Source of the DNA: Bryum argenteum | Taxonomy: Eukaryota; Streptophyta; Bryopsida; Bryales; Bryaceae | Length of the DNA: 64,000 bases | Reading direction: 5' to 3' | NCBI GenBank assembly: GCA_037043015.1 | Contig: CM073321.1 | Location: forward strand, 40,940,420-41,004,419 | Part shown: in pieces, positions 1-64,000 of the stretch | How positions within the stretch are numbered: position 1 is the stretch's first letter | Layout of the letters: every line of letters starts with the position of its first letter | The notes under the pieces: generated by a model | The model's input: only the letters and a program-made list of their open reading frames with translations | What the model was told of the DNA's origin: nothing | Database searches by the model: none | Program-made: the position numbers and the translations under genes

Positions 1-1101
1 ATATGCCAATCTTCTTCACAATAAATCCAATTTCTTTACAAATTATATGAAAATTAAACAAATATAACTATTTGTTTCATGTCCTGCCAAAATTATACGT
101 TTCTTTCCTCTCTCCATCATAGATTATGGTTTTCCTTAAATGAAAATTCCCAACCATGCAATCGTGGAAAACCGTTTTGACATTCACATCAGGATCATGT
201 GACACTCAATAATATTTTACCATGAAACCCTTACATTCACATCATTGTCTCCTACATTTGTACATAGATGTTATATATAATTCATACCACTATCAAAACA
301 ATATTTGCACTATAAAATCACTATTAAATATATTACTCAGTCATGCGTCCATATATATCATGAAACCCTATTAAATATACTCCAATAAATACATATCAAA
401 AGTCAAAACTACATCGAATTGAAGAATAAATTCTCGTTAATTGTATACTTAACCAACCCTAGGTCCCCCTAGTAAACCGGGAAGTAGGATTTCTCATGTA
501 CCTCCTCTAATTTCTTTGGCACTTGTCTCAAATCCATCCGCCATATTATTCTGTGTCCCCTGATGAAAAGAGGCTTCTGCTCTCTCGCCCATATTAGTGA
601 CTCTTTTCTCCTCAAAGAGATGTCTGTCGCCGTCACTTTACCTTCTACACCTACTTATTTTATTGAGGGTTCTAATATTTTTATTCGTGACTACTTAATG
701 CAAGTATGTCAGTCCAAATAATTTAAGTATTATAAGTAATGTGCTTTCAAATCATTATGCTCATGATTAAGAGTATCGGGTATCTGTACGTTTTATTACA
801 AGAAATTACTTCTCATAAATATTCAATACGTATGTAAACACCCTACACTATTTTTTCCTATTTGAACATTCAAAATGCACCTGAGACTCTTTCTCCGCGC
901 ACTTGTTGATGCTATCTTTCTCGCCTGCGTCTATTATGGCATCCTCCGCTCCTCTGCCTCCCGCTCCAGACGTCATTGCCATTAGGTCTGAAGACTTAAG
1001 TCCCCCCATCTGCATTCCTCCGGGGCTGGATGGAGTGGCAGAATTCACTCCGTCTTGGCTAGCAATTCGTTTTCGGTTTGATGAGTCCTCTCTCTGATTA
1101 G
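1..1101. other. AT-rich flank with no recognisable gene
   Basis: This stretch is AT-rich and holds no gene that I can support. Positions 870-1100 are richer in GC and open in both directions (a 64-residue plus-strand frame and a 98-residue minus-strand frame), but neither resembles a known family. It is the left flank of the element that starts at 1102. Confidence 0.5.
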
Positions 1102-1500
1102 CACTAGTGGAGAAGGGTGGTTGAAACAACATTTCAAACAACATAAAAATGTTGTTTGAACCACCCCAATGGATGGTTCAAACAACATTTTTATGTTGTT
1201 TGAACCGGGTTGAAACAACATTTTATTGTTGTTAATAATATGTTGTTTCAACACAAGTTTAAACAACATTGTACACCATGTTGTTTCAACACATGTTTTA
1301 ACAACATCAAAGAAATGTTGTTTCAACACATGTTTTAACAACATCAAAGAAATGTTGTTTCAACACATGTTTTAAGAACATCAAAGAAATGTTGTTTCAA
1401 TACATGTTTTAAGAACATCAAAGAAATGTTGTTTCAACACATGTTTTAACAACATTAAAGAAATGTTGTTTCAACACATGTTTTTAATAACAATTAAGTT
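1102..1500. repeat. Left subterminal repeats (TTGAAACAACAT family)
   Basis: Two to three copies of TTGAAACAACAT or TTCAAACAACAT lie nearest the end, with hairpin-forming inverted copies between 1119 and 1215. From about 1240 to 1490 follow six to seven tandem units of about 37 bp beginning ATGTTGTTTCAACACATG. CACTA-type transposases commonly bind such subterminal motifs; binding here is an inference. Confidence 0.75.
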
Positions 1501-2491
1501 CAAATGTTCCAAAATCCTAGAAAAACAAAGATTTGAAAATTTCACATAACAGTAGATTTCAAGAGGGTTTCAACATCTTCAAATTCAATATGCATTACAT
1601 TGGGGTGGAAGCACACTACGGTAGATCACTTAGTACGTCTTTTTTGATTTCTGCAGGGGGTCATAAACTTCAACGGCCGGTTTATAAGTCCTCTAAATGC
1701 AAAAGTAATTGTTTCTTTGGCGACGATGGTGACAAACCCAATGAACAATATGATTCTATTGTACTTCACCTCGAAAAACATAGGGAACAAACATATATTT
1801 GTACTATTTTGCCATTCAGAAAGTAGTTCATGGTCTGCTAAAAATCATCAAAAGTACAAAAGTCATGTTGTTTAAGGGAGGGTAGTACAAATCAGCACAT
1901 TGATCGTAAAACTACATGTTTAAAGCCTTCAAATGCACACTTGATATGCTAAATAACTTGTATCGATGATTGTGATTTTTCTGGTCAAAGGGCCAAAATT
2001 GTTTTTGGGCATATTTCACTCAAAAATTATCCAAACTTTGATTTTTTTGGCTCAAACAGTCATGATTAGGGTATGGGGATGTGGGTAGCATGCTGCTTTA
2101 GTTGAAAAACCAGTAGTTTTTGGTAAAAAGAGACCCCTTCCATAGCCGATCTAGTACAGAAGGGTACCAAAAGTACCTTGGTTTTGCTGGGAAAGCGAAC
2201 GCCGCCTCTCGTAAAGGCTTCTGATAGCGCATGGCTGGTGTTTGGTTCATTTACGAGTTGTCATTTTTGCATGAGCTTTCCTGCATTCTGACACGGCATG
2301 GCGATGGCTATCGGCGGCTGTTTCTCTTCCTCCGAGGTAGTGAGGAACAATCTAAGGCAATCTGAGTGTGTGCATGCAATTCCTGCCGTTGGAGTGGTGC
2401 GAGATCCGTTGCGGTTGATCGAAGCTTGCTACAAGACTGCGTGGAGTAACAGACGATGGAGTTTGCGGCAAAATTGTGCTGAAGAACGTGT
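1501..2491. other. Left interior of the element, no supported gene
   Basis: A 97-residue open frame lies at 1533-1826 (plus) and another of 83 residues at 2298-2549 (plus). Neither resembles a known family, and the second is not in frame with the gene that follows. This could be leader or promoter sequence of the transposase-like gene, but I see no clear signals. Confidence 0.3.
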
Positions 2492-5400
2492 GTGTGCAAA
2501 GTTGATGCTGAAGAGATGGGGAACGAGCGAATGGCACAGCGTTGTCTAGGGATTTCTCGTCTAGGACCCCAAGTCCGAAGAGCAGCGGCTGCTGCAGCGG
2601 AAGCACGAAGATTGGTGCGTCTTGAAGGGGATCGAATCCGGCACGCAAGGAGGCGGGCAGAACTTGCGGCTACGGCTGAGGCTTTGCGTAGGATACCTTA
2701 AGGGGATGGGTCCAATTGAATGACGGAGCATTCATTGTCGAGGGTTTCTAACAAACTTGCCAACGCCATTAACACAGAGCTGAGTTTGTGTCCAACCCTG
2801 GATTGTAGGCGTGTTGTTTTAGAAAAACTTATGAATCATATCACCATTTGACCACAACTGCCTGAATATTATTCTAGGCCGCCTGAGGCAAAATTGCAGT
2901 TTGTGTTTCTCGAAAGTTTTAGAACTGAGCTGCAGTCTGTGAAAAATGCCCATTCGAAAGTGTTTTTAGCTAGGAAAGGAGCTCTTCTTGACGCTGCTGT
3001 TAGCGAAGGTTGCGATGGTGCAAGGGCTCTCTCTCGTGTGTTACAGGTGCATCCACGGAACATTCGGACTGCCATGGGAAGGAGGGTCAGCGTTGATCCT
3101 GTGAACCAGTTTGCTCTTCTGGAGAGGAGTAAGCGCGTTGGATTGACCGAATATGTAAAAGAACAAGTACGCTTGTGGTGGAATCAGAATACTCGAGTGA
3201 GCCCTAACAAAAAAGATGTCACTCGAAAGCGGATCGAGCCAAAGGAATACGCGGAGCATGCTACGCAGTACCTTGTCGACACTCAGGTGTGCATTCTATT
3301 ATTTCATGCGGACTTCTTGTTGTTCGTTTTTATCTCGTTGTTGACATAGTGTTTACAACCAGATGACTGTGTGGTGTGCTGCTTGCAGCCACTTTGACAA
3401 TCATGCTTAAAGTGTTCCTCGTTAGTTCAGAAGTAGTTGTTTAGAGTTTCAGCTTTCAGAACAAAATGAAGAACATGGGGTTTGTGTGTAATTAGTGCAT
3501 GTTCGGCGCTACTTTTGAGCTGTGAAATGTGTTAGATATCAATTGGAGTCTCCATTTCGAGTCACTAGGGTTTTGCTGTGATTCTTTGTAGCTTCAAATT
3601 GACGTAGAAGAATTTCAAGTGTTGTAAGTAGACATGCTGCGTATTAGGTAAATAAGTGGGCTGCGAGGTCTCGTTAAGAATAAGCTATCTAGATTCGATG
3701 TACAAATTCACCCTTCAGCACCATTTCTGCCGTGCGTTGCCAGGTAGGGATTCATGGTTTAGGGTCACACATCACTTGCAGTGCATGTCCTCTAAATTTG
3801 AGTCTTAAAATTTAGGGTGATAGATTGACAACTGAAGCTTTGATGGTTTTATTTGTTTTCATCTTCAGAGTAATCATGGTCATGTCGTCGTATTTATTCA
3901 GACGTTCATATACGGTTGATACATGTATTAGAGTGTAAAATGTTGGCTGTTTGCAAATGTTGTGATCACAATATTCTTTCGAAGTGTGGTTCAGGATTTG
4001 AAGTACATCTGATTAAATGAAATGTGAAACGTGAGTGGGCAAAAGGTGGTCAATTTACTTATTGTCGTACAATCTGTACAAGAAATTGATTATGTGAGAT
4101 GATCGATTTAGTAGGATACGTGTACTTTACTTAATGTTTTCATACTCGGTGATAGGGATACAAAAGTGTTGACAATGTAGTACTTTTATGTTCGTTGCTA
4201 GTAACTTACACTACCTATTAGTATTCACTTGTTGTGGTTAAGTACATACCACCTGCCTAGTGGTACAATCTGGGTAAGGAAACTTCTCATGAGTATCATC
4301 AGTGGTAAGGCTTCTACACCTTTCGGTGACAGTGGCTTCTAAGTACTTAGACTGCATCTCTTTTGTAGTAAGGCTTCTACACCTTTCGGTGATAGTGGCT
4401 TCTTAGTACTTAGACTGCATCGTGCGCATAGGGTGTTCTCGGTACTAGTACAAGTCATTATTCATTCTACTAAAAGTGTTGAAATATTTGGCTAGAATAA
4501 GTACTTTTGGTGTGAAGTATATAGTTGAATATTGCTAATTCATATCAATGTACTGAATGTGATCTAGATGTGGTATAGGTACAAGATTATATAGTTTTAT
4601 TTGTACTTCTTTCTTGGGCAGTGAAAATTTTAGGTTAGGGAAAAATGTGCTTCACTTACTAATGGTTGGATGTGTTTTGTATTGGACAGACCCAACTATT
4701 TCTGAGTTTCAAGGAAGCCCATCCGGAGTGTCGCATCAGGCAAAGAGCGTTTGAATACTTGAAACCGTGGTATATTAAGACCCTCAAAGATTAGAATACA
4801 TGTTGTTGTGTCTATCACGTAGACATGGACTTGTTGAAAACCAGGCTAAATTCTTTTAAGTCTGCTACCAAAGGTTTGCATTCATCTCAATCTTGTAATT
4901 GCAGATGTGTTGTTTGTGGGGACGGTTTGGGAGATTGCAAGGCCCATTCTCATTCTTATGATCGATTGACCATGTTGTGGACGACATGTCTGTGTCCTAA
5001 AGGCGATTTGGATAAATTCCATAGGTTAGACTGTTTAATGGGCCGTTGTGCTGACTGTGGGGTGAAAAAACTTGAGTTCTGTCCACAAGAATTGGATACT
5101 AGCAGTGATCAAAAATTTAAGTGGAGGTGCTTCAATCATGTAACGTACGGGGTAGATGAAGCTACGGGCCGGAACAAAAGAAGGATAGAGGAGGTTTACC
5201 GGGAGACTTTGTTGGGTGATTTTGTTGCTTATCTCAAGTCTAAAGTTGGAACATTCATAACACACAACTTCGTAGCAAATTGGCAAGATGGCGCATGTCG
5301 AAAGATGGTAGAGAATGTACCACCAGGTGCATTAATATCTCATATTGACTTTGCTGAGAATTACACCTTTGCAATCCAGAATGAAATACAATCCATGCAT

Positions 5401-7107
5401 TGATATTCAACTGGTATCTCAATTCTGGTACACATAACCCTTTACAAGTTACCCCCTACACAAAATGGTGAGGATGGGGGGTTGTATAAACATACACATT
5501 ACTATATTTCTGATGATAAGAAATACAATAGCTTGTTTGTGCAACATTGCCTGCTTCTCCACTGGAATTGGATGTTAGAAGAAGGGATTCGGTCATCAGA
5601 GCATGGGGTGTACTCATACGGGTGCGCTGCCTAGTTCAAGGGAGCTCGCGCTATGTACTTTGTAGCACGCTACCCTGGTTTGACAGGCTGTAAGATGATG
5701 TGGAACTTTTTTGGAAGTGGGCATGGCAAAGGTAATCTTATCTCTACCATCTTGAATCTGTATTGAGGTTGGGATTTGTGTTTTCTCCATTTGTATAACT
5801 TAGTAAGTAGAAATTTAGTAAATTTGGAGTACTAACATAATGAATGTTCAAAGACGTGTACATTATGGGGAGATAGACTTGTAGGGCAGATGGTAGAGTG
5901 TACTGCTGCGGTAGATTACTTCTACTTGTAGTGTAACTACTGGTTTAGTAATTGGTAGAATGTGGTAATAACCGAGTATGGTGAGTACATATAATGTATT
6001 CCTTGCGCAATTTTTATACAATTAATACTGTAAGTCTTGTATCATTGATTTGTTTTCTACATTATATTTTGGTACATTAGGTATTCTTGCTTAAAAATCT
6101 ACCTCAATCGTGCGGTGTGCTTCTATGAGAGTAGTAAGTAGTAGTAATTTATGTACTTTTTTTGTATTCAGTGTACTGAAGACATTCAAATTGGTCTGTT
6201 GATGACTAATTCACCAGGTGAATGGGACGGGGCAAGAGCTGTGGTTAAGAGGGCTCTTCGAACGCATCAAATTCAGCATCCAGAGGATGAAATGACAAAC
6301 GCTCAGCATTGTGTTGATTTTCTGAAGTCTAGATTCTCACAACGCCCTTTCAGTTCATACGAGCAGTCTAAGGAGGTCCCAGTAAGCCGCGAGTTCTGGC
6401 ACATTGGAGTAGACGATGTGGATAGATCTAACGGCTAGGATTGTAAAGGCATTCTGGAGTCCAGAGGATTCCATTCCATTTTAGGGTCATCTGAAATTGA
6501 CCCTACCTTACTCATGGTTCGTGATCTCACATGTTTTTGTGCTCCTTGTATAAATCAGGATTGGGTCCATTGTGAGCAGCAAGCGTATGTTCCAATGTGG
6601 CGTATAGTCCGATTGAGGCCGAAGGCAAGACCTGTACAAGCACAGATTGCTGCCGTAGAGGAAGAGCCAAAAATTCTAGCTCACGACGGAGGCCATGGAG
6701 GACTTGGTGATATTGTGAAGCTTGGAGACAATTTTGTTATACGAGCAGAGGAGGGAAATGACGAAGGCGTTGAATTCTACATCCTACAGTGCACAAAGCC
6801 CAAGTTTCTGGTGGAGGAGGATTTTGATTGTCCTTGGGGTAGTGAGTTCACCAAGGGTGAATTTGCTATTCAAGGTACTTACTATCAGAAATACGGGAGG
6901 GCCTCTCATACGTATGTGTTGCTTGATAGAGGTGTTCAGGCTCACGTAGATGCTCACTTGGTTAGGCATTGCAAATTTGCAATGGTGTTAGCTTCCCACG
7001 TGGTTAGGGGAAATCAAGCTGTTTACAGGCTTGGCGTAGATGTGGAGGCAGTTATCAAAGAGCAGCTAAGAAATTGGTGGGCATCGGACCCAAACGGAGA
7101 AGAGTGA
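2492..7107 (+). pseudogene. Decayed transposase-like gene with D/D/E-like blocks
   Basis: Three exons can be joined in one frame: 2492-3286, 4690-5731 and 6218-7107, with GT-AG introns and matching phases. The protein has an alanine/arginine-rich start, then a Cys/His-rich part (CRCVVCGDG, CLCPKG, CADCG). The conserved core follows in three blocks: DFAENY, then SYGCAA-stop-FKGARAMYFVARYP, then FFGSGHGKGEWDGARAVVKR. From memory of this family in plants and animals, intact members read SDGCAAQFK, so the second acidic residue is now Tyr. In-frame stops lie at 2699, 2717, 2849, 4792, 5401, 5632 and 6436. By comparison with intact relatives, those at 5401 and 6436 replace Trp and that at 5632 replaces Gln. 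No frameshift was found. I infer it was the element's transposase; the family has no firm name that I can give. Confidence 0.7.
4305..4421 (+). repeat. Tandem duplication of a 54-bp segment in an intron
   Basis: Two nearly identical copies, 4305-4358 and 4368-4421, both begin GTAAGGCTTCTACACCTTTC and end GACTGCATC. They lie in the first intron of the transposase-like pseudogene. Confidence 0.85.
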
Positions 7108-7766
7108 GGTTCTCGCTTTGAGCCAACCTATTAAGATGTACTTCTCTGGTATTAAATGACAGAGTCTGGCTACGCTGGTAAATATTCATTTTTAAAGCTA
7201 TGTCCACCAATGCATGACATACAGTGCTGATTACATTGCTCTAATGTATGTTGATTTTATTTTCAATTTCGGAGAGCCCCTTTTCATATGAATTTCAGAG
7301 GGCTCCATTTGATTTGAATGTAAGAGTGCCTCTTTTGGTTGAGTCTAAAGCGATCTGCAGTTCCTTTACGCACCCATCACTTATCATTGATGCTTACACT
7401 CAATGTACAGAATGAAATTCAGCCTTGTCACATCTGCAATGTAATTTGCAATATACACTAAGTGTGTAGGAAAACTAAACTTGTGTACAGTACATTGAAA
7501 CGAAGTCTTCAGACTTATAGACTCCGAATGAACTTATACTTCTCGTAGTATAATTGAATGCAAATTTTTGGACCATAACTCGCCCAACCTTACTTAGGGG
7601 TTATATCAAACTGCCGAATCCTACCCATGGAGACGTAAAAGTCTGTGCAAGGAACTCAGTTGAAGGAGCATTATCAAAACTACAAGCTTCTTATACTAAA
7701 TGTACAATGATATGCTTTTATTTCCCCTACTACAAAACAATCTAGTTTGTACTTGGTTCTGATAAA

Positions 7767-7945
7767 ATAAGATACAAAACTACCCTGCATAAGATACAAA
7801 ACTACCCTACATAAGATACAAAACTACCCTGCATAAGATACAAAACTACCCGGCATAAGATACTAAACTATCCTACATGAGATACAAAATTGCATAAGAT
7901 ACTAATCTACCCTACATAAGATACAAAACTATACATATCGGGCCC
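7767..7945 (+). repeat. 22-bp minisatellite, about 8 units
   Basis: The unit is ATAAGATACAAAACTACCCT plus two variable bases; the last units are degenerate. It lies in the roughly 1-kb spacer between the 3' ends of the two convergent pseudogenes of the left element. Confidence 0.9.
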
Positions 7946-8158
7946 TCTATTAAGACAAAAGCTGCAAAACTACGGAGTTTCATTTTAGTCTTCACCTTAT
8001 TTCACTAACTGTTCACCTTATTTCACTAACTGTTCTATGTATATTTTGACACTAACTAACTCGAGGACTACAAACTAACTACAGTCCGTAACCATATACG
8101 TTTCCAGCATTCGCCCTTGCTCGTCTTCGGACACTTGAATTTGCTCGCAGCACCTCCA

Positions 8159-11100
8159 TTAGCTCCGTACTTTTCCTTTTCTTGAGTTGTTGCCCAGCCA
8201 TCTCCCTCTGCATAACAGGCTCCCACACGCACAAGACAATCCTCCAAATTCCTCCCAGAAAGATGTCCCGTAATCCTAGTACATAAAACCGCAACTACAA
8301 ATAAGAATCAGCAAACAAATAAGAAACTTGCTGTGAAGGCCATCGATCCTTACCCAAGTTAGCTCTTCAAGAGTGCAGATGTTCCTTTTTGCAAAAAAGG
8401 CGACATGGTAAATATGGGGGTCGGATTCTTCAATCTTCACTGGAAAATCAATCAGATTAGCATCTGTACATCGGTGGTTCAAAAAGCGTCCCACATTTCT
8501 GTAAGCTAACCCGTCAATACATAAAGCATTTGCATCAGACACGCCCGCTTCTGTCTTCCAATCTGCATTCAAGTCTAACGTGTAATCTCCATGGACATGT
8601 GACTTGTCATATCGCTTAAGAAGATCTACGTTGTTGACCACCTCCCCTACATACTCAAAAACAAATGTCCCTCGAGTGATTGACTCAAAGGTCCTAACTC
8701 CCCAGCCCCGTACCCCTGTCCAAAACACTCCGACCTTGACCTTCATACCTCGCTAGACGACCCTATTTGGGCAGGACATATGACAACCACAAGTTGAATT
8801 GCACTCTCAAATAAATTTCCTAGGCACATGCCCCTCACACTCCTGTCTTCTACCCCCCGGTCTCCCACCACCTCCTGTGTAACACCCGTGCCCTCGTTCA
8901 CAGAATACCAATTCTGGTTCCTTCTGCAAGACACAACGAACCCACATCAGCTTTTAAATACACTTAGAAAACCGTAAGAACTACCTGTAAACCTAATCAT
9001 GAAAGTACTTCAGCGTACCTCATGCAACATGTGTTCAGCCAACCGACCGAATAGTGAGTAGGCCAATTGACCACCATTCTTAACTGCACATTCACAACTG
9101 TTTCTATCGAGAATACAACTTCTTGTACAACAAGTGCACCCCGCTTCCATACCTTTCCTTATAACCACTTCATTAGAGAGAATGTTTTGAGTTATGTATG
9201 TAAATGGCATCATGGGGCAATGGCCGTCCACAGGTCCAAATACTGGAACTTGATGTTGTTATTTGCCTTTAGATAAATCAGAGTTCTCTATCCATGTAAC
9301 CTGGGCACCCAAATAGAGAAAAGGGTGAGACAATTGCTTACAGTGGAAAAAAAGATGTTATATTCATAGTAGATAAATAGATAAGCAGCCTTATCTTACA
9401 AAATTGGAAAAATTGAAGACAGGGCTACCTATGCAACAAAATTGCTATCCTCATTCAAATACTAGAAGGCCAAGTCACCGTTTTACCCCTTTCTTTTTGC
9501 CTGCGGCCTTCGTTTCCACTTGCTTCTCGTTTGCTGAAGCAAGCAACATCATCTTCTTCGTCTTTTTCCTCGGACCTTCAGGCCCTGCATTGTCAACCTC
9601 CATGGCCTGTACAGCGTCCTCCCTCAACACGTGTGCGCGTCGTGCTCCGCTCAATCGGCGCATGCCCTCTGCATCCACCTGCATCGGCTCAGTCACATCA
9701 GGCAGTGAGCTCCGCGTTTTTTGGCTCTCCGCTGACTTTAGTGGAGAGTTCTCCTTAGCGCCTTCATCCTTTGTCGGTCCCCTTTGCCGACCTTGAGCTC
9801 CAGCACGCACCACAACACAAAACTATTGAGCAGCTTCTACGATATTCGCTTCACCTGCCGGAATCATATTAGCATCCTCCATAGAATTAGAGACAAGGGG
9901 AGAAGACTGGCCATACTGTAATGCCTCGACTGTGCATGTTGTTTGCATCTTTGGTGATGCTAAAACCACTTGGTTGTCCTCACTCAACTTGGGCAACGTC
10001 TGGTCATCCATTGTACTCGCCCCCGGCAACGTACGCCCATGTGCATCTTCGGCTTCTACAACTTCTAACACTGGCAGTTTGTGGTTGATCACATCCGACT
10101 TATCCTGGCGTCCATCAATCTCATCCTCTTTGTTGCCCTCGTCGATTGCTTGGACCTCATTCGTTGTAGTCTGAGATGGTTGTTGGATTGGAAGCGCACA
10201 TGGTATTCCTCCTTCAACAGCAGACACTTTATGCACTGGAAGTGCTTGTTCTGGCCTCGACCTCCCAGCTATGGCATCCTTCAGACGTGATGGAATCCCC
10301 ACCTTACTCGCCTTAGTGTCGGATGGACCCAGTGGTTTCTTCATGGTTGCTACGCTGACTGTAGAAGAGCCTTTACCCTCGATAGGTAGTCGAGTCAACG
10401 ATGAAGTACCCACTTTTTTGGATGCTGGTTCATACGGTTCGCCGGTGACAAGCTTTGAACCCTGCACAGGACCTGTTTAAGCCACCACATTAGTTGAAAG
10501 AATTGAAACTTAAGTACCGCACAGAAAGCTAAGTATCTAATGTATAAAATCGGTAATATAAAAGCACTCCTACCCACCCCTGCTTTGGAATCAGAGTACA
10601 ACACGACATAAAGCATATACAAAAAGCAGATTAGTATTATATTTGTACACAAGTAGCCAAATATACTACATATCCTACTCCTAAAGCTCAATGCGCAGAC
10701 ATTCACACACACTAAGTACTGAGATATGGTTAACCTATGCAACTTTGTACATGTATTATATCCATGTACTAAATATTACTCCTCTTTTTACTCTACCGTC
10801 GTAGCAGAAGTACTACTATTGGTTAATGTGTTTCTAATGTTTACATACTCGTTTCGCACTAACTAATTTTGGATACTTCTAGATACATATTCAAGTACAG
10901 ACACTACAAGCATTGCATCGACAAGTACTAAATGTTAACAATACAGTAAGTGTCTGATGTTATGCACAACACCAGTACCAAAGTACCACAGGAGTTCCAT
11001 TCTTTTACCTAAACTATACAACTCATACATCCAAGTACAAACACTACAAGCCATTGCGTCGACAAGTACTAAATGTGAACAATACAGTAAGTGTTCGAAG

Positions 11101-12740
11101 TTTCACACAACACCGAGTACCAAAGTACCAAAAGAGTTCTAGTCTTTTACATAAACTATAGAACTGATACACTCAAATAGTAAAAATAGTACCTACGAGT
11201 AATGGTGTCTTGCCCTTCGGCTCTAATGGCACTTCCTCTTTACGCGCCGGTACCTCTTGTACACAAGGTGGCTGATCCATCTTCTCAGGTACAGAACCCT
11301 AGCCAAAACTCAACCGCCACTCTCGCTTGGCTTCCCCCTCGCATTTCGATTCAACGCATTTGTTCCCTTTGCTAAATACTACCACTGAGCACCATGGGTG
11401 GTATAAGTGCTGACAACTAGCCACGATAACATCAACATCAGGAAATTCATTTGCACACAATGAGCAATGCGTAATCAAAATGTAACTCTTGTCTAACTTC
11501 GACCCTGTCGGTTTTGCATATGACATGGGCCGAGGCTGAATTCCCAACGGTCGGCTGCCACTCCGCAACCTCGACAATTCCTCGTTCAATGCTTGGAGCT
11601 GCCTTTGCTTGAGGGTGATACTGGACTCCAAGGACTGAAGCTCCTCCATCAAATTCTCACCGTCACGCTTGGCGACCCTCAACTTTGCTTCATGATCACC
11701 CTTCATCATCTCTAAAATACTCCGCTTTGCCTCGAGCATGTCAACATCGTCCATGCCCACTCCTAAACTCGCTATTACCGCCTCCAGCTGTCCCTCGAGT
11801 GAATTTACGAGTAACTCCACGCTCCTCGTCTCCTGGGCAGAGAGGTCACGCCTTGATTGTGTTGGTGCCAATAAAGCCCTTGCGTCGCTGATCTCTTTGG
11901 CAAGCACCTTTATCCTGGCGTTGAGGTGCGACACCCTCTCTCCTGTACATGAGTCCATGTCCTCCTCCATCCGTGATGGGATCCTCGATGCACATACCTC
12001 AGACTCTTGCTGCAGGATAACCACACAATGCAGTTAGTCAGTGCAAAGACTAAAGTAACCATCAAACAAATTAGTGAGAAAGAGGTGCTAAGTATTCTTA
12101 CCCGCCTTGACGATCCAGCAAACCGAAACCCTGTTGCACCGCCCTTTTCAAGCTTCACTTTCTTGAAGCCGTCGCGTGTCAATTTGACACCTTTCTGTTT
12201 GCAATGAAGCAACTTTGCTCTCTGCGCGTCCCACCTCCCACGCTGCGTATGGTTCGTTTCTTGACAATATGCATCCTAGTTCACTGTCTCCAAGCCCTCA
12301 GCATGCTCCAAAGCAATACCTTGTGCAAATTTTATCTTCAGAAAACTTGGCATCTCGTCTTTATCGTGCTGGTAAATGATTGGGTGCACATGCTTCACCC
12401 TCGCCAATACTTCTTTGTTGGTGCAGTTCTGCCATTTGTACCCCGATCTGCCATCCGTACCGCATCGCCTCCCAAACAAACTGCCCACGAGCTCCTCCGG
12501 CACTTTACGATTTTTGAACCGGTGTGGGTTCCGGCCACTGCCTTCAAGTTGGAAATCTTGAACAAAATCCTCATAGTGCAGCGCCACCGGTGGCTCCTTC
12601 AACTTTGCCAAGGCACCGTCAATATCATACAGGTCGAGCTCCTCATCTGAGTCCGATCCACCTTTGTCTTCCTTCACCCTCCCGACCTCCACCTCGCGAT
12701 CTGCAGGAGACTTGTCTCTACCCTGTTTTTCTCGGCCCAT
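8159..12740 (-). pseudogene. SUVR-like SET-domain histone methyltransferase with RING-like finger (decayed)
   Basis: Six exons join in one frame, all with phase-0 introns: 12740-12102, 12009-11197, 10461-9487, 9300-9019, 8923-8354 and 8275-8159, about 1130 codons. Exon 1 is a charged unknown region. Exon 2 has a coiled coil and a RING-like finger (CSLC, SCQHLYHPWC, CVESKC). Exon 3 is low-complexity. Exon 4 has DLSKGK and a Cys-rich pre-SET start (CTCC, CECA). Exon 5 has the rest of pre-SET (CGCHMSCPNRVV) and SET (RGWGVRT, FEYVGEV, NVGRFLNHRCTDANL, EELTW); exon 6 completes DYG and the post-SET CACGSLLCRG. This order matches plant SUVR1/2/4-type H3K9 methyltransferases. Stops interrupt the frame at 12278, 11301, 9825, 9261, 8809 and 8755, with no frameshift. 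The SET core motifs are kept, so inactivation looks recent. Exons 1-3 being part of the same gene is inferred from phase and continuity. Confidence 0.75.
10886..11175 (-). repeat. Tandem duplication of about 140 bp in an SUVR-like intron
   Basis: Two diverged copies, about 10886-11030 and 11031-11175, share CGACAAGTACTAAATGT and AACAATACAGTAAGTGT. They sit in the intron between exons 2 and 3 of the SUVR-like pseudogene. Confidence 0.75.
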
Positions 12741-13620
12741 GGTGGTGAACCCTAAACTCTACTAACAAACCACAGACGTAGTATGCTTGAGAGAGGTAAG
12801 CTAGAACAAAACAACATCAAACATGAGAGCTCAATTCAGTCTGCGGCAAACTACAGCATACGAAAGCAAAAGCATTTGCTCAACTGACTTGCGTACCTCA
12901 ACGCTGCATTGCAAACACCGTACCTAAACCTTGATCAGCACTACAACGACGCGTTCAAAACTGCCCCCAAACACAACAACCCTAGCGCTCCTACGCACAA
13001 GTTCTTCTACATTGTTCAACACTACAAGCTCTCTTTCTTCGCTGCAGCCTTCAAAGAACCAACCCTAAACCTCGTAAAAGCAATCGCTACGTACAAAACT
13101 AACCGAAACACTTGCGCCCTTAACCTCCCTCGACAACAGCGTCACAGCTTCATGAGCACACACAGCAGAATAAGCATTCCAACGAACACCCAGCCGCCAG
13201 CGCCAAGTGCGAGAAGAAGACGACCGGTGATCACCGGTAGGGGAAGGTGCAGCAATTGGTAATCACCGGTCGACCGGTCGAGCTGTCAGAAGCAATGAAG
13301 GTCAGCCACCATATTAATTCCAGCTCACCTCACCCCCCGCTCCCTAATCCGCACACTAAAAGGCTCTGCCAAGAAGCCCACTTCCCAATACAATTTAAAC
13401 ATATAAACTAATCCCCTTGTACTCACAGTACCTCAAAAAATTGCCTCCAAAAATTCAGTTGACTTTTCCCACAAAAATGGTACACTGGGCTGTCCGAAAC
13501 TGAGCCACCCTAGCGTGCTTCCACCCATTGAGATCTACATTTTCAGTCATTCATCTGTACTGGGCTAAGATCTACTCTTAAATTATACACTATCAAACTT
13601 CTTGAATCTTCACTAGCAGC
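12741..13620. other. Upstream region of the SUVR-like gene
   Basis: No coding sequence is supported here. A 117-residue plus-strand frame at 12909-13262 looks accidental. AACCCTAAA (telo-box-like) occurs near 12750 and 13065, and two CCGGT palindromes lie at 13223-13278. This is the likely promoter and 5' untranslated region of the minus-strand SUVR-like gene, and also the space behind the kinesin fragment. Confidence 0.35.
13223..13278. promoter_or_regulatory. Two adjacent CCGGT palindromes
   Basis: ACCGGTGATCACCGGT (13223-13238) is a perfect 16-bp palindrome. ACCGGTCGACCGGT (13265-13278) is a perfect 14-bp palindrome 26 bp later. They lie about 0.5 kb upstream of the SUVR-like start codon. 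A dimeric factor could bind them; this is inference only. Confidence 0.4.
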
Positions 13621-15830
13621 TTAAGAAATCGCCCTTCTGTCAGAACGGTCGTTAAAGAGGTCGGCAGTAAGTTGTCCGCCATTTAAAGTTGCCCAAGTAT
13701 CTTCATCTGCTACGTTTTCGAAGTCCGCAGGTGTTGGTGATTTTTCGAAGCTAAAGCTGTCTGAAACTCCCCAAGAATCTTCTTCATCCTCAATCAAGGT
13801 TCCGGAAGCCGGTGGAAAACCAACATTGTTGCTCCTCCGCAGAGATACGGATACCGAGCTTCCTAAAAGGCTTGAAGGTGGTTCGAAATCTGGTGTACCT
13901 GTGGATCGCTTCCTTCTCTGCAACAAGTGGGTGCCATGTCATTTAGCTGACTTAACTAGAGATTTACCATGCGATTTACAAGATCGACGATCCCAGTTGC
14001 TTTCGAAAACCCACCTGATTTTCTAAATTAGAAGAAACGGGGCGTGGACACCATGTTTCCCTTCTGGATCCTTGGCATTGATACACACAGAGCATCAGTA
14101 CATCTAACACAAAAAAAAAGTATCTAGCATCGCTTATGGGTTTTTTGTGCATGTCGCAGAAAAGAGACTTCATCTGCCTCAGTCCTTCAGTCTATGAGCC
14201 TTCTTCGAGTCTAAATTTTGATCCGCTTGCAGCACAATGACGAATATCTGCGACCAACTGAGTTGGTCGCGCCATTGTTTATTTCGGTAATCACATTCAT
14301 ATTCTAGGGCTATCGAGTCTAAAAGTCTGATAAGCAGTGTGCATATGGGGCTCTCTAGAGAGTTGTCAGCTTACCTTTTGCTGAGGTTGATTGAAGTCGT
14401 CCGCAGCTGAGCTGATGACCATGGTGCTGAGATTATTAATCTTTCTCTCCTGCTCTTTCAGTTTGTCGTTTGAAGCTTTCTTCTCTTCTTGCAGCTCAGC
14501 CTCCAACTTTTCTCTCTCCAGTTCAGTCTGAGACAATCCATGTATTTGGTAAGTTGCTAGCGAAAACTAAATCGCAGAACCAAACCAGAGTGTACTATTC
14601 TATGGTGACATACGTATTCCATGATACTTGACACAAGCCTTCGTCGGAAAAATGGTAGGACTGCTTCACCTTACAAACCTTCAGCAAGTCATTCTGCAGG
14701 CGTTTTATCTCTCTTTCCAGGTCATCCGAACGCTTTGATCCTTGCCCCTAGACCACAACGAAAGACCCAGGTGCGCATTGAGAACTCGGGTCCGCGACAA
14801 AAATTAATCCAGCAAACATCGCATTACTGATGCAAAAGCCAAGGTTCATCTAAATTTGTTGTTTATCGAAACATATTTTAAAGCATATTTAGTCGAGCTC
14901 CTCAACCGGCAGACTACAAATATGCATACTTACAGCTTCTGAAGAAGATCCTCAATCTCCTTCTGCCGCTTCAGGAGAGCTGCGTTCGTTAAGGTCTGCG
15001 ACCACATTCCAGCGGCGTCAGATTTCTCTACTTTTCAGCGAACGACACAAGGTCTCTACTTTTCTTGATATTCTCGTCACTTATTGTACGAGGCTCAAAC
15101 TTGGATTGACCATCTATCATTACATCTATCAATGACAGTTGATTGCAAGTTACCTCATTCACTTGGGCACAATTGGTTACTCGCTTAGCTCTGCTTGCGA
15201 ACTGCAAGGTACCCGACTCTAGTCTATTTGCTCCTGCGATAATTATGCATTCAGCACTGCGTTAGTGAAACTGGAAGTCTAAATTAAAGAAGGAAATTGT
15301 GGTTTAGCGTGTATTGCTCATTATCTTTTTCACGAAATTGCAAAAAACGTAACTGAACAACACAGGAGGGAACACTATGTCCTGGCTGATTGAATTGCCA
15401 TCACCAATAGAAAACACATCAGGGCCGTGATATCATCGATCTTCCCTACTGATTGCCAAATCTTATCACAAATTAGGAAATTCGGCGACATAAAAGTTAC
15501 GTCATCAGGAGTCATTGAGCATATAATTGCAGTTCAAGCATTGCCACCAAGTGCCGTTTGGAGGATTCGAGTAAGCTTGCTGTCGCGGTAAGGTATGTAA
15601 GCTCTGAAAAGGAAACGAAACAGAAGTTGTACTTAGAATTGTTACCAAAATTTTCTGCCAGGCGATACGTACCGCTTGAATCGAATACTAGTTAATCAGA
15701 TCATAAGGATCTCATCCGGTACTAACGGCTGGGCCACGCTAAAGAATCTCGGCAATCCAGAGGCAGACTGACCCTTGCTTCCCACCACCCTCGCAGAGCT
15801 TATTGATAACGTTTCATGAAAAATCATTTT
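13621..15830 (-). pseudogene. Truncated kinesin-7 (CENP-E-like) gene fragment
   Basis: Translating the minus strand by exons gives the end of a kinesin motor and its neck. NVINKLCEGGGKQG lies near 15818; then come IPYRDSKLTRILQTALGGNA-stop-TAIIC (exon from 15603, TGA at 15536-15534), FASRAKRVTNCAQVNE (about 15210-15156) and LTNAALLKRQKEIEDLLQKL (about 14999). Coiled-coil exons follow near 14700 and 14540-14380, then RRETWCP near 14065, and a 101-residue C-terminal exon (13926-13621). These match the switch-II-distal part of the motor, the neck linker and the TWCP-type tail of plant kinesin-7 proteins. The ATP-binding half of the motor is absent: homology stops about 45 bp before the right subterminal repeats of the element. 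This fits capture of a host gene fragment. The CGA-to-TGA change at GGNAR suggests decay after capture. Confidence 0.7.
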
Positions 15831-15872
15831 TTCATTCATCCATTTAACGTTTTTTCAATCATTGCCCATGGC

Positions 15873-16083
15873 TAGGTTGAAACAACATGCCATAGTTGAA
15901 ACAACATACCATAGTTGAAACAACATTATTGAAACAACATAATGAGGAGAACCTTGTTCCCACTCCTCAACTGTTGTTTAGCACTAGTGGTTGAAACAAC
16001 ATCCAATTTTGAGGGCGATTGAAACAACATTTTTGGCAAAATGTTGTTACAACATGTCGTTTAAACCTAGTTATCCACTTGTG
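15873..16083. repeat. Right subterminal repeats and terminal inverted repeat
   Basis: Four to five copies of TTGAAACAACAT lie between 15873 and 15945. A second CACTAGTGG end begins at 15982, also preceded by TAG, and the true right end CCACTTGTG closes at 16083, followed by TAG. The orientation of the motifs mirrors the left end at 1102-1500. Confidence 0.7.
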
Positions 16084-16097
16084 TAGAGAATCAAGTC

Positions 16098-19000
16098 TTG
16101 GATCCAAACACTAATCTTGTCGAGTACTCTCTCCTTGTCGAACCAGTCGCCCTAGAGAGTAACCGTAAAATGTATAAGCTACGGCCAGGACAATATCGAC
16201 TGTTCAGCTTCACCGAGTGCGTCATGAACACCTCCACCATCCTCCTCCCTCCTCGTAGTTCTTCTACCATCTCCACAGTTGTTCTAGTTCTTGCTCGTGT
16301 CAAGGTCGAACCTCGACTCAAAGTCTGTATTGATATTTCCGTTTCATCCAACGATGAAAGAAAATCGTCCATCCAGTCCCGTCGACTATTATCGAATTTG
16401 CCTCCCCCCTCGTCTAGTTCTGAACACTATCTCAGAACCACCTCGTCATCTTTTCCCGCGTCGAAAGTCGGAAAACCTAAAAACATTCTTTCCTCGCTCT
16501 GCAGACTAGATAGTATGTCTCGCAACAAAACTATACTCAAAAAAATTGATTTCCATTCCATTCGTACTCACAGCGTCTCTTTCTTGCCTCCCACTTTCAA
16601 TGGTGATGTCCTGAACATTCTCTCTCCTGTTCCACCAACTATTGTTGTCAAAGTAGCCAAATCTATGGAGGGGGTGGACAAAAGATACAACGGACATGTG
16701 TGGACCAAGACAACGACTACTAACATCAGTAACAACCTTAGTATGTCATTCCGCTACTCTAACTGTGTGAATCATCTTTACTGCCACAATAAGAACTGCG
16801 GCTTCTTACTACGACCTGACCGCAAAGCACAAGTGAATGAGGTGGAGTTCATGGGCTTTATCAAGGACTCCTTCTCTATTGGCCACGCGCCTCCTCCTTC
16901 TTCAACAATGGTCTGTAAGATTTGCAAAGAACCTCCCGTTTGTGTTGCTCTATGCCCTTCTAAAATATTTTACGTATTCGGAGAGGAGAGTCAAGAGCGG
17001 GCGTGTGTGCATATTGGTACCCACGAACATCCTGTCAAGGTCGGAGACTACAGATGTGCACGTAAAATAATTGATGAGTTAATAGAGGAGCACGTACAAT
17101 GTAATTCACAAGCTACCACGTCCAAAATAGTTATGGAGGCAAGCAAGGACTTACTCGGAAACATACTTCTCCGTGAAGAAGGTGACCCTGTAACCTCCAA
17201 GCTCACCCTCCAGGAGCTAGAACCTATCTTCGATCAGTGTAAAGAGCTGAACTCTCCGAGCGTCAGGAATCGTATTACCACTTTTAAGCACTTGCGCAAA
17301 TACGGTGTTTTTGATGGAATCACCAAGCTTCGAGGACTCAGCAACTGGGCTTACATCCAACGTAACCAGTTCCCGAGCCATGGAGACGAAAGTGACAAAG
17401 TTTTCATTTTCAAGATGTCCGAGGTCGGCCCCAGAAGCGGGGTTGACCTTGTTCGCCGTATGCAGCCCTGAGGCAACCTGTCCCACGCGTGGATGATGTT
17501 CGAACATGTCAAACGTGTCAAGAACTGGACCACTATGGCGTGCCACGTTTCTCACTCAAAAATCTGCCGCATTCTAACTATTGCATGCTGTGAAGACAGA
17601 GAAGCTCAAATAGTCTTCTGGAAGAACCTCAACCACGTCATGGAGAGGAACGGAGTGGGAGCGCCGCAGTTTCAAGGGTTCATAGCCAACACTGCGCAAG
17701 CCAACTGGAACGCTATGCGGATCATTTACGGCTTCGGAAATCCTAAAGTGCCCATGGAAGGCCGCGAATGGACTTGCTACTTCCATTGGACGCAATCCCT
17801 AAAGAAACACACCAAACAATACATCGTGCGGGAGCTGCAGGATCAACATCAACATCTTTGTAAGCAATACAAAGATGCATGCACCATGGCTGAGGAGACG
17901 AGATACTGGGCAATCCGAGCGTGGTGGGCGTTGGCGCAAGCCACCTCCGAAGTTGGATTAAGTCACCTCGAACACTGGCTTGCGTTCTGGCACTTTCGAT
18001 ACGGGCAGTGGGGTGGCTTCATGGAATTGGTGCGTCCGCAATCACTGTAGCAATTATGTACACGTGCTTTTATCTCTAGTAAATCCGTAAACTATATTTA
18101 CTTTTTTACTACATAATATTCTAATTTTTTGAGCTTTTACATTAACAACTATTTAAATTATTTTTTAAAAAATTATTTAAAAATCTATTTTTAGATTAAA
18201 CTTGGGGTGCTGCAAATTTAACCCGCTCTAGATATCGTAATCAACTTCTCTTGTTACTAAGTCAAATGTCTTTGCACCTTGCAGGAAAATAAATATTCTG
18301 CAAATGAGATGGCGGAGATGCCTTCACGTAACCTTGTGTAATCTATCTATAACAAATGGTTGCAAGCGTCCAGCAACAAAGGTGGGGACTTGTACGTTGC
18401 AGCTGCTGATGATTATGCTCGTGCTTTCCTCCAAGTTGTGGATTACCACGACTTCAACGGAGGTGGCAAGGGTGGTAGTGGACCAACATCCGAAGAACTA
18501 TTACTCCGTGTTGCCCATAAAGCTCAACAAACCGGCGATCCATTAGGCCTCACAAAGGCAGTTTTTGACTATCTAGGAGCTGAAAAGATATGTACCCGTG
18601 ACGCCCACCTTGAGGGGGCCGAGGTGTTCGGATCCGAGAAACGTAAGGCTGATGTTCCAATTGGAGCTGATGATGAAACGCACAGACGAGACACCGTGAG
18701 CTACTCACGTCCTTGAATTGGGAGAAGGGTTACCCGAGCTTGTGCTAAAAATCTGAGTACTATCCACAGAGAGGATGAAGTTGAAGAGCAACCGACTAAA
18801 CCATCGACTTTTGCTGGACCTAGTATTGAACGTGTGACCGCTCTTCAGGACACTAAAGTAGACGAGAGGTTGTGGCATATTGCCCGTTTGAAGGAGAATT
18901 TTGCCAAGGCTTGTTGGAGTATCATGCAAAAGAGTAAAAATAGATGTGACTCACGAATTATTCAGAAAGGGAAGGCGACCGCAGCTCCAAATTACACCGA

Positions 19001-19723
19001 AGTATGGCAGCGCCCTCAAGAAGGTCCAAAAAAAATTGATCAGATCTTTTTTTGTGCGGATGATATACAGAGGTGTGTCATGGGTCATCGTCGCAAGTGG
19101 ATTGAGCCATCCTCTCTAAGTCAGGAAAGACCCCCTATTCCTTCAATATGGCCTGTTAAGATAGGGACTAACCTTATACGTAATGAAATGGAGGCCTTAG
19201 AGAATGCGGGATTTCGACTACCACAAAAACAACAGCTCCTATGAACCGCACTTTCAATAATGCTGCCCCACCAAGAGACTTGTCGCATATTCCAGTCCCG
19301 GACAAGCCGGACGTGTTCCCTCGGTCAATAAGATCGAAGAACATGAAACGCATTCTAGCTATGACTTCAAAGGACATGAAGAATATTGAGTCTGCCACCT
19401 CAATGCAGGCCAGAATTCTAAAGGTGACCATGATCCCGCAGCCTGGTTTTGGGTGTACTGTAGACTTGGAGTCGGATTCGGATGCAGTTTATAGACTTTC
19501 AATTAGTAAATTCCCGGATTGCTCATGCCCAGCTTTCAAGAAAACAATTTCTTCGTTAGGACGGAGAAATCCATATCGACCGTGCAAGCACCTATACTTC
19601 ATCACGGTATTGGTTTGCAAATTTGATGCGGATGCTAACCTCTTCATCCACGCGGCCACTCTTAGTTTCAACGAGGTGAAGAAGATTCTGGAGGGAGGAA
19701 TCCTAGACCATGCTACAGATTAG
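16098..19723 (+). pseudogene. MULE-like transposase with WRKY/GCM-like finger and SWIM finger (decayed)
   Basis: Exon 1 (16098-18029) begins inside an open frame, so the true start is unknown. It holds a zinc cluster (NHLYCHNKNCGFLLR, CKICKEPP, CVHIGTHEHPV) of the WRKY/GCM1 type seen in Mutator-like transposases. The transposase core follows: WTTMACHV, then GFIANTAQANWNAMR, then TCYFHWTQSLKKHTKQ and FWHFRYGQWGGF. After a phase-0 intron, exon 2 (from 18285) ends in a SWIM finger (CSCPAF then CKHLYF near 19520-19600). Stops lie at 17469, 18339 and 18714, and a frameshift or missed intron lies near 19241. In relatives I recall, the second block reads FMADSAQ, so Asp to Asn here would remove a likely catalytic residue. 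MULE and FAR1/FHY3-type proteins share this finger-core-SWIM order; termini were not found. Confidence 0.7.
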
Positions 19724-20190
19724 AATGCCTTAAATCTCCTCATCTACATACGCTATATGTTAGTGCTATAAATGGGTGCTTCACATCGTATGTAATATTT
19801 TTTCACAACTTATTAAAAATAAGTATACGAGTACCTACATTCACAGCAAACCTTGCCAATTTGTCTAACTTGGAGTACTAATCACTTAGAAATATTACCT
19901 TAGAAACCTCTTGACATTTACAAATTGTGATTTACTGTCGAGTTTTGTAGCTCAAGTTCAACCAGATTCAGGGAATTTAAGCCATATTTCCACGGGTTTG
20001 GGTCACTAAACCCACAGTAATAAGTCTATAATATTCAAATATTCTTGCGAATATTCGAGAATTATTCCCTAATAAAATGTATTAAACTATTTTTAGAGTT
20101 ATTTTACTGAAAATACAAAATCAGCCCTAAAAATCAGAAATCTCACTGCTCACCGCTCATTGCTCACTGCTCAACGCTTACACGGTAGCA
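19724..20190. other. AT-rich spacer
   Basis: No gene is seen. Just before the minisatellite a short C/T-rich tandem (TCACTGCTCA variants, 20143-20178) occurs. Confidence 0.4.
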
Positions 20191-22080
20191 ACGTCCAGCA
20201 AGGGAGCGAGCGATCAAGGGAGCGAGTGAGAGAGCCAGAGATCGAAGGAGCAAGCGAGAGAGGGAGAGAGCAAGGGAGCGAGCCAGCGAGGGAGCGAGCC
20301 AGCAAGGGAGCGAGCGGGAGAGCGAGCAAGAGAGCGAGGGAGAGAGTAAAGGAGAGAGCAAGCAAGAGAGCGAGGGAGAGAGCAAGGGAGGGAGCGAGCG
20401 AGCGAGAGAGCGAGCGAGAGAGTAAAGGAGAGAGCAAGCAAGAGAGCGAGGGAGAGAGCAAGGGAGGGAGCGAGCGAGCGAGAGAGCGAGCGAGACAACG
20501 AGCGAGACAACGAGCGAGACAACGAGCGAGACAACGAGCGAGACAACGAGCGAGACAACGAGCGAGACAACGAGCGAGACAACGAGCGAGACAACGAGCG
20601 AGACAACGAGCGAGACAACGAGCGAGACAACGAGCGAGACAACGAGCGAGACAACGAGCGAGACAACGAGCGAGACAACGAGCGAGACAACGAGCGAGAC
20701 AACGAGCGAGACAACGAGCGAGACAACGAGCGAGACAACGAGCGAGACAACGAGCGAGACAACGAGCGAGACAACGAGCGAGACAACGAGCGAGACAACG
20801 AGCGAGACAACGAGCGAGACAACGAGCGAGACAACGAGCGAGACAACGAGCGAGACAACGAGCGAGACAACGAGCGAGACAACGAGCGAGACAACGAGCG
20901 AGACAACGAGCGAGACAACGAGCGAGACAACGAGCGAGACAACGAGCGAGAGAGAGCAAGCGAGACAACGAGCGAGAGAGAGCAAGCGAGACAACGAGCG
21001 AGAGAGAGCAAGCGAGACAACGAGCGAGAGAGGTGGCGTGCGAGGGAGCGAAGGAGAGAGCAAGCAAGGGAGCAAGTGAGCGAGGGAGCGAGTGAGCGAG
21101 GTAGAGAGCAAGCGAGGGAGCAAGTGAGCGAGGGAGCAAGCGAGTGAGCGAGGGAGCAAGCGAGTGAGCGAGGGAGCAAGCGAGTGAGCGAGGGAGCAAG
21201 CGAGTGAGCGAGGGAGCAAGCGAGTGAGCGAGGGAGCAAGCGAGTGAGCGAGGGAGCAAGCGAGTGAGCGAGGGAGCAAGCGAGTGAGCGAGGGAGCAAG
21301 CGAGTGAGCGAGGGAGCAAGCGAGTGAGCGAGGGAGCAAGCGAGGGAGCAAGCGAGTGAGCGAGGGAGCAAGCGAGTGAGCGAGGGAGCAAGCGAGTGAG
21401 CGAGGGAGCAAGCGAGTGAGCGAGGGAGCAAGCGAGTGAGCGAGGGAGCAAGCGAGGGAACAAGCGAGTGAGCGAGGGAGTGAGCGAGTGCGCGAGGGAG
21501 TGAGCGAGGGAGCAAGCGAGCGATGGAGCGAGGGAGCGAGCGATGGAGCAAGCGAGGAAGCGAGCCAGGGAGCAAGCAAGGGAGGGAGTGAGAGAGGGAG
21601 CCAGCAAACGAGGGTTGGAGCGAGTGAGGGAGGGAGTGAGCGAGCAAGCAAGTAAGCAAGCGGGGGAACAAGTATGGGAGCGAGCCAGCAAGGGAGCCCG
21701 CGAAGGAGCCAGCGAGGGAGCCCGCAAACGAGGGTTGGAGCGAGTGAGGGAGGGAGTGAGCAAGGAAAGGAGCGAGAGAGCAAGGAAATGTGCGAGAGAG
21801 CAAGAAAAGGAGCAAGCAAGAGAAGGAGGAAGGGAGCAAGTGAACGAGGGAGCGAGTGAGGGAGGGAGCAAGTGAACGAGGGAGCGAGTGAGGGAGGGAG
21901 CAAGTGAACGAGGGAGCAAGTGAACGTGGGAGCGAGTGAGGGAGGGTGCGAGTGAGTGAGGGAGAGAGCGAGGGAGTAAAGGAGGGAGCGTGTGAGGGAG
22001 GGAGGAAGAAAGGGAGGGAGGAAGTGAAGGAGGGAGGAAGAGAGGGTGTGAGGGAGAGAGCGAGGGAGAGAGGGAAGACT
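20190..22080 (+). repeat. Purine-strand minisatellite, about 1.9 kb
   Basis: The plus strand is almost free of T and consists of G, A and C in GAGC-type words. Three blocks are clear. About 38 perfect copies of GAGACAACGAGC lie at 20492-20950. Three copies of a roughly 28-bp higher unit with GAGAGAGAGCAAGC follow to about 21030. About 16 to 18 copies of a 20-bp unit GAGCAAGCGAGTGAGCGAGG lie at 21100-21530. Flanks are degenerate to 22080. The very long open frames in all directions are by-products of the missing stop words. Confidence 0.97.
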
Positions 22081-23700
22081 CCTTGGAGAAGTATACAAAT
22101 GTTAACCTAAACTAAGTTGCAAATACAAGATTGGATTTGGTGATCTAATCTACTCTAGTTTGTCCCCGTCCTCCTTCTGGATTGGAGGGGAGAAAGTAGA
22201 GAAATTTGGAGTGGTTGGAAACAAGGACTAAGTTCGCTAACCAATTGAGTGGATATTGATGGTTGCACTTCACAGGATCTTCGAGGAACAAGTAATGGGT
22301 TTGTTCTTCGGAACAAGCCTTGCAAATAGTAAGATAGGGCTATCCGTGGAAGAATCAAGTGGAGGAGTTACGATAGTCTATATCCTTAATGCTCCCTTTT
22401 TCACTCAAATGGACTAGGAGTCTTACATGACTCAATCTAATAACACTTAATCTACGCTTGACATAGCTATACATGATAGCATGTCTATGCACACCGTCTT
22501 ACATGATCCCAGTTTCTTCGAGTCCTCATGTCTATCTAATCCCTGGCCGGAACATTACATTCCGACAATCGTCGTAAGCCATGTGGGTGGAGCAACAATA
22601 GCATCATCGAGGGGATTCCTCTTTCAATGTTGTAAAAAGAAATTTCCCCTTCCGCACTCAAGTGACTAGTTCAAGTGCACTTAGCTACTGAGATCTATAA
22701 TGCAATAGAATCTACGCTTCTACTAAGTTGAAAGTTGATGAAGGCGACAAATTCATCACGATCCACTCTAAAGAGTTTCTAATAAGGCTCCTCTTGATTG
22801 AAGAGTGCTAGAAAGAGCAAGTAAGAAAAATTCCAAGTAATTGTTGGCCCCATTAGTGATAGTACAAACCAATAGTTAGGCTCATATGCCTCCCACATTG
22901 CTAGAGTTGATGTGTTGTTAGTTGGCTAGCGGTGGCCAACCACTACACCATTATGGCAACCCTTTTCAATATATAAACCAGGATATGCACCTTAACTCTC
23001 TAGTTATCAGGTTGTTTGCTTGCCTAAACGGTGCATTAGGCCGGAATCCGATCTCTCCATAACCTTCAGTAAGAACGAACTCTTTTCTCCAACTTGGAGG
23101 TTTTCTGTTGAGTTTTACTTCAAATAAAACGAGGCGGTCCTCGATTGAGGAGTATTAAGGTAAGACATGAACTTAGGAACTTCTTAATCCATTCTTGTCA
23201 CTAGAGTTCATCTACAATTAAAATAAAAATTGGAAATCCTAGAGCTAATCTCGAGTTCGTCCATAGTTTCACATAAAGACTGATAATATTTATATAAGTC
23301 TCAACCAACCAAGTTAGTAGTGTGAATTAATGGAAGTTACATAAGTATATGAGGGTTATCCATGGATAATAAGAGGACTCTTTCGTTTCATTTTTCTCTC
23401 CTCTCAACAAGCATAAAGAACTAAAATGACATGATCAATAACAACAACCTTTGAAGCATGTAATAAAACTCCAGAATACGAAGTGAAAGTGGCTCAGTGA
23501 AATGAAACATGGAGGATTCCGAAGTACAAAGAGCTGCGACGATAAAACGTGCAACATGTGGCAAATGAGTGAATTACCAAAATAACTAAGAATTGAATCA
23601 AAAAAATTCTTGTCAGCGCCACAAAACTCACTCCACAAACTTCTACATGCAACGTAGCCACTTTGACGAGATTGAGGTTGTAGGCTCCTCTAAGATACAA
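22081..23700. other. No recognisable gene
   Basis: I see only short open frames without family features. No repeats of note were found. Confidence 0.4.
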
Positions 23701-25400
23701 GACCTCTACGGTACAAGGTTGGATTGGACTGACTTACTCACTTAACGAATTTAGAAGGGTTGCCGATGTTTTCTCAGTAATCGGTTGAATGGGAATCGTC
23801 CATCTCTCGCATCCACGCCCGCATGGTCTCCCGCACGCTCTTGCGTGAATCGGTGAACTGGACTTCCTGCTAGATGGGCATGTCGCACTCCTCACAAACC
23901 AGCGTGAAGAGCACGGCCTCCTCCGTCTACCAGCCGACGCCTGCGGAACTAGAGATCAACCTGAAACACCTCAAACCGCATCACCCAGCGATCGATTATG
24001 TCAGGGCACTCATCGCCAGTGATGGCTTTCTTAGATCTGGTCAAGGCCAGGTTAGCAGTAGTGTAAACTCGCTCAAGGAACTTATTAACCCCTATACGTC
24101 CTTGGAGTATTTTTAGCCAAAAACTCATTTTCAAAAAAATTAATATAGATGAGAATAAAGATAAGCTATTCAAATCTCAACCGTACAAACTTGTAATAGA
24201 CTTGTAGTAGATCATGTGGACCAAAACTTGACTCATGGGACCTCATAGATTGCGAGACCATAACATATTAGTGCGCAAAACAAGCTACAAAATACCATCA
24301 TTTCCACTTTGAAGTGAAAATACTACCAACATGAAATTTGCAATCAAAAAATCAGCAACTAGAAAGTTGTTCGTCTTCATCTCAAAGACACTTTTGTACC
24401 AAAAAAATTCATCAACAAAAATCTTGGGTCAAATAGTAGCCTTGTAGTCGTGAAAACTGCCAAAAATTTTACAAAGGAAAAATAGTCCAAAATTAGACCC
24501 CTCGCACTAAAATCCATATCTTTTCTTCAATATATCCTCCATTGAGTCAAGGTTTTTACCACTAAAAATAGTCTATACTTGGAATCCATCTCAAAAAATA
24601 AAGTCAAAATCTAACAATGGATGAAGGAGATCTAGCTCTTCAAAAATCATCCATTTTTTCACTTTTTTCATCGTAGAAACATCATTGCAAAGCCAATACC
24701 AAAGTTATCTAGATCAAAAAACTTCCAACTACAAAGTTGTTGGGATGCATCTAAATATCAAACCTAAGAAAAAAATTTCATGAATAACTACTTTAAATTT
24801 CACATATTTGGCTTGCAATGGTAAAACATGCCAAATGCTTGAAAACCCAAAAACAAAAGCTACCTTCAGTAAAGTCCATGCCAGTTATTCATACTTTATT
24901 TTATGAGTCTGCAATTTTTACCACATAAACTTGACTTGATTTGTGACCTAACCCAAGTGATTTCGTCAAAAACGGAGTTTGGATGAAGAAGTTATGGCTC
25001 TTCAAAGTTTCTGCCTTTCATCCAAAATGTCGTTTTTCGACACTAGGGACGTTTAGGGGTTAAAGGTCTCTTTTGGCAGTCTATGAATCATGTCATCTAG
25101 AATCTCTATGAGCTGCGTGTGCTTGTACTCCGTGCGGTTTTTACTCATGATCCAGCCCGAGTCAGACGCCTCTCGCTCCACCCGTGCTACGTTCTCGGCT
25201 TGATTCAAAGGACCCGCCTGCTCAATCTCCTCAAATACCTCCGTCCCTCCATTCTCCTAACTACCAATCCCGCAGGCTTCTGGTAGTACAACGCCTCCAC
25301 CATCGGAATCAACTACTCCTTCCGGTTTGTGTAAGACATGGTGAGCAACGTGCTTGAGTTCGACGTATGTTGCTTCGAAAATGCGAACCTGTTACAACCA
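23700..25400 (-). pseudogene. Gag-like or hypothetical retroelement relic, interrupted
   Basis: Two minus-strand coding-like patches can be read. The first (about 24120-23730) gives GVNKFLERVYTTANLALTRS, DIIDRWVMRFEVFQVDL, then in another frame LFTLVCEECDMPI and SRKSVRETMRAWMREMDD. The second (about 25370-25060) gives FEEIEQAGPLNQAENVARVE and EYKHTQLIEILDDMIHRLPK. Stops and a frameshift break both. Helical, charged sequence of this kind resembles gag-like regions, but I found no reverse transcriptase, integrase or protease nearby, so the assignment is weak. The 0.9 kb between the patches is AT-rich non-coding repeat. Confidence 0.35.
24280..25050 (+). repeat. Dispersed non-coding repeat, copy A
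   Basis: It shares a diverged but collinear sequence with 28620-29290: CAATGGTAAAACATGCC, then AACTCAAAAACA-like words, ATACTT, then AAAACGGA and TTATGGCTCTTC. Parts also repeat internally (AACTTCCAACTACAAAGTTG-like words near 24360 and 24720). No protein is encoded. Confidence 0.7.
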
Positions 25401-25444
25401 CAAACTTGTCAGCATTGGGAACAAGTCAGCTGTCACCAGCCTTG

Positions 25445-25458
25445 CCCCCCCCCCCCCC
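25445..25458 (+). repeat. Homopolymer run of 14 C
   Basis: A run of 14 cytosines interrupts a short proline-coding frame (25367-25573) that I do not consider a real gene. Run lengths like this are prone to sequencing error. Confidence 0.9.
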
Positions 25459-25574
25459 GGCCTCCTGTCCTCTGGATGCTGCACAAGACGAAGGATTAGC
25501 TCAAGCGGTCGATGCTGCCCAAGAAGAAAATAGTCAGGGAAGTCCTTCACTCGATCCAAGCAATTTAGTATAGA

Positions 25575-26189
25575 CCGACCTTGTGAAGGAGCAGACTACG
25601 ACCTAGAAGGTCGTAGTATCATACGAAGAGAGCGATGCAACCGTCACGCTCGTTCGTCTTATAAATATCACTTCATAACGTTTTCTGAAGTGGAACTTCG
25701 TGACCAAGTGAACGCACATGTTACTCCGTCGTGTAATTCCAGAGATTCTCGTCGATATTTTGATTTCTTAAACATGAGCATCAGTGACCTTCAAATCAAT
25801 GCTCTTAGAAGTGCATGACAGGACCTTATTACAGCCACAACTATGCCAAAAGGGAACACAAAAATGTTAGACTATTGCACAGATCTGTCACACTCCACGA
25901 CACTGTATGACAAAATTCACTTAAAGTCAAAACGAAAATAGTAGGGAGCGAACACAAGGTGTAAGAAAATGGCTACGTACATGGTCGTAGCCACACACAA
26001 AACTTTGCATTGATCGGATTTCCGATTCAAAAGATTACAGACTCCTGAGAGCGGAGTGAAAAAATTAAAGCGTAAGTGATGAATGAATTTTGATGCTAGA
26101 CGCCACCTGATGATCACGTTCATCTAGAAGAATGAAAATGACTACGGCGAACATAACCTGAACTGGAGATTTCACAGGGCGAGCTGAAT
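25575..26189. other. Spacer downstream of the DUF1218 gene
   Basis: No gene is supported. It probably contains the 3' untranslated region of the minus-strand DUF1218 gene. Confidence 0.35.
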
Positions 26190-27132
26190 TTAGGGGTAGG
26201 GAGACATGCCCACTGAGGGCCCTTGCCATGCCGGTGTCTCCCTAGCTTTCGAGATGAGGACGTAGCATAGCTCACTGAATACCGTAGTGATGAACACAAA
26301 AGCGGCTCCAGCAGCGAAGACACTCTTCTGCACTTCCTGGCAATTGACTTTGTCGCCGAAGTAATTGTGATAGCCTTTGGATTGAATCTTATTCTGAGCG
26401 GCGCCAGCAATGAGAGCCGAAGACGCTACAATGAAGCAAAACCTGGATGTATCGTACGTTAACGTTCAGTTCTCCATGCTCGGCGAGAAGATGATGTTCA
26501 TTAGCATCTTGACAGTAAGTATTCAGAGAGCTCATAACTACACATACCAGGATAGAAGAAACATCAGTACACCGAACGTCTTGGCTCCTCCTGGCTTGAC
26601 GCCACTGCCGCAACAAAGGCAGCGTGTGGCTAGCATAATGATTATCTGGGACATCGTCAAGAAGATGAATGATCCCGCGGCCAACCCAGTCGATACATCG
26701 GAGGAGTATTCACATGTGAATAGACCTGTCTTCTGATCAAATGCTGAGTATTTTGCCTGCACATGAATATTCGCGTCAACAAATACAATTGCAATAAAGA
26801 ACTCCCCAAGTCCCCATTACCCAGTCTAAACTTACCTCATCAAGACAGCTGATAGCAATCGGATGCGATGTAGGACGTATAGGCAATGTAAGTTTAGTAC
26901 AGAAATCACAATTACTAGAAACTCAGACACAACCACAGTTACTATTCAGGCTCCTTAATTTCATTCCCGAATATCCTTCAGGAAGTTGTAGTGCTGAGTT
27001 ATTCTGAACACTGAGAAGTTTATCGCGAGAAGTGTATTTAACCTGGCTGCGTTTCTCAATGGCTGCCAGAGCTAGTGCGAAGGAGATGACGAAGAGTGAT
27101 AAGGTGACGCCGAGTACTAATGCTCTTGCCAT
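26190..27132 (-). CDS. DUF1218 family four-helix membrane protein
   Basis: Three exons, 27132-27043, 26756-26548 and 26442-26190, join cleanly into a 183-residue protein with standard GT-AG sites. Four membrane segments are visible: LVLGVTLSLFVISFALALAA near the start, GLAAGSFIFLTMSQIIIMLA, TFGVLMFLLSWFCFIVASSA and FAAGAAFVFITTVFSELCYV. Between the first two lies the family's extracellular loop with FTCEYSSDVSTG. RCLCCG and KPGG follow the second helix, and NCQEVQKSVFAAGAAF precedes the last. Length, helix order and these motifs match plant DUF1218 proteins, some of which (MWL in Arabidopsis) affect wall lignin. The biochemical role is unknown. The gene is intact and is probably a host gene, one of only two in the window. 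Confidence 0.88.
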
Positions 27133-27984
27133 CTCCTAGAAAGTGTCCTCCCTGTAAAATAATACAGGTAGTGACAGCGTCACTAATCATAATTGAAGAA
27201 TCAGATCACATCCACAACGTGGCTCGGGAAACTTCGTCTGTACATATGTCAATGTTACAGTTCAATTGCATGACATCAGAGAACTTGAGATTCAAGAAAC
27301 TGCAAGACTCTCAGCCCGTCTCAGACTCTCTGGATCCAAACTAGTGCAATTGTTTAAACAGCTCAAGAATTGACAATGTCCGCGGGCGTTTCCGATTGAT
27401 ACAGAGAATACGTTCTCGGTATTCGTACTGATGATCGGAAAGACAAGCAGAATCAATATTCGGGAACGGCACAGATGACTGATCACCACCTACTGGGAAA
27501 AGCTCTGTATTTGAAGATCGGCTAGATGAGAACTGCAATGCCATCGTATCTCATACTGAAGAGCCAGAAAGCGCATCTCAAAACAGTACAAATAGAACAT
27601 TTTTCGAGAACTCACCGCTCCGACAATAATCGCTAGAGATAACTCTGCTTTACGGAATCCTACAGTGACTGTGAAGTAGCACACGGTCACAACGAAGAAC
27701 CTCAAACACGGAGCGTCCTGGCTCAGAATCTCAGATCCACGAAGTTCGCAGACGCTTGACGTAGCAAGAAAACTTACTACGGAGTGCGAACAACAGAAAG
27801 ACGACTTCAGTCGACTCAGACTGGGGAGCGCGACAAATGTTAAAGCCAGGACACCAGCGTAAGCTTAGCTTGGCTTGCCCTGAATCACAACGGTAACCAT
27901 TGGCGAGCGACGAAGACGGCAGGTTGTTTCAAACAAATCAAATAAATCCCGCCATGCGAAATTGCTTTTGAGAAATGCCATTCC
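27133..27984. other. Upstream region of the DUF1218 gene
   Basis: Short minus-strand frames at 27292-27705 do not resemble a family. This is the likely promoter and leader of the DUF1218 gene. Confidence 0.35.
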
Positions 27985-28095
27985 AGCGTCCGGGAAGAAC
28001 CTAAGGCTAGTACAAATGCAGCCTATGAAAATTGTGAAATAGCCTACAAAATTTTGAAAGTGTAGGACGTAAAACCTAAGGAAATTTAGAGGTTA
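27985..28095 (+). repeat. 110-bp dispersed repeat, copy A
   Basis: It is about 90-95% identical, in inverted orientation, to 50414-50526. It contains GAACCTAAGGCTA, ATGCAGCCTATGAAAATTGT and GTGTAGGACGTAAAACC. It is non-coding and may be the conserved end of a larger element. Confidence 0.85.
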
Positions 28096-30079
28096 AATGC
28101 TTCTAAATTTAGAGGTTAAACACTAAGGGGAAAGAATTCACGTTTGATCAATAAGAAAAGAGTGCATTGTTATCTTAAGTAGTAAGTTCTTGAAGCAAAT
28201 ATGAACAAAGTTTTTGTTAAAGAAGACAAATGCCGGTCGTTAGAAGGAATTTTCCTGAAAATCTCTGCCACATTCTTGTGCGAGTAAACGGTCCGTGCAA
28301 TTTTGATCTACTTTATTTCTTGGAGGTCATGAAGATACCAATATCTGATGTCCACATGTTTTGTCTCATTGGTTCCGATGTACGCAAATTGCAGTTGGGA
28401 CCCAATCAGACAAAACATGCAAGTATTTAGAGCCAATTACATAATAGCTCCAACTGCTGCCAAATATGGCGTCTTTGATAAAAGAATTTCTTCATTGTGT
28501 TTGATGGAATGGTACACTCTGAACCTTTGATGTTGAACCACTATTTATGTACTTAGTGCATGAGCTTGTGACAATGAAAAATGCTCTACTACACAACAAG
28601 TATATGTTGTTTTCACTTTCTTTCAAGATAGAAACACCATTGCGAATCCAATACCAAGAATAGTTGGATCAAAAACCTTTCAACTAAATAGTTGTTAGCC
28701 TTTATCTCAAAATCTTGACTCTATTAGAAAATGATTATCATCACATATTTTTAATCTTCCCTAGTTGCTTGACAATGGTAAAACATGCCTTATATTTGAA
28801 AACTCAAAAACACGAGCTAGTTTTACTAAATCTAGCCATTTCTTTATACTTCATTGAATGAGTTTGGTGGCAATCCCCAAAATTTAAGCCTTGTTGTCTT
28901 GTGTGGGTTTAAATTCTATATAAAAATCCTTAGTTTGTCATTATAGACGATTTGCAAAAAAACTCTTGCTATAGGAGAATAGGTGTCTTCAGCCTTGGAA
29001 AAAATAGCATAGAGATTTCTCTCAGAGACTACACTTGGGGTGCCTAGTCTATCATAGATTTTTGACTAGGTAAATAAATAGTCCCATTTCTGTCTAAAAA
29101 ATAATGTCTATACCACTCTAATGAATAAATGAATAAAGCCCGGAGGCCTACTAGAGTTTACCATACAATCAAGACTTGATTTTAGACCCAAACCAAGTAA
29201 TTATATCTAAAACGGACTCCAGATGAACAAATAATGGCTCTTCAGAGTTGCTGCAATTATCTGAAATGTGGATTTTTGACATTCCACCTGGTTAATGGTT
29301 AATTAGATTCCATATGAGTTTTCTTTTATATCGTATGAAGTTGCACCTTTTTGCATGATGTAGACTTTTATCATAACATTTTAGCAATACCATTTTTCAT
29401 GCTTCAAAATTCTTTGTGCCTTAGGAGATATTTTCTCCATAGCTCATAGATTTAATTGGTACATGCTGGTATTTACCCAAAATGGCAGTATATTCTCAAA
29501 ATTTGCCCTATAACAACTAGACTGCAAAATGTTGAGAATCTACTAAAGATTGAGACTTTAGACTTTAGTTTTATTTGATTTCTTCTACAACGTTCTCACG
29601 GCGTTGCCATGCCTACTTAATACTTTGATCATGCCCCCCTTGTATTTCTCCGAGATCTAAAATCGGATCATTTTTGTAATAGGACAATTTTTTTTTTAAT
29701 GGCATTTTCTTCTATGAAAATTGGCCTTTGAATTTGGATTTCCGCATACCTGGCTTTGAAAATCAATAATTTCTTTGCGTATCATAGGTCATGTGAGTGT
29801 GACATACTCTTGAGAATCAACTAAAACAACGGTTAAAGAGTCCCAAGTCATATTAGCGGCTTATGATAGTTTATCCTTCAAAACCACACTTTCTTATCCG
29901 ATCACAAGAAAAAAGATTTTTTTGTTTTTTCTTTTTTTTTGTTTTTTTTCAAATTCTGATCTCACCTTATTTCATGTCATCATGATATGAATCTTATAAT
30001 TGGCGTAGATATACATGTACAAGTAAGGTATTAGATCTTATGGTTATATACTTTAAAATACTTCAAAGATAATACATTG
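28096..30079. other. AT-rich DNA with dispersed repeat copy B
   Basis: Positions 28620-29290 are the second copy of the repeat described at 24280-25050. The rest is AT-rich with homopolymer runs (29690-29950) and no gene that I can support. ATTG at 30076-30079 is the left target duplication of the central element. Confidence 0.6.
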
Positions 30080-30105
30080 AACGGATATTTAACTAATTAT
30101 GGACA
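30080..30105 (+). repeat. Left terminal inverted repeat of the central element
   Basis: 26 bp; 25 of 26 positions pair with 45530-45555. Similarity stops abruptly on the inner side, and outside it the only match is the ATTG duplication. Confidence 0.9.
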
Positions 30106-30311
30106 GATTCCGAACTTATGGATAATTTCACTAAAAAAATAAGTATCAAAATGTATGCCAGATTAATAAATAATAGAAGACCAAGCAAGATATATTGATA
30201 CTCAAGCAAGATATATTGAAAAGTGCATGTAAAGTAATAAAACTATCTAAATTACCCAAAAAAAAAAACTATTGAAATTATATCGGCTAAAGGCCAATAC
30301 AAGGAAAATTG

Positions 30312-30365
30312 CTAAATCCTAAATCCTAAACCCTAAACCCTAGACCCTAAACCCTAAATCCTAGA
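30312..30365 (+). repeat. Interstitial plant-type telomere repeat
   Basis: About seven units of CCCTAAA or one-base variants (CCTAAATCCTAAACCCTAAA), followed by degenerate CTAGACCGTAGACCGTAG. It lies about 210 bp inside the left end of the central element. It supports a green-plant origin, since (CCCTAAA)n is the Arabidopsis-type telomere. Confidence 0.9.
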
Positions 30366-31352
30366 CCGTAGACCGTAGATCCCGTCCCCAACCCACATTA
30401 GCTGAAATGCTGTATCGGACGGCCGCCGATAGAAGCCCCTGGAATATGACGAAGTAGTAGTAACAAATTATTGGATCTCAGCTCAGAAACGGAATTCTAA
30501 AGGTTGCACACGCATTCATACACAGATCAATTTAATATGATTGAGAGGAATACAGTAATATAATGTCATGAATAGCAAAATCCAATATCGGCCGCCAGTC
30601 GAGAAACGCGAGAATAATGAAAGAAGAGGAGTACATTGTAAGTGTACATTACAATGATTGCTACAGTAAAGACAAAGTAGGATATACTGTATCGGAAAGC
30701 TATAGGAAGCTAAGACACGTATCAGCCGCCAGCCGAGAAACAGTAAACTAGAGAAATGGAGGGAGCACAACAAAGCAACCAATGAACGCTACATTCTCAA
30801 AAACGATGAATATACCGCAATCAAAAGTCGTGGATAGCTAAGTCCGGTATCGGCCGCCAGCCAAGAAAATGTAAACAAGAGTAATGGCATGAGAAGAGCA
30901 AATGTGAAAAAAGAGCTCTAGCATATTGATAATGAACAGTATGCCGTAGCAAAAATACAACAAGTACATAGAGACTATAGACATGGAACACACTAGTAAG
31001 GTGAGGCGGATATGAACCAGCGGGTAGAGCGTCGTGTCGGCTGGCAGCCGATAGGAGGTCGGAGTTGCTGGTGCGAAAGCATATGAGTGATGATAAGTAT
31101 CGGCCAGCAGCCGACAAGTGCAGAGCAGGTCCGTCATAGAGTGGGAGGATGCGAGGGAGGCTCACATGAAGCGTGTCGGCCGGAAGCTGATACAAATGTA
31201 TGCAGAACACCTTAGAGAACAGCTCCAGCGGCCTCAAGGTTAGACATTGCAGCTGCAGCGGCCTGCTCGGGAATGATATGTGTAGCTGGTGGACCTTTCC
31301 TTGCATGTGACGGCATCCTATGAGAGAACAGAACAATGTTCACATTCACAAT

Positions 31353-34300
31353 CTAAGTAAGACAAGGCTCCTTATGCCAGCCGCGAGTCCAGCACTCTCT
31401 AGCGATGATCGATTTTCCTTCCTTCTTAGCTCGCATAGGGGTCCACCATTTGATCTTGAAATTGCCATAGGTAGGACCAGGCGTCAGATCAACACACTCA
31501 AGGACACGCCCCAGCCAGACAGGAAGGAAATGGTCGTCGCTGTGGCGGCATAAGACAAAGTCTCCAAGAAGAACATCACGGAATGGATTAAAGTTGAGCC
31601 TCGGTCGGTCTTTAGCAGGACCATAGTAAGGATAAGCATTTGCATCATCCTCAGGCGTAATGTCCTGTGAGTGAGAGGAGCTAGATCCAGAATCGAGCGA
31701 GGCACGAGAATGATCACGAGTCCAGTCTGAAATAGACCAAAATCCTTCCACAAGAATGTAAGGGGTAGACGGTAATGGTGAATTGATCTCCCGGTTGATA
31801 CCCTCCCAGTAGCCAACAGGTCCAGCCATCTCTTCGCAGTAATGTCTATTACGCGCCATACCGGTCTTCCAGAACTCAATGAATATAGAAATATCGTACT
31901 TGATGAAACCCTGTTTGTCATTGCACTCCGAGGCATGAGCTTGCTCCTTCACAGAGTTCAACTTGTTGGGGTTAACCTCCGTGACGCCCCATAATGGCTT
32001 AAATGGAACAGGACGTGGGTCGCCATGTGGAATTCTAGGTCTCCCTTGCTCGTCAGAAGTCCACATCTTGACGGGGGGACCGGGTGGGAGCCATGAAGAA
32101 TCAATCAATTTCCTCTTATACCTCATGACAGGCCAGCCACGATCGTCACCGTCCTCTTCGACCCAGAACTTGAAAAGATGCATGTCACCAAGTCCAACAA
32201 TTTTGTTGACATCGTCGTGATGAAAGTCCTGGACGTAGGATTTGAAATCCGCAACCTCTTGAACGAATTCAGAAATGAAGGCGACTGTCTTCTGCGAGTC
32301 CATGAAAGCCTTCATGAGATTGCCTAGAACGTACGTGTTCTTCCGCTTCATGAGCTTGGAAAGGTAACTGAAATGGGCATCAATATCCTCGTGAGTGTGG
32401 CCAACAATCAGGAACCCAACATTGACCTCCTTGAATATGCGCCGAGCGGTCAGCAAAGAGCAGAAGGCCATCACAAATCTGTTCTTGTTGTCCTTTGCGA
32501 AATTATCAAGCTGCAAGAATAGCTTACGCGGAAGCGGAACAAGCGGGCGTCCAGGTTCTGAAGGACCGAACTGAGTCCCGATGGCGGGTGGGATAGATGC
32601 GAAACACCTAGACTTTCCATGTAGCAAAGCTTGGAAGAAGCTCTTTTGTGGAGGTGTGGGAAAGAGCTCCCGAGATTCACGTACCGGTGGCTTCTCAAGC
32701 GCTCGCACTACACGACACAAGGAAGAGATTGTGAAGTTGGAATCCCCTGGCGAGAGCACAGTGGAGTAGTGTGCGTACGCACCATCACCGTGGCAGTGAG
32801 TCAACATGCTGGTAATAGAAACCGGAATCTGTCCAAGGCCAGCAGTGGCTTTTGTAATCCTCTGCATTCTGGGAATGGCCGTCTTCGTGGTTTCCATCTT
32901 GTCATGGATTATACATAGAAACTCCGAGGGGTTCTCGCAGGACTGGGAACTATAGCCACCATAAATATGGCGGCAGGCACGCTGGTAGTTGAGATGGCGA
33001 TTCCGGTCATCGACTAATGCATGCCACTCATCACAGCCCCTTGGGTACTTGGATATGCACTCCACAAGGAAGTCACACTCAGTACACTTAGAGAAGCTGC
33101 TCCCAACAGCTGTAACCTCGACGTTCTTGAAGTGGTTCTTTCGAAGCTGACTGATGGTGGACTGGGAGACCGGCTTATGGTGGCATTTGATATTCACCTG
33201 GAAGGCGGATATAAGGAAGGATGTTAACATCCTGGTCGACGCCTCCTATCGGCCGGCAGCCGACAGGAGTGCACTGACATAAGCAGGAACTAATCGCTAA
33301 CGGAGTATCGGCTACCAGCCAACAAGTAGCTCAACGACGACTAGATAAGCCACGACGGAAATGACAGTAGAAGGAAAAGAAGAATTGTCTAATTAGAAAC
33401 ATCCGAAACATAGCAACCAAGTGTATCGGCCGGCAGCCGACATCGAGGACGAAGAGGAAATAAGAATGATTGGGACTTACTTGATTCACTTGCTTGCGCA
33501 TGGTGTCCCAGTTGAGAGCAGATGGAACAACCTTCAGATTGTCAACTCGCTTATTTCCAACAAGCCTGAACTCGTTAGGCATCTGGTCTGCATTCTCGTC
33601 AATAATCTTCTGCAGGGTTGCTCTGGCCTGAATTGTATGCGGGCGTGGACGGACAGCTCCAGAATTGCCATGCGATCCGCTCACTGATCCACCCATTGCT
33701 GCAGCCTTGTAGACGTGGTAAGCTGATCTGGAAACAACGTGAATGATATACCAAGCGTTCTCGCAGACCTCAACATTCTCAAGCGTGATGAATTTCCTCC
33801 CTCTCGGTTCATGTACATGAATTTGACTTTGAACGGCATACGCTGTCTCTCTTCTAATTTCAAAAGAGCAAGCATAGTACTTACGACGAAGGATTCGAGT
33901 AGACTCCCACGGAAACGTCTGACAGCACCTACTCTTGCAGCACAGCTGAGAGCTAACCTTGCGAATCTCATCATCCGAGGTCTTTGATTTAAACCTAGAC
34001 CCAGCGGGCTGCTCCTTTGACAAAAGTCTACGACGAACGGACCTGTAGGGATTCCGAGGGACGCTCCGAAGTCCCGGATGTTCAAAGGTAGAATTCTGAG
34101 CGGCCTCAGAGCAGAGCATGACAATGTCTGACAGGAGTTGACCGCCTTCAAGTCGAGTCCGCGAAAGAGGCCATCTCATTGTCGTGAGCTCTAGGGTATC
34201 GTGCTCTGAAATGAACATTACTCCAACATCTGTACCGCCAAGAAGGTCCTCATCACAGGCTTCATTTGGAAGACAGACTTGAATGATCGCCTGCCCAAAA

Positions 34301-35199
34301 AAGGTAAGATCCTCATTCAGTAGGTCGCAGCACTTATTCCTCCAGTCGGGCGGATCTAGGACTGTCAAAGGTTCCGGCCGCAAATCTTCAGTTTCGCGTG
34401 AGATAGAAGGGCGAAAGTTGATAGCGTTATCGCCGCCAGAACTATCCGAAGAGGGCTGCGAGAAGATACCGTTGTCAAACGGCGTAGCATGAAGATCATC
34501 AGCAGATTCATTTCCTTGAGAAGAGAGGACATCGACGCGGGTTGACGGATTTCTACCCGACCCACAGTCGTCGCTGCCATCAAAATGAGAATGCGCGGTT
34601 GAATGATGCGGGTTATCTGTACTACCACAACAGTCAGTAGAGGGTGAGTCCTTGGCACCGTCATCGCTGTGCGGTTCAACCTTGACACTCCTCAGCGTGG
34701 GTTGTATCGGCTGCCGGCCGATAGAGTTGCCATTCAGCGGCGTAGCGTCGAGGGGACGAATTTTGTAACCGCTCCAAAGGATTTCATATCCAAGGCACTC
34801 ACCAAGCAGAGTGAGAGAAGGATTCTCACAGTACGCTACCAGACCAACAAAGTCCTTATACACCGTAGTGAGCTTGACAACTACAAAGAAGCTATGGGGA
34901 ACGCGAAAACCCTCCCAGGTGCCCTTAGGCGAGCACTCAACGATGACACCCACTCCAACAAAGTGATGATCGGTCCCGTCAACATGCAGTAGAGCAACCT
35001 CCATGTTAACAGAGAGAGTGAGAAACTGATTTATGGGCTTCTCATCTAGTGGCCCCGGTGTCGGCTGGCAGCCGATAGACTCGGATGATTCATCGAGGTT
35101 ATCAATGAAGGGTCTCACGTCTTTCACCTCCCATGTAATGTTGTTACCAGGACACTGACTAAAAAACTTTATGCTAGGAGTGGGAAACGGAATGATCAT
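31353..35199 (-). CDS. DUF7869-type transposon protein, two exons, intact
   Basis: Exon 1 (35199-33481) and exon 2 (33197-31353) join in phase 0 into 1187 residues without a stop. The first half is variable and acidic. In exon 2 a Cys-rich patch (KCTECDFLVECI, then C near RGCDEWH) is followed by LCIIHDKMETTKTAIPRM, HCHGDGAYAHYS, FLQLDNFAKDNKNRFVMAFC and VGFLIVGHTHEDIDAHF. The last two blocks are the hallmark of the DUF7869 family, common in plant, oomycete and animal repeat-derived proteins. The Asp, Asn and His-Glu-Asp residues look like an RNase-H-like metal site, which is inference. Two copies of the 19-bp palindrome lie inside exon 1 (34705, 35059), read as SIGRQP and SIGCQP, and three in the 283-bp intron. 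The start at 35199 is the first Met of the open frame; earlier exons are possible. This intact gene is the best transposase candidate for the element. Confidence 0.85.
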
Positions 35200-36660
35200 C
35201 TCAATATTTGGAGCGACGTCAAGAACGTGGACGTCTAAAAGATCTATTGGCGGCCAGCCGACACAACTGCGAATCTAAAAGGTTGACGAGATGAAAGAAA
35301 TAATATGGACCTGAGACAGGTGTAATAGATACAACCTCCTGAGGTATCGGCTGCCGGCCGATACCTTGTACTGCGAAACCCGGAAGACAGGACAGACAAT
35401 GAGGGACGCGTGATAGTTCTGTATCGGCTGGCGGCCGACAGCCCAATCAACAATATCGACTGGCAGCCGATATAAAGAGATCCGACTAATTCCTAAGGAA
35501 TTGTATCGGCTAGTGTCATGCACTATGTCAGCTGGCGTCTAGTACCAGGGTATTGAGCCTCTAGCTATTAAATCGTTATAATTGAAGTAATAAAATGCTG
35601 CTATCTACCGCTCTCTATATAGAAAGAAGCGCACTAACACGGGGAACACAATGACGCAATTCTTGACTACTTCTGGCCAGGGAAAACAACAAAAACAGCA
35701 ATGCAAATCGCTCAGAGCGTCAGGAAACAATGGAGAAATGAAATAAAATGTCAGAAACAGTTGGGAGAGGGTAGCCATCTGAAACACTACAGCGTGGATG
35801 GCGCTCAAATCAAGAAGATTTCAAACTCAAATTTCAAATGATTTTGAAGTTTTGGAGGGCTAATTGCTAGGCAGGATGAAAAGCAATGATGAAATTGATG
35901 AAAAAATTTGAAATGACGTTTTGGCGGGGCGAGCTTCAGAAAAATTTGGCGGGCGGGCAAGCGGATGCGAGAGCGGGCAAGCCGATTGAAAAGCGGGCAA
36001 GGCGCAAATCGGCGGGCAGCCGATAGCCATCATTGCGAAAATTCCGGAGGGGGTAAACCTTTCACCCTCCCTCATTTGCTCTCATTTGTAATTTGCTCTC
36101 CTCTCCTCTCTCAGTTTTGCTCTCTCCTCTCACTTTTGCTCTCTCCTCTCTTCTCTCATTTTCATTTCTCTCCTCCTCTCATTTGCTACTTGCTCTCTCC
36201 TCTCTCCTTTCTTGCTGTCTTCTCTCCCCTCTCCATCCTTGCTCTCTCCTTTCCTCTCTGCTTTCTTGCCTTAGCCGTTACTCTGCTGGCAGCTGATAAT
36301 GTTTAGTTTTGGGGTTTAGGGTTTCTAGCAGCAGCCGACAGAGGTTACGTAGCAGCCGACAGAGGTGACGTAGCAGCCGACATTCCCTACGCTCCAGCCG
36401 AGAGCTTTGCGCGGGAGCGGAGGCAGCAACCGACATTCCTTACGCACCAGCCGACAACTTTGCGCAGGAGCGGAGGCGATTTACGCACCAGTCGACATCG
36501 AACACTCGCCAGCCGATACAGCTCCGATGGCGTCGTCGAAGACGTAAGCCGATTTAGCTCTTTGTGACGTTTCAATTTGTGCCGTTTTGATTGGCGTCGT
36601 TTCATTTTCAGCTCTTCGTGATCTTCTTGTGCCTTGTGTGTCGGCTGACTGCGAGCCAAA
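35200..36660. other. Divergent spacer with palindromes and CT-rich tract
   Basis: Five full palindromes lie at 35245-36025 and several half palindromes at 36284-36520. A CT-rich low-complexity tract spans about 36076-36275; its long open frames are artefacts. A start-like ATGGCGTCGTCGAAGAC followed by a GTAAGC donor lies at 36528, which could be a first coding exon of the plus-strand gene, but its phase does not fit the exon at 38506 directly. Both genes of the element point away from here, so promoters are expected. Confidence 0.4.
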
Positions 36661-36779
36661 AAACCACCATGGAGTGGCCTTTGGTCACAAGAGGATTGAC
36701 ATGAACAACACATGAAGAGAGGAACAAGGGAGAAGAGAAGACGAGTACAAATGAAGAAGAAACAAGGGGAAGTAAAGAA

Positions 36780-37325
36780 GAAAACCCCCGCCGGCCTCGT
36801 TTTAACCCTCTTCCGGTTTTTGGCTTGCCATTGCTTCATCTTAGCTCCGATTTGGGCGTGCCATAGCTTTTTGGAAAGCTAAGTCAATCTTGCACTCACC
36901 TCCCAAATCTTAGAAGCATAGGATCAAAACCCGAGGACTGATGGCCAAAATACTGGGGCCTACTTCTTTTAACCGCCGGCGGGAAAACCCTTCAACACCC
37001 CCAACTTTGGAGGGGTGTTTCTCCCTCTCTAAAGATCGGATTGGGGCATACCATATACCCCTTGAAAGCTCTTTTGGAGCTCTATCTATCCTAGAAATCT
37101 CAATAGCATAGGAAAAAAAACTCCGTGACTGATTACTGTTTGAACACTGCTGATTTATTCACTGCCGGGGGGAAACCGTTTTCGACACCCCGACTTTGGG
37201 AGCAAATTTCTCCCTCTCTACGACTCAGATTTCAGCATGCTTACTACCGTTGGAAAGCTCTACTTACAAGCTACCTACTTCAAAAATCTCAATCAATTTG
37301 AAGAATAATTGAGCGACTGATGAGG
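36780..37325 (+). repeat. Three diverged tandem units of about 175 bp
   Basis: Each unit begins with a CCGCCGGCGGG-like word and contains TTTCTCCCTCTCTA, GGAAAGCTC or GAAAGCTCT, and ends with CGTGACTGAT or GCGACTGAT. Units lie near 36785-36945, 36965-37135 and 37150-37322. Further short duplications follow (GGCCCATGGCCT at 37376 and 37548; CACTAGGG-GAATTTTTC at 37915 and 37970). No palindrome of the element occurs in 36660-38220, so this may be a later non-autonomous insertion. Confidence 0.65.
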
Positions 37326-38505
37326 GAAAGACCAAGAGACATTTGATGGGGATTGAGAGAATTCAGTGAAAGGGGCCCATGGCCTCCTTCTTCTAGCAAC
37401 AACTAAGCAATTCACGAAGAAATCAAAAGAAACAAAATTGAGAGGGAGGTCCACCTGCCTCCCTACTCCTACTCTAACTAAACATTACTAAGAAGAAGAG
37501 GTAGACAAACAAGATATGAGACAAATAAGATGGAGGAGAAGGAGGCCCATGGCCTTCCTTCTCCTACTCTAACTAGATTGAGTGGGTCATGATAGCTTGA
37601 GAATAAGCTATTAAGTACAAAATGAGAGCCGCCAAAGAGGCGGCTCACCCTAAAGCCTAACCAAGGCCTAAGCCCTAACTAAAGCCTCCATGGATGAATA
37701 ACCGCCACTCCACGCGCTCCGTCCTTGAAGCCTCTATTCCATCAACCACTTCATCAATGAATGTAGCCTCACATGCTACCATAAGGTTAGATGGATGAGA
37801 CTTACAACAATAAAATTTCAAACACAACATGACATCAAAAACTAGTTGTACAAAGCCCATGGTAAAACGCTCAATTCTAATTTAAGCAATTAACCCTATT
37901 TCTAATTTAGGATTCACTAGGGAGAATTTTTCTTCCTCTAGTTCTTCTCCATCATCAATTCGATCCACTAGGGGGAATTTTTCCTCCTCTAGTCCTTCCA
38001 CACCCTAAAGCTTAAATTAGTCTTAAACGTCCTATGAAAGGCCTTGCAACAACTAACCCCTAATATACAAATTGCATTCAAAACTAAATCATTGTATATT
38101 CATCAATTTACCTCAAGATGTCATGGTTTGCAAACACTTCATTAATAAAAGTCTTTATTAACAACATTTAAACAAGAGAGCGCTCTCACGCTCTCACACT
38201 GACAACCGAGAGCTCTCAAGCTTTCGTCTGGCAGCCGATAGCTCTCAAGCTGTAGCTACTTACCTTAAAATGCTTCGTGTATCGGCTGGCAGCCGATAGC
38301 ATGCTATTTAGAATAGGTCATTAGATTATCACCGTAAATAATGCATGTCAGCACAGATGAATCATGCATTCGGACGCCAGCCTTGACTATTGTCGCTATC
38401 GGCTGGCAGCCGATACCATGGTTGCTATCGGCTGGCAGCTGATAAGATATGCATAGTGTATCAGCTGGCGTTTACTAATATACACTCACATGACTTTTTC
38501 TGCAG

Positions 38506-41500
38506 AAACCACCAGTCCTAGCTAGACTGCTAGGTGTTGAGCTTGCACACACGGAAGTCAAACATGGAGACATCGTCCCACGTGCAGTATGGGCGGCTAA
38601 TCCAGCCATCGAGCAATGGGGACTATGCTGGAGGGTCCTCCCCAGCCAACGAATTGAGATTGCTTGTTCATACATGCTCAAGGGTAATATGATCCCTGGG
38701 TTTGGTGATGTGCTAGAAATTGCGGAGAATGTGGAGCATGTCGATGTTCTTATAAGCCTTCCAGCCCTGAAGGATCCCTCCGCCCCGACCGACTACATTG
38801 CCGTATCACTGCCGTGGGCAAAATGCACTCAGGCGGTTTGCGGAGAGCCGACGATTCAGCAGGGCATGACCTTCAACGGAACTACGCCTGCGACCTTGGA
38901 GAAGTTCGTGGACGCGTCGTCCGCTATAAATTACGCTAGGTTGGCCATAAACGACGCCCTCAATGCAGCAGCGGCTACGATACCATCGTCGTCGAAGAGG
39001 AAGCCAACTCCTTCAAAGAAGAAGCGACCTGCAGCAGAGATGGTTGATCTTGGCGATGACGACGATGACAACGTCCAGAGGTCACAAGATCCCAGCAAGC
39101 CCAAGAGACGGGCGAAGTCGTCTAAGGATGTCATCGAGTATACACTAGACGAGGCCTTGACTAAGGGCAACCAAATGACATCAAAGATGAAGGACGTCGA
39201 GATCGATGCTATTTACAAGGCATTGGAGACTAGTCTAGGTCACCTGTTCCTCTACAAGAAGCGGAGGCTGCCGGGGGTTATTCCTAGCGAGAAGCTGCAC
39301 ATCGCTCCGGACGAGCTCAAGTACAGACGCATCGCGAAAGAGCGTCTGGGCCAGGTATTATGTTTTTCTCACCTTCTCTTATGAGGTACTGCTTTATGTA
39401 GTGGCTGGCAGCCGATACATCTGCTGTTCATCTTTGATTCATGATTGTTCATGTATTCTGTGTTCTTCGCAGGTGAAGGCCATCTACAAGGGCTACGAGG
39501 CGATTCGGAAGAAGCCTGAGATCCATGGAATCCCTGAAACGGGAGCCACTTGCCACCGATAGCGGGATGATGGCTGTCATGGATTCGATGCCAGGGGAGT
39601 TGGATATGTGGAAGGTTAACGTCACAGACCCCAACACCGCCCCAAAAATTCCGTGGTGGCAACATCCTACTGTCCACTGGTATATCATCGGCGGTCAGCA
39701 TACAGTGACAGCCTGCCGCGAGTTGGCGGACGAGTACCCCGAAGGATCGGAAGCCAAGAAGGAGCTTCTCGAATACGAGATTATCCCAGTGTTCTCGAGG
39801 GACCCCACCGATCTTGTGAGGGTATCAAACGCCCTGAACCTAAATATTGCAGGGAAGGTCGCCAATGAGTCCTTTCGATCATGCGCGGTGCTCGGGAGGG
39901 CAGCATGGAAGCGACTTGGGTGTCCTGAGCCACACAAGGGAGGCGGGAAGCCGTCACCGGCCTTCGAGGTAACGTTACCCTCTGCCATTCCTATCGGCCG
40001 GCAGCCGACACATTGCATCTATCTCTACCTATCGGCTGCCAGCCGACAGTCGTTCTTCTTGCCTTCATTCATTTAAATATGTGTCGTTGTTCTTCAAGGT
40101 GCAAAGGCGCAAGTCATGGCGCACTTTGTGAACGAGAAGGTGTCTTCCAAGCTTTCCTTGGTATTCGTCGGTGACAAGGCCTGGAATACGTGGATCGAGG
40201 TCTTCAATGCCTGGGAAGCCGGTGAGCTAATTGGGGACGACGGCAAGGAGCCGGGACTGATCAAGCGGTCTCCTATCACGAACATCACAAAGACTGACCT
40301 TGTCCCGACATTGGGTCTCCGTGACTGCGACCTTGAAGAGCTTGCAGCGGAGGTCATTGCGAATCGCGTTTGCATAAAGTCTAACAGCACGACGTAGGAC
40401 AGACTCACACTGCCGGACTGGTGCCGCGACAAGAAGCTCGACCGGGTCATTATGAACGAGCTTCTTTATCAGCTGAAGAGGTTTCCGCTTCCCTGCAAGG
40501 ATGCGAACTGGTCGCCATACCCAGATGCTGAGTGGGACAAGTTGGCGAAGGAGCACCATTTCACTCCGAGTGTCCTGCGCAACATCTGGACCGACCTCAA
40601 GAAATACACGGACGTGAATGAGTGGCTAAATGGTCGCGCGAGCGCAATGAATCCGACGACGGACAAGTCGAAGAACGGGGTTGCGCCGCCCATATTCAGC
40701 ACTATCCTGCAGACATATTCGCACGTCTAGGTCACGACGGAGGAGGTTGATGCCGAGAAGGCTTATTTCGACTGCAAATTCGCGGACACAATTGCTGATG
40801 TCGTGCAGGAGATCGACGCAGCTGTTGGCCATGTTGGCATTGAGAAGGACCCACTCCTTATCGTCTACTTCGGTACAGTGTTGGCGGAGTCTCGGTCCCA
40901 ACGAGTAGAGCGGATCTTCGTGCGCTCGCAGATCGTACGAAGGTCCCACTCACGGATGACGACCTCGCGATGGACGATGACAACGTGGCTCCGACACAGC
41001 CGCTTTACCCTATCCCGATGTTGTTCATAACGAGCGCGAAGCAACGGGATCTTCTTTCCGCTGTCTGGACAACGGAAGATACTGAATGGTATGTTCAGAC
41101 AGTGTATTACAAGCCGTGTCTTTGGGGGGGGGTTTCAAGAAGACGGTGACAGAATCTTCGCCGCTTGTTACGCTCAACATTACGTACCCAAAGGTACGCG
41201 GGGATGATGATTGGTGGACGACATTCAGGAAGTACACTGGAATCGTTAAGCCAGTCGGTTGGTTCTAGGCTTCTCCTGAAGGTGCTGTCGATTGGAATGG
41301 AGGATTCTGCGGTGTCGGCCATGAGACGCTCGAGAAGTTCCTCAAGCCTACTCTCACAGCAAAGAAGGTCACCGTCATCAACGTCTGAGGTGGCGGAAAT
41401 GTCACCGAGCTTGGATTGGTAAGGCATCCTCTCCTTTGCTTTGTATCGGCTGCCAGCCGACACCTTCTGATATTGGTTTACTTTACCTTATTTGTTATCT

Positions 41501-43698
41501 AGTACTTGTTTTGTTTCCCATGGATCGCGGCTGCCAGCCGACATTGTCTTACTCTTGTTCATGGTCTTGCAGAAACATGGGAGGTCCGTGATCGAGTTTG
41601 TCAGGAGTCAGGAGCATGTCAAGTTAGCAGTCCAACGTGCGAAGGGACTCAACCTCGATAGGGTCGAGCTTCCACCGTCGTCTTCCGAGGATATAGAGAC
41701 CGATGCTGGTCCCTCAGTTTCGCCCCGGGAGCCTGTAAACCCTGGACGGCGTCCCGCCTCTGGTGTTACGATTCAGGATCTGGTAGAGGAGATAGATCTT
41801 ACTCCAATGTCTCTCACACCTGCTACCACGCCCACGGCTCCCCCTGTATCGACTGCCACGCTCATCGCTCCGCCTGTATGGGCTGCCGGCCGACACAATG
41901 TCACCGTGTCAGCACCGGCTCCTGATACTAGAGGAGATCTGCCTTCCTCTGCTGGGACCACGATGCAGCTTGATTTGCAACATCCCCCGGAGGACGAGGT
42001 GATCGTTGTTGAGCAGGTGCCACCGTCTCGTCGCCCTCAGAGGCCTTCCCAGTCCGTTCCTGCCCCTATCGGCCGGCAGCCGACAACCCTGGCTTCTTCC
42101 TCTAGGGAACTTCAGAGGGCTCAATCGTCAATGAAGGCGTTTTATACTCATAGGGAAGACGCAGTTGATTCGGCGGCCCCTTTGGAGGATGACGCCTACG
42201 ACATTAACGCCACAAACGAGGAGGCTCTCCAGGAGGACGACGTATACGACATCAGCGCCCCGAACGAGGCGGCCCTTGTGGATGACAGCGTATACGCCAT
42301 CGACGCCCTGAACGAGGCTCTGTCTCCAGCTGCGTCGGATCATGCTTCCCCGCAGCAACAACAATTTCCTGAAGGTTTGTCCTAGACGACGGTGTTTCTT
42401 GTATATAGTCTCTTTTCACCATTGCATCAGCATATTAGGTTCTAGAATGGTTCTGCTATATGAGTTTCCTGGTTGCAACGTGCTCGGCGAGTTCGTTCCC
42501 TTGAACAACTGTATCGGCTGCCAGCCGACTGCCTATTATCGTTTCACGTTTTTGCCTTTATCCCTTGTCTCCTCTGTAGAGTTCTCTCAACCGTGTTCTC
42601 ACGACTTATCGGCTCCCAGCCGAGAAGTCGTTATGTCATTTTTTTGCACTATTCCTCTCCCTTTCATCATGGAGTTGGATCTTATGTGTTTTTACTCTCA
42701 CCATTCTCACCTTCTGTGATTCGTCTCATTCACATTGTGTGATTTGTTGGGTTGGCCATCTGTCGGCTGCCAGCCGACAGATGTTCCCTTGTCGGCTGCC
42801 AGCTAATACACTCTCAGCCCAGTAGTCTTTAGCCACACTCCTCTGCCTTGCTCTTACCTCACTCTGTTGCATACTTCTTGCTGCTCTTTCGCTTATTGTA
42901 CAAATGCTCTAATCTCATGTAGAGATAGGTGATTCTATGAACGAGGAGTTCGTGGACTCCGCTTCTCATGGATCGCAGCCGGGCACCTCCATTGCGACTC
43001 ATCTCTCACCTCGAGGGCAGGTAGCCCCGCTTAAATATTTTATTCTCTTCGACGTGAATGGCACTCTCATTCACTTCGTTCCTCGTAGGATCGTTCCCGG
43101 TGGGGATTGTCCCCGTTGGTTGAAGCAGGAGGCAAGGACAAGACCTGGCCTTGCGGAGTTAATAACCTTTTGCATTGATGCAAGGTTTGAAATTTGTTTC
43201 TGGACTTCCGTCATTCAGAAGAACCTTACTCCGAGGATTGAATTTATTCGGACCATTTGTCCCAATCTCCCTAAGGACTGCTTGGAGTTTGATCAGAGAT
43301 ATTGTTTCCGGAGTTGCTACCGGGAGCCTCATAATCCTGACCGGCCCTTCTTTCTAAAGTCAATTGCTCATCTCTTGGAAATGATCCCTCAGCTGGTTGG
43401 TCGTGGTGCCAATCCCGATAACATGCTTCTCATTGACGACTCCCCCTACAAGAACGTTCTGAACAACCCGTTCAATGCGTTCCACCCCTCCACCTGCACT
43501 ATGACCTCGGAGCAGAATTTGAGTGGGAAGCCTTACTTTCAGAGGATTTTGCAGCCTCTATTGTTCCAACTCTATTCCTCCGGAAAAACTTTTCCTCAGT
43601 TTTTTGAGGAGCACCCAAGGTTAGGACAACACCGTATGTTCCCGTCTCATCCGCTGTACGAGAAGTACAAGAAGATTGATTTTGGAAGGAAGAAGTAA
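38506..43698 (+). pseudogene. ParB-like / DNA-methylase-like / FCP1-phosphatase fusion gene, lightly decayed
   Basis: Five exons: 38506-39354, 39473-39968, 40107-41418, 41573-42374 and 42923-43698. Exon 1 is basic, with a Lys/Asp-rich stretch. Exon 2 has WYIIGGQHTVTACREL, a ParB/DGQHR-like box. Exon 3 ends KVTVINV-stop-GGGNVTELGL and splices to KHGRSVIEFVRSQEHVKLAV, like the C-terminal SAM-binding end of N6/N4 DNA methylases. No DPPY-type motif was seen. Exon 4 is acidic, with three 15-residue repeats (DDAYDINATNEEA type, about 42180-42325), and carries palindromes at 41877 and 42067. Exon 5 is an FCP1/NIF-type HAD phosphatase: FDVNGTL, WTS and LLIDDSPYKN, with the second motif-I Asp replaced by Asn. 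A one-base excess near 39524, stops at 40395, 40728, 41266 and near 41390, and shifts near 40935 and 41125 break exons 2-3. Earlier exons are likely. Exons 1, 4 and 5 are open. Confidence 0.6.
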
Positions 43699-44289
43699 TC
43701 ATAAATTGATTACTCCTCGTCCTCTTTTTTTGCCTACGAGGTATTCAAGATGTTGGAGCAAGTTCAAGAGGCTCCAGTTGTCGGCTGCCGGCCGATACAC
43801 CTCTTGTTAGCCTACATAGAATACCATCTTAGTACATGTCTTTAGCGTGGGTGTATAGATTTTGTTATCATCGTATTTGATGATCTAGGGATCTAGAATT
43901 TATAGATCACTTAGATTTTCTTCTAGTTCCGTAAATTTTCTAGGGTTCAACTCCAGACTTTTTCTTAATTGTATATTATGAGGATGTTTAATATGCGAAG
44001 AATCTCTTTATCTCAACATGTAGAATTTTCTACCATATTCCCTTTCTTGGTATTGGTTCTTATATTTGGTGTTTTCTGATTTTTTTCTGTTTAGCTTAGG
44101 GATCCATGGCTTCTTCTTGTCATTGTTTCGTTGATGTTTCTACTCATGGACTGTCTAGTTTGTTTTCTTCTCCTGTCAGCTGCCATCCGACACCTCAATG
44201 TTTATATTGTTTTTGTCTTCTTGACGGCTGCCGGCCGATACGCCTGCCCTTATCATTCTATTGCTGTGAATGGCATTTCTATCCTTCGA
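43699..44289. other. Spacer between the phosphatase-like genes
   Basis: Three palindromes (43779, 44174, 44222) and AT-rich sequence. No other feature was seen. Confidence 0.4.
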
Positions 44290-44975
44290 TCTGACTTATT
44301 TTAGGCTTGTACCGTTCAGGGTGACTGCCGTTTCGATTATGACATTGCTGGTACTTCTTCCTCCAAGAAGTGTATCATTCTATGCGTATCTGGATTGCTA
44401 TGCTACATCAACCCCAATATTCCGACGGATCGTTGGGATGCTCACCGTAATGTTATCAAGCGGCCAGGTCTAACGAAGTTATTTGCCATGTTGTTGGAGC
44501 GCTTCCATGTTGGTCTCTGGTGTACGATGCCGATCCGTGACTTGACGGCTCTCCTATCTTACATTCTACCTTCTGGCGTCATGGACAGGCTATCGTTTGT
44601 TTTTGGTAGAGAATATTGTGATCGTCCTATGAATTTTTGTGGTGTTACAAGCTCCTGAAGACTCTCTATTGCAAGCGTCGTTCCCGTGAGGTGTGCAGGC
44701 CCGACCAACTTCTCCTCGTTGGTGTTTCTCCACTGGCGTTAAGGTTGGCGCCGGATGCTACGTGCTACATGCCTTATCCTTTTCGAGGTGATTTGACGTC
44801 TTCAAGTACTACTATTCCGAATGTAGCTATAGATATCCTTCCGTTCATCTACCCCTTATACCAGTTCGAATCTGTTAGTGAATATATGAGTCTTTCCAAT
44901 AGACCGGGTCAACTTCATTATGAAGTTGCTCATTTCCTCAAGAACGGTGTTCCTCTTAGATTGGAGTGTTCGTAG
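44290..44975 (+). pseudogene. Second FCP1/NIF-like phosphatase copy without catalytic residues
   Basis: Two frames, about 44290-44658 and 44637-44975, align with the phosphatase end of the gene upstream. RPGLTKLFAMLLERFHVGLW matches RPGLAELITFCIDARFEICF. LLLVGVSPLALRLAP matches LLIDDSPYKNVLNNP. ILPFIYPLYQFESVSEYMSL matches the C-terminal ILQPLLFQLYSSGKTFPQFF. The nucleophile motif (FDVNGTL upstream) is here ILCVSGLL and the DDSP motif is GVSP, so the catalytic acids are gone. A frame change lies near 44640, unless an intron explains it. It is an ancient tandem duplicate, given the low identity. It could be an unrecognised pseudophosphatase exon of the same gene; no splice link was proven. Confidence 0.55.
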
Positions 44976-45529
44976 GTTTTACTTATTCTGCATGCCTATC
45001 GGCTGCGAGCCGACACTTCAAGCGATGAGCCGGTGCAGCACAACCTGCGATGAGCCGATCAGCACTCGCACTCGTCGACTTGTCGCAGTCGGTCTTCAAA
45101 TCGAGATTTGCCAAGGAATTATATCCTGGATTGTTGAACATGGAGCGCCAGAAAGGAGGAAGCCGATGATGGAGTCGCGTTGCTGCTTATCGGCTGCGAG
45201 CCGACACCACTGCAGTTCACCTATGTTATATTTATGTTCTGCTTCAATACTTGGTGCTGGTGTATATTGTATAGGGTGTTGTAATATTTATTGATGCGAA
45301 GTTAGTGCAGTCGGTTGCGCGCCGATACCACATGCTAGTGGGTCGAGCTTCGTTTGGAATATTCGTTTATTCTTTTAATGAAATGAATTTGTTTCCTACT
45401 CTAACAGTGTATTCATCTTTGATTTCTGCGAAATGCTAATATATTCAATCATTTTGTTTTTTTGCCTTGCTTTGTTTGCGCCTTTGAGGTGTGTCGGACG
45501 GAAGCCGATTGATTTCTGGACTTTCAAAT

Positions 45530-45555
45530 TGTCCATAATTAGTTAAATACCCGTT
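45530..45555 (-). repeat. Right terminal inverted repeat of the central element
   Basis: 26 bp, pairs with 30080-30105 with one mismatch and is followed at once by ATTG. The last palindrome of the array ends only 20 bp inside it. Confidence 0.9.
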
Positions 45556-45559
45556 ATTG

Positions 45560-46529
45560 GTACAATCTATTAACAAAGGGTACTTTTAAAAGTTCTGGTG
45601 ATTTTAAGCTATTTCCTTGTAGAGGTTAGAACTTTAGGTATTGTTAAATGAGGCGTATTTGAGAGATATGTAGTACATGTTATGACAATATCAAAATCTC
45701 AAAGAGCCTTTCTATGAAACTATACTAGCTGAAAATACCCTAATGTACACTTGAGGCATCTCTCCTTAGTTAGTAAGGAGCTCCAATGTAAATTCAATTG
45801 GTTGGAAATTTTAACATAATGTATTTGTTTCTTTGTAATTTTTTTTAGAATTATATAATGGGCGGGAGACAAGTTATGACACGGTCCACGCTAAAACGTT
45901 TGGGAGATACAAGAATAGAGGGCCGCTTCATGGCCTGGAGGTTGTCTCCTGATTTCGTTACAAAATTATTATTACACTTAAATATTGTGAATAAAACAAA
46001 AGTATGGAATGTAGATAATAATACGAATTGGCGCCATCGGCCTCTCTATCCTTCTCAAGTTGTCCTCAACGACTTCACACATAAGAAATTCGCCCACACT
46101 TTATTAATCATTAATTGTGTCCTCCAAGCGGTGCATTGAGTCAATTGGGCTTAAAATGTAAGGAAATTGGCGTGGACATTTGTTGGCCTGGACTCCCCCT
46201 TAAGACACCCTTGGAGACCAAATACATCCCCTAAGGGGTGTTATGACTTGAAATGGGCCCTAATTTCAGTTCTGACTAGATTGGCATCAGCGTTCGGGAA
46301 GTTTTTTGAAATATTAAGGTTAATTGCCTACATCTAGTAAAAGGCAAAGGTTATTTTTTCAAGAGCATAGGCTACATCCTACAATGATGAAAATTTGTAG
46401 GTTGAAAACTTGTAATATTTCCAAGTTACTGGCCAATTGCCTTCAAATCAAAATTTTAGTAGGTTGTAATCCTTTAAAAATTTAATGTAATAGGTTTTGG
46501 ATTCAATATTACTTCATTAAACAATTAAT
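45560..46529. other. AT-rich flank with one unrecognised frame
   Basis: A 93-residue plus-strand frame at 45858-46139 (MGGRQVMTRSTLKRLGDTRI at its start) resembles nothing I know and has no neighbours that suggest a role. The rest is AT-rich. Confidence 0.25.
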
Positions 46530-46630
46530 ATCCTTGGCAGGAATTGAACCTGGTAGCCCATCATCCACTTGATGGCCAAGGATTCTCACCTCCAACATAC
46601 CATCTCCTACAACCAAAGAAAATCGTATGT
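46530..46630 (-). repeat. Possible tRNA-derived SINE head
   Basis: Read on the minus strand, TTGGCCATCAAGTGG resembles a Pol III A box and GGTTCAATTCCTGCC a B box with the following T-stem-like pairing. The two are closer together than in a normal tRNA, as in some degenerate SINE heads. A short inverted repeat (CCTCCAACATAC and GTATGTTGGAGG, 46591-46637) lies beside it. The evidence is weak. Confidence 0.25.
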
Positions 46631-46817
46631 TGGAGGGATTTTCTATCTACACAAGCATTCATATACAAATACAATTCAAATTTCAAAACTAAAAATTAGC
46701 CAACTATTTTTTGAGAAAAGTTGATTATAAATGTATAAAGTTGCATACATGCAAATTAGATTAAAGTTAAAATTCCTCACCATCTTCATATCGAACCTTT
46801 GTTGCCTCTGCCAGATA

Positions 46818-48985
46818 TCACTCCGGATTAGTAAACAAATATCTAAACTTTCTTGAGCCCTTCCATAAAGCTATAGCTTCTTGCAAAATAAACTCAAATT
46901 CTTTAGCTGGTCCTTCAATTGCCACCTGCATCACACTATCCAAGTGAGATGTTGTCATTCGATTTCTAGTCTTTTGCTTGATGTTATTCCGCACAGAAAA
47001 TGCTCTCTCACAAGTAGCTGTGCTAACACATTGACATCTAGCAATGTCAGAATGAGTTAAGAGGTTGGGAAATTTCAACTTTAAAGAAGGACTCCAACTT
47101 ATGGATTTTCATAATTCTTCAAAGGTACAATCACCCTATTCACAACTACCTTGCACTTTGAAAGCAAGAAATTCTTGCTTGCAAGCTAGGGCATTCACTA
47201 AAGGAGGATAAATTGTGCCTCCAATGCACTTCTCTTCTCCATATTGCTTTAAAAGCGAATCTAACTGCATCACACCATAAGAGTTCAAGCCAACTTGTTT
47301 TTGAGGCAAATTAGTAGGGCTCAAACTTTTGACACAATCAATTATATCATCGTCAACAAATCTACTTTCCAATGCATCACAAATTGTCTCAGCATACGAT
47401 TTTTGAAAGCAAAGTGCTGACTCTAAATCAACCCCACTAGGATCCCGAATCATGTCCACACTAAGAAATTTGGACCCCCTCATTTCACTTGGCAAGCGCC
47501 TAAGAAATCCACCTGGAGGTCCAAATTCAAGAATCACATGGAATCCTAAGGAGGGATTATACGTATCTTGATTCAAATCACAAGAATCAACCAAGAAGCA
47601 CATTCTAATAGTGGCTATTTCACTCTTTACAATAGCTCCCAAACAAGAAATGTCTACTAATTTAGATTGAAAGATTTTGGATAATTTTTCAAGCATTTGT
47701 AAAATGTCTATCAAAAATTACAGAATGTAAATAAATTAAAATTCCCTCAACTTACCATATAGTACAGGGTTACCATCAAAAGAAGATGAAGAATCACGTA
47801 AGTATACTAAAACAAACTCTAAAGGGTTACATAATGTACTTATTGCTTGAAATCTAGAAAACCACCGAATTTCATGATACCTTTTTAGTGTCCTTTGGGC
47901 ATCATTTAATTCATTTTGTAGAGCTTGTAATGCAGATTTCCTCTTAGAAGACTTCTTAAAATGACTAGCCAATGCATTTAGTACAGAATCAACGTCGTTG
48001 GATAATTCTCTACAACTCTCACTCTTAGAAGCTTCTAATGTAGCCAAATTTGTTCTGTGAGCAACACAATGAGTAGAATTTAGGAAGGGGTTTACCTTTT
48101 TGAGGAGGGTAGCTACTCCAGTGTTTTTTCCCACCATAGTAGATGTACCATCTGACCCAAAATCTACACATTTACTCATGTCCAACCGCCAAGTTTTTAA
48201 AGCACTAACTAATAGATCAAATATGATAATAGAATTTTTTTGTCCATCAACTATCCATAACAAACCAAGAAAAGAAGACTTGACTATATTGCCATCTAAA
48301 GAGGTGGCAAAAACAACAAAATGACCCAAAACAACAATATTAGTACTTTCATCATTCATAATTCCAAAAAATCTAGAATCTCTGATTTTATCTAGAATTT
48401 CTCTTTGAATGTTACTAGAAATTGCAAATGTCATCTCTACACAAGCCTTCTCATCATGATACAATTTCTCGGTTATTTGTGTCTTACAAGAAACAAGGAA
48501 TTCACACAAAGATGGAAATTTGTGAGATGGGATAGACTCTTTACCTAAAAAGTAAACAGCCCTAAACAAGGACATTATTGCCTCATCACATGCTCTATTG
48601 GCATTGACCATACATTTTTCTAAAGTTTTTCTCGCCCATATTTAGTCCATAATAATTTTTCTATGTTCTTGACTTTTAGAGTGATACTGTAAGGCTGAAA
48701 TCTTGACATTGGTTGAACCTTTGGTTGCAAATACAAATTTCCCACCCCCCTCCCTACATATTTCACAAAACACTCTCCCTTGTTTTTTATCAAATTCCAC
48801 TCAATCAAATAAATCATACCATCTTTCCATTCTTCATTAGCTTTTTGTATAATATCTTCTTAATTATATTGTGTGGAAGTGGATGGAAAAGCATCAATTA
48901 ATTTTATTTGTAAGTCTAAAGACTCCTTATGACCCTCAACTCTAAGAAACATGTCTGGCATAGTTCTTTGACGTTTTGCCATTAA
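46818..48985 (-). pseudogene. hAT-family transposase (BED-like finger plus hAT core), decayed
   Basis: Reading down the minus strand from MAKRQRTMPDMFLRVEGHKE at 48981 gives an in-frame TAA after about 40 residues, then a frameshift near 48757. The frame continues as CEICREGGG, ending in a HSKSQEH finger pair, which is BED/TTF-like. The core follows: FFGIMNDESTNIVVLGHFVV, then FGSDGTSTMVGKNTG and NPFLNSTHCVAHRTNLATLE (48611-47736), a middle part (47714-47136) and the dimerisation end CQCVSTATCERAFSVRNNIK with KTRNRMTTSHLDSVM (47078-46818). These are the D, D and ERxFS positions of hAT transposases, closest in style to the DUF4371/ZNF862-like group. Two further stops separate the last blocks. 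Terminal inverted repeats and an 8-bp duplication were not found by eye. Confidence 0.8.
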
Positions 48986-48989
48986 ATTT

Positions 48990-50413
48990 AAAACTAACAA
49001 CCAAGTAATATGGAACAGAAAGGGAAAAGATATCTAATCTCTTGAAAGTGTGATATGGCGTATGACACAACTCAGCTTCGGGCCAATGTTGGGCTTTCGC
49101 GTCGATACTTCAGATTCTGCAAAACTGAACATCAAATGTTGATTGAATCAAATCCTAAGCATGGAATGTTGAGGTCTGCAACACTAGGTGAGGAAATTTG
49201 GACTACAAAGCATCGTACACCAACAATGTTCCACATAATATCCTTCAAAAAGCAAGAGGATTTTCAAGCATTTCTTCTGCTTCATCCACAATTATAGAAT
49301 TTCATCTCTTCATGAAAGATTGATCAAATGCACACTATTCCCCCACTAAGTCGGGATTAAGACCGTATCGAATGTATGCCCAATACGAATGTCGGGCATA
49401 TCTATTTGCACTCAGATTCCATTATCTGCCTTACCGCTTCGACCTATTTCTGGCACCAGTGCGAGAGTACACTCTACTCATCCTCTGGGGTCATCAGTTC
49501 GATCCAGGCACCCTCCTACTTTCTAGCAATCGAAAACAAGTTGATTCCGCCACTATTCATAAGATCGATAGCATATTTTCTGCTATTAGATGAGGTGCAA
49601 TAAAAAAAAATGGTGCAACGATTTAAGAAACGTTTACTAAATCTATATTCCCATCATCTCATCAACGGCACATGAGAGATGAGAGCAAGAAAGCCGAAGA
49701 AGCGAATGATACATGGGGAAGATGACAAAATGTAAAGAATGTGTTAGTTCCTAAATAATAGGAAAGAAGGTGGTGAAGGGTGCAGACACACTCACTTTGA
49801 GATTGAAATACCTGTGGAACGGGGGAGGTTTGATAGGCTACCCAATTTGTTTCAAACGCCCACCTAGTTTGCCATCCTCCACAATAGAAGCCAAATCCTT
49901 CCGCCTCGAAGCGGATCTTGATCGATCTCCAACACGCAAGACATCGTCCCGGCCAAAGTTCAAGCGGCAACTAATATTTGCAAGCGCCCCCAAATCCTCC
50001 AGATCTGCCTTTCGTTCTAGGTTTCAAAGATCAAGGAGAGGAACCACACCCTGTGTGCTACCAGAAGCTAGTGTGAGAACAAGTGGCTTCTAAGGTGGCA
50101 GAGTCAGATATCGAGAATGCGATAAGCCAAGAACAATTTGCAAGATCGCGGTTGAAACAAGCGGGAGAAGGAAGCTGGCGGGGAGGACGAAGATAGGGCA
50201 ACACTGTTGCAAGTTACCAGGGACAGGCTGTTAGGGTTTCATTGATATTGATGTCTGCGGCACACCCAATAGCCCCAGGTATGAGCCTAGGGATCCATAT
50301 TTCAACAAGTTGATTTCCTACATTGGAGAATTACAATTGGCTAAAGTCCTCTATTTTGTAATATCTATAGGCAAAAAATCCTACATTTTTTTTTATTGGA
50401 GAGACTAAAATCC
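48990..50413. other. No supported gene
   Basis: Short plus-strand frames at 49055-49297, 49372-49603 and 49770-50093 have no family features. The last one is Ser/Arg-rich at its C-terminal half and could be an exon, but nothing supports it. GTTAGGGTTTC at 50230 is telo-box-like. Confidence 0.3.
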
Positions 50414-50526
50414 GATGCTTCTAAATTTCCTTAGGTTTTACGTCCTACACTTTCAAAATTTTGAAGGCTATTTCACAATTTTCATAGGCTGCATTCCTAT
50501 TAGCCTTAGGTTCTTCCTGGACGCTG
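50414..50526 (-). repeat. 110-bp dispersed repeat, copy B
   Basis: Inverted copy of 27985-28095, about 90-95% identical. The paired copies lie 22 kb apart on either side of the central element. Confidence 0.85.
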
Positions 50527-50810
50527 CTTGGTACATCGTGTAAGATCTAAGTTCAATTTAAGAATTCAATCCAAGTTTAAGGAAAGTATGGAAAGGGACT
50601 AATAAAGGGTGCCACTTTTTGTGTGAAGGTTCATAAAACTCCATATTCCACGGAGGTCCCAGGAATGAAATGAGGGCGTAGACTCCAGAATACTAGGGGA
50701 AAAAAATGGGAGCGTAGACCCCAAATTCCAAAAAACGATTCAAAAAAATGACCTTGGTGTACGGTGATTTAGTGAGCGGCTTCCTGAACCAGCCTCCGAC
50801 TACGGACGTC

Positions 50811-50940
50811 ACATCATCCTGGAAGCCAGTTACATCATATCATCCTGAAAGCCAGTTACATCATATCATCCTGGAAGCCAGTCACATCATATCATCCTGG
50901 AAGCCAGTTACATTACACATCATCCTGGAAGCCAGTGACA
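50811..50940 (+). repeat. 28-bp minisatellite, 5 units
   Basis: The unit ATCATCCTGGAAGCCAGTTA plus eight bases is repeated five times with small changes. It lies about 120 bp beyond the 3' end of the NT-C2 gene. Confidence 0.9.
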
Positions 50941-51060
50941 AATTCTGAAGTGCTCTCAAGATGCCCATACCATAAAATGAAATCTTCCACACTCGCAGCA
51001 AGAGATGACTAATATGCTGTCCCAATTCCAATCGACTTTTTATTCAGCTAACCATTACTG

Positions 51061-53958
51061 TTAGAAATTTTGAGAAGTACCCAACACAGGAACGACTTCT
51101 GTACGAGGCCTGGATACCGTGAAGTGAAATTCTATCTGCAGCCGCTGATGCAGAGGAACCTTCCCAAGTAAACCTTTCTTGATGTCACTCTTAAGCTCCC
51201 GTAGGGGCAGAGCAGCGAAAAACTCCTTGATAAACTGACAGCAAGAAGCTTTTCCCCCATCATGTAGCTCGTCGATTGGAGGAACAAGCTCCATAGAAGT
51301 TCCGTCGATAGAAGAAGCGTCACCGGAAGCTAGAGGACCAAGATTGATAGCAGTTCCAACTTTCACTGATGCCAATGCTAAAACATCCGAAGCCGCAGCT
51401 TCTGGCTGACTAGCGATCTTGGAGTCCTCAGGCTCTGAAGTTGGCGCTGGAACAAGGATGGTCTGTGCATCAAACTGGAGTATATAAGCCTGTTCACCGC
51501 CTTCTTGTAGTCTTTCTCCAAGTGTGTCAATTATGTAGCATCTGTCCTCCTCCATTTTCAGGACAAAAAAGTGGTCATTCCAGCTTACAATGTACACGGC
51601 TGGTCCTGCCCTCTCTACCTCCTCCCAGATGCTGTCGAATGACATAGCATCATGCAGGAAGTCTAAAGAATCGCTCACACCGTCTGGAACGAAGAAACCA
51701 ACAAATGATTTCTCAGGCACAACACTGAGTGATCGCACTGCTGCTTCAATGACAGTATCTAAATCGAAGTGCTTGTCTGGGAACCTATCCTTGAATGCGT
51801 CGACGGTGCATAAATTTCTCCACTCAGCAGAACCTTCCCGGATTAGCATGTCGAATTCAGCTCTGCCAGGCACAAGGGTAGGGTGCATGTGTAACCAGTC
51901 CGCTATAACCGCCACAAGAGCGGTGCAAGCACTTTCGCCAGCTGCACTTTCACTTCGCTGATCAAAGGAGGCGAAAAACAACTTTGTAGAGAGCTGTGTT
52001 TGTCCATCCCGACTGATGAGATTCTTCTGCTCCCAGGTTCCAACGGTGAACAGCGTTCCCCCGAAGTCCAGTGCTCCAGCAACAAGAGCTATGTTCCCCC
52101 CACTATCACGACGCTGGATGAAGTAGACAGAGTCAACAAAATCACTAAAGTTCCCGATATCACACAAAAGGACTGCAAATAATCCCTCAGTCATGCTGAC
52201 TGTTCACCAGCGAGAGATTACAAATACGACACTGTAAGTTGAAGCACTACTCGAATATTCAGTACGTTCAAAGTCAAAAGGCAATGGGACGTACGGGAGG
52301 GAGACAGCACCTTCAATACAGAAATTTAGAAATAAAGAAACTTGACCGAAAGAATTAGAGGCTCACTGTAAACGCAGATAGCTCTGAGGAAGACTCTGCC
52401 TGCCGTCGATGCCAATCAATTTCATCACCACCTTCCTCCCCATACGCTTTATTCAGTAAGGGCTCCCCACGAGATCGAGGTGACCTGAAACTCAGCTTTC
52501 TCTTCCGCCAAGAGAGCATACTCATCAAAGCGCCCTGCGAAACCAGCTCCCCGCTTTCAGAAGTTGAAACCTCCCCAGGGACCGCATCTACCTTCGGAGT
52601 AGTCATGTCCAATGCTCGACTGTGAATGTATTCACGGACCTCAACTCTATCAGCGGCAGCGCCCGCTGCTTCGTCCGCATGGTGAGGTAGTGCACCCTCC
52701 ACAACAAGGTTCACACCAGCTAATGTTCCGTAACTGACGAACTGTCCAATATTGCCCTTTTCAACTTCTTCCCCGTACTCATAATCAGAATCGTCAACCC
52801 AGTCTGAGTCAAAGAGATCTAGAGCATCCTCAACGCTTCCATCACTGCGAGGAGAAAACTTTCCGCCATCATTTGGATCAACATCCTCAAAATGGTGGTT
52901 TTTCTTGCCCTTGAGGCCCAACACTGCCTCCCTTGACAACTCTTTGGAGTATGTTTTTTTCTTGTCGGTATCTGGATGAAATTTCATGACGTCGTCGTCC
53001 TCCGGCTCCCAAATGTACGAATCCCCACCCATGCACGCCATCGCAGGCGCCATCAGTCGATGCACGCTCTCAAACCCTGCCTCATGCACTGTTCGTAGCT
53101 CTAAAAAGCTGAAAGAAGTCTGCATAACACAATATCCTTGTAAATATAAGGATAATGTACCAACCTCGCTCTAGGATGCCAGAAGTGACGAAATAGATAT
53201 TATCACACATGAGTTTGAAAAACAGCTCATAATGAAGACAGCCGACACGCACTTCAGACCAAGTGGATAATATGACCAAGCTGGCACGATCAATAGGATA
53301 AAGTGTGAAAGCAGTACCGTAAGGGCGGCTTCAACATCAAGATCTCCACTTTTGCAGATCACAGGTAGTGTTGTGGCGTGATTAGAAGAATATCCAGATG
53401 AGGCCATACGTCCAATATCCAGAATTGCAGTTCCCAACACAGAGACCTTACCTTTCAAGCTTTCTGACAAAGACTGCAAAAGTCAAACCAGTGAAAAGGG
53501 TCAAAAATCTACCAGAGCGACACAAAGTAATCGTGAAGAAGCGTATCGAGCAAATTTGATAAGACCGAGCAGGTCTGTACTGAAACATACAGTTGATTTA
53601 CAAACGAGACGATGTCACTAATGACAATATTGATTACCTTGCAGAGTACGATATACACGTGCCAAGGCTGAAAGAGACCAATTTTGTCACTCGTAAGTAC
53701 ACAAACATGTTCAAACTCTTCATCCCAAGTTATACACCCACTGTTATCCACCGGCATAGCATGAGTCTTATCCCGCTTCATGCTCCGAAACCGCGTTCCA
53801 AGAGCAGTCTTTGGTCCCTTCCATTTCAGATCGACAAACAATTTCGACTCCTCAGCTTGCAGGGCAGAGAGTCCCTGAAGTCTGTTCAAGACCAAGTTGA
53901 CTTGATATTTCTTGGACGAGAGCTGGCGAAGCGGCCATTTCATCACCTTGATGACCAT
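51061..53958 (-). CDS. NT-C2 domain (EEIG1/EHBP1-type) plant protein
   Basis: Four exons, 53958-53638, 53473-53318, 53119-52367 and 52113-51061, join in phase 0 into 760 residues with no stop. The N-terminal NT-C2 domain shows KVMKWPLRQLSSKKYQVNLV, LKWKGPKTALGTRFRSMKRD and GCITWDEEFEHVCVL, ending with ELRT at the start of exon 3. The middle is acidic with DYEYGEEVEKGN and SYGTL. The well-kept plant-specific part has MLSWRKRKLSFRSPRSRGEP, LLNKAYGEEGGDEIDWHRRQ, SAAGESACTALVAVIADWLH, FPDKHFDLDTVIEAAVR and YIVSWNDHFFVLKMEEDRCY. These match the Arabidopsis family of AT3G11760/AT5G04860, as I remember it. NT-C2 domains are thought to bind membranes; the family's role in plants is not settled. The start at 53958 gives MVIKVMKW, as in relatives. 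It is an intact host gene. Confidence 0.9.
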
Positions 53959-55215
53959 TGTAATTTTCTTCAATAGACACGTACAAGCAGCCAGTTAATA
54001 AACACACATCTAGCGACGTCACACCCGGATGCCTTCCTCGCTACTACTTCGCCTGCAGAAAGCCGATAATCATCACAACACTCCCCTAAAGCACTCCCTA
54101 CGAACTCCACCGCCACTCCCGTAAATATATCTGAAAGCTTCTGTGACCAAAATTTCCTCCATGAGTCAAAGACAGGTCACTCCGAAAGTAAGGAGTTCGT
54201 CGCAAGTCGCCTTTTCAATCGGCTACTGCTTGTTCTACTTCGCACATTCCAATCCCGAGATTTGCTCGAAGGTCACACTCGAACATGCACGCTTTCCATC
54301 TTGATTGCAGTATTAATCCAAGAGAGGCAATAGATTATCCTATCCAAATATATTAAAAGTTCCATACCCTCCATCCGCGGCAAACAAGCCTCAGGCACAA
54401 TTGATGTACCCCACACCACCATACAAATTTAAGGTAGAAGGACAGAGACATAGCTTCATAGATGTTCGGCTACAAACTTACTTACGTCCCCTACGACCAC
54501 GCGTCCTCCCAGCATGTAGTGTGGTGTTGAACCCTGGCTAGAACGTCATACATCTCCTAGGCCTGAGATTTACGCCTTGCTATGGCTGCATATCCGCGAA
54601 ATGAATATGCTTGAAGGAGTGCTCTTTCCGCAATCTTGGCCATGATACTCTGAATCCAATCATCAAACGGCACCTGCAGCTAAACACTATATATCGTGAC
54701 GTAGAACACAAAGACCCCTGTTCCCTTCCTCAAAATCTGCTCCACTATGACACTCGTCCCCGCACAGGCAACACTATGACACCAAACTCTTTCCCGTGAG
54801 CTATCGACACCGTCGTGGCTTCAACTACACAACCAACACAACAAAAAGGATGCCCTTCGCCGCTGCATCACGACAATCAAGTCGCAGCTCATCCCACTCC
54901 CATGGACGCCTCACCACACTTCCACACTCCAGACGACGTTGAGCAAGAATCGAAGCGCAATGGGGCCTCGCACATACGGCAGCCGAGTGCAGCTTGCGGA
55001 CGGATGAGATTCGTCGGCCCCTCGTTGCCAACAGCAGAATTCGTGAAATTGCTTGTTTTCCAAGCCCTAGATCACAGCAAGCCTCCACAGCTGACCAAAA
55101 ATAGATTGCAGCTGTCCTTTTATGAAAGAAAGGTAGTGCATTTTTCTTCACCAATGCTCGAAGAATGTGGAAATTCACTTGGTATCTTGACTATCTTTTA
55201 ACTTGCGTTTCAGTA
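53959..55215. other. Upstream region of the NT-C2 gene
   Basis: Likely promoter and leader of the NT-C2 gene. A 128-residue plus-strand frame at 54815-55201 has no family features and I do not count it as a gene. Confidence 0.35.
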
Positions 55216-55800
55216 TCTACCACTAGCAATGTACCCGTCGTCCCGACAGGAAAGCTCTTTATATGTTACTTGTATCCCGTGTTTACCAGTTCCTCATATT
55301 ATGTTTATTATTTTTATATACGTCCATGTTTTGTTTTTTTATTTTTTACATAATCCAAAAAACATAAAAGAAGGTAGGTAGGTAGGTTGGTAAGTTTATA
55401 GGTTGGTGGGTGGGTACGTTGGTGGGTGGGTACGTTGGTGGGTGGGTACGTTGGTGCGTGGGTACGTTGGTGCGTGGGTACGTTGGTGCGTGGGTACGTT
55501 GGTGCGTGGGTACGTTGGTGGGTTGGTACGTTGGTGGGTAGGAAGGATTGCCGTACACTAATGTATTATATACTAGTATGATTCCCGTCGTCCCGACGGG
55601 AAAGGTCTTTACATGGTACTTTTAAAAAAGTATCCCATGTCTACCATTTCCTCAAACGGTTTTTTTTCTCCCTTTTTTTCTCTCTTTATTCATATTTATT
55701 TAATACATAAAAGAAGGTAGGTAGGTTGGTAAGTTCGTAGGTTGGTAGGTTGGTACATTGGTGGGTAGGAATGATGACCGAACAGTATTTTATTATAGAA
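55216..55800 (+). repeat. Two head-to-tail copies of a micron-like repeat with internal minisatellite
   Basis: Copy 1 (about 55216-55565) and copy 2 (about 55580-55800) start with the hairpin CCCGTCGTCCCGACGGG (CCCGTCGTCCCGACAGG in copy 1), then ATGTTACTT or TGGTACTT, then AAAAGAAGGTAGGTAGG. In copy 1 the GGTAGG part has grown into about eight units of TTGGTGGGTGGGTACG (55405-55540). Both end in a GTGGGTAGGAA-GAT word and an AT-rich tail. Structure resembles micron or mini-me elements, where a microsatellite sits inside a short mobile repeat. Confidence 0.75.
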
Positions 55801-56755
55801 GTAGATATAGATTAGAAGTGCATCACATGGTGAGGTTTGTTGAGTAAGAGAGTATTAGTATCTCTTTAGAAACCTCTATTGATGCCCTTTACATAAATGT
55901 AGCTTACATTCACAAATACTGAGTTGAGTTGGTGTAAGAAATCTTGATGTTGTCTCGTATTGAAAAAAGTTACATACACAATTTAAAGTGCAATGATTGC
56001 TCATAGACTTTTCTCACACTTGAGGCTAGGATTAGCATAAAAGAAATAGTTTTGATAACATTTGTTACATTTCGAGCACTTTGGTGGTACTTTCATGGAA
56101 TATAGTTATTCGAGGTGGTAGTTGTGATAATTTGGAGTTGCTCTTGTTTATCGTGACATTTACTTCGAGTAAAAAAGTTCAATGTTGGACTTCATGGCGC
56201 CTACAGTTCAATTTTTTCCAAAAAGAAGTTGCATGTATATAGAGAGAGAGAAAGTGTATCAAAATAGCTTTCTTTAGATATGGTTGATCTTTTTATTGTG
56301 TCATGCCTCAGCAAAAGTAGCTCGTAATAAGAGCTAAGATTAAATATTAAATAATATGGTAAAATGTTGTACATAAAAATAGAATTTCTAGTTTCATTTT
56401 TAATCTCTTCAAGTGATGGTATAGGATACCACATTATCTCTCGGATACAATTTGTAGTTGGCAATGTGGATTATATTTTGTGAGCGTGGCAATTGTTTGA
56501 AAGTTGCAACATGTTCTCTTGTTTCAGTTCTAAACGTAACTCATTTACAAGCTTTTGTACAATCGGGAAATGGTCGTTAACGAAATTCTCTTTATAGAGA
56601 TTTCTTTTGAAAAATTTAAAAACTCATGATGAAATTGAAATGATTTGCTGTTGAACCCGCAAAGTGTGTTGGAATCACACTAGAATGTAATGCAATGTTA
56701 TGGTAAAATATCAATTGTCTTTTCTAATATCAATCAATATTCAAAATAAATCCAA
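55801..56755. other. AT-rich DNA, no gene
   Basis: No coding or structured feature was seen. Confidence 0.4.
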
Positions 56756-57284
56756 ATACCATCAGCTATTGATAACTCTTACCTTTTGATTTGATTACAA
56801 CGTACATTTGGATTGCAAATTTGATATGAGCTTTTAAAGTTGTTCTTAGAACACTTGAGTGCAAAGTTTGATATCAATGATATATTTCTTATTTGGTTTT
56901 TGACCTGAAGAACTTCTTAGTCAGTCCTACAAACCTGTATACTTTTCCTAGAACCTGTAGAAGTCATTTGCACTACTACAAATGCTTCTCAAGGATTAGA
57001 AGGATGGTTGGAGACTATTAGAGTAATAATCCGCATGTTTAGCTCAAATTCTTCTAGTATCCTTGCCAAGTTCGAATGAAAATTAATTTTCCGCCTACAG
57101 CTTTAAATTGAAACCCCTAATAAACTACTCCATGCCAAAGAAATTAAAAGACAAGATTCCTTTCACGATAGAAGTATGCGCTTAAGCGTTCCTAGATCGA
57201 CTTTGAGAGCTTATTTCAAATTTGCAATCCAAATGTACATTGTAATCAAATGCAAAGGTATATGTAGCCAATAGTTAATGGTAT
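56756..57284. repeat. Fold-back inverted repeat, about 110-bp arms
   Basis: Arm 56756-56866 pairs with arm 57174-57284. Shared words are TTTGATTACAA, GTACATTTGGATTGCAAATT and GAGC or AAGCT. Identity is about 75-80%, with a loop of about 307 bp. It fits a fold-back or MITE-like element. Confidence 0.75.
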
Positions 57285-58962
57285 ATAAAGTAAACTTCAT
57301 ATGCTGAATGTTATTCTAAAAGGGAATAGATATTTAACTTAAAAACTGTAGTTCATTTTGCTGTGACTCCAACAAAGTTTTCTCTTTCAAATTTGATCAT
57401 TTTTGAGTTTAAAATGAATTTTCAAAGTTTCCAAAAAAATCACTCAGAATAAGAATTGGTTAACAACCGACATCGTCTGTAGAGCTGTCCTATTGGATCA
57501 AAATTTTCTACAAGAGCTGCCACTAATTACATTGCACATCCTCGCAGTCTACCCAACCATCATACTACCAAGTATTTAAGAAATTCCATTTTGCATGGTT
57601 GCATTCCACTTGCATGGTTGGGCTCTGAGCAATCCCTATGGAGAAAGGGGTTTTTGACACTACTCGTGTTGCCAACAAGCAACCAACAACAACCAATTGC
57701 CCTCTCTACAACCACATATATGAGGGCCTACAATAAATTGAGATCTAACTAAAAGAAATTTTTAGCTCAACTAGAAGAAGTGCGAATAGGGGTTATTGGG
57801 CCTCATCACCAATTGCTATAGCCGATTGTGTCAACAACAATGTGCCTACAACTGATAACTCTGTATATATGCAGCTTTATAACTAAGGACAACAATTGAC
57901 AATTGTTTACTCCTAAAGAACAATGACAATTTTGAAACTCCTTATTCTTAGTCGCAGCTTATAGCATGACGTTATCCGATGCTCTTAGCTGAACATCATA
58001 ATTATTGTTGAAGCTCATAGTAGTAGGCAAAATATAGGATACATTAAATAATGTGGCGGCACTCATGATTAAGTAGAGGACAAGCATGTGTGATGCAATC
58101 ACAGACAATAGTTGCAAAAAAATCTTAATCCACTAATTGAGGTTAAATAAATGATGTGGAAAGCTTCTTGTCAAAAGTTGCTCCTAGCTGAATGTTTGCA
58201 CCCTTACAAGGGCCTCACAAGTGCAACCAAGTACAATTGGTAGTGGTCTAAATTCATCAACCCTTCATTACATACAATGTCAATTGTAAAACTATTTGAA
58301 TTTTGAGTCGCAACTCACACCTTACTTTTTTAGTTGACCAAAAATAGCTTGTAAGCAATATCCACGCTGTCACCTTTATTACATGCATTGGTTCGCATGT
58401 CTCATTTTATGCTAAAATCAAACATGAGTACAAAGGGCTTAGTAAGTCTTGTTATTGTTAGTTGCAACTTCATGTCAGCTACTAAACCTCCTCACAACTG
58501 ATAGGGTCTCACATATGGTTGATAATAGTTGATTTTAAACAAAAATCACACGTTGCTTGATAGCAGACTGTAGTTAGAATAACACTTGTCTTTTGAGTTG
58601 CGGCTTCACAATCCACCACTAATAGTTAGCTACCGACTCCATGTGCTACAGTCTATTACCAAGAGAGGTTTATTCAATCTTGGTATACTCATTCTACAAC
58701 ATCTCACATCTATCGTAGAGGTATAGAAGTTGGTTGTTAGCTATAGCCGACTATTGGTTCCTGCACGTGCTCGCGGGTGATAGAGCTTGCATATGGTGCT
58801 TTGCAACAAGAAGTAGGTAGGTGTGCAACCTCGCGTGAATGAAATTTATTAATTCAAGGTTGAAGCAACAAAATGACCTCTAAATATAAGTTTGACTTAT
58901 AGTCTAATCGTGACTACGTGTCTAAACTATGTTTGTCTAAGTAATCGAGAAAGTTACGTTCG

Positions 58963-58999
<37 letters not shown>

Positions 59000-60308
59000 G
59001 TGATGTGAGTAGCTAGAACGATTGCAAAAAAGGCCATGTCCAATATATACAATCTAGAAGGGGACTTTTGTAAGCTACGGTAGTTAGCTATGTAAAGTTA
59101 CTAAGCTTCTTCTTACTCTTGAACTAAAAAGCTCGTGCACATAGAATCTATTAGACAAGAGATAGGGGACTATGCATATAAAAGTTGTTGGAATTTGATG
59201 GCAGGAGTAGTGAAAAACTATCTACCCATCTTTGCAACCGCGACTTACAACCCATTTGTTCGAGCTTATCGAATGTAGCTTTGCTAAAGGTTTCTTCTAA
59301 GCTTTGTAGCATAGACTACAATTAGGAAAAAAGCTTATGACAACACAATATAAGGAGGTAGCGGCTACATAATTATTTGTTATAACGGAGCAGGTATAAA
59401 TCATCAGAGAAAAATTAAAATCTGAATGGATCTAGAACATACATAGTTGACCATGAAAATTTATTTTCTAGAGCTTTTGTGTAACTTTGAGTGGATATTA
59501 GTAAAGGGGATATTCATTAATCTGAGACAATTTGCAATCTCATTTTAAAGTAGTATATAAAAATAGTAAATTTTGTGTCAAATAAAATGAGATTTTTACT
59601 GAAATGTGAATCCAATCTCCTCAACACAAGAATTTAAAATGCACCTCTGATATAAGAAATAATATTGATATATTTGTCGATCTTGAAAACTAAGCATTTT
59701 GAGGCCTCAAATATATTGAGACTACTTCACATCTCACTATTCAGCTCATAGAAAGAATGCTTGAAGGACCAAAGAAGCATTTTGCATACTGAATAGATTA
59801 ACTCCATACAAAACTTTATACAAGAAGTAATTTGACGAAAGGTCAAAATTAGTATAAATAGATATTAACATAAATTAAAATATTGCAGAACCAATTTAAG
59901 GTTAGTACAATGGAAGTACATAGAAATAAATACAAACATCTTATTAATACTGTGAATATAGAAAACATAAAAAGCAGTGGCACACTCCTCTAAGTTGCGT
60001 AGGAGAAAGCTAGGTTGCAATAAGAAAGGGTCTACTATTGTGACTAGTATAGTATAATATACCGGAAAAACTAATCAACAGAATTGGTAATGGAGGCTTT
60101 AATTATTGCAATTTGTAGCTCCGGAATGCACATCTTCAGATTGGCGGTTTCAAGACAAAATCTTGGCTTCCAAGCTCCTAGGATAGAACTTGTAGCCACC
60201 ATAGTTGGATCATACCCCGTATCCTTACACCAAGATTTACTTCTCCTTCTGTCCCACCCTTCGTAAGTGTCAAGATTAACATGTTTAGAAGATACTGGCT
60301 TTCAATAC
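57285..60308. other. AT-rich DNA with a TA microsatellite, no gene
   Basis: A (TA)n tract of about 14 units lies at 58970-58996. Otherwise there is no gene, although short plus-strand frames occur (60084-60266). Confidence 0.45.
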
Positions 60309-61290
60309 TCAATAAGAATATCTTGAACACAAAGGTAGCTCCGTCGCTTTGTAATCTTGAAGCCTCGTTAACGCCTCATCGCCACTACATAGGTAACCTT
60401 TGATGAACATCTTGAAATCTGGAACTTCCTCAATCAAGTGAGGAATAACCGGCTTATCCTTAGTGTCCACAAAGGATCTCATGAGAAGGAGAACGGTAGG
60501 GTAGTTGTTGCTCTTAAGGTTATTCGTCAATGGCTAAAGTAGAGCATCAATATCCTCATCAATGTGACCCACAATTAGAAAGTTTAAGTAATTTTTTAAA
60601 AAAACTCCCTTCCAAACGAGCAGTGAAAAGAATGCAAAAACAAACTAATTCCTACTATCCCCCTAAGCATTATCAAGCTGCATGTGCAGTACCGGAGGAA
60701 GAGTCTTAGCAGAGATTGGTGCCTTTGGGAGAAGACCAAGCAAATCCATGCACATCTCTGCACCATACAAAATAGCCTCAGAGAGATGGCTACTTCTACC
60801 ACCCGTAAACAATTGCTTGGAAGAGCGATCAAACAATATTCCAAATCTTGTAGCAATTAAGCAAATGAATCGATAATATAATTAGAATATGTCAGATATA
60901 TATGGAGGCTGTAATATGCATGTCGTACATTGCCGCGTCTATGAGCAATCATGCCTGTGATAGAAATTGGCAATTTTATAAAGGAATCGCTTGATTTGCT
61001 CTACTGTAAGAATTGCGGAGAGGTTGTCCTAGAATGATTCATTTTGTCATGAATATTGCACAAAGATGATTATGGCCTTGCCTTTTACTCTAAACGGTTG
61101 CTATGGTAGAGACGTATGCGCCATTCAAGATGTGTTATGACATTTAAATTTCGCATCTTAAAGAGTCCATGCGCAAATGCCTAGAATATTGGATCCTCAA
61201 AGTTATTTGATTTTATCACATTCTCCACAACAAGCAAATGTGTCACCTTTTGGCTTGGTGTTTTACCTTTAGTATCAGTCCTGTCTTACT
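60309..61290 (-). pseudogene. Decayed DUF7869-type relic
   Basis: The minus strand can be read, with several stops, as YS-QNESF-DNLSAI near 61050, then LLPKAPISAKTLPPVLHMQL, DNA-GDSRN-FVFAFFSLLV, NFLIVGHIDEDIDA and LMRSFVDTKDKPVIPHLIEE, finishing EVPDFKMFIKGYL. These follow the order of the intact gene at 31353-35199: FLQLDNFAKDNKNRFVMAFC, VGFLIVGHTHEDIDA, then LMKAFMDSQKTVAFISEFVQ. The key THED block has lost the His-Glu order (HIDED). Nonsense changes and at least one frameshift are present. The Met-started frame 60530-60309 holds the C-terminal part. None of the 19-bp palindromes accompany it, so it belongs to an older or different element. Confidence 0.65.
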
Positions 61291-64000
61291 CTACTTAGAG
61301 ACAAATGTGATATAGGAGGAACACCATGAACGGCATTGATGGCATTCACTTCTGGTAAATTGTCCCTCCAACGGTACAAAGAGGGCAAGCATTTGGACAC
61401 TACCTTCTTGCCCGTATTAATTAGTCCTCGTTTGATGAACCATGAGATTAGTAACATTTTCTCAATGGTTTGAAGGAAAGCAGTGGCTTGCAATGTCTGG
61501 ATAAAAGGTTTCTTGGAACCTTAATTTCCATGGTCCTTTGCTTGTGCCCTGTCTTGATAACCACGCCTCGAACAAAAAAATGTGGCCCGTGACACACCCG
61601 TAATCAAGTGCCAGGCTACACAACACACCTCAACACCTTCCAACTTTATCATATCATTTCAGTCCGCATGTTTGTGGACTTGGCCATGAATATCAAGTAG
61701 GCAATATTTTCTGAAAAAGACATTGCCACGAACGTTGAATTGGAACCACATCTTTGATTTTGCCTCGAGGGAAGGGTTGCACAGAATTCTTTGGACAACA
61801 TGTCATTGTAGCAACAAAGTTTGTGGACTTTCATGTAAGAAAGTAATACTACTACAATGGTGAATCCGGAGGACGTCTTTGACGGGTGGTGTTGTACTAA
61901 CTTACGCCATTCTGAGCTAGTTGACCGCACGCCTTGGTAGCAGCATTGATGATGACACGGTGGTCATGGTTGTAAAGGCTTGCACCGTTGGGAAATACAC
62001 GTGTGATTAGCTATGTACACAAAGAATAGATCCAACCAAAGGGAAACTCTGTTTCTACTAAGAACTTTACACTTTGAACGCAGACAAATTCAGATCTAAG
62101 AGGCCGCCGACCAATCTCTGGAACAACGTAAGAGTCAACCAATTGACATACGACATGCAAAACTTTGAATGAAACAGCGTGGCGTATTAAAATTAACCCC
62201 GAATCGTGGATAAATGACAAAAAAACAGAATTTATAATCACGAGTGGATCGCGTGTATTATTCGTTGGTTGTGTATAGTGAGTAGTATAGATGATAGATG
62301 ATATAGTATTGATTGGATAATTATCTCCACGCTGGGGATACTCACTAAACAATATTATTCGGTTGACTATCCAGGACTTGGAATGAATGACCATAACCAA
62401 GGCAAATGAACATGAATCCACGTCATAAAACAAATAGGCCAAGAGAAGTTTATTAGCAAACAGACTCTCGACGATACAAGAAATGTTGAAGCGCCGAGCG
62501 TCGGACATGCAATCATGATCCAATAAGAGGAAACCATGCAAGAGTTGGGGAAACTTATCCTCATATCAATTAGAGTGAAACCCTAAAAATATAATGTGCA
62601 TATATCCAGCCCGGAGATCATACTAAAAGTTTATAGGAAAGGTAAAATTATTTCCGGCCTGGCGATAACTACCTTAACAGAGGTAGGTATAGAATATCCT
62701 CGACAAAGTGATGATGATCGTTGCATAGGACTGTGAATTTATTCCCGACCAGGGGATAATATTCAATGACGTCAAACGTGCATAAATTATCCTTGAGTCA
62801 TAGATAATCATTCAATGAAGGGAACACAAATCCCACGCAGAGATAAGACTTAATCACAACTAACAGAAACAAAATATCCCCGACCCAGGCACAATGTGCA
62901 TATATTAATAGTAAGTGCTGAAATGCTATAGAATTGTGTCTTGCACTCACTATACGAACCACGCTCACCTGTGCTTTATTGACTCGGAGAGGAAGAAGTT
63001 GAGCTCGCAACCAATGAAACGACACATATCATTAAGTAGCTAACACAATAATCGGTGAAAACATGAAGAGCAACTGTGAAATTCTTTCTAACTAATACAA
63101 TCTGCGTTTTCTTTATAATCTTGAAACCGTTATATAAACAACTACATTGGACATGGGCATCGACAACTCAATGGCTACCTTGAGAGGGTATTGTAGACGC
63201 ATCATATCGTGAGAAAAGCCCACAAGTTTTGTCGCAACATGAATTTAGACGTCATGGACTACAAAATTTGATTCCACTTTTTGGAACTTGTTTTTTGAGA
63301 GTATTTGGTCACTAACACTTTTTGGCGGAAAATTTATTTTGGCGCGAAACCCATTCATATCTACGCATTTTATATTTTCGGAAGAACTCTGTCTTAAGTT
63401 TGTTTCAGAATATTTATCGTTCCATACATAAGCATAACTAGCGGAAAAAGAAGACAAACTTGTATTCATGCATATGATGTATAGTGCATTTGTAGCGTAC
63501 AACTTGAGTAAGGTGTCCTTTCATTGCTACGAGGATGGCAAGCATTTCGAAACTAACTTTTCTCCCTATTGCTTATGGAATAAAATAAAATAATTATAAT
63601 GTAAGTGATTGTGTACTTTGAAGTAAGTTGATTTGTTCTATCTATTTTTTTGCGGAAAAATAAGACATGTACCAACTTTATAGGTAGAAGTTTTTGAAAA
63701 TTATTTATCTCAATGATATTCATAGCCAAGTTTTTTTAGCAAGGAATTGTGATAATGATATATCGGTCCAAAAACAGGAACTCAAGGAATATCATACAAT
63801 CCTCCACATAACAGTGAAATCATAGTAAAATATTGGATCCTACATAAGATGTAAAACAAAAGAGAAACTAGAGTCACTCAGAACAATTCATTGGTATAAC
63901 TTTATCTATGCACAATCAATGGAATCAAATATTTGGTATATTTGTTATAAAAAATACAAAAATCGAACAAAAACATAGAATAAACTTAGCAAAATTAAAA
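61291..64000. other. AT-rich DNA, possible upstream relic, no supported gene
   Basis: Minus-strand frames at 61275-61493, 61649-61930 and 62011-62541 may be further decayed parts of the DUF7869-type relic, but I could not match them. From 62600 onward nothing is seen. Confidence 0.35.

Follow-up and report, generated by a model that had tools for sequence, protein, structure and literature searches.

The question raised by this locus is whether the DNA between positions 30080 and 45555 of the window (the whole analysed stretch of 64,000 nucleotides from contig CM073321.1 of the moss Bryum argenteum) is a mobile element, which kind of element it would be, and what the 19-bp palindromes dispersed over it may do. 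An earlier note, made from the sequence, had taken it for a DNA transposon of an undescribed type.

Ends, target duplications and copies

The boundaries of the element and the tract next to the left one are as follows.

30076..30079, left target site duplication, ATTG
30080..30105, plus strand, left terminal inverted repeat (TIR) of 26 bp, AACGGA type
30312..30381, CCCTAAA-rich telomere-like tract directly inside the left end
45530..45555, minus strand, right TIR of 26 bp, AACGGG type
45556..45559, right target site duplication, ATTG

The two ends are complementary at 25 of 26 positions (96%) with ATTG on each side, as had been read earlier, and the judgement that such ends are unlikely by chance agrees with the host genome, where the 26-bp end has 173 + 174 = 347 matches with up to 2 mismatches and the reversed control has 0. 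The genome search which the earlier note had proposed finds further loci with the same ends, different flanks and 4-bp duplications, and the flanks do not differ inside the proposed ends. With an outer 221-bp left query, 40 of the 40 scored matches (of 124 candidates) begin at the proposed first base, and with an outer 220-bp right query 38 of the 40 scored (of 142 candidates) extend to the last base; in the copies read the right end is AACGGG and the left end AACGGA, with one change in a few. In the 24 copies with both flanks read, a non-random sample because 21 of them are pairs matched by eye between the left and right lists (about 26 such pairs), the target duplication is a perfect 4 bp in 23 and 3 of 4 bases in one (AATC/AATT). 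These copies came in batches of 11 (11 perfect), 10 (9 perfect), 1 (TCAT) and 2 (AAAA and ACGT), the AAAA being uninformative taken alone, and the duplications are AT-rich with many different sequences. The empty-site check also proposed was made for one copy, by a single search with its two flanks joined, and gave no empty site.

The usual length of a copy is about 14 kb, and the copy in the window is about 1.3 kb longer, the extra DNA lying in the following region.

36647..38282 (limits approximate), region in which the window copy exceeds the other aligned copies by about 1.3 kb

Three subfamilies retain the same ends despite saturated synonymous sites, the dS between them being 1.6-3.0 (computable in 6 of 9 between-subfamily comparisons). 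CCCTAAA is counted 3 times in the window copy versus 18 times in subfamily C, whose tract is longer. An internal-deletion derivative of subfamily C (4382 bp, that is 4.4 kb) has both ends, and a copy of 5402 bp is known from its ends alone. On this point the earlier reading holds: there is a family of cut-and-paste DNA transposons with TIRs and a 4-bp duplication, and the stretch 30080-45555 is one of its copies. That there is no transposon here, and that the ends are a chance inverted repeat in a segmental duplication, a virus or another element, has a practically negligible probability: no evidence in its favour was found, the 347 ends and the duplications, located at different sites and perfect in 23 of 24 copies, speak against it, multiple copies with ends and duplications rule out a chance repeat or segmental duplication, and none of the 78, 3 and 86 pattern-matched stretches in viral contigs scanned with the element proteins was confirmed.

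The DUF7869 gene and the second gene

The coding features of the window copy are listed below.

31353..33252, minus strand, putative transposase, C-terminal exon; DUF7869 (PF25273, E 7e-38) in an open frame of 630 aa
33253..33480, minus strand, intron of the transposase gene with 3 palindromes; GTAAGT donor on the minus strand, acceptor placed by eye
33481..35240, minus strand, N-terminal exon region of the putative transposase with 2 palindromes in frame; boundaries approximate
38620..39381, plus strand, first exon of the second gene, which is transcribed divergently; matches no family; boundaries approximate
39470..39985, plus strand, exon with ParB-like motif (WYIIGGQHT...REL); rough dN/dS 0.11
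40078..42385, plus strand, following exons of the second gene; the intron near 41423-41519 holds a palindrome
42913..43698, plus strand, NIF (FCP/SCP-like phosphatase) domain 1, DVNGT replacing the usual DxD; E 9e-7
44305..44975, plus strand, NIF-like domain 2, CVSG, without catalytic aspartate; E 0.003, below the curated cut-off

The intact DUF7869 protein described earlier stands as to its domain and its open 630-aa frame, but the gene is spliced and longer, the frame being its C-terminal exon, and its N-terminal exon region matches DUF7869 proteins of Physcomitrium and Ceratodon in their N-terminal halves. The Pfam match reaches 130.5 bits versus a curated cut-off of 26, none of the named Pfam transposases matches the protein, and it belongs to a family (PF25273) with proteins in mosses and liverworts, for which no function or transposon link was found in the literature and database sources searched. 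In an alignment of the query with 100 of 120 listed relatives, acidic residues are kept at D115 (79 of 82), D247 (95 of 97), D287 (98 of 100) and D289 (98 of 100). The dN/dS of the DUF7869 exon is 0.056 between the window copy and subfamily C, and values of 0.22 for the first part of the exons at 40078..42385 and of 0.17 and 0.14 for other parts were obtained, all of these figures being rough because the dS is saturated. Selection on the DUF7869 protein is observed alongside the ends, the duplications and the deletion derivative. The DUF7869 protein is likely the transposase of this element, and an acidic triad (D115, D247 and D287/289), in an order like that of RNase H, may carry out its catalysis. 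Against this reading stands that a profile built from 101 DUF7869 proteins has no match in PDB.

The second gene had been read as a fusion of ParB, methylase and phosphatase, of which the phosphatase part stands as two NIF-like domains, one of them without the catalytic aspartate, and the ParB part is suggestive only. Pfam gives no ParB match for the second gene or its ParB-exon relatives, a PHROG ParB-like profile gives E 0.14 in 4 of 29 ParB-exon sequences, and direct searches with the exon return nothing from PDB and, by tblastn against phages, one irrelevant match at E 5; the motif, aligned in the query and 28 of 35 relatives, weakly suggests a ParB-like domain. No methylase was found: Pfam and NCBIfam give no match, and of the 29 ParB-exon relatives a single one has a PHROG 'methyltransferase' match, with E 0.9. 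In the window copy the frame of the ParB-like exon is interrupted (open in other copies), the exons at 40078..42385 are damaged (open over 721 aa in the copy at C1:27.74 Mb), and the frame of NIF-like domain 2 is broken.

In this genome DUF7869 has 1809 candidate places, 150 of them scored. No TIR is visible in a 3.7-kb pair of another DUF7869 family, and two DUF7869 families share one end for which 17 genomic matches and no nearby inverted partner were found, the palindrome motif being absent from their loci. Since other families occur without the same anatomy, DUF7869 need not always travel in a palindrome-bearing TIR element.

It is possible, though we lean towards doubting it, that the element is an ordinary but highly diverged member of a known superfamily, such as the CACTA/Chapaev group, with host genes captured as passengers. 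Several known superfamilies make 4-bp duplications, Chapaev among them, and the CACTA/EnSpm-Chapaev-Transib group likewise comprises large multi-gene plant elements. The same direction is indicated by a sub-threshold N-terminal match to TNP1/EN/SPM 'Transposase_23' (E 0.023, in 2 of 51 relatives) and by an end starting with CACTC in one other DUF7869 family. However, the ends here are AACGG and not CACTR, and similarity to the transposases of the group is undetectable: in a Pfam scan of 51 of the aligned relatives with E up to 10, no CACTA/Chapaev/Transib profile was recognised and DUF7869 was the sole recurrent family. The C(2)C and H(3-4)H which the accessible part of PMC12730594 places between the second and the last acidic residue of CACTA/Chapaev/Transib transposases are absent by eye from residues 247-289 of the window protein and from the column counts of the alignment, no C(2)C being seen between the second and third acidic motifs. 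The second gene, unlike a passenger, is under purifying selection across subfamilies. Ginger1 also has a 4-bp duplication, of CCGG/CCGT, together with TGTNR ends and an integrase-like transposase (PMC2836005, accessible part), whereas here the ends are AACGG and the duplications AT-rich and varied. Sola, Academ, Kolobok, Zator, Dada and other superfamilies were compared through Pfam profiles only. The earlier view of an undescribed type is consistent with the searches (the literature and the scan of 51 relatives), short of being proven.

The dispersed palindrome and a second lineage

The sites of the palindrome lie in one domain.

30413..45510, stretch over which the 19-bp palindrome TRTCGGCYGNCRGCCGAYA is scattered; 37 sites when 2 mismatches are allowed, 15 of them exact

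With up to 4 mismatches there are 43 sites inside the element and 0 in the remainder of the window, so that the ends enclose the palindrome domain as had been noted, and the proposed genome search with the palindrome gives 1408 exact sites with 0 for the control. The sequence is nearly perfectly symmetric around one central base and is absent from the 26-bp ends. Non-coding placement, introns included, applies to 32 of the 37 sites (p 1.4e-7, with exon limits drawn by hand); the palindromes occur in dozens of copies mainly in the introns and intergenic DNA of the element. Subfamily C has the same motif at 58 sites, 17 of them at aligned positions, with arrays spaced at 29 bp, and in subfamily B some sites are missing as short clean gaps. 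The palindromes are the most unusual part of the element, and the earlier reading had assigned them no role.

Peptide readings of the palindrome adjoining exon ends are found among database relatives, 4 in 124 proteins versus 0.13 in shuffles; a second scan of 35 relatives, with one of its three patterns looser than in the former, gives 16 versus 0.05 shuffled, one of the 16 inside the domain. VGCPPT/VGGPPT peptides in Ceratodon and Physcomitrium were spotted by eye, without a shuffled control, and proteins of these two mosses suggest a symmetric GG/CC variant of the palindrome. Rewritten palindrome centres occur in 5 of 204 and 10 of 140 site-copies versus 26 of 4080 and 71 of 2800 control windows, an excess of about threefold; their explanation as double-strand-break scars was set aside, since base-calling or assembly error at palindromes could give this excess.

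A second bin of 5.9 Mb, whose host is probably a plant, contains a 17-bp palindrome, TCGATRCNNNGYATCGA, at 39 sites (control 0), 34 of them on DUF7869 contigs. Six of the eight contigs with this palindrome carry DUF7869; the other two, C259 and C358, have no DUF7869 match, and the DUF7869 loci L081 and L087 lack the palindrome. Reading frames were listed for 5 of the 9 loci, and on these five contigs the DUF7869 open frame follows the palindrome arrays at a distance of 0.4-1.2 kb; on three contigs a divergent ORF spans the palindromes. The partner-protein profiles of both lineages align over 28 columns around GG(Q/S)H (E 1.9e-4, at a probability of only 47%), and the second-lineage partner matches DUF6551 at E 0.05 only. 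As DUF7869 is accompanied by a different palindrome in this other lineage, the motif seems to diversify jointly with its binder, and this comparable set suggests a selfish element labelling its own DNA.

Possible role of the palindromes

We consider it fairly probable that a DUF7869 transposon lineage marks its own non-coding DNA by means of the palindrome, which its own protein would bind, probably against silencing. The element would be a cut-and-paste DNA transposon of autonomous type, its lineage would be characterised by the DUF7869 transposase, and this protein would recognise the AACGG... ends, excise the element and reinsert it with a 4-bp staggered cut. The palindromes are putative binding sites for an element-encoded dimeric protein, the first candidate being the product of the second gene with its predicted ParB-like and NIF-like domains, and the bound protein may coat or mark the element's own DNA. 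The likeliest benefit would be resistance to silencing, by analogy with VANC of the Arabidopsis VANDAL elements.

VANDAL elements are of the MULE type. As described in the accessible parts of PMC5735166 and PMC10398659, they are multi-gene DNA transposons with an anti-silencing VANC, and their own short motif is highly enriched in their own copies, mainly in non-coding DNA (introns, upstream), forms tandem arrays and differs between subfamilies or lineages, all of which resembles the present case. In contrast, the VANDAL motif is not described as palindromic in that part of PMC5735166, while the motif here is a 19-bp palindrome, and the present element combines a DUF7869 transposase and a second gene of ParB/NIF-like kind with 26-bp TIRs and a 4-bp duplication; for VANC anti-silencing is demonstrated, here it is proposed by analogy. 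Carried genes thought to aid escape from silencing are also known in the TET/JBP dioxygenase DNA transposons (PMC12730594, accessible part), the gene itself being different. No Pfam match to a MULE transposase, to VANC (judged through Pfam alone) or to a dioxygenase was found among the element proteins scanned. The bacterial ParB-parS system consists of a ParB protein and a palindromic parS site, to which the palindromic, element-specific sites and a gene whose GG(Q/S)H motif is similar to the N-domain of ParB bear a likeness; unlike it, we have a eukaryotic transposon in which each element holds dozens of sites, the ParB family gives no significant match, and no ParA partner appears among the family matches obtained.

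Alternatively, the DUF7869 transposase itself may bind the palindromes as internal sites assembling a very long element, with no anti-silencing role, as the subterminal TNPA sites of CACTA and the AAACGG sites of Ac would parallel. That palindromes accompany DUF7869 in both lineages, with arrays before its frame on the five second-lineage contigs, agrees with this account, which nevertheless appears rather unlikely: the sites span the whole 15 kb and the introns instead of clustering at the ends, the 26-bp ends lack the motif, and the element also encodes a putative ParB-type partner, of a class known for palindrome binding. Mobile or copy-spread repeats neutral to the transposon would account for the variable site number among subfamilies, the local tandem arrays at 29 bp and about 51 bp, and the short clean gaps in subfamily B; we hold them quite improbable, as 0 of the 43 window sites lie outside the element, the motif is retained across saturated synonymous divergence, coding exons are depleted of sites, and the other lineage behaves alike with a different motif. 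Hardly credible are RNA hairpins in introns or UTRs of the element transcripts. Most sites are indeed intronic or in transcribed intergenic DNA and a stem of 7-8 bp could form; however, imperfect pairs on the sense strand have no G-U bias (189 G-U versus 198 A-C overall), the G-U/A-C counts go in opposite directions in the two genes (126/75 for the one on the minus strand, 63/123 for the one on the plus strand), and near-perfect symmetry around one central base fits the DNA site of a dimer better.

Returning to marking by the element's own protein, a bolder form of this proposal, which we regard as distinctly speculative and unlikely to hold in full, would make DUF7869 a new land-plant DNA transposon superfamily with built-in self-recognition. 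The ParB-like protein, possibly of a sliding clamp type, would load at the palindromes in introns and intergenic DNA, spread and shield the element from silencing, and palindrome and binder would co-diversify, with TRTCGGCYGNCRGCCGAYA here, TCGATRCNNNGYATCGA in the second, probably fern, lineage and the GG/CC variant suggested for Physcomitrium and Ceratodon. If true, this would be the counterpart of ParB-parS in a eukaryote and a case of convergence with VANDAL/VANC.

Through this analysis a plant protein family that is uncharacterised and very abundant, with its many candidate places in this genome, becomes a transposase open to testing. The element also provides a second, independent example of a transposon seemingly marking its own non-coding DNA with a private motif. 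A comparison between it and VANDAL/VANC would reveal if anti-silencing of a sequence-specific kind arises repeatedly in evolution, the palindrome and its ParB-like partner would bring a bacterial-style logic of DNA marking into plant transposons, and the motif with its binder could find use as a means of protecting transgenes from silencing.

Ends, duplications and subfamilies of the element

The 26-bp inverted ends and the ATTG flanks of the window copy stand as the earlier note had described them, and copies with the same ends and 4-bp duplications are present at other loci of the 259-Mb eukaryotic host genome, in which the window lies on contig C1. The bare end sequence, allowing at most 2 mismatches, has 347 matches in the genome (control 0). 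With a 221-bp query of the left end, all 40 scored matches (the best 40 of 124 candidates) begin exactly at the end's first base, and with a 220-bp query of the right end, its last base is reached in 38 of 40 (the best 40 of 142). About 26 pairs of left and right ends were matched by eye, and flanks were read for 21 of them, for one copy found via the palindromes and for two short copies. Among these 24, the target duplication is a perfect 4 bp in 23 and retains three of four bases in the remaining one; the duplications are varied in sequence and AT-rich. It is practically certain that the element belongs to a genuine family of transposons with terminal inverted repeats (TIRs).

Reading of 11 whole copies, the window copy and 10 others, divides them into subfamily A (the window copy with five more, 91.7-98.1% identical) and subfamily B (five copies, 93.6-96.5% identical to each other and 86.0-89.3% to A). 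Subfamily C is known from one 14.5-kb copy, whose DNA is alignable with the others in parts, at about 70-80%, and whose ends have 0 and 1 mismatch to the end sequence, with the duplication TCAT. Another copy, 4382 bp long, has both ends and the flanks AAAA and keeps the outer parts of C without the middle, which is a classic internal deletion. The copies read, C included, carry AACGGA at the left end and AACGGG at the right end with few single changes. Contig C1 (44.1 of 258.8 Mb) is rich in the family: of the 40 ends listed for each side, it has 12 on the left and 21 on the right, vs 17% of the genome; we would guess that it is perhaps a repeat-rich or sex chromosome.

Features of the window
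30080-45555: the window copy of the transposon
30312-30381: a CCCTAAA telomere-like tract just inside the left end, longer in subfamily C
33253-33480 (approximate), minus strand: intron of the DUF7869 gene
36647-38282: about 1.3 kb unique to the window copy among the copies aligned, in which 48 bp are directly repeated (37911 and 37962)
44305-44975, plus strand: second NIF-like domain
20164-22111: outside the element, the three minus-strand frames all stay open together for about 640 codons, which suggests an unusual repeat

The literature search found no paper mentioning DUF7869, and searches on moss transposon superfamilies, on 4-bp duplications and on ParB in moss transposons did not turn up this element. 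Judged from the literature covered, it is a TIR DNA transposon of an apparently undescribed superfamily.

The two genes

The minus strand carries an open frame of 630 aa that matches DUF7869 (E 7e-38); its closest named relatives are moss proteins, from which we infer that the host is a moss. The next upstream frame resembles DUF7869 proteins in their N-terminal half, at 53% over 291 aa for Physcomitrium and 37% over 563 aa for Ceratodon, and the two frames are therefore one gene with an intron between them. In an alignment of 101 proteins, aspartate is conserved at D115 in 79 of the 82 lettered rows, at D247 in 95 of 97 and at both D287 and D289 in 98 of 100, and glutamate at E286 in 82 of 100. 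Read as a pattern, the acidic-residue spacing and the hydrophobic run preceding D115 and D247 look like those of a DDE/D nuclease, and the protein is probably the transposase.

The second gene, on the plus strand, is broken in the window copy, whereas other copies keep it open over long frames. Regarding the ParB/methylase/phosphatase fusion proposed earlier, two NIF-like domains are found by profile (in the C1:27.74 Mb copy, E 1.1e-5 and 0.0033) and an exon upstream of them, with WYIIGGQHT...REL, resembles a ParB N-domain by eye, while the exons between them are without family and a methylase is not among the parts recognized. The first NIF domain has the motif DVNGT; the second has CVSG in place of the catalytic aspartate in subfamilies A and C, and with that residue absent, yet under purifying selection, it would be a pseudophosphatase. 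In comparisons with subfamily C, DUF7869 has a dN/dS of 0.056 over 613 codons and part of its N-terminus one of 0.18; the ParB-like exon has 0.11, the exon after it 0.22, and the two NIF domains have 0.17 and 0.14, with dS saturated (1.65-3.05) and incomputable in three comparisons. All testable parts of both genes are under purifying selection; therefore the second gene is not a passenger.

The host genome has 1809 DUF7869 candidates, of which 150 were scored, every listed row lying above the cut-off. The other genes do not obviously share the anatomy of the element: no TIR is visible in one pair of 3.7-kb blocks, two families with one common end (17 genomic copies) have no inverted partner nearby, and the 19-bp palindrome is absent from all these loci. 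Among these other DUF7869 families (loci L061-L072), one group terminates in CACTCGATTCATTAAAAGTGCACGTG and another in CACCTGCTTCATTAAAAGTGCACGTG.

The 19-bp palindrome

Within the element, the palindrome TRTCGGCYGNCRGCCGAYA has 15 exact sites and 43 near ones (at most 4 mismatches); the rest of the window has 0, and shuffled element DNA 0.6 near sites. Each of the other ten A and B copies carries 25-51 near sites, with none in their 400-bp flanks; the genome holds 1408 exact sites (control 0), with places listed for the first of them, and some may lie outside this family. Good sites (at most 2 mismatches) lie outside the hand-drawn exons in 32 of 37 cases, the exons being 56% of the element (p 1.4e-7), as do 50 of 55 sites in subfamily C, where a 29-bp spacing occurs. 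There are 58 sites in C vs 39 in the window copy, 17 of them at aligned positions; being common to both despite saturated dS, the motif is therefore kept while its positions turn over. Non-coding divergence between A and B is slightly lower in palindrome columns (0.119) than in other columns (0.147), despite the CpGs in the sites. In some A and B sites (e.g. window 44222) the centre is rewritten with intact flanks, about three times as often as in control windows, owing either to sequencing error or to the repair of breaks.

Relatives in the databases run on into the same intron, and palindrome-coded peptides have 4 matches among 124 proteins vs 0.13 in shuffles. Among 35 ParB-exon relatives there are 16 such matches vs 0.05 in shuffles, in 13 proteins, one match being inside the domain. 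At comparable places, Physcomitrium and Ceratodon proteins have VGGPPI/IGGPPT and VGCPPT/VGGPPT; these GG-PP peptides, noticed by eye and with ambiguous codons, would fit a palindrome changed in both arms, the symmetry being incomplete in the Ceratodon VGCPPT form.

A second lineage and the proposed mechanism

Nine loci (L081-L089) emerged from 55 pattern matches when prokaryote assemblies were scanned with the DUF7869 alignment; all are in cyanobacterial bins, eight of them in one uncultured Trichormus bin. Such plant-type contigs are probably host contamination, and we think that those of the Trichormus bin are fern DNA because Trichormus lives in the fern Azolla. Seven of its eight loci carry another palindrome, TCGATRC...GYATCGA, in 2-15 copies each (38 in total; shuffles 0), arrayed in some contigs at about 51-bp spacing; it has 0 occurrences in the window and 0 in 295 kb of host-genome loci. 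A stricter pattern finds 39 sites on 8 contigs of the whole 5.9-Mb bin (control 0). Six of these 8 are among the 8 DUF7869 contigs and hold 34 of the 39 sites (p 7e-11, at least 447 contigs in the bin); the other two have no DUF7869 match, and loci L081 and L087 have neither kind of palindrome.

The sites precede the DUF7869 frame in all five loci with frames listed, and three of the five (L082, L086, L088) have an oppositely directed frame of 299-439 aa, the proteins being 54-66% identical to the first of them. Y(Y/F)VIGGSHS occurs in the two whose sequences were inspected, and profile comparison with the host ParB-exon family aligned 28 columns at that motif (E 1.9e-4, probability 47%). The two lineages thus appear to have a common layout: DUF7869, a divergent GG(Q/S)H gene and, between or around these, a private palindrome.

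In the likeliest mechanism, the DUF7869 protein would cut and insert the element by cuts staggered by 4 bp, and a dimeric protein encoded by the element would bind the palindromes along it. That the palindromes are such binding sites is a prediction we hold probable; the ParB-like product, which we favour, is a candidate binder at somewhat under even chances. VANC proteins of Arabidopsis bind a short motif along their own elements that is enriched in non-coding DNA, forms tandem repeats and differs between families (PMC5735166), and they remove silent marks (PMC10398659). The likeness lies in a private motif mainly in the element's own non-coding DNA, in tandem arrays and in a motif differing by lineage, whereas anti-silencing belongs to VANC and is brought here by analogy. 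Seen in this way, the palindromes may serve to keep the element active, anti-silencing being a tentative reading of their purpose, and such a self-marking design would be unusual among TIR DNA transposons.
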